The notes under the pieces were generated by a model, which saw only the letters and a program-made list of their open reading frames with translations, had not been told where the DNA came from and searched no databases. Shown here one piece after another: positions 1 through 33,021 of a stretch of DNA of 33,021 bases. Every line of letters starts with the position of its first letter. Position 1 is the stretch's first letter. This DNA comes from a virus: the IMG/VR virus record IMGVR_UViG_3300009164_000026, positions 1 to 33,021 of that record; one strand, 5' to 3'. The position numbers and the translations under genes were made by a program.

Positions 1-123
1 ATATGAGCCAGCCAGTAGCAGAAGTAGGTGGATACAAGAACATCACCGCCACAGGCGCAGTCAGCACTGGCCCTTGCCAGTTGATTGGTTTTTACGTTAA
101 CAGCACCACCGTAGGCACATTAG
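1..123. repeat. Terminal direct repeat, left copy
   Basis: These 123 bases are identical to 32899-33021. The match spans the start of the first gene and carries on through it, so the window closes on itself and the ends are redundant. The likeliest reading is a circular assembly overlap of a complete genome of 32,898 bp. A physical short terminal repeat cannot be excluded from sequence alone. Confidence 0.95.
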
Positions 124-281
124 TGCTCCGCAATGGCGGGTCAAGCGGCGAGGTAATGTCAGGCACGATCACACCAGCTATCGGATTTCACCGATTTCCC
201 GCCAACGTAGGTGTCAGTCTGTACGCCACAATTGCTGGCACTGGATTGGATGTGACATTCTTCTTTGCCGCTGGTAGTTGA
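3..281 (+). CDS. Small conserved phage protein downstream of terminase
   Basis: A 92-residue protein rich in Gly, Ser, Thr and Val, with alternating hydrophobic residues that suggest an all-beta fold. It has no signal peptide or membrane segment. The ATG overlaps the terminase stop (ATGA) and its ribosome site, GAGGAG, is visible only in the right-hand terminal copy at about 32890-32896, so on the circle the gene follows the large terminase directly. It lies between terminase and portal, which suggests a head or capsid-surface protein, but I do not recognise a family and assign no function. Confidence 0.8.
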   Translation: MSQPVAEVGGYKNITATGAVSTGPCQLIGFYVNSTTVGTLVLRNGGSSGEVMSGTITPAIGFHRFPANVGVSLYATIAGTGLDVTFFFAAGS

Positions 282-283
282 TC

Positions 284-2584
284 ATGTACGATGAAACCGG
301 CGCATATGAGGGCGAGGACGCTGGCCCTTATTGGCACGATCAGATTGAGACCGCTATCAAGATATTTGATAAGTGGGAAAAGCGTGGTCAAAAGGTTGTC
401 AAGCGTTATAGGGATGAACGTGATGCTATAGAAATGCCAAGGATGAAGTTCAACATCTTATGGTCAAACATCCAAGTGCTCTTCCCTGCGCTATATGGCA
501 GACAAGCTAAACCTGAGGTTTCACGCCGATACATGGATCAAGACCCTGTGGGTCGATTGGCCTCGACCATGCTAGAGCGTGTCATGGAGTACGAGACCAC
601 ACAATTTGGTGACTTTGATGCCGCAATGAGTGGCGCAGTACAAGACCGACTATTGCCTGGTCGCGGCACGGCTTGGATTCGCTACGAGCCTGTTATTGTT
701 AATGAGCGCCCCGAGTCAGTTGAGGGTGAAGAACAAGACGAATCGCAAGTTTATAACACTGTAGAAGACCCAACAGAGCGCATTGATGCGGCTCACAGCC
801 CAATTGATTACGTTTATTGGGCTGACTTCTTGCATTCACCAGCTCGCACATGGGATGAGGTTTGGTGGGTAGCTCGGGCGGTCTACATGACCAAGGAAGA
901 GGGCGTAGAGCGCTTTGGAGACGTATTCAAAAACGTCAGCCTGACCAGCTCAAACACCGACATGGACGGCAAAAATCCCATGACCGCCAAGATGACCTAC
1001 GACAAAAAGGCGATGGTCTATGAGATTTGGAATAAGCGCACAGCCAAGGTTTGCTGGATTGCCAAAGGTTATCCACAAGCGCTTGATGAAAGGGATGACC
1101 CGTTAGAGCTTGAGGAGTTTTTCCCATGCCCCAAGCCGTTGATGGCAACCACCACCACTGGCTCAATGATTCCTGTACCCGACTATTGCGAGTATGAAGA
1201 TCAGGCACAAGAGCTAGATAACTTAACGCAACGCATTTACTTGCTGACCAAAGCCTGTAAAGCGGTGGGCGTGTTTAATGCCGAGTTTAAAGAGTTGGCT
1301 CGGATGTTTAGCGAGGGTGTAGACAACAAGCTATTCCCTGTGACCGCATGGGCGGCAATGTCGGAAAAAGGCGGCTTAAAAGGCGCAATCGACATGATGG
1401 ACACCTCGCAGATCATCATTACCTTGCGTGAGCTGTATGCGGCAAGGGAACAGGTCAAGCAGTCCATTTACGAAATTATGGGCATATCGGACATCTTGCG
1501 TGGATCGTCCAAAGCCCAAGAAACGCTTGGTGCTCAACAACTTAAAGCCAACTTTGGCAGCTTAAGGTTAAAGAGCAGTCAAGGCGATGTCGCTCGGTTT
1601 GCCACTGACATCTTCAAGCTCAAGGCGCAAGTTATATGTAAGTTTTACCCGCCTGAGTTGATTGTTGAGATGTCGGGTGTTATGAACACGCCGGATGGTC
1701 AAGACCAGCAAATGTTGCAAGCGGCGTTACAAATGTTGTCTGATAGCACAATCCGCGACTTCCACATTGCGGTTGAGGCTGACAGCTTGGCTCAGATTGA
1801 TGAGCAGGCAGAAAAGCAAGGCGCATTAGAGGCAATCCAAGGTATTGGTGCATTCTTGCGTGAGGCAATTCCTATGGTTACCCAAGCGCCCGAGACATTG
1901 CCTATGGCCTCCGAAATGTTATTGTTCTTGGTGCGCCGATTTAGGGCGGGTCGAGGGTTGGAGAGCGCGGTAGAAAAAGCCATGAAAGCCTTGCAAGATA
2001 AGGCAGATGCGGCTAAACAACAACCGCCACGCCCACCGCCTGAGATGATACAAATGCAAGCAGAGCAGCAGGCCGAGCAGATGCGGATGCAGGCACAAGC
2101 GCAAACTGAGCAAATGAAAATGCAAGCTCAAGCGCAAATTGAGCAAGGCAAGGCACAGCTTGAGATGCAGATGCACCAAGCCAAAGCGCAAGCTGAAATG
2201 CAATTGGCGCAGATGAAAGCGGACTTTGAGACCGCCAAACAGAATAATGAACTTCAAATTAAAGCCCGAGAAATGGCTGGAAAGGAAGAATATGAACGAT
2301 GGAAAGCAGAGCTTGATGCTGCGACTAAGATCATGGTGGCAAGGATTGGTAGCAACCCTGGCCTTGACTTACCGGTCATTGAAGCAGCGTCTGCACAAAT
2401 AACCAACGAGCTGGGCGGCACGATTGTCCAAGCAATGGACAAGATGGCGCTAATGCACGATCAAATGGCTAATATGCACGGTGAATCAATGCAAAACATT
2501 GGTAAGGCAATGCAACAGCTTTCCGCACCCAAGAAAGTGGTTAGGGGTGCTGATGGCTTAGTAATTGGCGTGGAAATAGCATGA
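284..2584 (+). CDS. Portal protein, P22-like
   Basis: A large portal of 766 residues, the dodecameric ring at the head vertex through which DNA is packaged and to which the tail attaches. The N-terminal two thirds has the layout of P22-type podoviral portals: an early helical WHDQIETAIKIFDKW stretch, then a segment around GISDILRGSS (about residues 400-410) typical of the clip and wing region. Residues about 590-685 are an extended Gln/Met/Ala-rich coiled coil, matching the C-terminal helical barrel of P22-class portals. The ATG at 284 is two bases past the previous stop. A TTG at 278 would overlap that stop and add two residues; neither has a strong ribosome site. It sits between terminase and scaffold, the canonical order. 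Confidence 0.88.
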   Translation: MYDETGAYEGEDAGPYWHDQIETAIKIFDKWEKRGQKVVKRYRDERDAIEMPRMKFNILWSNIQVLFPALYGRQAKPEVSRRYMDQDPVGRLASTMLERVMEYETTQFGDFDAAMSGAVQDRLLPGRGTAWIRYEPVIVNERPESVEGEEQDESQVYNTVEDPTERIDAAHSPIDYVYWADFLHSPARTWDEVWWVARAVYMTKEEGVERFGDVFKNVSLTSSNTDMDGKNPMTAKMTYDKKAMVYEIWNKRTAKVCWIAKGYPQALDERDDPLELEEFFPCPKPLMATTTTGSMIPVPDYCEYEDQAQELDNLTQRIYLLTKACKAVGVFNAEFKELARMFSEGVDNKLFPVTAWAAMSEKGGLKGAIDMMDTSQIIITLRELYAAREQVKQSIYEIMGISDILRGSSKAQETLGAQQLKANFGSLRLKSSQGDVARFATDIFKLKAQVICKFYPPELIVEMSGVMNTPDGQDQQMLQAALQMLSDSTIRDFHIAVEADSLAQIDEQAEKQGALEAIQGIGAFLREAIPMVTQAPETLPMASEMLLFLVRRFRAGRGLESAVEKAMKALQDKADAAKQQPPRPPPEMIQMQAEQQAEQMRMQAQAQTEQMKMQAQAQIEQGKAQLEMQMHQAKAQAEMQLAQMKADFETAKQNNELQIKAREMAGKEEYERWKAELDAATKIMVARIGSNPGLDLPVIEAASAQITNELGGTIVQAMDKMALMHDQMANMHGESMQNIGKAMQQLSAPKKVVRGADGLVIGVEIA

Positions 2585-3399
2585 GCCTTGTTTTAGCTGA
2601 TCGGGTAAGACAGACCACCACTTCAACAGGTACTGGAACGATCACGCTAGACGGCTCTGTTGATGGGTTTCAGTCATTTTCGGTAATTGGCAACAACAAT
2701 ACGACCTATTACACGATTTCAGGCGGTACACAATGGGAGGTTGGGATTGGGACTTACTTTAGCGGTACGTTAGCTAGAACAACCATAATCTCTTCATCAA
2801 CAGGCTCAATACTTAACCTTGCGGCAGGCGCAAAGGATGTATTTGTTAGCTACCCTGCTGAGAAATCGGTCAATCAAGATGCCAATAACCGTGTTTTGAT
2901 ACCTTACACATCAGGCACGACCAATGTTGGCTCTTTAAATGTAGGTGACGCAACCGCACACACTGATTCGGGCGTAATAGCTGGGTTTACGGCGAGTGAG
3001 CCGCTATACCTTTACACAAGTTTGCAAAACACAAGCGCCAGCAATACGAGTTACGCAAGCTATGCTGTAAATGACGGCGGTCATACGGCCTACAACGAGT
3101 TAGGAATAAATAACGCAAATTACAGTTATGCGGCTGCGGGGTATCCAAACAATGGGTTTTCTTTACCTTTGGCAAGTTTTGTTGAATCTTATGGTGGCCC
3201 ATTGGTTATGGGTAGTTGGGACAACCAAAAGATCAGTTTTATCATCAATGGCGCGGTCAGCACAACTGACGCTGTAACCATTAACACCAATGGATCGGTA
3301 GCGTTTAATGGTCAAGTGGGAACTGCGGGACAGGTTTTGCAATCCAATGCAACTGCTGCCCCAACTTGGGTTGATGCCGCCGCCAAATGGGGGGCATAG
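2581..3399 (+). CDS. Tail fibre-like or virion appendage protein
   Basis: A 272-residue Ser/Thr/Gly/Asn-rich beta protein. The N-terminus (LADRVRQTTTSTGTGTITL) is a module often seen at the head of phage fibre or appendage proteins. Residues 247-263 carry GTAGQVLQSNATAAPTW, a linker also present in the main tail fibre at 18863-18913. In that protein the linker is followed by about 160 residues of C-terminal domain. Here the chain stops ten residues after it, so the tip domain is missing or lies in another protein. The start overlaps the portal stop as ATGA. A structural role is inferred from composition and position. Confidence 0.65.
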   Translation: MSLVLADRVRQTTTSTGTGTITLDGSVDGFQSFSVIGNNNTTYYTISGGTQWEVGIGTYFSGTLARTTIISSSTGSILNLAAGAKDVFVSYPAEKSVNQDANNRVLIPYTSGTTNVGSLNVGDATAHTDSGVIAGFTASEPLYLYTSLQNTSASNTSYASYAVNDGGHTAYNELGINNANYSYAAAGYPNNGFSLPLASFVESYGGPLVMGSWDNQKISFIINGAVSTTDAVTINTNGSVAFNGQVGTAGQVLQSNATAAPTWVDAAAKWGA

Positions 3400-3762
3400 G
3401 TGTTTGGTTTTGCATCATTTGCGGAGCTTCCATTTGCCACAATAGGCGTAGCAGTAGTTCCACCGCCACTTGAGACTCCACTAGGCGGTCACTTTGGCTT
3501 TGATGAGAAAAAGCGTGATGAACAATGGGCTAAAGACCAAAAGCTAGAAGCACAGCGTAAGCTAAAACTGCAAGAGGCATTGTTTGGTTTACCGCCCGAG
3601 GTAAGGGAAGAGATCACTTCAGCACCCGCGCAAACAATAGAGGTTGCGGTTAGAAAACAAATTGATTATGATTTGTTAATGCAAAGGGTCAAAACCCTTG
3701 AAGTTCGTGTTAAGCTAAAACGTGATGAAGAAGATGTCGCAATGCTTTTGGAGTTAATGTGA
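3400..3762 (+). CDS. Hypothetical protein in head operon
   Basis: A 120-residue protein that starts with GTG immediately after the previous stop. The first 30 residues are hydrophobic and Pro-rich (FGFASFAELPFATIG then PPPLETPLGG). From about residue 35 it is strongly charged and predicted helical, probably coiled. The N-terminus resembles short phage proteins that follow fibre genes and open with a surface-like 'FGxxxFAxxPFA' pattern. No enzymatic motif is visible. Tight coupling to both neighbours supports expression. Confidence 0.65.
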   Translation: MFGFASFAELPFATIGVAVVPPPLETPLGGHFGFDEKKRDEQWAKDQKLEAQRKLKLQEALFGLPPEVREEITSAPAQTIEVAVRKQIDYDLLMQRVKTLEVRVKLKRDEEDVAMLLELM

Positions 3763-4187
3763 AAAGAACTTGGGTTTATCCATCAGACGGTAGCGAAGCC
3801 TACGAGGTTACAAGGGGTGAGTACCGAGATGAATCTATGGCCTCAGTAAGAGGTGACATTGCGCCTTTCATGTCTCCTGATGGCGTAATGATTGAGGGCA
3901 GAAAACAATGGCGTGAGCACCTTAAGCGCACCGATACCATTGAGATGGGGCATTCGGACGTTAAATATGCACAGCAAGAGTGGAACAAAAAGAAAGAAGC
4001 GCACCGAGACCGATTGCGTGGTCAACTGGCTACGGTGCAAGAGTTTGATCGACCAGGCGCACCGATTGCACCTGTTAAGATGTCTAACCTTAACGTAGAG
4101 ATGGCAAACCGCCTGCACAATAGGCCGATGCCCGAGCGTAAAGAGATGATTAAAATGACTTTGGAACAAATGAAAAGGATGAAGTGA
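3759..4187 (+). CDS. Conserved head-operon protein
   Basis: A 142-residue protein starting at GTG in a GTGA overlap, with GGAG just upstream. The central segment PFMSPDGVMIEGRKQWREHL, followed by a Lys/Arg-rich helical region, is a pattern seen in small podovirus proteins encoded between portal and scaffold ('VSPxDGxxIxxRxxxxEH'). The C-terminus ends in a Met/Lys-rich amphipathic helix. No catalytic motif is apparent. The position suggests a head-assembly accessory role, which is inference. Confidence 0.7.
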   Translation: MKRTWVYPSDGSEAYEVTRGEYRDESMASVRGDIAPFMSPDGVMIEGRKQWREHLKRTDTIEMGHSDVKYAQQEWNKKKEAHRDRLRGQLATVQEFDRPGAPIAPVKMSNLNVEMANRLHNRPMPERKEMIKMTLEQMKRMK

Positions 4188-5239
4188 TGGAAAACGAAGT
4201 TGTCGCACCCGACACAGTAGAAACACCAGCACCCGAAACCCAAGCGGTAGAAGCGCCCCAAACGGCGGCAGAGCCGCAAAGCAGAGCCGATACGATTCGT
4301 GAGGCACTGACTAAGACACCGACAAACCGAGGCAAACACGCAGCCAGCCAGCCCCGAGAGGGCGGCAAGTTTGCTCCCAAGTTCCCAACAGACCAAACCC
4401 AAGCACCGCAAATGGCTGATAAGCCAAGAGCTGAGATGCCCAAAAGCCTGCGCCTTGAGTTAAAAGAACATTGGGAAAAAGCGCCAGCAGAATTACAGCA
4501 AGCCTTTGCCCAGCGGGATGCCGACTATGAAAAGGGCATTAGCACATATAAGCAAAGGGATGCCGAGGCTCGGGCAATTACCGAATTATTCCAACCCTAT
4601 GAGTGGATGCTAAGAAACGAAAACGCTACAGCGGCATCAGCGATTGCGCCATTGCTCCAAACGGCGGCATTGTTAAGGACAGGCACACCGCAGCAAAAAT
4701 CGCAAGCGGTAGCAAAAATGATTCAGCAATTCCAAATTCCTTTGGATCAAGTGGCGGCTTACTTTGGCGGCGAAGCACCACCGCAACAAGATTCGCACTA
4801 CAATCAATTAGCGCAACAAGTGCAACAGCTCACGGCACACATCACGCAGAGCCAGTACGAAGCGCAGAAACAGAATGAAAACCGAGCACTCTCGGTAATC
4901 CAGCAGTTTGCAGGCGACCCCGCAAACGCACACTTTGAGGCAGTCCAAGATCGAATGTTGTCGCTTCTCCAAGCGCCGCAAGTTCTAGGGGACATTGGTC
5001 ATATGTCTGAGCGCGAGAAATTGCAAATAGCATATGACACCGCCGTAAGGCTTGATCCACAGTTGGCACAAGGTTTATATGCTCAACAGCAACAAAGCTA
5101 CGCCGCACAGAATCAAGTTCAGAAAGCAAAACAAGCGGCTGTGCAAGTAAGGGGAGCGCCTGGCGCTGCCATTTCAGGTGCAGTCAATCAAACTGATCGC
5201 CGAGCCGTCATTGCCAATGCGCTGCGGCAGGTGAATTAA
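4187..5239 (+). CDS. Putative capsid scaffolding protein
   Basis: A 350-residue hydrophilic protein encoded directly before the major capsid gene, where podoviral scaffolds lie. The first 80 residues are Pro/Ala/Thr-rich and probably disordered. About residues 80-180 contain the ELKEHWEKAPAELQQAFAQR helical segment, typical of scaffold-like phage proteins. The C-terminal half is Gln/Ala-rich and predicted coiled, ending in a basic tail (QTDRRAVIANALRQVN). Scaffolds form the internal core that guides procapsid assembly. The ATG overlaps the previous stop as TGATG; a GTG one codon earlier is the alternative. The call rests on position and composition, as scaffolds diverge quickly. Confidence 0.75.
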   Translation: MENEVVAPDTVETPAPETQAVEAPQTAAEPQSRADTIREALTKTPTNRGKHAASQPREGGKFAPKFPTDQTQAPQMADKPRAEMPKSLRLELKEHWEKAPAELQQAFAQRDADYEKGISTYKQRDAEARAITELFQPYEWMLRNENATAASAIAPLLQTAALLRTGTPQQKSQAVAKMIQQFQIPLDQVAAYFGGEAPPQQDSHYNQLAQQVQQLTAHITQSQYEAQKQNENRALSVIQQFAGDPANAHFEAVQDRMLSLLQAPQVLGDIGHMSEREKLQIAYDTAVRLDPQLAQGLYAQQQQSYAAQNQVQKAKQAAVQVRGAPGAAISGAVNQTDRRAVIANALRQVN

Positions 5240-5252
5240 AAAGGAGTAAATC

Positions 5253-6233
5253 ATGGCATACGCCAATAGTAATTACTCAGACGTATTAGCAACCACCATT
5301 GAGTCACGCTCCGGCATCGTTGCCGATAACGTGACCAAAAACAATGCGTTGCTGACTCGCCTGCGTGAGAAAGGCCGTTACAAGCCTTTTACAGGTGGTT
5401 CGACCATTCTGCAAGAATTGTCATTCCAAGCAAACTCAACCGCAATGTACTACTCAGGCGCTGAAGTCTTAGACATCAGCCCTGCGGACGTTATCTCTGC
5501 GGCTCAGTTCCCCATCAAACAAGCAGCGGTGGCAGTTACCATCAATGGCTTGGAGATGCTCCAAAACAGCGGAGAAGAGCAAATCATTGATTTGTTTGAC
5601 GCACGTTTGGACGTTGCCGAGGCATCGATTGAGAACTTGATCTCTACTGGTATTTATTCGGACGGTACAGCCAACAACGGCAAGCAGATCACTGGTTTGC
5701 AAGCTATGGTGGTTGCATCGCCCTCTACCGGTGTGGTCGGTGGTATTGACCGCGCTACATGGTCATTTTGGCGCAATCAGACTTTTGACTTCTCTAGTGA
5801 CTTGGGTGTTTCTGCATCCAGCTCAAACATTCAGACCGGTTTTAACCGCCTGTATGCAAAGACAAGCCGTGGCTCTGACGTAGTCGATTTGATTTTGTTG
5901 GATAACAACTTGTGGGGCTTCTTCATGTCGTCTCTGCAAAACATTCAGCGTTTCCCTGGTTCAAGCAAAATGGCCGAATTAGGCTTTGTTGCTTCCAAGT
6001 ACATGAATGCAGACGTTGTTCTTGACGGTGGTATCGGCGGTAATATTCCGACATCTACTGGCTATTTCTTGAACACGAAATACATTTTCTTCCGTCCTCA
6101 TGCAAATCGTAACTTTGTTCCGATTGGTGATGAGCGTATGTCCACCAACCAAGATGCCATCGTGCGCTTGATCGGCTGGGCTGGCAATATGACCGCCTCG
6201 GGACTCCAGTTCCAAGGCGTAATGACTGAATAA
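5253..6233 (+). CDS. Major capsid protein
   Basis: A 326-residue protein preceded by a very strong ribosome site (AAAAAGGAG), as expected for the most abundant virion protein. It matches the common podoviral HK97-fold capsid pattern: an N-terminal arm (VLATTIESRSGIVADNVTKN), a loop with LQELSFQANST, and a late segment running RPHANRNFVPIGDERMS, a motif seen near the C-terminus of these capsid proteins. No protease domain is fused. It follows the scaffold and precedes a decoration-like gene and a terminator, so head genes end here. Confidence 0.9.
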   Translation: MAYANSNYSDVLATTIESRSGIVADNVTKNNALLTRLREKGRYKPFTGGSTILQELSFQANSTAMYYSGAEVLDISPADVISAAQFPIKQAAVAVTINGLEMLQNSGEEQIIDLFDARLDVAEASIENLISTGIYSDGTANNGKQITGLQAMVVASPSTGVVGGIDRATWSFWRNQTFDFSSDLGVSASSSNIQTGFNRLYAKTSRGSDVVDLILLDNNLWGFFMSSLQNIQRFPGSSKMAELGFVASKYMNADVVLDGGIGGNIPTSTGYFLNTKYIFFRPHANRNFVPIGDERMSTNQDAIVRLIGWAGNMTASGLQFQGVMTE

Positions 6234-6245
6234 GGAGCAAATATC

Positions 6246-6779
6246 ATGGCAGATTACGTCATAGACGGCAAAATCGGCATTGACTTGACGGCTACTTATG
6301 CGTCAACAAGTGCAGGCTCAACAACACTGTTTCCCGTTACCCCTGGTACTCGGGTAAGCACTTCCAACAACGGCGTTTATATGTTTGTACGCGCCGAATC
6401 CACCATCAACGCATTTGATGCGGTGATTATGAGCACCTACGCAGATTCAGCGAGCACCACTCCTGTTATGCGAGCCGTGCCTGTAACCACCACAAACGCT
6501 GCGGCTTTGGGTTTCAACATGGTTGGCTTTGCACAAACCGCTATTGCCTCTAGCTATTACGGCTGGGTTGGCTTGAACGGTATGCTTAAAGTTAACTTGT
6601 TGGTTGCTTGCAATCCAAAAGTGCCTTTGTACACCACTTCTACTGCGGGTTCACTAGACGACACAACCGTGTCTGCTGGCTTTATCCAAGGTATTGTGGC
6701 TAATACATCAGCTACTTCTGCATCAGCACCATTCTGTATGGTCAACAATGCAGGATTGATGATGGTTGGCGCAGGCTAA
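6246..6779 (+). CDS. Putative capsid decoration or minor head protein
   Basis: A 177-residue Ala/Thr/Ser/Val-rich beta protein with a strong ribosome site (AAGGAGC), encoded 12 bases after the capsid gene. It has no transmembrane segment and no enzymatic motif. Low charge, high small-residue content and expression next to the capsid gene fit a decoration protein on the head surface. This is inference; I do not recognise a specific family. Confidence 0.65.
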   Translation: MADYVIDGKIGIDLTATYASTSAGSTTLFPVTPGTRVSTSNNGVYMFVRAESTINAFDAVIMSTYADSASTTPVMRAVPVTTTNAAALGFNMVGFAQTAIASSYYGWVGLNGMLKVNLLVACNPKVPLYTTSTAGSLDDTTVSAGFIQGIVANTSATSASAPFCMVNNAGLMMVGAG

Positions 6780-6788
6780 TCAGAAACG

Positions 6789-6819
6789 ATGCCCCACTCA
6801 AAAGGTGGGGTGTCTTTTT
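6789..6819 (+). terminator. Rho-independent terminator after the capsid genes
   Basis: GCCCCAC at 6791-6797 pairs with GTGGGGT at 6805-6811 around a 7-base loop, and the stem extends by two weaker pairs at its base. A run of five T follows at 6815-6819. The hairpin fills the only gap between the capsid operon and the glycosylation island, so head genes can be made in excess of downstream genes. Confidence 0.88.
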
Positions 6820-6820
6820 A

Positions 6821-8452
6821 ATGAGTTCTTTACCTTTAAAAATTACTGGTAAATGCGTTGAAGAAGATGAAACGCTATTTGCCAATATGGATGCGGCGAT
6901 TGCTAGAGGTTACCCACAGGTAACAGAGGCGCAAGAAGCCAAGACCGGTGCAATCTTGTTGGTGGCAAGCGCCCCTAGCGTTAAAGGTCAGTTAGAGCTT
7001 ATTAAAAAGATGAAAGCGGCGGGTTCGCCCATTGTGGCGATTAAGGGCGCACATGATTGGTTAATTGAGAACGGCGTAACGCCTGATTACGCATTAGCTA
7101 TTGACCCGCAAGAGCACAGGATAGCGTTTTATAGACCGCAGCCATCTGTGCATTACATGATTGCAAGCCAGTGCCATCCAGCAATGTTTGACAACCTTGA
7201 TGGGTATCAGGTCACACTATGGCATCCATACGTTAAAAAGGGGCAGGATCGTCCTAAAAAGTCCATGCTGATAGGTGGGGGTACAACCTCGGGATTAAGG
7301 GCTATATCGTTGTTCTATGTGCTTGGCTACCGCCAGTTTGAGTTGTTTGGCTTTGACTCATGCAATGACGGCGAGCTGCTGAGAGTTAATGGCGATGGGC
7401 TAAAGGATGGGGACAAGCTGATTGAGGTCAAGATTGATCCGGAGGGCGAGACCTTTGACTGCAATATGTCGATGGCGCTACAAGCCGAGCATTTCCAAAC
7501 TTACTACGATTATTTGCCTGATGCCACGTTTAATGGACATGGGCGCGGGTTGATCCAAGCCATTATTAAAAAGCGTGAGCAAAACATGATGGAGCTTGGC
7601 GACATCATTGATGGCAAGGATGAGCTTAACGACCGCACATCATTTATCCATTGGGGCGACAAAAATGCGGCAAGCTGGCGCTACCGAGCCAAGATTCCTG
7701 CAGGGGATTGGGCAAGCCAAAACGATTTGACCGCTGACACCTTGATATTTGCCAAACCTCAAGCTAATGAATTAATGGACATGGCAAGAGCCAAAGCCCG
7801 AGGCGCTTGGGTGGTGGTGGATTTTTGTGATGACCATTTTGATTGGTTGCACTACCAAGAGGCATTGCGCCTAGCGGATGCGGTGACTTGCTCCACAACT
7901 GAGATGGCAAAAAGAATTAAAGAGTTAGGGCGGGATGCTACTGTTGTTGCCGACCCCTACGAGTACCCCGAAATGCCGCCGCATTGCAATGGGGTCAATT
8001 TGCTATGGTTCGGGCATCATGTCAACCGTGAGAGCCTGCAACGCATATTGCCTGACTTAGAGGGTTATCCCTTGCGGGTAGTGTCAAACTTTGATGGGGC
8101 AATTCCTTGGTCTAAAGAAACCATGTTGGAAGAATTTGCCCGAGCCGATATAGTGGTGATCCCTGCCACAGCTCCTTACAAGAGCGCAAACAGGGCAATT
8201 GAGGCAATTCGACAGGGGTGTTATGTGGTTGCAGAGCCGCATCCAGCCTTAGAGGGTTTCCCGATCTACATCGGCAACATCAAAGAGGGCATCGAATGGA
8301 CAAAACAGCAGAACATGAACAAACTAGTTTCCAAGGCGCAGAAGTTCGTGACGGCAGAATTCTCGCCTCAAACACTGATCGACAAGTGGAAGATAGCTAC
8401 GAAACGGCCTACAACCTTGGATGTGGAAAAAAGAAATGGGACGGTTGGATAA
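6821..8452 (+). CDS. DUF115 (MptE/Maf-like) domain fused to a GT-B glycosyltransferase
   Basis: A 543-residue two-domain protein. Residues about 44-240 match the DUF115 fold: ILLVASAPS at 45-53, KGAHDWLIENGVTPDYALAI at 75-94, CHP at 118-120, IGGGTTSGLRA at 151-161 and FGFDS at 176-180. DUF115 occurs in archaeal MptE pterin pyrophosphokinase and in Maf proteins linked to flagellin glycosylation. Residues about 300-510 look like a GT-B glycosyltransferase C-terminal half, with TLIFAKPQAN, DAVTCSTTEMAKRIKE and SANRAIEAIRQGCYVVAEPH (about 455-474). No ribosome site is obvious because the start abuts the terminator. The last 52 codons overlap the methyltransferase frame. A role in building or attaching a sugar to virion or host surface is inferred. 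Confidence 0.78.
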   Translation: MSSLPLKITGKCVEEDETLFANMDAAIARGYPQVTEAQEAKTGAILLVASAPSVKGQLELIKKMKAAGSPIVAIKGAHDWLIENGVTPDYALAIDPQEHRIAFYRPQPSVHYMIASQCHPAMFDNLDGYQVTLWHPYVKKGQDRPKKSMLIGGGTTSGLRAISLFYVLGYRQFELFGFDSCNDGELLRVNGDGLKDGDKLIEVKIDPEGETFDCNMSMALQAEHFQTYYDYLPDATFNGHGRGLIQAIIKKREQNMMELGDIIDGKDELNDRTSFIHWGDKNAASWRYRAKIPAGDWASQNDLTADTLIFAKPQANELMDMARAKARGAWVVVDFCDDHFDWLHYQEALRLADAVTCSTTEMAKRIKELGRDATVVADPYEYPEMPPHCNGVNLLWFGHHVNRESLQRILPDLEGYPLRVVSNFDGAIPWSKETMLEEFARADIVVIPATAPYKSANRAIEAIRQGCYVVAEPHPALEGFPIYIGNIKEGIEWTKQQNMNKLVSKAQKFVTAEFSPQTLIDKWKIATKRPTTLDVEKRNGTVG

Positions 8453-8898
8453 ACGTAGACCTGCATTCTGACATTTCCGACATCAAATGCGACTTAAGAA
8501 AACTTGAAATAGCTAGTGATTCTGCTGATGCGGTGGCGGCAATTCACGTTTTAGAGCATTTTTATGAGTGGGAAGTTTATGACTTGTTAACCGAGTGGAA
8601 ACGGGTGCTAAAGCCTAGTGGCAAGATGATCCTAGAGCTTCCCTGCATGGATAAGGTGTTTGCTTACGTTCATAACTGCGTAGTTAAAAAAGAGCCATTA
8701 AAGCCGTTTATGACCATGCTTGCGTTGTACGGCGACCCTAAACATAAAGACCCCGCAATGTGCCATCGATGGGGTTGGTTTCAAAATCCATTGAGGGATA
8801 TGCTGGAAACCGTAGGAATGCAAAACATCACATTTTGTGAGCCTCGCTACCATTTTCCATTTCGTGACATGAGGGTGGAATGCTTAAAGGGGTCTTAA
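8296..8898 (+). CDS. SAM-dependent methyltransferase (class I, type 11-like)
   Basis: A 200-residue Rossmann methyltransferase. SAM-binding motif I is NLGCG (residues 40-44), followed by the acidic D55 at the end of strand beta2. IHVLEHF at 83-89 is the motif IV region and EWKRVLKPSGKMILELP (about 100-116) is motif V/VI. I start it at ATG 8296, which has AGAGGG upstream. A GTG at 8386 would leave only six residues before motif I. The first 157 bases overlap the glycosyltransferase gene in another frame, so residues 1-35 have no clear fold signal. Substrate unknown; with its neighbours, a sugar is the best guess. It could instead modify protein or a small molecule. Confidence 0.82.
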   Translation: MDKTAEHEQTSFQGAEVRDGRILASNTDRQVEDSYETAYNLGCGKKKWDGWINVDLHSDISDIKCDLRKLEIASDSADAVAAIHVLEHFYEWEVYDLLTEWKRVLKPSGKMILELPCMDKVFAYVHNCVVKKEPLKPFMTMLALYGDPKHKDPAMCHRWGWFQNPLRDMLETVGMQNITFCEPRYHFPFRDMRVECLKGS

Positions 8899-9617
8899 CC
8901 AACGCCGAGCGCCAAGAGCAAATGGCAAAGTCAATGCACTTGCCCATGCTCAAGAAAAAAGGCAAATTTAACGACCGGCGCATGACCATTGCTTGTTATG
9001 GGCCAAGCCTTGCAGACACTTGGCGGCAGCTCAAGCGCCCAATAATGACCGTATCGGGGGCGCATGATTATTTGGTGGAAAGGGGTGTTATCCCTGACTT
9101 TCATGTTGATTGCGACCCAAGACCGCATAAAGCCCAAATGTTAAGGAAACCGCAAAAAGACACTAAGTATTTAATGGCCTCGGTTTGCCATCCCAACTTT
9201 TGGGAAACTCTTAAAGGGAAAAATGTTAAGGTATGGCATTTGATCAATGGTGATGATTTAGAGACGGTGGCATGGGTTGCCCAGCACCACAAAGAGGGAA
9301 TGGAAAGCCTGATAGGTGGCGGTTCAAGTGTAGGCATGAGAGCAATGAATGTTTCGGCAGCTCTAGGGTTTCGCCGGTTTGACATTCATGGCATGGATTG
9401 TTCATTCACAAATAACCGTCACGCAGGCGCTCATACTGGCAAGGATCAAGGTAAAATCATGGTCAATGTTGGTTTGAGAACTTTCCAAACGACACAGCAG
9501 ATGCTCCAAGCGGCAATAGAAATGGAAAATTTTATTGAAACGCAGGATGCTGAAGTGGTGTTTTACGGTGATGGACTTATGCAGGAAACTGCTTTCAAAC
9601 TCAAGGAATTAGCATGA
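8880..9617 (+). CDS. Second DUF115 (MptE/Maf-like) protein
   Basis: A 245-residue single-domain paralogue of the N-terminal half of the 6821 gene product. Shared landmarks in the same order are IACYGPS (37-43), SGAHDYLVERGVIPDFHVD (59-77), CHP (103-105), IGGGSSVGMRA (145-155) and GMDCS (171-175). It has no fused glycosyltransferase. The start has GAGGGTGG upstream and overlaps the methyltransferase by 19 bases. DUF115 members are known as pterin diphosphokinases or as proteins required for flagellin glycosylation; which applies here cannot be told from sequence. Two copies flanking a methyltransferase suggest one pathway on a shared nucleotide-linked substrate. Confidence 0.78.
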   Translation: MLKGVLTNAERQEQMAKSMHLPMLKKKGKFNDRRMTIACYGPSLADTWRQLKRPIMTVSGAHDYLVERGVIPDFHVDCDPRPHKAQMLRKPQKDTKYLMASVCHPNFWETLKGKNVKVWHLINGDDLETVAWVAQHHKEGMESLIGGGSSVGMRAMNVSAALGFRRFDIHGMDCSFTNNRHAGAHTGKDQGKIMVNVGLRTFQTTQQMLQAAIEMENFIETQDAEVVFYGDGLMQETAFKLKELA

Positions 9618-10201
9618 AAAACGAAACAGCGGGTTGGACAGATGAGTCATTCATGGAAAGTAACCGTGGCAAGATGGCGGTGTTTTTCCATGCAGTACAA
9701 GTGCAAAACAACTTTTTGACGGCTCAAGAAAAGCGCCCAATCTTTCAAGAACGTATCTTTTTGAAGAAATTAGTGCCAGGCGATAACACCTTAACTATTG
9801 ACCGCCCCATGCGCGAGCAAGACATAGAAGATTATCCGGTTGAGTGGGCAAGGTTTGAGCAAAAGAAAGAAGCCACAGTAGCAGGCACACCAATTGAGGT
9901 TTGGAACGCAATTTCTGAAACCCAAAAAGCTGAGTTTAAAGCGCTTAACATTTTTACCATTGATCAATTTGCACAGCTTGCAGACATTGCTGGCAACAAA
10001 ATCATGGGGTTTAACGACTTGCGCGAAAAAGCTCGGGCATTCATTGCGGCATCGCAAGACTCGCAGATGTTTGACAAAATACGAGCCGAAACAGATAAAA
10101 AACTGCAAGCCCAAGATGTTGAAATGGCTGAACTCCGTGCGATGATTGCGGAGTTGACGGCTAAAAAATCCGGTCGTCCTAAAAAAGAATTGGTGGAGTA
10201 A
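9614..10201 (+). CDS. Conserved podoviral protein with helix-hairpin-helix-like segment
   Basis: A 195-residue protein. The N-terminal half contains KLVPGDNTLTIDRPMREQDI and a PVEWARFEQ segment typical of a protein widely found before adaptor genes in proteobacterial podoviruses. The middle (about residues 110-150) runs LNIFTIDQFAQLADI then NDLREKARAFI, a helical-hairpin arrangement like those in DNA-binding HhH repeats. The C-terminus is a coiled coil ending in a basic SGRPKK tail. Start in an ATGA overlap with AAGGA upstream. Exact role unknown; a virion or assembly role is inferred from position. Confidence 0.7.
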   Translation: MKNETAGWTDESFMESNRGKMAVFFHAVQVQNNFLTAQEKRPIFQERIFLKKLVPGDNTLTIDRPMREQDIEDYPVEWARFEQKKEATVAGTPIEVWNAISETQKAEFKALNIFTIDQFAQLADIAGNKIMGFNDLREKARAFIAASQDSQMFDKIRAETDKKLQAQDVEMAELRAMIAELTAKKSGRPKKELVE

Positions 10202-11119
10202 ATGGCCTACACATTATTGCAATTGGTAGATCAGGTTTCAGGCGAGTTAGGCTTGACGCAGCCAGCTGCAGTAATTGGGTCAACCAACAACCAAACTATG
10301 CAATTCTTGGCCTTGGCGCAACGTCTAGGCAAAGACTTGGTGCGCGACTATGAGTGGCAAAAACTAGTCCAAGCTTACATTTGGCAAACTGAAACGGCGG
10401 TAAGCACCACCGGCACAATTACGGCGGGTTCTCGGGTTATAACGGCTATTCCTAGCACGGCAGCGCTTGCGGTTGGCAACGTCATAACTGGAACTGGACA
10501 AGCGCCTTATGCTGAGATTTTGACAATTGACAGCTCTACGCAGGTTACGCTTAATACGCCGGTTGCTACCTCGACCGCTGCGGTTTCAATGACGTTTGCC
10601 AAGCAGGACTATGATTTGCCAAGCGGTTACGACAGAATGATTTCCGACACCAATTGGGACAGGACTGATCACTGGCGCAACCTTGGTACAAAGTCATCTC
10701 AGGATTGGCAATTCTTGCAAGGTGGCATTATCTCAATTGGCCCAAGGGAACGCTACCGCATATACAACGGTAAGTTTAGGATTTTCCAAGCGTTAACCAC
10801 TGTCTACAACTTTTCGTTTGAATACGTTTCAAATTATTGGGTGTGTGCAACTGGCTCAAGCGTTGGCTCTAAACCAGCTTACACAGCAGACACAGACACA
10901 TCGGTTTTTCCTGATGATTTGATGTTGGCTGGCTTGCGGTTTTATTTTCTTAAAGCCAAAAAGTTAGATTACGGCGCTGAACTAGCTGAATTTAATCGCA
11001 CATTGAGCTATTGCAAAGCTGGTGACGTACCTGTGTCAGCCATGAGCCTAGCGCCTGTGGGCATGAATCAACTGGTTGGGCCGTGGAGTGTGCAAGACGG
11101 CAATTGGCCTAGTGTTTAA
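10202..11119 (+). CDS. Head-to-tail adaptor protein (P22 gp4 / SU10 adaptor-like)
   Basis: A 305-residue protein. It opens with an alpha-helical segment (LLQLVDQVSGELGLTQPA, later LAQRLGKDLVRDYEWQKL) like podoviral adaptors that dock on the portal. It then inserts a beta-rich domain (about 70-135, with TGTITAGSRVITAI) and returns to DYDLPSGYDRMISDTNWDR, a signature of this adaptor class. The C-terminal DLMLAGLRFYFLKAKKLDYG helix is also typical. It forms the ring joining portal to tail nozzle. A GGAG ribosome site precedes the ATG. It is followed by the small genes and nozzle gene in the usual podovirus order. Confidence 0.8.
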   Translation: MAYTLLQLVDQVSGELGLTQPAAVIGSTNNQTMQFLALAQRLGKDLVRDYEWQKLVQAYIWQTETAVSTTGTITAGSRVITAIPSTAALAVGNVITGTGQAPYAEILTIDSSTQVTLNTPVATSTAAVSMTFAKQDYDLPSGYDRMISDTNWDRTDHWRNLGTKSSQDWQFLQGGIISIGPRERYRIYNGKFRIFQALTTVYNFSFEYVSNYWVCATGSSVGSKPAYTADTDTSVFPDDLMLAGLRFYFLKAKKLDYGAELAEFNRTLSYCKAGDVPVSAMSLAPVGMNQLVGPWSVQDGNWPSV

Positions 11120-11128
11120 GGAGATGAC

Positions 11129-11287
11129 ATGAAATTAGACGGACTTTATGCAAATATTCAGGCAAAAAGGGAAAGAATAGCCGCAGGGTCGGGCGAGAAA
11201 ATGCGTAAGCCTGGCACTGAGGGCGCACCATCGGCTAAAGACTTTAAACAAGCGGCAAAGACTGCCAAGCCTGAGAAAAAGAAATGA
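11129..11287 (+). CDS. Small conserved podoviral protein, 52 residues
   Basis: A 52-residue, very basic protein reading MKLDGLYANIQAKRERIAAG then SGEKMRKPGTEGAP and a Lys/Ala-rich end. AAGGAG stands six bases before the ATG. The 'AKRxRIxxGSGEKMRKPGxxGAP' pattern belongs to a small protein commonly found between adaptor and nozzle genes in podoviruses of aquatic bacteria. The last four bases overlap the next ATG. The function is unknown; position suggests a structural or assembly role. Confidence 0.8.
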   Translation: MKLDGLYANIQAKRERIAAGSGEKMRKPGTEGAPSAKDFKQAAKTAKPEKKK

Positions 11288-11571
11288 CTGCGGCATGGAC
11301 TCGCAAAGAGGGCAAGAATCCTGAGGGCGGTTTAAACGCCAAGGGCAGAGCCTCGGCAAAGGCAGAGGGCATGGATTTAAAGCCGCCGGTCAAGTCAGGG
11401 GACAACCCTCGCAGGGCATCATTCCTTGCGCGGATGGGCAATATGCCTGGCCCTATGGAAAAGAACGGCGAGCCGACTAGACTTGCGTTGTCGTTAAAGG
11501 CATGGGGGGCTAGTTCTAAAGAAGATGCCCAAAGTAAGGCAAAAGCTATATCTCGCCGGAATAAAGCCTAA
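11284..11571 (+). CDS. Conserved podoviral protein, DUF6321-like
   Basis: A 95-residue basic protein with a low-complexity Gly/Lys/Ala composition. The order AAWTRKEGKNPEGGLNAKGR, then PVKSGDNPRRASFLARM, then GPMEKNGEPTRLALSLKAWG is a conserved phage family that I recall as DUF6321; the exact family number should be treated as tentative. It is start-stop coupled to both neighbours (ATGA upstream, shared base downstream). No membrane or catalytic signature is seen. It probably works with the neighbouring adaptor or in packaged-DNA handling, which is inference. Confidence 0.75.
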   Translation: MTAAWTRKEGKNPEGGLNAKGRASAKAEGMDLKPPVKSGDNPRRASFLARMGNMPGPMEKNGEPTRLALSLKAWGASSKEDAQSKAKAISRRNKA

Positions 11572-13127
11572 TGTTAAATTCAATTGCACGGGGGGCGGGT
11601 TTAAGAACTCAAAGTTCAACGACCATCACAATCCCTGCGCCTATTGGCGGGTGGAATGCTAGGGACTCGTTGGGCGCTATGGCAATTGGGGATGCGGTAA
11701 CACTGACAAATTGGTGGCCTGGCACTAACTCTGTGGTTTTGCGTTATGGCTACACCAAATTTGCAACCGGCATCACGGGTCAAGTTGAAACAGTATTGGC
11801 TTATTCCAGTGGAACAACAAACAAATTGTTTGCCGCTGCCCAAACAAAAATTTACGACATTACGGCTGGCGGCGCAGTAGGAGCTGCGGCTGTATCTAGC
11901 CTGACCAATGCCCGTTGGCAATATGTCAACATGACCACAACGGCTGGCTCTTATTTGATGTTGGTGAATGGCGCAGACAAATTGCGTTTTTATACTGGCT
12001 CGGCTTGGGCTAAAGATGGTGACGGCGGCGGCTATGACATCACAAACGTAGACACTGCAACGTGCTCAAACATCACTTTATTTAAAAACAGAGTTTGGTT
12101 AATCCAAGATGGCACGTTAAAGTCTTGGTATTTGCCCATTAACAGCATTGGTGGCGCAGCAGTAGCGTTGGATATGTCTAGCCTAGTTCAGATGGGCGGC
12201 TACCTTGTGGCGGCTATGACATGGACGTTAGACGCTGGCTATGGAATGGATGACTATTTAGTGTTTATCACCTCGAATGGTGAAACGCTAGTGTGGCGAT
12301 TGACTGATCCAACAACTCCATCAGGCATTGCACTCATTGGTGTTTATCAATTAGGCGCACCCATTGGCAAGCGTTGCTGGGTTAAGTATGGCGGGGATTT
12401 GCTTATCATTACGCAAGACGGCATAGTTCCTATGGCTGGTGCGTTGCAAAGCTCACGCCTAGACCCAAGAGTGTCAATTACTGACAAAATTCAGTATGCG
12501 GTAAGTCAAGCCATTTCAACTTATTCGGCTAATTTTGGATGGGATATGTTGTATTTTCCAAAAGAAAATCAGCTAATTTTAAATGTTCCAATTATTGAGG
12601 GCAGCCAGCAACAGCAGTATGTAATGAACAACATCACAAAATCGTGGTGTAATTTTACCGGATGGAACGCTAATTGTTGGACGCTTTACAGGGATGATCC
12701 ATATTTTGGTGGCAATGGGTTTGTGGGTTTGGCGTGGAACGGCACTAAGGATGACACTTCAGATATAACAAGTTTTGGCTTGCAATCCTTTCAAACGTAT
12801 GGGCAAGCCAATCAAAAGCAGTGCCAAATGATTCGTTATCACTTGTTTACAGACGGCACTCCTGCAATATATGGCAATGTAAACGTGGACTACAATTTAC
12901 TTGATAGCAGTGCAAGTTTAAATTTTTCACCAATAGATTTTGCTCGTTGGGATGCTGCTCTTTGGGATACGGCTTATTGGGGTGACAATTTAATATCTAG
13001 CGCAGATTGGCAAGGAGTTACCGAAATTGGTTATTCGTTTGCGCCAATCCTTAAAACAGCAAGTCAAGGCGTACAGATTCAATGGGTAGCGGCTGATTTG
13101 GTGTTTACTGATGGCGGTACTTTATGA
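11571..13127 (+). CDS. Tail nozzle protein (P22 gp10 / tail tubular B-like)
   Basis: A 518-residue beta-rich protein. The opening TITIPAPIGGWNARDSLGAM and NWWPGTNSVVLRYGY are hallmarks of podoviral nozzle proteins, which start with this strand before a beta-propeller. Repeated blade-like segments follow (ALQSSRLDPRVSITDKIQ, then YFPKENQLILNVPI and NNITKSWCNFTGWN), consistent with a propeller. It would form the hexameric nozzle below the adaptor ring. Start one base before the previous stop ends. It ends in a four-base overlap with the GNAT gene. Confidence 0.82.
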   Translation: MLNSIARGAGLRTQSSTTITIPAPIGGWNARDSLGAMAIGDAVTLTNWWPGTNSVVLRYGYTKFATGITGQVETVLAYSSGTTNKLFAAAQTKIYDITAGGAVGAAAVSSLTNARWQYVNMTTTAGSYLMLVNGADKLRFYTGSAWAKDGDGGGYDITNVDTATCSNITLFKNRVWLIQDGTLKSWYLPINSIGGAAVALDMSSLVQMGGYLVAAMTWTLDAGYGMDDYLVFITSNGETLVWRLTDPTTPSGIALIGVYQLGAPIGKRCWVKYGGDLLIITQDGIVPMAGALQSSRLDPRVSITDKIQYAVSQAISTYSANFGWDMLYFPKENQLILNVPIIEGSQQQQYVMNNITKSWCNFTGWNANCWTLYRDDPYFGGNGFVGLAWNGTKDDTSDITSFGLQSFQTYGQANQKQCQMIRYHLFTDGTPAIYGNVNVDYNLLDSSASLNFSPIDFARWDAALWDTAYWGDNLISSADWQGVTEIGYSFAPILKTASQGVQIQWVAADLVFTDGGTL

Positions 13128-13564
13128 TTGTTGCGTATGAAAAATATGCAGATTGTGTAGCTGAAGCGGCGGTTTTAAATGCTCATCATTGGTTAGAATT
13201 GTATGGAAAAACTCGGTATCGATTTGATCACGGCGGGGTAGTTGATTTAGAAGCTAACAATGGTTTTGTTTACTACACATTGCGCGAAAATGGCGAATTG
13301 TGTGGTCATGTTGGTTTTATGTTAATTAAAGCGCCATATTTAGGGCAATTAATTGCCTTAGATGCGTTTTATTACATTAAACCGGAATATCGTGGAACAT
13401 TGGAAATTTGTAAATTGCTTAAATTTGCTGGAAATCACTTAATGGAAAATAAAATTGATACGGTTGTAATTAGTCATAAAACAGGTACAAATTTATCGCC
13501 AATTTTAGTGAGAGCTGGATATGAAGAAACAGGAACTACATTCTTTTTTAGGGGGTCAAAATGA
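13124..13564 (+). CDS. GNAT-family N-acetyltransferase
   Basis: A 146-residue GNAT protein. The acetyl-CoA site is YYIKPEYRGTLEICKLLKFA (about residues 84-103), with the beta4-alpha3 turn at YRGTLE in place of the classical Q/RxxGxG/A loop. GHVGFMLI (about 65-72) precedes it as a central strand. GNAT genes often sit among virion genes in podoviruses and may acetylate a virion or host protein; the substrate is unknown. The coding sequence is visibly richer in A and T than the nozzle gene before it. Start and stop overlap both neighbours, so it is fully built into the operon. Confidence 0.82.
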   Translation: MIVAYEKYADCVAEAAVLNAHHWLELYGKTRYRFDHGGVVDLEANNGFVYYTLRENGELCGHVGFMLIKAPYLGQLIALDAFYYIKPEYRGTLEICKLLKFAGNHLMENKIDTVVISHKTGTNLSPILVRAGYEETGTTFFFRGSK

Positions 13565-15105
13565 GTTTTTTATGTGAAAGTGATGCGCCAGCAGCGCCTG
13601 TTGCTCCCGATCCGCAAGTAACCGCCGATGCACAAACTGCGGCTAACATAAAGTCGGCTTTTGCAACAGCCAAAATTAATAATCCAAACATCACTAACCC
13701 TTACGGCAAATCAACAACACAATATGGGTTAAACGCATTTTTTGCTGCTAATCCTGGGGCGGCAGAATCCTTTTTACAAAACAATCAAGGTATGTCGGCT
13801 GAAGATTATGCAAAAAGGTGGACATCTGACCGACCAGGCATGACAAATCCATACGATGAGTACACGCCGTATGTTACGCAAACGCTTAATCCTGAATCCC
13901 AAAAAATTCTTGATTCCCAACAACAAGCCAAATTGCAAATGGCAGATTTGGCAAACTTGGGCGTAAAAAACGCATCCACGTCATTGAGCACGCCTTTTGC
14001 ATTTACTGGTGCAGCAGCAAACAAATCTATTGCTGACGCTGGCGGTATTTCTCAAGGGCCAGACGCAAGTCAATTTATGGCGGGTGGTGGGCCAGACCCA
14101 AGTAAATTTATGGCGGCTGGTGGGCCTAGCGCCGCTAATTTTATGGCCGCTGGAGGGCCAAACGCATATAATTTTATGGCGGGTAACGCACCTGTTGCCC
14201 TTGATTTTCAAGCAACAAAAAACTTAAACACTTCTAATGTTGCAAAAATGCCAATTAATGCTGGCATGACAGGGCAAGAAGCAATTATGGCGCGGTTAGA
14301 GCCACAAATTCAGCGTAATCGTGTAAGCACAGAAACGCAATTAATTAACCAAGGGTTGCGGCCTGGCTCAGAAGCCTACAACAACGCGGCTACCTTATTG
14401 GGACAACAAGAAAACGATCAACGCACTCAAGCGGTTTTACAGGGTCTTGGCTTAGACTTAAGCGCCAATGCTCAAGGCTTTGGTCAAGCGGTTACTGCAG
14501 GGCAGTTTGCAAATACAGCCCAAGGTCAAAATTATGGGCAAGAATTATCGCAGCAAGCCCTTACTAACCAAGCGCGAGCACAAAACTTTGGTCAGGGTAA
14601 TACTCAACAAGCTCTGATTAATCAAGCACAAGCGCAAAACTTTGGGCAAGGTAATATTCAGCAACAGCTTTATAACCAAGCGCAGGCTCAAAATTTTGGG
14701 CAAGGTGCTACTTCACAAGGTATAACTAACCAAGCGGCTGGGCAGAACTATACGCAAAATTACAATACCATTGCCCAAAACAACGCTGCCCAACAACAGA
14801 AGTTTGCTCAAAACACACAGCAAGCAGCATTTGAAAACCAAGCACGACAACAAGCGTTGGCAGAGGCAATCCAACAACGTCAAATGCCATTGAACGAAAT
14901 TTCGGCATTGATGTCCGGTTCACAAATACAAAACCCAGTATTTCAGCCCTTTACAGGCGCAAACGTGGGGGCTGCGCCAATTGCTCAGACCATGCAAAAC
15001 GCTTATCTCGGTGCTCAAAACGCATACAATCAACAAATGGCAAGCCAAAACGCAAATACGTCAGGATTGTTTAGTTTGGCTGGCTCAGCATTGCAATTTT
15101 TATGA
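13561..15105 (+). CDS. Large Gln/Ala/Asn-rich virion protein with tandem repeats
   Basis: A 514-residue protein beginning MSFLCESDAPAAPVAPDPQ, which resembles a family of podoviral virion proteins starting with a Pro-rich segment then 'ANIKSAF..NxxNPYGKSTTQYG'. Residues 166-209 are four 11-residue repeats (GPxxxxFMAxG). Residues 320-391 are four 18-residue repeats with AQNFGQGN and a terminal NQ. The C-terminal third is a helical Gln/Asn-rich region. The segment LINQGLRPGSEAYNNA (about 263-278) is typical of the family. It lies between the nozzle and ejection-type genes, so an internal or needle-associated role is inferred. GGGGGT precedes the ATG. Confidence 0.72.
   Translation: MSFLCESDAPAAPVAPDPQVTADAQTAANIKSAFATAKINNPNITNPYGKSTTQYGLNAFFAANPGAAESFLQNNQGMSAEDYAKRWTSDRPGMTNPYDEYTPYVTQTLNPESQKILDSQQQAKLQMADLANLGVKNASTSLSTPFAFTGAAANKSIADAGGISQGPDASQFMAGGGPDPSKFMAAGGPSAANFMAAGGPNAYNFMAGNAPVALDFQATKNLNTSNVAKMPINAGMTGQEAIMARLEPQIQRNRVSTETQLINQGLRPGSEAYNNAATLLGQQENDQRTQAVLQGLGLDLSANAQGFGQAVTAGQFANTAQGQNYGQELSQQALTNQARAQNFGQGNTQQALINQAQAQNFGQGNIQQQLYNQAQAQNFGQGATSQGITNQAAGQNYTQNYNTIAQNNAAQQQKFAQNTQQAAFENQARQQALAEAIQQRQMPLNEISALMSGSQIQNPVFQPFTGANVGAAPIAQTMQNAYLGAQNAYNQQMASQNANTSGLFSLAGSALQFL
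14056..14187 (+). repeat. 33-bp coding tandem repeat, four copies
   Basis: Four contiguous 33-bp units begin at 14056, 14089, 14122 and 14155. Each opens with GGGCC and carries a TTTATGGC core, encoding 11-residue units of the form GPxxxxFMAxG. Units one and two are the most alike, units three and four are diverged. The array is in frame with the gene, so copy-number changes would keep the protein open. Confidence 0.9.
14518..14733 (+). repeat. 54-bp coding tandem repeat, four copies
   Basis: Four 54-bp units start at 14518, 14572, 14626 and 14680. Each encodes 18 residues beginning A-x-x-Q-N-(F/Y)-G-Q and ending in N-Q. The middle two units are closest. A degenerate fifth unit (AAGQNYTQNYN) follows at 14734 and a degenerate one (AQGFGQAVTAGQ) precedes. 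The period fits a helical or coiled rod in the virion. Confidence 0.9.
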
Positions 15106-15126
15106 TAATTAATCACGGGAGATTAA

Positions 15127-16743
15127 ATGGCTGACATCAATTTAGCTCCTACCAACTACGAGTTGGAGGCAATCCAAAAGCAACGCAGAATGGCTGAATT
15201 GTTGGGGCAGCAAGCCATACAACCAATAGAAATGCCGCAAGTTCCTGGCGCTCGCATTAGTCCAATTCAAGGAATTGCCAAGCTTTTGCAAGCCTACATT
15301 TCAAATAAAAATTTAAAAAAAGCAGACACAGAAGAAAAGCAATACCAATCGGATTATTTATCCGACCTTGGCTTTCTCATGCGTAATGCTGGCAAGACCA
15401 CGCCTGCGACTGCGGCAATTCCCGAGAAAATCGAAAACATTACAACGCCTATTGACGCTAACCGCAATTTGCAAGAAGTGGCTTTGCGGCAAAGTCTAAT
15501 GCGTGACCCCAATGCGGCTATTAACCCATTTGAAAGACAAATGGGCATGGATGAACGCGCACAAGTAGCTAAATTGCCTGGTCAGACTGTTGAAGAAAGA
15601 GTCACTCCCGCAGTCCCCGCTATGCCAAGTTCACCCATGTTGTCGGCTGATCTGTTAAGCGGCAATAACGCTAATGGTTACATAAAGACCGGCGCGGGAA
15701 AGATGGCATTAGCTCAGTATCTAATGCAACAACAAGCCCAACAGCAAGCGGCAGCACAAGCTGAATTGGCGGCTTCACGGCAACTTCATGCGTTCAATCC
15801 GGAACAAAACGTAGGTACATTTAGTGGCGGTCAATTTAATACCATTATTCAAGGTAAGCCTAAAGAACAAAATGTGATTGGAATTCCAAGTCCTGCAGAT
15901 TTCACGCCTGAAAGTTTGGCTACGTATGCAATTAGCAAAAATTATGCTGATTTACTTAGAAATCCTAAAGAAGTCAATGCGCCAGCGGCTGCTCAAAATT
16001 ATGAATATTATGTCAAGCAAGAAACTGATGCTGGCAGAAAACCATTGTCATTTAAAGATTTTGAACTGCTAAAAGTTCGTGAAGGAAGAGCGCAAGCCCC
16101 GCCAAGAGAGCGAATGGTTTTTGACGCAAATCGAGGCGGTACTGTTAATTTGGATACTGGTGAATTTAAACCTGTTCAACAAGGTGGTGTTGACATTGGC
16201 GTAAAACCCAAAGATTTAAAACCTGTGCCGCCAACAATTAACACTGCAATGACTCAAAATCAAGTGGTGTTAAATAAGATTGCTCGAGCAGAAGATTTAT
16301 TGACAAAAACACCCGAAGCAACTGGTATGTTTAAAGGCATGATGCCTGATGCCATTTTAAATCGTACTGATAAAGAGGGAACAGCAACAAGGGCGGCATT
16401 GGCTGAACTTGCGGCAACCAAGGTGCATGACTTAAGTGGCGCGGCTGTGTCTGTAAGTGAGTTTGGAAGATTAAAACCATTTTTGCCACAACCAACTGAT
16501 AACGCAGACACTTTACGAACAAAACTTGCTGGCATGAAAACCGAAGTTGAAGATATTGTGAATGCCACAAATCAGATTTATAGTGAAGAACAAGGCTACA
16601 AGCCAATCCCAAGTTTAGCGCCCAAGCTGGCAGCGTCAGCAGATGCGCCGCCGGTTACTGCATTAAAAGAAGGACAGACTACAACATTTGCAAACGGACA
16701 ACAATGGACATTGCAAAAAGGCAAACAAGTGAGGGTTAAATAA
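15127..16743 (+). CDS. Large virion protein, putative ejection protein
   Basis: A 538-residue protein with a GGGAGA ribosome site. The N-terminus has NYELEAIQKQRRMAELLGQQ, a helical segment common at the start of podoviral internal proteins. A Gln/Ala-rich helix follows at about 195-220. The C-terminal part (about 375-500) contains KIARAEDLL, then KVHDLSGAAVSVSEFGRLKP and a long helix (TLRTKLAGMKTEVEDIVNATN), a pattern I associate with phage ejection proteins. The very end, FANGQQWTLQKGKQVRVK, is a short beta segment. Located in the canonical place for proteins injected with the DNA. No enzymatic motif is seen. Confidence 0.7.
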   Translation: MADINLAPTNYELEAIQKQRRMAELLGQQAIQPIEMPQVPGARISPIQGIAKLLQAYISNKNLKKADTEEKQYQSDYLSDLGFLMRNAGKTTPATAAIPEKIENITTPIDANRNLQEVALRQSLMRDPNAAINPFERQMGMDERAQVAKLPGQTVEERVTPAVPAMPSSPMLSADLLSGNNANGYIKTGAGKMALAQYLMQQQAQQQAAAQAELAASRQLHAFNPEQNVGTFSGGQFNTIIQGKPKEQNVIGIPSPADFTPESLATYAISKNYADLLRNPKEVNAPAAAQNYEYYVKQETDAGRKPLSFKDFELLKVREGRAQAPPRERMVFDANRGGTVNLDTGEFKPVQQGGVDIGVKPKDLKPVPPTINTAMTQNQVVLNKIARAEDLLTKTPEATGMFKGMMPDAILNRTDKEGTATRAALAELAATKVHDLSGAAVSVSEFGRLKPFLPQPTDNADTLRTKLAGMKTEVEDIVNATNQIYSEEQGYKPIPSLAPKLAASADAPPVTALKEGQTTTFANGQQWTLQKGKQVRVK

Positions 16744-18329
16744 TGGCTGATCCTTGGGAAGTTGTGTCTGTTGCCCCTGCATCGCAATGGGATGTTGTTT
16801 CTACTGCGCCAGCCAAAAAACGGTCATGGACAGAAGTGCCAGGCGAGGCTTTAAGCAACATTCCATCAAGTGCCGCAAATTTGGCAAAAGGCTTATATCA
16901 GGCGGTTACTAATCCTGTTCAAACAGTTTCAGGTGTTTTGGATGTTGCCGCTGGCGGTTTACAAAATGCTTTGCCCAAACCTGTAGTTGATTTTGTTAAT
17001 AAATTTGATGCTGATCCCCAAGCGGCGCAACGTGCTGTTCTAGCGGCAAATGCGGCTGGTGGCATGGTAAAAGAGCGTTACGGTAGTGTAGATGCCTTAA
17101 AGAACACACTTGCCACAGATCCTGTGGGTGCAGCTGGCGATTTATCTTTATTGTTAAGTGGTGGTGCGGGTGTAGCGGCTAGAACACCGTTGTTGGCAAA
17201 AGCTGCACCTGTTCTAAAAACAGCAGCAGCTTACACCGATCCTTTAAATATGGCGGCTAAAGCTAGCGGTAAAATGTATGACCTTGCTGGCGCATTGACC
17301 AAACAAGGTTTGGGCTTTAAAACAGGCGTTGGAACAGAGCCTATTACCCAAGCCGTTCAAGCTGGTCGAGAAAGTAATCCAGCTTTTATTGAAAATTTGC
17401 GTGGTGATGTTCCTGCCATTAATGTTTTGGATGATGCCAAAGCAAATCTTACGCAAATGAATTTGAACAAGCAAAAAGATTATCGATCAGGCATGGTTGA
17501 CATCAAGAGCGACAAATCTGTGCTTGATCTTTCTAATGTTGAAGATGCTTTAAAAAATGCAGAAAACACAATTGATTTTAAGCAATCAGGTATACCTAAA
17601 GATGCCAAAGCAGTTGAAGTTTTAAAAAATATAAGAAAAAAAATAGATCAATGGAAAAAACTTGATCCTGTTGAATATCACACACCCGAGGGTCTTGACC
17701 ATTTAAAGCAAAGCCTTTGGGAAGATTTTGGAAAATTAGGCCAAGAAGAAAAAACTGCTTATTCTGTTGGCAAACAAGTATATGACTCGGTTAAAACCGA
17801 AATTGGCAAACAAGCGCCAACTTACGAAAAGGTGATGAAAGAATATACCGATGCAAGCGATTTAGCTAAGGAAATTGAACGATCATTGTCTCTTGGACAA
17901 AAAGCATCTGCTGATACTGCAATGCGTAAACTTCAGTCGCTAATGCGAAACAACGTAAACACAAATTATGGCCAACGGCTTGATTTAGCTCAACAATTGC
18001 AAGCCGCTGGCGGCAAAGACATAATGCCTGCATTGGCTGGTCAAGCTATGGGCGACTGGACACCAAGAGGCATCCAAAGAGCTACAGCAGGACTTGAGGG
18101 TATGGGCGCATATGCAATTGGTGGCCCTGCATTGGCGGCATTAGATGTAGCGGCATCATCGCCTAGATTAGTAGGAGAAGCATCATACAAATATGGTCAA
18201 CTTGCAAACGCCTTAAATCAAGGCCAACAAGCGGTTTCTAAAGCCATACCTATGACGGCAAAACAAGCTAGATTAGCGGCTCTTTTAGGGTCACAATCTA
18301 ATCCATACGCAATTGGAGAACAGCAATGA
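16743..18329 (+). CDS. Large virion protein, putative internal or ejection protein
   Basis: A 528-residue protein starting in a TAATG overlap. The first 25 residues hold two WEVVSVAPA/WDVVSTAPA repeats, a short tag also found at the N-terminus of phage ejection-type proteins. Next come Gly/Ala-rich amphipathic helices (about 35-180) that could insert in or cross membranes. The central region (about 225-400) is a charged helical domain including HTPEGLDHLKQSLWEDFGKL, and the C-terminus is again Ala-rich. The segment from about 17240 to 17900 is noticeably A/T-rich. The order after the 538-residue protein and before the fibre fits a DNA-ejection protein; no muramidase motif is visible. Confidence 0.7.
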   Translation: MADPWEVVSVAPASQWDVVSTAPAKKRSWTEVPGEALSNIPSSAANLAKGLYQAVTNPVQTVSGVLDVAAGGLQNALPKPVVDFVNKFDADPQAAQRAVLAANAAGGMVKERYGSVDALKNTLATDPVGAAGDLSLLLSGGAGVAARTPLLAKAAPVLKTAAAYTDPLNMAAKASGKMYDLAGALTKQGLGFKTGVGTEPITQAVQAGRESNPAFIENLRGDVPAINVLDDAKANLTQMNLNKQKDYRSGMVDIKSDKSVLDLSNVEDALKNAENTIDFKQSGIPKDAKAVEVLKNIRKKIDQWKKLDPVEYHTPEGLDHLKQSLWEDFGKLGQEEKTAYSVGKQVYDSVKTEIGKQAPTYEKVMKEYTDASDLAKEIERSLSLGQKASADTAMRKLQSLMRNNVNTNYGQRLDLAQQLQAAGGKDIMPALAGQAMGDWTPRGIQRATAGLEGMGAYAIGGPALAALDVAASSPRLVGEASYKYGQLANALNQGQQAVSKAIPMTAKQARLAALLGSQSNPYAIGEQQ

Positions 18330-19399
18330 GTTACAACGGTTCCGGCACATTTCAAATTAACTCCACGGGTCAGCCTGTTGTTGGTGGCACGATCATCAGT
18401 TCGTCTACCTTTAACGCACTAACGGCAGACTTAGCTACAGGTTTAACCACAGCCATAACAAAGGATGGTCAAACCGCTACAACGGCGCGAATACTCTTTG
18501 CCCAAGGGATTAACTCCACGCTGGTCACAGACGCATCTAGTGTGTCTACAGGTTCAATTTTTACGGCGGGTGGCGTAGGCATTGCCAAAAAACTTTATGT
18601 TGGCACAGACGCTAACATAGCGGGTAGTGCGGCGGTTACTGGGAATTTAACGGTTACTGGAACTTTGGGCGTTACTGGGGTGGCTACATTTAGCGCTACG
18701 CCAATTTATTCAAGTTTGACGGCTTCTAGTGCTGTAGCGACTGATGCGTCCAAAGCGCTAGTAAGTGTGGCAAACACTGGCACAGGCTCAAACGTATTAG
18801 CAACAGGCCCGACAATTGCCTCGTTAAATTTGACAACAGCTTTAACGCTTGCAAGCGCTGCTGGCACAAATGGTCAAGTGCTTACAAGTGCTGGATCGGG
18901 TTTGCCTACTTGGTCAACGCCAGCGTCTGCTGGGTTTACTATTGGAACTCCAACAGACTTATCACTAGGCACGTTGACTGCGGTTAACTACACTAGCATC
19001 CCAAGTTCAGCAAGACAAATAATAATTTCTTTTTCAGGGGTAGGCACAGACACCTCCCCAATACTTGTGCAACTTGGTGATGCTGGAGGCATTGAAAATA
19101 CTGGTTACATATCGGGGTCGTTCCGCACTACTAACGCAAGTGGTGTTACAGCTACCGATGGATTTGTCATTAGTTTTGCTATTACTTCCAATGCTTTTTT
19201 TGGTCATATGATATTAACATTAGAAAACAATACAACTAATAGTTGGGTTAGCTCACATTCTGGGCGAATTGCCAGTTCTGCTTCAGCCATTGGTGGCGGC
19301 AATAAATCATTATCTCAAACACTTGACCGACTGCGTATTACTACTGTAAATGGTACGGATTTATTTGATGCCGGTGAAGTTAACATTGCTTACATATAA
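18326..19399 (+). CDS. Tail fibre / receptor-binding protein
   Basis: A 357-residue fibre-like protein. The N-terminal third (INSTGQPVVGGTIISSSTFN, then DGQTATTARILFAQGIN) is a common phage fibre attachment module. It is followed by a beta-repeat shaft (VTGNLTVTGTLGVTGVATFS) and ASKALVSVANTGTGSNVLAT, a segment frequent in fibres. The linker GTNGQVLTSAGSGLPTW (180-196) leads to a C-terminal domain of about 160 residues (from FTIGTPTDLSLGTLTAVNYT) that probably contacts the receptor. The next gene is a tail-assembly chaperone-like protein, as usual for fibres. GGAGAA precedes the ATG. Confidence 0.82.
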   Translation: MSYNGSGTFQINSTGQPVVGGTIISSSTFNALTADLATGLTTAITKDGQTATTARILFAQGINSTLVTDASSVSTGSIFTAGGVGIAKKLYVGTDANIAGSAAVTGNLTVTGTLGVTGVATFSATPIYSSLTASSAVATDASKALVSVANTGTGSNVLATGPTIASLNLTTALTLASAAGTNGQVLTSAGSGLPTWSTPASAGFTIGTPTDLSLGTLTAVNYTSIPSSARQIIISFSGVGTDTSPILVQLGDAGGIENTGYISGSFRTTNASGVTATDGFVISFAITSNAFFGHMILTLENNTTNSWVSSHSGRIASSASAIGGGNKSLSQTLDRLRITTVNGTDLFDAGEVNIAYI

Positions 19400-19408
19400 G
19401 GATTTATT

Positions 19409-19702
19409 ATGCACACCATTTCAGTAAATGTAAGCACTGGCGAAAAAACCATTGTTCCGTACACCACGGAAGAACAAGCCGAATACGATACAAAGAAAGC
19501 AGCATGGGATGCTGGCGCTAATGACCGCAAGGCGGCAGAAGTTAGAGCTGAACGCAATGCTAAGTTAAGCGCAACAGATTGGACGCAAGTGGCTGATACT
19601 ACTGCTGACAAAACTGCATGGGCTACATATCGTCAGGCATTACGCAATGTGCCAACGCAAAGCGGATTTCCAAACAATGTTGTTTGGCCTGACGCACCAT
19701 GA
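19409..19702 (+). CDS. Tail-assembly chaperone-like protein (Phage_tail_APC family)
   Basis: A 97-residue protein whose second half contains RNAKLSATDWTQVADTTADK then WATYRQALRNVPTQSGFPNN, the hallmark of the Phage_tail_APC family (Pfam PF16778 as I recall it). The N-terminal half is a predicted helix rich in Glu and Ala. Such genes sit just after fibre genes and are thought to help fold or attach the fibre. AAGGA stands before the ATG. It overlaps the next gene by four bases. Confidence 0.85.
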   Translation: MHTISVNVSTGEKTIVPYTTEEQAEYDTKKAAWDAGANDRKAAEVRAERNAKLSATDWTQVADTTADKTAWATYRQALRNVPTQSGFPNNVVWPDAP

Positions 19703-19893
19703 TTGACGACACTACCAAAATAGACGTTCACGTTGCCGTTTGTAGTGAACGGTACGCGGCTATTGAGAAGTCTTTTGTCGATGGCGATAAGCGCATGACG
19801 CGGATTGAATATCTGTTGTATGCGGTGATTGTGTGCGTTTTGTTTGGGCCAGGCGTGGCGGGTGAGCTTGTTAAAAAAGTCTTGGGGCTATAA
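19699..19893 (+). CDS. Small membrane protein, possible holin-associated
   Basis: A 64-residue protein with a cytoplasmic-type charged N-terminus (KIDVHVAVCSERYAAIEKSF, DGDKRMTRIE) and one membrane segment, YLLYAVIVCVLFGPGVAGEL, near the C-terminus. The layout resembles XhlA-type haemolysin-like lysis accessory proteins, but the family is not certain. It opens the lysis cluster. The TAA stop is followed immediately, in the same frame, by the coding region of the next gene. Confidence 0.7.
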   Translation: MIDDTTKIDVHVAVCSERYAAIEKSFVDGDKRMTRIEYLLYAVIVCVLFGPGVAGELVKKVLGL

Positions 19894-20433
19894 ATTGATC
19901 CGTTCACAGCCGCCCTTGCCGCTATTGCCGCTATCAAGCAGGCCGTATCTTTTTACAAGGACTGCAAAGCGGCTTCCAAAGATGTCACCAACATCACAAT
20001 GGAAATTTCGAGCTACATCGGTAAATTTTTTGATGCCCACGAACAAGTCAAAACCGCCGCAGCAGAGCAAAAGAAAAACCCGCCAAAGGGTAAGTCACTA
20101 AAAGCCCAAGCACTTGACAACATCTTTCAAGAGATGGAGCTGGAGCGCCAAGCGGTAGAGTTAAGGGAATTGTTGATCTACGGCGTTGATCCAGCGTTGG
20201 GTGCGGTGTGGTCAAGGTTTCAAGAAGAGTTTGAAAGGCTGCAAGAGGAGCAAGAAAAGGAAAGGCTAGAGCAGGAAGCAAAAGACAAGGTCGCACTATG
20301 GCAACGGCGAAAAATGCTAAACAGCCTGCAAGACAGAGCGTTAATAATCGGGGCGGTGATGATCGTTACCCTATACCTCCACCTCCTGTTTCTCGCAATA
20401 CGCCAAATGAAGATAATCAAGTGGGGTTCTTGA
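19894..20433 (+). CDS. Membrane-anchored phage protein, probable ATT start
   Basis: A 179-residue reading frame. The first ATG is at 19999, but the frame is open and protein-like back to 19894, right after the previous TAA: (I/M)DPFTAALAAIAAIKQAVSF. Many phages have a protein starting MDPFTA with this layout, so translation very probably begins at ATT (19894), with GGGG about eight bases upstream. The middle is a charged helix with Glu/Gln repeats (about 105-130). One membrane segment (ALIIGAVMIVTLYLHLLFLA) is near the C-terminus. The last 136 bases overlap the 20298 gene in another frame. The role is unknown; it sits within the lysis cluster. Confidence 0.7.
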   Translation: MDPFTAALAAIAAIKQAVSFYKDCKAASKDVTNITMEISSYIGKFFDAHEQVKTAAAEQKKNPPKGKSLKAQALDNIFQEMELERQAVELRELLIYGVDPALGAVWSRFQEEFERLQEEQEKERLEQEAKDKVALWQRRKMLNSLQDRALIIGAVMIVTLYLHLLFLAIRQMKIIKWGS

Positions 20434-20582
20434 TTGCTTTTTTAAGCCTAGTGGTAGTGTTTGGATTGTTGTTGCCGATCATAGGAATGATGTATTTGGA
20501 TATTTTGGAAGCCAAACAAGAGACAAAACGCCAGCAAGCGGTGGTTCAAAGATTAATCAATAAAGCAGAGGAAAACAAATGA
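20298..20582 (+). CDS. Small membrane protein
   Basis: A 94-residue protein with a hydrophilic, Pro-rich N-terminus (DDRYPIPPPPVSRN), one long hydrophobic segment (QVGFLIAFLSLVVVFGLLLP, extending to about residue 67) and a C-terminal charged helix (AKQETKRQQAVVQRLINKAE). Its first 45 codons overlap the end of the previous gene in another frame. The downstream ATGA overlap with the holin gene supports translation. The shape, one anchor plus a coiled tail, could be an inner-membrane spanin, but the anchor is not N-terminal and I do not assign that. Confidence 0.68.
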   Translation: MATAKNAKQPARQSVNNRGGDDRYPIPPPPVSRNTPNEDNQVGFLIAFLSLVVVFGLLLPIIGMMYLDILEAKQETKRQQAVVQRLINKAEENK

Positions 20583-21088
20583 TTCCCATAGTTGCATCCC
20601 TTTTGGGGACACTTGCTCAAAACGGCCTTACTTTGCTTAGTAGCGCCATCCAAGCCAAAGGCAAAGAAGTTGTTGAAAACACTTTGGGCGTGAAAATCCC
20701 TGACAATCCGACCCCTGAAGATGTCAGCAAGCTACGCCAGCTTCAATTTGAACATGAAGAGCGCTTGCTTGAGTTAGGCATTGAAAAAGCAAAGATGGAA
20801 TTGGCTGAATTGCAGTTATTTGCCGATGCCGCCAAGAACGAAGATAACAACGTCACAAGCCGCTGGGATTCAGATATGGCATCTGACTCTTGGCTATCCA
20901 AGAACATACGCCCCATGTCGTTGATCGCCATCTTTTCGGGTTACTTCTTGTTTGCCATGATGTCTGCCTTTGGGTACAACGCAAATGAGTCCTACGTCAC
21001 TTTGCTGGGTAACTGGGGGATGCTGATCATGGGCGCGTACTTTGGTGGGCGCACGGTTGAGAAACTTGCAGAAATGAGGAAGAAATGA
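20579..21088 (+). CDS. Holin of the 3-TM (GTA_holin_3TM-like) class
   Basis: A 169-residue protein. The N-terminus is a hydrophobic helix (MIPIVASLLGTLAQNGLTLL). A charged coiled helix follows (about 45-90, QLQFEHEERLLELGIEKAKM). Then SRWDSDMASDSWLSKNIRPM leads to two membrane segments (SLIAIFSGYFLFAMMSAFGY and VTLLGNWGMLIMGAYFGGRT). The 'SDSWLSKNIRPMSL' motif is typical of the 3-TM holin superfamily found in gene-transfer agents and phages. It would form the membrane lesion that releases or activates the endolysin. Start in an ATGA overlap; the next ATG overlaps its stop. Confidence 0.85.
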   Translation: MIPIVASLLGTLAQNGLTLLSSAIQAKGKEVVENTLGVKIPDNPTPEDVSKLRQLQFEHEERLLELGIEKAKMELAELQLFADAAKNEDNNVTSRWDSDMASDSWLSKNIRPMSLIAIFSGYFLFAMMSAFGYNANESYVTLLGNWGMLIMGAYFGGRTVEKLAEMRKK

Positions 21089-21306
21089 AAGCCAAACTAA
21101 CTTTCTTTGTCACCATGATGGTCAGCTTTACTTTGTGCGTGGTCATCATTAGCATGGTTTTTGTGCTTATGGCTGGATTATTTGACGAAAAAGTTGATAA
21201 CGCAGAAATCTTTAAGTTGATTAGCCCCGCATTCCAAACCATTGTTGGTGGCTTTATTGGTTTATTGGCTGGCGTAAAACTGTCCCATGATGAGGAAGAA
21301 AAATGA
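21085..21306 (+). CDS. Small membrane protein, possible second holin or antiholin
   Basis: A 73-residue protein with two membrane segments: LTFFVTMMVSFTLCVVIISM plus MVFVLMAGLF at the N-terminus and AFQTIVGGFIGLLAGVKLSH near the end, with a short acidic tail (DEEEK). GAGGAAG precedes the ATG. It lies between the 3-TM holin and the endolysin, which suggests an accessory holin, antiholin or regulator; the sequence alone does not choose. Confidence 0.75.
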   Translation: MKAKLTFFVTMMVSFTLCVVIISMVFVLMAGLFDEKVDNAEIFKLISPAFQTIVGGFIGLLAGVKLSHDEEEK

Positions 21307-21647
21307 GCTTAAGCACCGAACAAGCTGCATTCCTATTGGATGCCTGCAAACTGATCCAATTTGCCACAGAGCAGGGTTTTATGGTAACCGGCGGGGAACT
21401 GGCGCGGACTCCTGAACAACAGGCTTTGCACTTTAAGGCGGGGCGTTCCAAGACCATGAACAGCATTCACCTTAAGCGCTGCGCTATTGACCTTAATTTT
21501 TTTAAGGATGGGAAGATCATTTGGGATAAGGTGACTCTTGCGCCTCTAGGGGCTTATTGGGAAGCTCTTCACCCAAAGAATCGTTGGGGAGGGAATTTCT
21601 CCAACTTGGTGGATTGTCCTCACTTTGAACGTGTGCCAGCAACATAG
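21303..21647 (+). CDS. Endolysin, M15-type (VanY/L-Ala-D-Glu peptidase-like)
   Basis: A 114-residue peptidoglycan peptidase. The zinc site is visible: SIHLKRCAIDL (54-64, H56 and D63) matches the SxHxxGxAxD motif, and DCPHFE (104-109, H107) matches the second His motif. WGGNF (95-99) and the N-terminal GGELARTPEQQA helix are also standard. It cleaves stem peptides in the cell wall at lysis. It has no cell-wall-binding domain and no signal peptide, so it needs the holin. GAGGAAG precedes the ATG. The last 131 bases are antisense to the 21517 gene. Confidence 0.9.
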   Translation: MSLSTEQAAFLLDACKLIQFATEQGFMVTGGELARTPEQQALHFKAGRSKTMNSIHLKRCAIDLNFFKDGKIIWDKVTLAPLGAYWEALHPKNRWGGNFSNLVDCPHFERVPAT

Positions 21648-21714
21648 CAAAAAGGATTAACGTCCCAATTCCAATAATTGCGCCAATGGCTAAAGCAAAG
21701 ACGGTGGCAATCAT
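21517..21714 (-). CDS. Small membrane protein, last gene of the leftward operon
   Basis: A 65-residue protein whose first 29 residues are an almost unbroken membrane segment (MIATVFALAIGAIIGIGTLI, then LFAMLLAHV), followed by a Pro/Ser/Glu-rich soluble tail. A longer frame exists upstream to 21783, but ATG 21714 has GAGGAAA upstream and overlaps the stop of the previous leftward gene (ATGA), so I choose it. Its last 131 bases lie antisense to the endolysin gene. The role is unknown; it could affect the membrane or host entry by other phages. Confidence 0.7.
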   Translation of the reverse strand: MIATVFALAIGAIIGIGTLILFAMLLAHVQSEDNPPSWRNSLPNDSLGEELPNKPLEAQESPYPK

Positions 21715-22340
21715 GTCTTTTCCTCTATTGTGTAAAACCAATCGTCCCCCGCTGACCATTTGCGTGTGCCATCCACCGACCATAGATGCTGCGCTGCTTG
21801 GAAATCGGGAAACTTGGTTTGTGCAGGCACAAGGCTTTGGTCATACCACAAACAGCGATTGTTGGGCTGGCAAGCAAATTGACCATTTTCTAATTTGATC
21901 CAATTAAAGCTCTTATGCTCCTCAGCGGTTTCCGTAAAGCCAGTGTCTAAATCCATCCCATCGGCACAAAAGTCAACGGTAAACAGGTATGTGCCAAAGT
22001 GCCATTGCTTATCTTTTCCAAGAAACTTAACACCAAGGTTACGCAAGCCAATCTTTTCAACAATAGAAAACCGATACCCCATGCAATCCCACAATTGCAA
22101 AGTGTCTATGGGCAGGTCACTAGCGCCCTCTTTCCACACATAGGCATGGATTGGTAGTTTGTCGTACAAAGCGCCGTAATCGGTTAATAGCGACTCAATC
22201 CGAAACACTTGCCCTCTAAGGGCTTTAAGGCTAACCCACACGCAAGGCACAAGCTCGCCATGCCCCTTGGTGTGGTTGTACAAGAATTCAGCTTTTACAA
22301 AGCATTTGATAGGCGGTAATGATGAAACAAGGTAACTCAA
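21711..22340 (-). CDS. Conserved phage protein, 209 residues
   Basis: A mixed alpha/beta protein rich in aromatic residues. The start is probably TTG 22340, which overlaps the upstream stop as TTGA and has GGGAG nine bases before it; it reads (M)SYLVSSLPPIKCFVKAEFLY. An ATG at 22373 would overlap the previous gene by 37 bases. Features include NHTKGHGELVPCVWVSLKAL (about 22-41) and LDTLQLWDCMGYRFS-like strands. I recall this layout in unannotated proteobacterial phage genes but know no function. It lies downstream of recombination genes in the leftward operon. Confidence 0.72.
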   Translation of the reverse strand: MSYLVSSLPPIKCFVKAEFLYNHTKGHGELVPCVWVSLKALRGQVFRIESLLTDYGALYDKLPIHAYVWKEGASDLPIDTLQLWDCMGYRFSIVEKIGLRNLGVKFLGKDKQWHFGTYLFTVDFCADGMDLDTGFTETAEEHKSFNWIKLENGQFACQPNNRCLWYDQSLVPAQTKFPDFQAAQHLWSVDGTRKWSAGDDWFYTIEEKT

Positions 22341-22639
22341 ATTAACTCCCGTTGTACTGGCACAAATTGCCATTCACGCTCTGCCCTGCCTGAGTTGGAC
22401 TTGGTGGTGCGTCCTGTAAGCTCCACACGCCCATCTTTCTCAAGCTCTTTCATGCGCCTTGCCACCTGGTTGCCATCAAGCCCCACAAGCTCGGCTATGC
22501 CATCCTTGCCCATTGGCCCAAAGCGGCGCAAACACTCCACAATCTTTTCAAAATGCTGCTTGGCAAGGTCTATGGATTGATCCGCTGCGGCGTGGCTGGT
22601 AAAGGGGTCAAGCCCTCTTGCTCTAAAAAGGGATGTCAT
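22337..22639 (-). CDS. Winged-helix DNA-binding protein
   Basis: A 100-residue protein from ATG 22639. It begins MTSLFRARGLDPFTSHAAAD, a common opening of small phage helix-turn-helix proteins ('DPxTSHxAA'). Residues about 44-83 form a winged helix: ECLRRFGPMGKDGIAELVG then GNQVARRMKELEKDGRVELT. The wing is followed by a basic stretch (GRTTKSNSGR). It probably binds DNA, perhaps as a regulator of this operon. The start overlaps the previous gene by 17 bases and the end overlaps the next start by four. Confidence 0.75.
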   Translation of the reverse strand: MTSLFRARGLDPFTSHAAADQSIDLAKQHFEKIVECLRRFGPMGKDGIAELVGLDGNQVARRMKELEKDGRVELTGRTTKSNSGRAEREWQFVPVQRELI

Positions 22640-22853
22640 CTCTAGCCCCTGTATTTGTCTTTTCCTCCAAGTCATAGCAATTAGCCCATCCATTCCAACC
22701 GCCGTCCACAAGCGGCATTGAATCCATCTTAATCTTGAGATTGTCGTTGTCGTCTACAAACACTGAGCCAATGGTTTGGTAGCGTTTTTTTTCTTGACCA
22801 TCTTGGTTAATGTATGTGCCGGTAATAACAACGATGTTTTTGTATTTCTTCAT
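22623..22853 (-). CDS. Small beta protein with SSB-like C-terminal tip
   Basis: A 76-residue protein predicted as mostly beta: KYKNIVVITGTYINQDGQEK, then KRYQTIGSVFVDDNDNLKIK and WNGWANCYDLE. It ends in RDDIPF, the exact type of acidic-aromatic tip by which single-stranded DNA-binding proteins recruit partners. Its genes for neighbours are an exonuclease and an annealing protein, which supports a single-strand-binding or recombination-mediator role. It is shorter than bacterial SSB and lacks the classical OB signature, so the role is inference. ATGA overlap with the exonuclease gene. Confidence 0.7.
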   Translation of the reverse strand: MKKYKNIVVITGTYINQDGQEKKRYQTIGSVFVDDNDNLKIKMDSMPLVDGGWNGWANCYDLEEKTNTGARDDIPF

Positions 22854-23455
22854 GGGAGGCTTTCTAATTGTTGGATTTTTAGGTCTACATCACCCAAGAA
22901 TTGGATGACTGAATTCTCAAGCAAATTAACCATTTCGGGGTCATAGTTGATGCGCTTGATGAATAGCTGGTGTCTTTCGGGCAACCGAGGATCAAAACTC
23001 ACAAAATCGCACCAAGGGCGGTCGGCGCAGGCCATTTGCCACATCATTTGCGTAATGTATTTCTCGGGTACTTTGCGGTCTAACAGGGTTTGCAAATGGG
23101 TTGCGGTATTGGGGCATTTGATTTCAACCATGCCCTCAGAGGCCAAGCCGTCAGGGGATGCCCCCGACATGGTGATCCAAGGGTGGTCAACAAAACCCAC
23201 CTCTGTAACCAAGATGTCCATCCTTGCCTCATAAGCAGCTCGGGCAAACGGCTCGGTTTCCGTTCCCCAGGCCATTGATGCATTGCTGTAAGATTCGGCA
23301 GGCTTGCCTGTTAACCTTTCGCAAACCAGTTGGGCAAGGTAATTCTCACGGCTGGCGCTTGCCCCTGTCTTGGTCTTGGCAATAATGTCGGCTACCCTAC
23401 TAGCGGTAACTTTGCCACACCTGGCGGCAAACCATTCCTCTGTGCGTTGTTCCAT
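22850..23455 (-). CDS. YqaJ/lambda Exo-like 5'-3' exonuclease
   Basis: A 201-residue PD-(D/E)xK nuclease. The N-terminus TEEWFAARCGKVTASRVADI is the YqaJ signature. WGTETEPFAR (63-72) gives the early acidic residues. ASPDGL (99-104, D102) and EIKCPN (111-116, E111 and K113) are the catalytic core, and TQMMWQMA (135-142) is the QxxxQ-type helix. It resects double-strand ends to expose 3' single strands for the ERF partner encoded two genes upstream. AAAGGGG precedes the ATG, which overlaps the previous stop as TAATG. Confidence 0.92.
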   Translation of the reverse strand: MEQRTEEWFAARCGKVTASRVADIIAKTKTGASASRENYLAQLVCERLTGKPAESYSNASMAWGTETEPFARAAYEARMDILVTEVGFVDHPWITMSGASPDGLASEGMVEIKCPNTATHLQTLLDRKVPEKYITQMMWQMACADRPWCDFVSFDPRLPERHQLFIKRINYDPEMVNLLENSVIQFLGDVDLKIQQLESLP

Positions 23456-23640
23456 TATTCGCCCCTTTCTTTGAGCATTGCTTCTGCTAATAAATATGCC
23501 AACCGTGCGTAATCTTCATGGGTCAAATCCAAATCATTGATTGAGATCAAACCGTGCATTGCTTTGGCGGCAAAATAATCCCGCAAGGTCATGCCTGTTA
23601 AATCCGTCCTATGTGGGTTTGGAAATGCTTGTTCTTTCAT
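23455..23640 (-). CDS. Small conserved phage protein
   Basis: A 61-residue protein. The segment GMTLRDYFAAKAMHGLI (about 16-32) is a very common motif in small phage proteins located among recombination genes, followed by an acidic helix (HEDYARLAYLLAEAMLKE). No function is known to me. AAGGAG precedes the ATG, and it is coupled to both the ERF and exonuclease genes. Confidence 0.75.
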   Translation of the reverse strand: MKEQAFPNPHRTDLTGMTLRDYFAAKAMHGLISINDLDLTHEDYARLAYLLAEAMLKERGE

Positions 23641-24239
23641 TTGGTTAGCTCCTTAGACAATGTGGCTTCCAATTGCGCCTTTTTAGCGTCTTTTTTGGTG
23701 ATGACCTTGGTCTGCCATGCTTGCTCGCCATTTGTCGCCTTGTATGCGTCTTTGTAGGCTTGCTGAAGCTCTTTGATGGTGGTGACTTCATCCATTGCCG
23801 CCAGTAGATCAGCAATTTGGTTTTCGTTAACCGTGGACTTGATTTCGGTGCGGCGGCTGGCGCTGTTACCGTCATCATCTTCAGGGGCTAAACCGGTCGC
23901 TGCCAACAGGCTGTAGCGCCTGGCATACGTCAAAGCCGAGCCGTAACCCTGTGGGTCTTGCTTGCCAGCGGGAACGTGCAAAAGTCCGCATTCCATCACC
24001 TCGCCCGATTCATGCACAAATACGGTCTCCACCATCACGCCGTCTTTGGACTCATAAGTGCGTTGCATAAGACCTATGCCATTGGCGTTTAATGCCTCAA
24101 TAACGGCCTCTACGCAATTAGAAAGGTCAGCGTATTTAGATTTGAAATGCGGGTTTGTAGAGGTTTTGAGAGCTGGGCCAAAGGCTCTTTGTGCCTTAAC
24201 AAAGGCTGCGGCAATTTTGGGTCCGATTGGTGTTTCCAT
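23637..24239 (-). CDS. erf: ERF-family single-strand annealing protein
   Basis: A 200-residue recombinase of the ERF family. Diagnostic motifs are NPHFKSKYADLSNCVEAV (29-46) and DPQGYGSALTYARRYSLLAA (95-114), followed by the acidic EDDDGN. ERF of P22 forms rings that anneal complementary single strands and circularise or recombine phage DNA. The C-terminal third is a charged helix ending in Lys. It pairs with the YqaJ exonuclease downstream. AAGGAAA precedes the ATG. Confidence 0.92.
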   Translation of the reverse strand: METPIGPKIAAAFVKAQRAFGPALKTSTNPHFKSKYADLSNCVEAVIEALNANGIGLMQRTYESKDGVMVETVFVHESGEVMECGLLHVPAGKQDPQGYGSALTYARRYSLLAATGLAPEDDDGNSASRRTEIKSTVNENQIADLLAAMDEVTTIKELQQAYKDAYKATNGEQAWQTKVITKKDAKKAQLEATLSKELTK

Positions 24240-24248
24240 GATTTTTCC

Positions 24249-24488
24249 TTAGTGAAATTTAGGGCCACAGGTCACATCCACGATGGTCTCTGCGGTAAAG
24301 CCGTTAATCTTGCGTTTGCCAAACACGGTAATGGCACGAAGCCCCGAGGTTTCGCATTGCTTGATAGCGTCAATAACCTCGCTACGACCCATTGATTGAA
24401 TCTGTTTATCCATAATGAGCTGTTGTTCGGTCAACTTAGGTTCGCTGGCGCAACCAACTAGCGCCAAGAGTAAAAGGGCGTATTTCAT
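24249..24488 (-). CDS. Small lipoprotein
   Basis: A 79-residue protein with a textbook lipoprotein signal: MKYALLLLALVGC, lipobox LVGC with Cys13 as the lipidated residue, then ASEP. The mature part has two Cys (about residues 45 and 74) that could form a disulphide. AAGGAAA precedes the ATG. In an early operon, an exported lipoprotein could act in superinfection exclusion or envelope modification; this is inference. It is not next to an i-spanin gene. Confidence 0.8.
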   Translation of the reverse strand: MKYALLLLALVGCASEPKLTEQQLIMDKQIQSMGRSEVIDAIKQCETSGLRAITVFGKRKINGFTAETIVDVTCGPKFH

Positions 24489-24496
24489 ATATTTCC

Positions 24497-24769
24497 TTAA
24501 AAACTGTTGTTAGCTAAACCGTTGATGACAGATGCAACCCGCTGGTGGCTTGGCGGCTCATAGCCTGCGTATTTTTTTACCTCTGCCTCAATCCATTTGA
24601 ATTGAAGTTTGGGTATGTCATAGGTAATGTCTAAGCCATCTTTAAAAACAAAAATGTCAAAGTAACCGTCCATTTCATAGTCCTCGGGCGCAGACCAAGA
24701 CCATTTAACGGTGACTTCATCCCAAATCACATAGGTGATAAATTCACCCTCATCGCCGTCATCTAGCAT
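24497..24769 (-). CDS. Acidic hypothetical protein
   Basis: A 90-residue protein with a strongly acidic N-terminal half (MLDDGDEGEF, EVTVKWSWSAPEDYEMDGYF) and several Trp and Tyr residues in a beta-like pattern. The ATG at 24769 has GGAGAG seven bases upstream; a TTG at 24781 would add four residues and is less likely. Small acidic early proteins are sometimes DNA mimics or inhibitors, but nothing specific is recognised here. Confidence 0.7.
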   Translation of the reverse strand: MLDDGDEGEFITYVIWDEVTVKWSWSAPEDYEMDGYFDIFVFKDGLDITYDIPKLQFKWIEAEVKKYAGYEPPSHQRVASVINGLANNSF

Positions 24770-24885
24770 GATGCTCTCCAAACAAATAGGTCAAGAGCAA
24801 CCACCACTATGGCGGCAACCGATACGATATACATGGCGACTTGCGCCCAATCGGTAGGTTTTTTGTAAGTTTCTATCTCAAACAT
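24763..24885 (-). CDS. Small membrane protein, 40 residues
   Basis: An ORF from ATG 24885 to TAG 24763, with a strong AGGAG site five bases before the start. It encodes 40 residues: a charged N-terminus (MFEIETYKKPTDW) and one membrane segment (QVAMYIVSVAAIVVVALDLF). It overlaps the next gene by seven bases. It is the first gene of the leftward operon, so it would be made earliest and in the largest amount. Function unknown. Confidence 0.72.
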   Translation of the reverse strand: MFEIETYKKPTDWAQVAMYIVSVAAIVVVALDLFVWRASC

Positions 24886-24934
24886 ATTTACTCCTAAAAG
24901 ACCCTGTGCGAAATTGCTGGGGCATGGGTGCATT

Positions 24935-24950
24935 GTTAAGCTAGATTAAC
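24935..24950. promoter_or_regulatory. Operator-like palindrome 1
   Basis: GTTAAGCTAGATTAAC is a 16-base inverted repeat with only one mismatched pair (14 of 16 bases symmetric). It overlaps the -35 of the proposed rightward promoter and lies in the divergent control region next to the Cro-like gene, so it is the best candidate operator. Confidence 0.55.
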
Positions 24951-24988
24951 AGTTATCTTATAGGTGTTTTCCCTAATGTCGCTTATTT

Positions 24989-25004
24989 GTTAATTAGGCT
25001 TTAC
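24989..25004. promoter_or_regulatory. Operator-like site 2, imperfect
   Basis: GTTAATTAGGCTTTAC has the same length and the same outer bases (GTTAA at the left end, AC at the right end) as operator-like site 1, with 10 of 16 positions identical, and begins 54 bases further on. It is a weaker palindrome and ends ten bases before the Cro-like start codon, where binding would block translation or transcription start. Confidence 0.4.
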
Positions 25005-25013
25005 AATTCACTT

Positions 25014-25169
25014 ATGACAAAACATGAATTAGTACAGTTGGCAGGCTCACAGAGTGAGCTTGCTCGGATATTGAAAATTTCTAGGGCGGCAGTGTGCTTG
25101 TGGAAAAAAGTTCCCGAGCTACGCTTGCGCCAGCTTAGAGACTTGCGCCCTGAGTGGTTTGTGGTTTAA
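25014..25169 (+). CDS. Cro-like helix-turn-helix repressor
   Basis: A 51-residue protein from ATG 25014. The helix-turn-helix is SQSELARILKISRAAVCLWK (about residues 12-31), followed by KVPELRLRQLRDLRPEWF, the usual end of small Cro/YdaS-type repressors. It lacks any dimerisation or cleavage domain. An upstream in-frame start exists at 24987 but would place the control region inside the gene. It likely represses the divergent promoters through the neighbouring palindromes. No CI-type partner is visible. Confidence 0.85.
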   Translation: MTKHELVQLAGSQSELARILKISRAAVCLWKKVPELRLRQLRDLRPEWFVV

Positions 25170-25211
25170 CATTGTTTGAAACACGGCTAGGGTAGCTCCC
25201 GAAAAGACGAT

Positions 25212-25247
25212 TCGTTACCGTCCTGCCGCAGTTTCTTTTTGTAACGA
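25212..25247. repeat. Inverted repeat in the leader of the replication gene
   Basis: TCGTTAC at 25212-25218 is repeated inverted as GTAACGA at 25241-25247 with a 22-base spacer that contains a T-rich run. It lies in the 100-base gap between the Cro-like gene and the initiator gene. It could be an RNA structure or protein site in the leader; there is no further support. Confidence 0.35.
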
Positions 25248-25269
25248 TGACCGACAACGTGAGGTTTAT

Positions 25270-26010
25270 ATGTTATTGATACCCAAAAATTGGGCTGTAT
25301 TTCAGCACTATAAAAATCGTCTGCCGCCGTGGATAAAGTTGCACCGTGAACTCCTAAACGATAGGGTTTACATGAGCTTGCCACTTGCTAGCAAGGCGAT
25401 AGCACCATTGATGTGGTTGCTAGCATCCGAATCAAAAAATGGTAGTTTTGATGGCTCATTAGATGAGCTTGTGTTTAGGTTGCACATTACAGAAAAAGAT
25501 TACCGAGATGGTGTTAAACCATTAATTGATAAAGGATTCTTTATTGATGCTAGCAAGACGCTAGCAAACAGCAAGCAAGTTGCTACCTCAGAGAGAGAGG
25601 CAGAGAGAGAGGCAGAGACAGAGAAAACCTATATATGTCCACCTAACGGTGAACTTGATCCAGTACCGATTAAAAAATTACCCGAATGCGATCACAAAAA
25701 TGTAATTAAGCTATACCACCAAAACTTGCCCACAATGCGTAGGGTAGAGGTTTGGAACGAAACCCGAGCCGGTTATTTGCGACAAAGATGGCGTGAGGTA
25801 GCTGCGGAACTTGCCCAAGAAAAAGCCATCGAATCGGGTGATGTGCTTAACTGGTGGGCTGAGTTTTTTCAATCCGTTGGCAAATCAAGATTTTTGACCG
25901 GTAGGGTCAATGGCAAAGATGGTCGGGCTTTTGTTGCCGACTTAGAGTGGCTAATAAAACCAAGCAATTTTGCAAAAATCGTAGAGGGAAAATATCATGG
26001 CAATCACTAA
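25270..26010 (+). CDS. Replication initiator / helicase-loader protein (O-like)
   Basis: A 246-residue protein. The N-terminal 110 residues form a winged-helix domain that opens LLIPKNWAVFQHYKNRLPPW and continues with LPLASKAIAPLMWLLASESK, a pattern of phage replication proteins. A Glu/Arg-rich linker (SEREAEREAETEK, 107-119) is encoded by a purine repeat. The C-terminal domain includes NVIKLYHQNLPTMRRVEVWN and ends SNFAKIVEGKYH, the end typical of proteins that load the host helicase. It is located after a Cro-like gene, as lambda O is. GAGGT precedes the ATG. Direct helicase-loader activity is inferred. Confidence 0.8.
   Translation: MLLIPKNWAVFQHYKNRLPPWIKLHRELLNDRVYMSLPLASKAIAPLMWLLASESKNGSFDGSLDELVFRLHITEKDYRDGVKPLIDKGFFIDASKTLANSKQVATSEREAEREAETEKTYICPPNGELDPVPIKKLPECDHKNVIKLYHQNLPTMRRVEVWNETRAGYLRQRWREVAAELAQEKAIESGDVLNWWAEFFQSVGKSRFLTGRVNGKDGRAFVADLEWLIKPSNFAKIVEGKYHGNH
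25384..25625. other. Candidate replication origin inside the initiator gene
   Basis: GCTAGC occurs four times in about 180 bases, at 25388-25393 (inside the perfect palindrome CTTGCTAGCAAG), 25419-25424, 25549-25554 and 25560-25565, and only about once elsewhere in the window. Three copies sit in TGCTAGCA. They fall in two different reading phases, so codon use does not explain them. A purine-only-biased tract with two AGAGAGAGAGGC copies (25590-25613) follows, then CCTATATATG. The order iterons, purine-biased tract, AT-rich bases matches lambda ori within the O gene. Coordinates of the GCTAGC cores may be off by one base. Confidence 0.5.
25590..25625 (+). repeat. Purine-rich short tandem repeat
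   Basis: AGAGAGAGAGGC occurs twice in tandem (25590-25601 and 25602-25613), followed by a degenerate AGAGACAGAG. It encodes the Glu/Arg/Ala linker of the initiator protein. The strand is nearly free of pyrimidines, which favours DNA slippage and easy strand opening. Confidence 0.85.
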
Positions 26011-26230
26011 GTTCACCCAACATAAAGACGATGCGTTTGATGACATTCAGCGCCTCATGTGCTCTGTGCATAATTGCCCAAACCGTTGGTCGGTACATAT
26101 GGAGGGCGAAAAACCGAAGTGTTCTAAGCACCAATGGGAAAAACAAGATTACAAAGCGCCTGACTTAAAAGAAGTTTTTAAGAATTCAAGCCCTGTTAAG
26201 CATTGGCAAGATGATGGGGAGGTGTTTTGA
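25997..26230 (+). CDS. Small zinc-binding-like phage protein
   Basis: A 77-residue protein. The segment MCSVHNCPNRWSVHMEGEKP then KCSKHQWEK contains Cys22, Cys27, Cys42 and His45 as likely zinc ligands, a pattern seen in small proteins downstream of phage replication genes. The C-terminus is acidic (WQDDGEVF). AGAGGG precedes the ATG and the start overlaps the initiator gene by 14 bases. No specific role is known; a replication accessory is plausible. Confidence 0.75.
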   Translation: MAITKFTQHKDDAFDDIQRLMCSVHNCPNRWSVHMEGEKPKCSKHQWEKQDYKAPDLKEVFKNSSPVKHWQDDGEVF

Positions 26231-27612
26231 GATATTTAAGCGTTTGTTCAGGTATAGAAGCCGCCACAGTCGCCTGGCATCCTCTTAATTGGAAAGCAGT
26301 TGCGTATTCGGAAATTGAAAAATTTCCATCTGAAGTATTAGCGCACCATTACCCAAACACGCCCAATGTTGGCGACATGACCAAATTTAAGGAGTGGAAT
26401 CTTGGAACAAATGTCGATCTTCTTGTTGGAGGAACACCCTGCCAATCATTCTCAGTCGCAGGACTCAGAAAAGGATTGGATGACCCTCGTGGCAACCTCA
26501 TGCTTACCTATCTTGCCATTGCTAAACAACATCGCCCCAACTGGTTGGTCTGGGAGAACGTCCCCGGCGTTTTGTCCTCCAATGGAGGACGGGACTTTGG
26601 TAGCTTCCTTGGAGGGTTGGCAGAATGCGGGTATGGGTTCGCATACAGGGTGCTTGACGCTCAGTTCTTTGGAGTGGCACAGCGCCGCCGCCGTGTGTTC
26701 GTTGTCGGATACCTTGGAGACTGGCGAGCTGCCGCAGCGGTTCTTTTTGAGCGTCACAGCCTGCAAAGGCATCCTGCGCCGAGCAGAGAAAAGAGGCAAG
26801 GTGTTGCCGCCAGCGCTGGAGCAAGCCCTGCAAGCCGTAGCGCAATAACAGCTCGCATGGTTGCATTTGGCGAATACTCTGATGACGGCACAGCGTCAGC
26901 AATGAAAGCAAGGGATTACAAGGACGCAACTGATTTGGTGGCGCAACCCATTGTTCTAGATCGGGCAGCATTTAATCAAGGTGAAAACGCTCAATACAAA
27001 TTCAGAGCAGAACATAGCGAAACTATGGATTCATTGGTGGCGAGAGGTCCTCATGCTGTATTGCAGCCAATCCCAATCCACGACCAAGCTACACGCCATG
27101 CTGGAAAGAATGGCGAGAAGACTATGGGTAAAGGCAATGGCCTTGGCGTTGGTCATCCTGGTGAGCCAATGAACACTTTGACAAAAGGTGATCGTCATGC
27201 GGTGGCGCAACCCATTGGAGTTGACACTTACAACGGCACAGAAACTGGTCAGGTGTCATGCACTATAACTGCTGATGTTGGCGGTCCAACGCATAGCGGT
27301 CCAAAGGTTATGCAACCTATCGGCACAGACCTGTACAACTGCTCAATTACAGGCGATGTGGCTGTGCCTTTAACTAATAGAGCTGATGGCACAGGCACTG
27401 GTCCAACAGTTATGCAAGCAATGGCCGTCAGAAGACTCACCCCAGTGGAATGCGAGCGTTTACAAGGATTTCCTGACAACTACACCGATATTAAAAGAAA
27501 AAACAAACCTACGCCTGATGGTCCAAGATACAAAGCCTTGGGCAACAGTATGGCTGTGCCTGTTATGGCGTGGATTGGTGCAAGAATTCAACAATATGAG
27601 GATTTGCAATGA
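26227..27612 (+). CDS. dcm: DNA (cytosine-5) methyltransferase
   Basis: A 461-residue C5-cytosine methyltransferase. Motif I is LSVCSGIEAATVAW (4-17), motif IV GGTPCQSF (68-75, catalytic Cys72), motif VI WENVPG (109-114), motif VIII QRRRRVFVVG (152-161), motif IX RLTPVECERLQGFPDNY (403-419) and motif X KALGNSMAVPV (436-446). Residues about 200-400, the target-recognition region, are built of four modules each starting (A/L/M)QPI. It starts at TTG in a TTGA overlap, with a strong GGGGAGG site. It probably protects phage DNA from host restriction. An alternative-frame ORF overlaps 26411-26848. Gene symbol is generic for the family. Confidence 0.93.
   Translation: MRYLSVCSGIEAATVAWHPLNWKAVAYSEIEKFPSEVLAHHYPNTPNVGDMTKFKEWNLGTNVDLLVGGTPCQSFSVAGLRKGLDDPRGNLMLTYLAIAKQHRPNWLVWENVPGVLSSNGGRDFGSFLGGLAECGYGFAYRVLDAQFFGVAQRRRRVFVVGYLGDWRAAAAVLFERHSLQRHPAPSREKRQGVAASAGASPASRSAITARMVAFGEYSDDGTASAMKARDYKDATDLVAQPIVLDRAAFNQGENAQYKFRAEHSETMDSLVARGPHAVLQPIPIHDQATRHAGKNGEKTMGKGNGLGVGHPGEPMNTLTKGDRHAVAQPIGVDTYNGTETGQVSCTITADVGGPTHSGPKVMQPIGTDLYNCSITGDVAVPLTNRADGTGTGPTVMQAMAVRRLTPVECERLQGFPDNYTDIKRKNKPTPDGPRYKALGNSMAVPVMAWIGARIQQYEDLQ
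26411..26848 (+). CDS. Possible overlapping gene inside the methyltransferase (+1 frame)
   Basis: A 145-residue frame in the +1 phase of the methyltransferase gene, from ATG 26411. The C-terminal 50 residues (from 26696) look like a real, widespread phage protein segment: CSLSDTLETGELPQRFFLS, then CKGILRRAEKRGKVLPPALE and QALQAVA. I recall this ending in separate phage proteins annotated next to or overlapping cytosine methyltransferases. The first half is Ser/Pro-rich and has less protein character. The methyltransferase frame over the same bases encodes motif VIII and the start of the recognition region. Translation is unproven; no clear ribosome site is seen. Confidence 0.45.
   Translation: MSIFLLEEHPANHSQSQDSEKDWMTLVATSCLPILPLLNNIAPTGWSGRTSPAFCPPMEDGTLVASLEGWQNAGMGSHTGCLTLSSLEWHSAAAVCSLSDTLETGELPQRFFLSVTACKGILRRAEKRGKVLPPALEQALQAVAQ
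26941..27411 (+). repeat. Degenerate modular repeat in the methyltransferase recognition region
   Basis: The protein residues 239-395 can be cut at AQPI (239), LQPI (279), AQPI (327), MQPI (362) and a last MQAM (396). Each module ends in a short block such as GPHAV, GDRHAV, GPKV or GPTV and is 34 to 48 residues long. They are diverged at the DNA level. This looks like repeated recognition or insertion modules between motifs VIII and IX. Confidence 0.6.
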
Positions 27613-27891
27613 ATGATCGATGCCAAGCTAACCAACTCCTTGACCAACATAAAGAAACACATCAACTTAGCTACGCTGACACCACAAGAGCGCTTAGACT
27701 TACAGGAGACTATGAGGGTGATGGAAGCGCAAGAATGGGTGAAGAGATACCGCAAGAAAGCGAAAGACCTTGGGAAAATCAAAGCATCAATATGGTGGTC
27801 ACAGGTCTGCTCAAACATCGAAAGACGGCGTGGATCAGCCGCCGCCGCTGACCTTAGAAAGCGAATGAATGAGACACGCCAAAAGAGTTGA
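27613..27891 (+). CDS. Conserved helical phage protein
   Basis: A 92-residue, mostly helical protein: LTPQERLDLQETMRVMEAQE, WVKRYRKKAKDLGKIKAS, then WWSQVCSNIERRRG. It starts at ATG 27613, one base after the methyltransferase stop; GAGG lies about ten bases upstream. The other frame starting at 27609 has an ATGA overlap but reads like noise. Basic helices with two Trp suggest nucleic-acid binding; function unknown. Confidence 0.68.
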   Translation: MIDAKLTNSLTNIKKHINLATLTPQERLDLQETMRVMEAQEWVKRYRKKAKDLGKIKASIWWSQVCSNIERRRGSAAAADLRKRMNETRQKS

Positions 27892-28135
27892 TGCAAACCA
27901 AGATCAAATTGTGGTTGCCTTACGAGCTGCTGGCGCTTACGTTTGGATTATTAGCTTGCCAGTTGATTTGTTGGTTGGCTACAAGGGTCACACATTCTTG
28001 GTAGAGATCAAAACAGATGTTAAACAGCGTTTAACAACGCTGCAGCAAGACTTTTTTGAAAATTGGGGCGGTAGTACATTGGCAAGGATTGACAGCCCTG
28101 ACGCGGCTCTACGCATGATTGGAGTATTAAAGTGA
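27869..28135 (+). CDS. VRR-NUC/Holliday-junction-resolvase-like nuclease
   Basis: An 88-residue PD-(D/E)xK-type nuclease. LPVDLLVGYKGHTFLVEIKT (about 30-49) contains the catalytic Asp (PVD) and the ExK pair (VEIK), and QQDFFENWGG (about 60-69) is the usual C-terminal motif of small VRR-NUC or Hjc-like phage nucleases. It likely trims junctions or nicks DNA during replication or recombination. The start overlaps the previous gene by 23 bases. Confidence 0.82.
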   Translation: MRHAKRVDANQDQIVVALRAAGAYVWIISLPVDLLVGYKGHTFLVEIKTDVKQRLTTLQQDFFENWGGSTLARIDSPDAALRMIGVLK

Positions 28136-28461
28136 AACCCGAAGAAGCGGCGCAAGCCATCCGAGACAAAGCACCAGCTTATGGTGAGGCTAAAGCACAA
28201 AGGGTTTACCTTGAGGAATTTCGCAAAAGCCAAAAAGCCTTATTGATGCGGGATGCCCTAGAAATGGGCTTTGAGGCGGCAAACGCACAAGAAAGGGAAG
28301 CCTATGCCGACCCTGTTTACAACAAACTTTTAAAAGGATTGGCTGCGGCAATTGAAAAAGAAGAAACCCTAAAGTGGGAGATTGAGGCGGCAAGGCTTGA
28401 TATAGAGATTTGGCGCACACGCGAAGCCACTAACCGAATGCAGGACAAGGCACATCAATGA
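28132..28461 (+). CDS. Conserved phage protein, helical
   Basis: A 109-residue protein starting at GTG in a GTGA overlap. The layout, an N-terminal helix, then AYGEAKAQRVYLEEFRKSQK, ALLMRDALE, and YADPVYNKLLKGLAAAIEKE with an IEIWRTREATNRMQ end, is a well-known small protein of many proteobacterial phages, usually encoded next to nucleases or recombination genes. I know no function. No catalytic motif is visible. Confidence 0.78.
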   Translation: MKPEEAAQAIRDKAPAYGEAKAQRVYLEEFRKSQKALLMRDALEMGFEAANAQEREAYADPVYNKLLKGLAAAIEKEETLKWEIEAARLDIEIWRTREATNRMQDKAHQ

Positions 28462-28643
28462 AATGTCCCGAATGCGGGACTTGGACAATCGTAAAAGAAA
28501 CGAGAACTTCAACAGGAAACACACGCAGGCGGCGCTTAGAGTGCGCTAACGAACACAGATTTACCACACTGGAGACAATAATTGTTCCAAAAACACCAAT
28601 ACATAAGAAGCAAAAAGCTGTTAAAGCTAGTGGCGGGACTTAA
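28458..28643 (+). CDS. NrdR-like zinc-ribbon protein
   Basis: A 61-residue protein. MKCPECGTWTIVKETRTSTG and RRRRLECANEHRFTTLET reproduce the N-terminal zinc ribbon of NrdR (Cys3, Cys6, Cys29, His33, then RFTT.E), with His in place of the last Cys. The ATP-cone domain of true NrdR is absent. It may bind DNA or RNA through the ribbon; a regulatory role on nucleotide genes is not supported by any nrd gene here. Confidence 0.78.
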   Translation: MKCPECGTWTIVKETRTSTGNTRRRRLECANEHRFTTLETIIVPKTPIHKKQKAVKASGGT

Positions 28644-28935
28644 CTGCCAAGCCTGTGGATCAGGCAATATGGTGCAGGCAGCGCACACAAACTGGGGTGG
28701 CGGTAAAGGTCGAGGGGTTAAGGCTGACGACAACTTGGTAGCGGCTTTGTGCCTTAAATGCCATTATGAGATTGATCAAGGCAAAGAGTTAAGCAAAGAA
28801 GAACGGCAAGAAATGTGGCAACAAGCGCATATGGCAACGGTAAAAAAACTTTACATCCAAGGCGCTTGGCCTGTTGACGTACCCATTCCTACGTTTACAA
28901 TAGATGTGCAGTTGACACCTTTGCAGGGGCTTTGA
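28582..28935 (+). CDS. HNH/YbcO-like (DUF1364-like) nuclease
   Basis: A 117-residue protein starting at TTG 28582, with GGAGAC upstream. NCQACGS (about 21-27) gives the first CxxC, QAAHTN (32-37) the HNH-type His, and ALCLKCHYEIDQG the second CxxC with the C-terminal His. GVKADDNLVAALC matches the YbcO/DUF1364 arrangement. This family includes putative nucleases of lambdoid prophages. The first 62 bases overlap the zinc-ribbon gene. Its TGA stop lies inside the loop of the terminator that follows. Confidence 0.8.
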   Translation: MFQKHQYIRSKKLLKLVAGLNCQACGSGNMVQAAHTNWGGGKGRGVKADDNLVAALCLKCHYEIDQGKELSKEERQEMWQQAHMATVKKLYIQGAWPVDVPIPTFTIDVQLTPLQGL

Positions 28936-28949
28936 CCCCTGCTTTTTTT
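28923..28949 (+). terminator. Rho-independent terminator ending the rightward early operon
   Basis: GCAGGGG at 28923-28929 pairs with CCCCTGC at 28936-28942 around a six-base loop, followed by seven T at 28943-28949. It overlaps the end of the HNH-like gene, whose stop codon is in the loop. It separates the early rightward genes from those ahead of the packaging operon. Confidence 0.92.
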
Positions 28950-28958
28950 AGGGTAAAT

Positions 28959-29315
28959 ATGAAAAAAGACGTTGCCGACTTTATTTCCACGCTGTTTCAC
29001 AGCTCGACCGTGACTCATTTCATGCACTTGGCGACTGATTCTTACGCTGTGCATAAAGCTTTGGGTAAATATTACCCCGAGATTGTTGAGCTGGCTGATA
29101 GCTACGCTGAAACTTACATGGGGGCTTACGAAAAGATTAAGGATTTTCCTGAGAATTTCCATAACGCCAAAGACCCTGTCAAGTATTTGACTAGCATCAA
29201 AGATTACGTCTACAAAAACCGCAAGGCTTTGCCTAACGACACAGAGCTGCAAAACATTGTGGATGAGATTGCTGCGCTGATTGATTCAACCCTGTACAGG
29301 CTAACTTTGCAATGA
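28959..29315 (+). CDS. Ferritin/Dps-like helical protein (DUF5856-like)
   Basis: A 118-residue all-helical protein. The N-terminal helices TVTHFMHLATDSYAVHKALG and KYYPEIVELADSYAETYMG resemble the first Dps/ferritin helix pair, with spaced His and Glu residues (H in FMHL, H in AVHK, E in PEIVE), and match a phage family I recall as DUF5856. The C-terminal half is two more helices. AGGG precedes the ATG, right after the terminator. Whether it binds iron or DNA is not shown. It is the first gene before the GT8-like gene. Confidence 0.72.
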   Translation: MKKDVADFISTLFHSSTVTHFMHLATDSYAVHKALGKYYPEIVELADSYAETYMGAYEKIKDFPENFHNAKDPVKYLTSIKDYVYKNRKALPNDTELQNIVDEIAALIDSTLYRLTLQ

Positions 29316-29992
29316 TCAGGATATTTGCTGGCTATGACCCAAGGGAGGCTGTTGGCTACCATGTGTTTTGCCAAAGCCTGATTGAGCGCACCAGCGAGCC
29401 AGTAGCCATTACACCGTTATTTGGTACACAGCGGGACGGTACTAACGCATTTACTTACCAACGCTTTCTAGTACCCTACTTTACAAACTTTACAGGTAGG
29501 GCAATATTCTTGGATGCCAGCGATATGTTGATGTTGGCAAACATAGACAACTTGAGCAAGCTATTTGACCCGACCAAGGCGGTGCAAGTTGTTAAGCATG
29601 AGTATCAAACTAAACACCCAAAGAAATACATTGGCACACCAATGGAGTCGGCGAATCGGGACTATCCCCGAAAGAATTGGTCAAGTTTAATACTTTGGAA
29701 TTGCGATCACCTAAGAAACAAGGTACTAACACCCGAATTTGTGGATGACCACACGGGTGCAGAGCTTCACCGATTCGGTTGGTTGCCCGATTCACTTATC
29801 GGTGACTTACCGAAAGAGTGGAATGTGCTAGTTGGCGAGCAAGAGAACAAGAACGCTAAGATTGCCCACTACACGCTAGGCATCCCCGAGTTTGACCATT
29901 ACCAAAACTGCGACTTTAGTAAGCAATGGTTTAACACCAAAAGCCGTATGATGAATGGCTTAATCAAAATGCGGGAGCTAGTAGATGGCTGA
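29312..29992 (+). CDS. Glycosyltransferase, GT8-like
   Basis: A 226-residue protein of the GT-A type. IRIFAGYDPREAVGYHVFCQ (2-21) is the nucleotide-sugar start. FLDASDML (66-73, D68 and D71) is the DxD-type metal site. NWSSLILWNC, LHRFGWLPDSLIGDLPKEWN and the late HYTLGIPEFDHY complete the pattern of the phage GT8-like family. It transfers a sugar to an unknown acceptor, perhaps DNA or surface glycans. Start overlaps the previous stop (ATGA). It may work with the DUF115 and GT-B proteins at 6821-9617. Confidence 0.85.
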   Translation: MIRIFAGYDPREAVGYHVFCQSLIERTSEPVAITPLFGTQRDGTNAFTYQRFLVPYFTNFTGRAIFLDASDMLMLANIDNLSKLFDPTKAVQVVKHEYQTKHPKKYIGTPMESANRDYPRKNWSSLILWNCDHLRNKVLTPEFVDDHTGAELHRFGWLPDSLIGDLPKEWNVLVGEQENKNAKIAHYTLGIPEFDHYQNCDFSKQWFNTKSRMMNGLIKMRELVDG

Positions 29993-31286
29993 TTACCGAG
30001 ACTTAGCTGCGGCACTTGGTGGGTATGGACAAGATACCAGCGGCATTACGCCTGACACTTTGATAACTTTAAAAAACGGCAAAAAAGCCAGCGCAACTGA
30101 TTTGCTTGGGATGCTTAAAGCCATTGGCTCGGGATCGTTAAGCAACCTTGAATCATTGGTAAGGGGTGGCGTGGCACAAATACCTGGCACGGCTGGCGAC
30201 CTAGAGGGTTTAGCTCGAATGGGTATAAACAAGTCATTTGGTGCGGGTGGGGTAAACGTAAGCCAAACCCCTGTATTGCCGACTACTACAGACATTTTGG
30301 GCATGATGCCAAGGGTAACGGCAACTAGACCCGAAACATCAGGCATGGAAGAGCTTGGCGGGTACATGGCTCCAGCTTTTGGCAAGGTGGCTAAACCAGC
30401 GGTGACAGGGTATGCAAAGTTAGCGGGGCAAGAGATTAATGCCGCCATGACAGGCCAGCCTACACGGTCATTGTTGGGCGAAATTACGCCTAAACCATTG
30501 CAGCTTGATGTTTATCACGGCACACCGCACACATTGCCGCCGACTGAGCGCAACCCATTAGGTGAGTTTGACGCATCTAAGATTGGAACTGGTGAGGGGG
30601 CGCAAGAGTATGGGTATGGAATATATACCGCTGAAGCGCCAGCGGTTGCAAGAGCTTATCAAAATACGTTATCAAAATATGGCGAATTGAGATTTGCTGA
30701 TGGAACTGTAAAAAATGTTCAAGATTTACCTTATGGTTCACCTGAACAAATTGCTGGTCAAATTTGGATTAACAAACCTAATTTAGCGGATGCAAAATTT
30801 GCATTATCTAATTTAGATTCTAAATATCTTGGCGCATCAAAAGATGATGTTCTTAAACAACTTGAAAGTTTAGATGTTGGTAAAGCAAAACTTTCAGGTA
30901 ATTTTTACAAAGTTGATCTCCCTGACGAGAAGATTGCAACCATGCTTGATTGGGATAAGCCAATGGCAGAGCAACGAAACTTAATCGAAAAAATGCGTAA
31001 AGCACTTGTTGGTGGTGATTCTCCTTTGTCGCCTGTCAAACAGTTTGAACTAAATGATTTTCTAAACGACAAAGTTCGTATGAGGAATTTGTCACCTCAA
31101 TCAATCATTAATTTGAAAGACCCAAAAATAGTTAAAAAATTGCAACAAGCAGGAATACCAGGCATCAAGTATTTTGATGAGGGTTCAAGGACTACTGGGC
31201 AAGGAACTCGCAATTTTGTAGTGTTTCCTGGCGAAGAAAAGAATATGACCATTCTTGAGCGTAATGCAGAAAAGAGTGCCAAATGA
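29985..31286 (+). CDS. ADP-ribosyltransferase-like virion-associated protein (ART-PolyVal type)
   Basis: A 433-residue protein. Residues 1-165 are Gly/Ala/Leu-rich helical (about 46-135 carry SLESLVRGGVAQIPGTAGDL-like segments) and resemble leading parts of injected phage proteins. Residues 175-225 carry the ADP-ribosyltransferase signature: DVYHGTPH (175-182), then KIGTGEGAQEYGYGIYTAE (199-217), and the C-terminal AGIPGIKYFDEGSR ... GQGTRNFVVF block is also characteristic of the ART domain of phage polyvalent proteins. From about 30650 to 31180 the gene is markedly A/T-rich. It lies directly before the terminase genes. It may modify a host target after injection; activity and target are not shown. 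Confidence 0.8.
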   Translation: MADYRDLAAALGGYGQDTSGITPDTLITLKNGKKASATDLLGMLKAIGSGSLSNLESLVRGGVAQIPGTAGDLEGLARMGINKSFGAGGVNVSQTPVLPTTTDILGMMPRVTATRPETSGMEELGGYMAPAFGKVAKPAVTGYAKLAGQEINAAMTGQPTRSLLGEITPKPLQLDVYHGTPHTLPPTERNPLGEFDASKIGTGEGAQEYGYGIYTAEAPAVARAYQNTLSKYGELRFADGTVKNVQDLPYGSPEQIAGQIWINKPNLADAKFALSNLDSKYLGASKDDVLKQLESLDVGKAKLSGNFYKVDLPDEKIATMLDWDKPMAEQRNLIEKMRKALVGGDSPLSPVKQFELNDFLNDKVRMRNLSPQSIINLKDPKIVKKLQQAGIPGIKYFDEGSRTTGQGTRNFVVFPGEEKNMTILERNAEKSAK

Positions 31287-31603
31287 CTATACAAACAACT
31301 AAAGTAGTCACTAGTAGAAAGAAAGCAGGGGGAAGAGCTGCGGGTGTGCCTAACAAGACCACACAACAGGCAAGGGAGGCCATTGCTTTGTTTGTTGATG
31401 GTAACGCACATAGATTGGCAGAGTGGCTTGATGAGGTTGCTATGGGCGTTCCCGAGCATGACATAAAACCTAACCCTGCAAAAGCCTTTGAGCTATTTCA
31501 AAGCGTGGTTGAGTACCATGTACCCAAATTGGCAAGGACTGAGATCACTGGCAAGGATGAGGGGCCGGTAGAAATGGTGGTGACATGGGGCGGCGTGAAG
31601 TAA
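31283..31603 (+). CDS. Putative small terminase subunit
   Basis: A 106-residue basic protein. SRKKAGGRAAGVPNKTTQQA (about 11-30) followed by helices (AREAIALFVDGNAHRLAEWL, NPAKAFELFQSVVEYHVPKL) is the standard form of small proteins before podoviral large terminases. It would recognise packaging sites in phage DNA. Start in an ATGA overlap, and it overlaps the terminase start by 19 bases. Confidence 0.82.
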   Translation: MTIQTTKVVTSRKKAGGRAAGVPNKTTQQAREAIALFVDGNAHRLAEWLDEVAMGVPEHDIKPNPAKAFELFQSVVEYHVPKLARTEITGKDEGPVEMVVTWGGVK

Positions 31604-32904
31604 TCTTGCCCTATAGCCCAAGGGCGGCATTCATGCCATTCCATAACAGGATTGAGCGTTGGTCTTGTTTGGTAGCCCACCGCAGGGCGGGAAAGACCGT
31701 AGCGGCAATCAACGACCTAATCAAGCGAGCAATCACCGAAGGCAATAGATCAGCCCAATACGCTTACATTGCACCATTCCGCAGCCAAGCTAAACGAGTG
31801 GCGTGGGATTATCTCAAGCATTACGCTGCACCGGTGACCAAAGCCACAAACGAATCCGATTTGTCGGTGGAGCTGGTGAACGGCGCAAAGATTATGTTGT
31901 TTGGATCGGACAATGCGGATGCCATGCGGGGCATGGGATTTAACGGCGTTTACCTTGATGAATACGGCGACTTCAAGCCTAGCGTGTGGGGAAATGTGGT
32001 GAGACCTACTTTGTCTAGCACTATGGGGTGGGCGGTGTTTGGGGGTACGCCTAAGGGCAAAAACCAATTTCACGACATCTACAAGGTTAGCCAGGTAGTG
32101 CCGGATTGGTTTCTGTTAAGACTTCCCGCCTCGGTGTCTAACCTATTGCCTGACTCAGAATTGCAGGCGGCTAAGTCACAGTTAAGCCAAGATCAATACG
32201 ACCAAGAATATGAATGCAGCTTTGATGCGGCTATCCTTGGGGCGTTTTATGGGCAAGAGATGCGATTGGCGCAAGATGAGGGCAGGATTAGAGAGTTACC
32301 CTTTGAGCCTGAGTCACCTGTTTACACCGCATGGGACTTAGGTTATAGGGATGACACCGCCATTTGGTGGTATCAAGTGGTTAGGGGCGAGGTCAGGGTA
32401 ATGGACTATTACGCCGTGTCGGGGGCAAGCATTGAGGAAATAGCCAATGTGGTTAATGCTCGGGGTTACCGATACACCCGCCATTACTTACCGCATGACG
32501 CAAGAGCAAAGACGCTGGCTTCCGGCGGCAAATCAATTGTTGAGCAGTTGGCTGCACACCTTGGCGGCATAGCGAAGTTAGCCATCGTGCCTGAGATTGG
32601 CATCCAAGACGGCATCCAAGCGGTTAGGATGATCTTGCCAAACTGTTATTTTGACTATCGGTGCGATGAGGGGCTAGAAGCGTTAAGGCAATATCAGCGG
32701 GAATATGATGAAGATAAGAAAACTTTTCGTCAAACTCCTCGCCACGATTGGTGCTCACACCCCGCAGATGCGTTTAGAATGCTTGCAGTAGCCTATAGAC
32801 AAGAGGCAAAAGACGAGACACCGCCCAAGGGCAAGACCCTGCAAACCATCACACTTGATGAGCTGTGGGACTACGAGATACAACATAAAGAGGAGCGCAT
32901 ATGA
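31585..32904 (+). CDS. terL: Terminase large subunit
   Basis: A 439-residue DNA-packaging motor. The ATPase Walker A is AHRRAGKT (31-38), Walker B is GVYLDE (121-126) and the coupling motif region is FGGTPKGKN (152-160). The RNase H-like nuclease domain has AWDLGYRDDT (249-258, D251), LPHDARAKT (302-310, D305) and HPADAFRM (392-399, D395). It translocates DNA into the procapsid and cuts it. Start ATG 31585 is inside the small-subunit gene. Stop overlaps the next ATG. The C-terminus after about 410 is charged and flexible. Confidence 0.95.
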   Translation: MGRREVILPYSPRAAFMPFHNRIERWSCLVAHRRAGKTVAAINDLIKRAITEGNRSAQYAYIAPFRSQAKRVAWDYLKHYAAPVTKATNESDLSVELVNGAKIMLFGSDNADAMRGMGFNGVYLDEYGDFKPSVWGNVVRPTLSSTMGWAVFGGTPKGKNQFHDIYKVSQVVPDWFLLRLPASVSNLLPDSELQAAKSQLSQDQYDQEYECSFDAAILGAFYGQEMRLAQDEGRIRELPFEPESPVYTAWDLGYRDDTAIWWYQVVRGEVRVMDYYAVSGASIEEIANVVNARGYRYTRHYLPHDARAKTLASGGKSIVEQLAAHLGGIAKLAIVPEIGIQDGIQAVRMILPNCYFDYRCDEGLEALRQYQREYDEDKKTFRQTPRHDWCSHPADAFRMLAVAYRQEAKDETPPKGKTLQTITLDELWDYEIQHKEERI

Positions 32905-33021
32905 GCCAGCCAGTAGCAGAAGTAGGTGGATACAAGAACATCACCGCCACAGGCGCAGTCAGCACTGGCCCTTGCCAGTTGATTGGTTTTTACGTTAACA
33001 GCACCACCGTAGGCACATTAG
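32899..33021. repeat. Terminal direct repeat, right copy
   Basis: This is an exact copy of bases 1-123. It carries the ribosome site and start of the gene that continues at the left end, so the ends join with no missing or extra bases. Confidence 0.95.
32901..33021 (+). CDS. Start of the small post-terminase protein, duplicated by the end overlap
   Basis: The first 40 codons of the gene at 3-281, cut by the window end. The ATG overlaps the terminase TGA and GAGGAG is correctly placed upstream, which shows how this gene is expressed in the circular genome. It is not an independent gene. Confidence 0.9.
   Translation, partial: MSQPVAEVGGYKNITATGAVSTGPCQLIGFYVNSTTVGTL

What the first reader, a model, noticed from the sequence alone, without database searches (positions are those of the whole stretch)
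29985..31286. ADP-ribosyltransferase-like effector encoded ahead of terminase
The protein has a clear ART core (YHGTPH plus KIGTGEGAQEYGYGIY) behind an N-terminal helical region like that of injected phage proteins. The middle part is A/T-rich compared with its neighbours, which suggests recent gain of the domain. Placement at the head of the packaging operon makes a virion-carried, host-modifying enzyme likely, as with T4 Alt, but by a different protein family.
Basis: partly seen in the sequence, partly recalled or inferred. Interest (0 to 1): 0.7.

Follow-up and report, generated by a model that had tools for sequence, protein, structure and literature searches.

The report
Phage effector with swappable ART tail
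The gene just ahead of this freshwater phage's DNA-packaging genes encodes an ADP-ribosyltransferase-fold enzyme joined to a constant leader, and in near-identical sister phages the same leader carries a dozen unrelated tails instead, which marks the site as a cassette for exchanging what are probably injected host-attack proteins.

Summary
ORF 29985-31286 (433 aa) ends in a real ART domain (residues ~174-426). 35 of 74 relatives individually match Pfam ART-PolyVal. AlphaFold gives a confident model (pLDDT 88.8). Foldseek matches phage ART-PolyVal models strongly, but solved toxin ARTs only weakly. H178 and Y214 are invariant. The canonical third acidic residue is not where expected: N410 is invariant there and the 'HYD' aspartate column is mostly Pro, so catalysis is likely but unproven.

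The first ~172 residues are a constant leader, found only in one uncultured freshwater podophage group. It is followed at a fixed junction (window ~30500) by at least 13 mutually unrelated C-terminal domains, of which this ART is one. Flanking genes stay 83-98% identical. Phages 99.4% identical in flanking proteins carry different tails. All tails are AT-rich, so low GC is a property of the cassette, not a sign of recent gain. No tail type has an immunity gene.

Best reading: a non-MuF 'leader plus exchangeable effector' of the polyvalent-protein kind, probably packaged and injected. Virion carriage is inferred from context only. The leader is predicted to be mostly disordered, not helical.

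The parts
29985..31286 (+). Whole gene: constant leader plus ART effector domain, 433 aa
   Evidence: full-length relatives L003, L004, L005, L006, L009, L012 (46-60% identity)
29985..30500 (+). Constant leader module (residues 1-172); 60-95% identical in about 50 loci carrying at least 13 different C-terminal types; predicted mostly disordered, one helix at residues 133-156
30465..30497 (+). Junction peptide RSLLG-x-ITPKP (residues 161-171), after which the tail is exchanged; a second junction used by other types lies near codon 131-142 (about 30376-30410)
   Evidence: DNA homology to other-type sister phages stops at 30496-30500 (L016, L017, L022, L079) or 30376-30391 (L092, L041)
30504..31262 (+). 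ART-fold domain (residues 174-426), ART-PolyVal-related
30513..30530 (+). Strand 1 motif YHGTPH with invariant H178
   Evidence: 74 of 74 sequences
30579..30635 (+). KIGTGEGAQ...GYGIYTAE with strand 2 Tyr Y214 (invariant)
30906..30962 (+). Strand 3 region YKVDLPDEKIATMLDWDKP
   Evidence: one of the few DNA stretches conserved between ART alleles (30897-30961)
31152..31178 (+). Strand 4 GIPGIKYFD (residues 390-398; D398 in 71 of 74)
31209..31238 (+). Strand 5 RNFVVF then PGEE (residues 409-418): N410 invariant where the third catalytic acid is expected; E417 and E418 mostly acidic just after
31283..31603 (+). Small-terminase-like gene; DNA homology to sister phages of other tail types resumes at 31297-31349, so it bounds the cassette
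31585..32904 (+). Large terminase (PF03237 / PF17289; phrog_2)
29312..29992 (+). Conserved glycosyltransferase-like gene bounding the locus upstream (PF01501 weak; phrog_28018), 83-92% identical across 8 near-complete relatives

Best explanation
The gene encodes a two-part phage effector. A constant leader of about 172 residues, unfolded on its own, is followed by an exchangeable C-terminal enzyme, which in this genome is an ART domain of the ART-PolyVal (Tox-ART-HYD2-related) kind. It is most likely made with the packaging genes, carried in the virion by the leader and delivered with the DNA, where the ART transfers ADP-ribose from NAD+ to a host (or defence) macromolecule early in infection. 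Sister phages swap the C-terminal cassette by recombination at a fixed junction while keeping the leader and flanks, as they do with tail-fibre tips. Shown here: ART homology and predicted fold, the constant leader, at least 13 tail types, the junctions, recurrent exchange, AT-rich cassettes and terminase adjacency. Inferred: packaging, injection, enzymatic activity and target.
For: ART: Pfam ART-PolyVal in 35 of 74 relatives, DUF3990 in 8, PARP in 1. Model pLDDT 88.8, pTM 0.79, matching viral ART-PolyVal models (E down to 2.6e-18); most of the best PDB hits are DT/ExoA/cholix-group ART domains, though weak (E 0.35 and up). H and Y invariant. Cassette: N-terminal-only and C-terminal-only relatives; 13 real C-terminal clusters without mutual BLAST similarity; all at the same place between the GT gene and TerS-TerL. 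Sharp junctions at 30500 and 31297. GT+TerL tree needs 18 changes for 13 types (12 is the minimum; shuffled labels average 21.9), and pairs 97-99.4% identical in flanking proteins differ in tail. Leader GC 0.51-0.56 against tail GC 0.33-0.46 in every real type. Context: terminase or portal homologue within 3 kb in 44 of 78 other distinct ART loci, and terminase (L021, L127, L147) or portal (L150) genes directly downstream in further ones. In phage phiGT1 the ART homologue lies between portal and scaffold genes; in vir555 it is part of a 5.9-kb ORF near internal virion and tail protein genes. Published argument that phage ARTs in such contexts are head-packaged: PMC5512222, PMC9503650.
Against: No virion proteomics or activity for any member could be read. 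The leader has no detectable relative among 50,697 annotated phage records or in the genome collection scan and no known targeting signal was identified. The third catalytic acid is not at the canonical position: N410 is invariant there, and the HYD aspartate column is Pro in 67 of 74. No solved structure is matched with significance. Position beside terminase could also reflect a recombination hot spot rather than co-packaging.
Confidence: 0.6

Rival explanations
1. An ART effector made in the infected cell and not packaged (like T4 ModA/ModB, or an anti-defence or superinfection-exclusion protein); the leader directs it within the cell, for example to membrane or DNA, and terminase adjacency is incidental.
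For: No virion data; leader predicted disordered with one 24-residue helix; variable cassettes are also typical of anti-defence loci (general knowledge).
Against: The gene overlaps the terminase genes in one apparent transcription unit and ART relatives in other phages lie beside terminase, portal or internal virion genes, a context associated with late expression.
Confidence: 0.25
2. ART-fold domain without transferase activity: it binds NAD+ or another nucleotide, or does different chemistry, because the third catalytic residue is lost.
For: N410 invariant at the expected acid position and P415 in 67 of 74 where polyvalent ARTs were reported to have Asp (PMC5512222).
Against: H178 and Y214 invariant and core motifs under strong constraint in 74 diverse sequences; E417 and E418 lie just after in a slightly longer loop; ARTs with non-Glu third residues can be active (general knowledge of mono-ARTs).
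Confidence: 0.13
3. A polymorphic toxin in the strict sense (like MuF toxins), used against competitor bacteria and paired with an immunity gene.
For: Constant N-terminus with many alternative C-terminal domains and AT-rich tips.
Against: No room for an immunity gene in the window (4-nt overlap with TerS) and at most about 0.24 kb between tail and TerS in other types; no MuF match; no integrase was seen among the genes scanned.
Confidence: 0.04
4. The tail variety is a product of mis-assembled metagenomic contigs.
For: Relatives are metagenomic contigs, and L020 (an ART ORF running into TerL) looks like a deletion or chimera.
Against: The same junction and types recur in independent samples (types 1, 2 and 3 in at least four distinct contigs each, all ORFs intact); L017, 97% identical to the window in GT+TerL, carries another complete tail.
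Confidence: 0.03

Closest known systems
ART-PolyVal (Pfam PF18760), ADP-ribosyltransferase domains of phage polyvalent proteins (Iyer et al. 2017, PMC5512222)
   Same: Homologous ART domain; strand-1 His and strand-2 Tyr; genomic context beside packaging and head genes; AlphaFold models of ART-PolyVal-like phage proteins are the best structural matches.
   Different: Window protein itself is below Pfam detection; strand-5 Asp not conserved (N410, then P-G-E-E); single effector domain with a short leader instead of a long multidomain protein.
MuF polymorphic toxins of temperate phages (PMC5576092)
   Same: Constant N-terminal part with many alternative C-terminal effector domains in a phage structural-gene context.
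   Different: Leader is not MuF, no immunity gene downstream, cassette sits between a glycosyltransferase-like gene and TerS.
T4 Alt (virion-carried, injected ART)
   Same: Phage ART proposed to be carried in the virion and act early.
   Different: Alt belongs to the R-S-E clade near baseplate genes (PMC5512222); this one is H-Y type and beside terminase. Virion carriage is shown for Alt, only inferred here.
DarA/DdrB-type polyvalent and ParB-like injected proteins of phage P1
   Same: Two alternative tails at this site carry ParB/sulfiredoxin-like motifs (L039 E 0.0078, L046 E 0.19 to ParB PHROGs; weak); L036 matches phrog_2579 'ParB C-terminal domain' (E 1e-37).
   Different: Different leader; no metallopeptidase domain; no virion data.

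Membership tests
ART superfamily / ART-PolyVal (PF18760) | Sequence match to the family profile | tested here: inconclusive
   Window protein: none at E 0.1. 35 of 74 relatives match individually, best 9.6e-8; L064 22.5 bits against a cut-off of 31.2. Membership by transitive homology.
ART superfamily / ART-PolyVal (PF18760) | ART fold | tested here: met
   pLDDT 88.8 model; strong match to viral ART-PolyVal-like models; best PDB hits are DT-group ARTs but only E 0.35 and up.
ART superfamily / ART-PolyVal (PF18760) | Strand-1 His and strand-2 Tyr | tested here: met
   H178 and Y214 in 74 of 74.
ART superfamily / ART-PolyVal (PF18760) | Third catalytic acid on strand 5 (Asp in the HYD2 clade, Glu in DT/PARP) | tested here: not met
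   N410 invariant, P415 in 67 of 74; acids only further on at E417/E418. Assigned by sequence pattern, not by superposition.
ART superfamily / ART-PolyVal (PF18760) | NAD+-dependent transfer | not testable with these tools
   Needs a biochemical assay.
Polyvalent proteins | Two to fifteen enzymatic or LPD domains in one protein | tested here: not met
   One recognisable domain behind a disordered leader. Some relatives of the ART are in long proteins (L150, L160).
Polyvalent proteins | Carried in the virion and injected | not testable with these tools
   Context only.
MuF polymorphic toxins | MuF N-terminal domain | tested here: not met
   No Pfam or PHROG match to the leader.
MuF polymorphic toxins | Variable C-terminal effector domains on a constant N-terminus | tested here: met
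   At least 13 types.
MuF polymorphic toxins | Adjacent immunity gene | tested here: not met
   4-nt overlap or up to about 0.24 kb to TerS in all types examined.
T4 Alt family | R-S-E active site | tested here: not met
   His/Tyr pattern instead.

The most novel reading that the evidence does not exclude
The leader defines a new, non-MuF class of phage 'leader plus exchangeable effector' system in an uncultured podophage group: a short, unfolded signal that loads whatever enzyme is attached to it into the virion for injection, with the tails exchanged by recombination at a fixed junction in response to host or defence variation.
Probability: 0.45. Interest if true: 0.72.

Novelty: new variant of a known kind. 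Interest (0 to 1): 0.55.

Why it matters
Phage-carried ARTs and polyvalent effectors are known mainly from scattered comparisons. Here one phage group holds genome backbone, leader and site constant while the effector changes, a natural series in which effector choice, not background, differs between near-identical phages. It offers at least 13 alternative tails (one clear ART, another with a weak ART match, two with ParB-like motifs, most unnamed) as a catalogue of candidate host-takeover or anti-defence enzymes. If the leader is a loading signal, it would be a compact tag for delivering proteins by phage particles.

Tried and rejected
Single-sequence Pfam, PHROG and PDB searches of the window protein found nothing; the ART call rests on relatives and the model. 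The PDB profile search gave only a chance helix match (gp41 constructs). Own-genome PF18760 search was empty and its controls were silent, so uninformative. The genome-contig scan with the leader found no relative, and no annotated phage has the leader, so the host is unknown. Leader class A2 compared with another leader class A5 (hhalign 96.7%) is driven partly by the shared junction end, so not claimed as homology over the whole leader; A2 against A6 is negative. 'Recent gain from low GC' rejected. An isolate relative, phiGT1, has published virion mass spectrometry (PMC10386132), but the figure and supplement could not be read, so whether its ART homologue QLB38217.1 was detected is unknown. 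Type 14 (L059) is a frameshifted leader, not a tail type; type 4 is joined by a shared second half and may hold two or three architectures.

Full report
Check of the observation. The ORF is at the stated coordinates (29985..31286, +, ATG, 433 aa), overlapping the upstream glycosyltransferase-like gene and the downstream small-terminase-like gene by a few bases. The window is a complete genome: its first and last 123 bases are identical. Genes present include terminase, portal, major head protein, tail protein, amidase, holin, RecE-like exonuclease, Erf and a replication protein. TerL is closest (41-42% identity) to those of Microcystis phage Mvi-Yong1342-1 and Rhodoferax phage P26218, then to Pelagibacter podophages.

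The ART domain is real. On its own the protein matches no Pfam, PHROG or PDB entry. Two scans of viral contigs with the protein and its ART region returned a broad family. In a 74-sequence alignment (A4), residues 174-426 show the motifs Y-H178-G-[TS]-P-H, KIGTGEGAQ..G.G[IL]Y214.AE, LYKVDLPDE..MLDWDKP, GIPGIKYLD and [RS]NFVVF; 17 columns are invariant at 27% mean identity. 35 of 74 members match PF18760 ART-PolyVal singly, 8 match DUF3990 and one PARP. AlphaFold2 on A4 gave mean pLDDT 88.8, pTM 0.79. Foldseek finds ART-PolyVal-like phage models at E down to 2.6e-18. Against the PDB the best hits are mostly diphtheria/exotoxin A/cholix-group ART domains, but at E 0.35 and above, so they agree without being significant.

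Catalytic residues. His and Tyr are invariant. At the position of the third residue (judged by the strand pattern, not by superposition) there is an invariant Asn (N410). The Asp that Iyer et al. report on strand 5 of polyvalent-protein ARTs (H-Y-D, PMC5512222) is Pro in 67 of 74; acidic residues E417/E418 follow in a loop two residues longer. Transferase activity is therefore likely but not shown.

The leader and its alternative tails. Many relatives matched only residues 1-~186 or only ~165-430. Extracting the ORFs shows a constant leader (77% mean column identity in a 21-sequence set) followed by C-terminal parts that fall into 13 clusters with no mutual BLAST similarity at the cut-off, plus one frameshifted copy. 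In nearly every case the gene lies between the same glycosyltransferase-like gene and TerS-TerL. Against sister phages of other tail types the DNA homology stops at 30496-30500 (or 30376-30391 for a second junction) and resumes at 31297-31349. Even among ART-tailed sisters the interior of the ART is unalignable DNA, with only the motif-bearing ends and strand 3 conserved. Across eight near-complete relatives the flanking GT and TerL are 83-92% identical, while the tail has no match in six and 38-49% in two. Only the tail-fibre region, the replication region and some small genes vary as much.

Exchange is recurrent. On a GT+TerL protein tree of 33 phages, the 13 types need 18 changes (minimum 12; 200 label shuffles average 21.9, lowest 18). 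The closest discordant pair (L029, L035) is 99.4% identical in the flanking proteins; the window's own nearest relative L017 (97%) has a different, 631-aa tail. Every real tail type is AT-richer (GC 0.33-0.46) than its leader (0.51-0.56) and the following genes (0.48-0.54), so low GC is a standing property of the cassettes and cannot date this one.

What the other tails are. Most have no name. Type 4 (L091) has a weak ART-PolyVal match, and L036, grouped with it, matches phrog_2579 'ParB C-terminal domain'. L039 and L046 have ParB-like motifs with weak PHROG support. Type 1 matches phrog_7348 (a 2564-position family labelled endolysin) over about 180 residues, and type 13 an unnamed PHROG. L015, with a different leader, has an ART followed by a second ART-PolyVal-like domain. 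No type has room for more than about 0.24 kb before TerS, so there is no immunity gene.

How it most likely works. The leader is predicted mostly disordered with one helix (pLDDT 30-55), which fits a targeting or packaging segment rather than an enzyme. The gene sits in the packaging operon; 44 of 78 other distinct ART loci have a terminase or portal homologue within 3 kb, further ones have terminase or portal genes detected only by profile, and in isolate phages the ART homologue lies among head or internal virion genes. Published surveys interpret that context as head packaging and injection (PMC5512222, PMC9503650). I therefore commit to: made late, loaded into the virion by the leader, delivered with DNA, modifies a host or defence target with ADP-ribose. 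Fold, homology, leader constancy, exchange and context are shown; packaging, injection, activity and target are inferred.

Comparison. It works like a MuF polymorphic toxin or a small polyvalent protein but fails defining features of both (no MuF, no immunity gene, one domain). It is homologous to ART-PolyVal domains but departs at the third catalytic position. It is not a T4 Alt-family protein.

Noticed in passing
window 1-123 and 32899-33021: 123-bp identical ends: the window is a complete, circularly assembled genome of about 32.9 kb.
   Followed up: yes
window 13561-19399: Tail-fibre-like region is as variable between relatives as the effector tail (mean identical fraction 0.09-0.30), the expected receptor-driven hot spot.
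   Followed up: partly
window 25270-27851: Replication protein and DNA-methyltransferase-like genes are absent or unrelated in most of eight close relatives: a third exchanged module.
   Followed up: partly
L020:215-1270: ORF in which the leader and the first part of the ART run straight into the C-terminal part of the large terminase (TerS and most of TerL missing): a deletion or an assembly chimera.
   Followed up: no
window 6821-8452: 543-aa protein with an MptE-like (PF01973) domain, E 2.3e-15, between head and tail genes.
   Followed up: no
window 21711-22373 (minus strand): Ferredoxin-family gene (phrog_3704, E 1.8e-74), present in only some relatives.
   Followed up: no
window 28932-29315: DUF5856 gene (phrog_858) keeps its place near the effector gene, also in phages with only about 40-55% identity and other leaders.
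   Followed up: no
L015:3662-5530, L018, L019: A phage group with TerL only 42-43% identical has a different leader but an ART whose second half is nearly identical to the window's, followed by a second ART-PolyVal-like domain: effector parts move between phage groups.
   Followed up: partly
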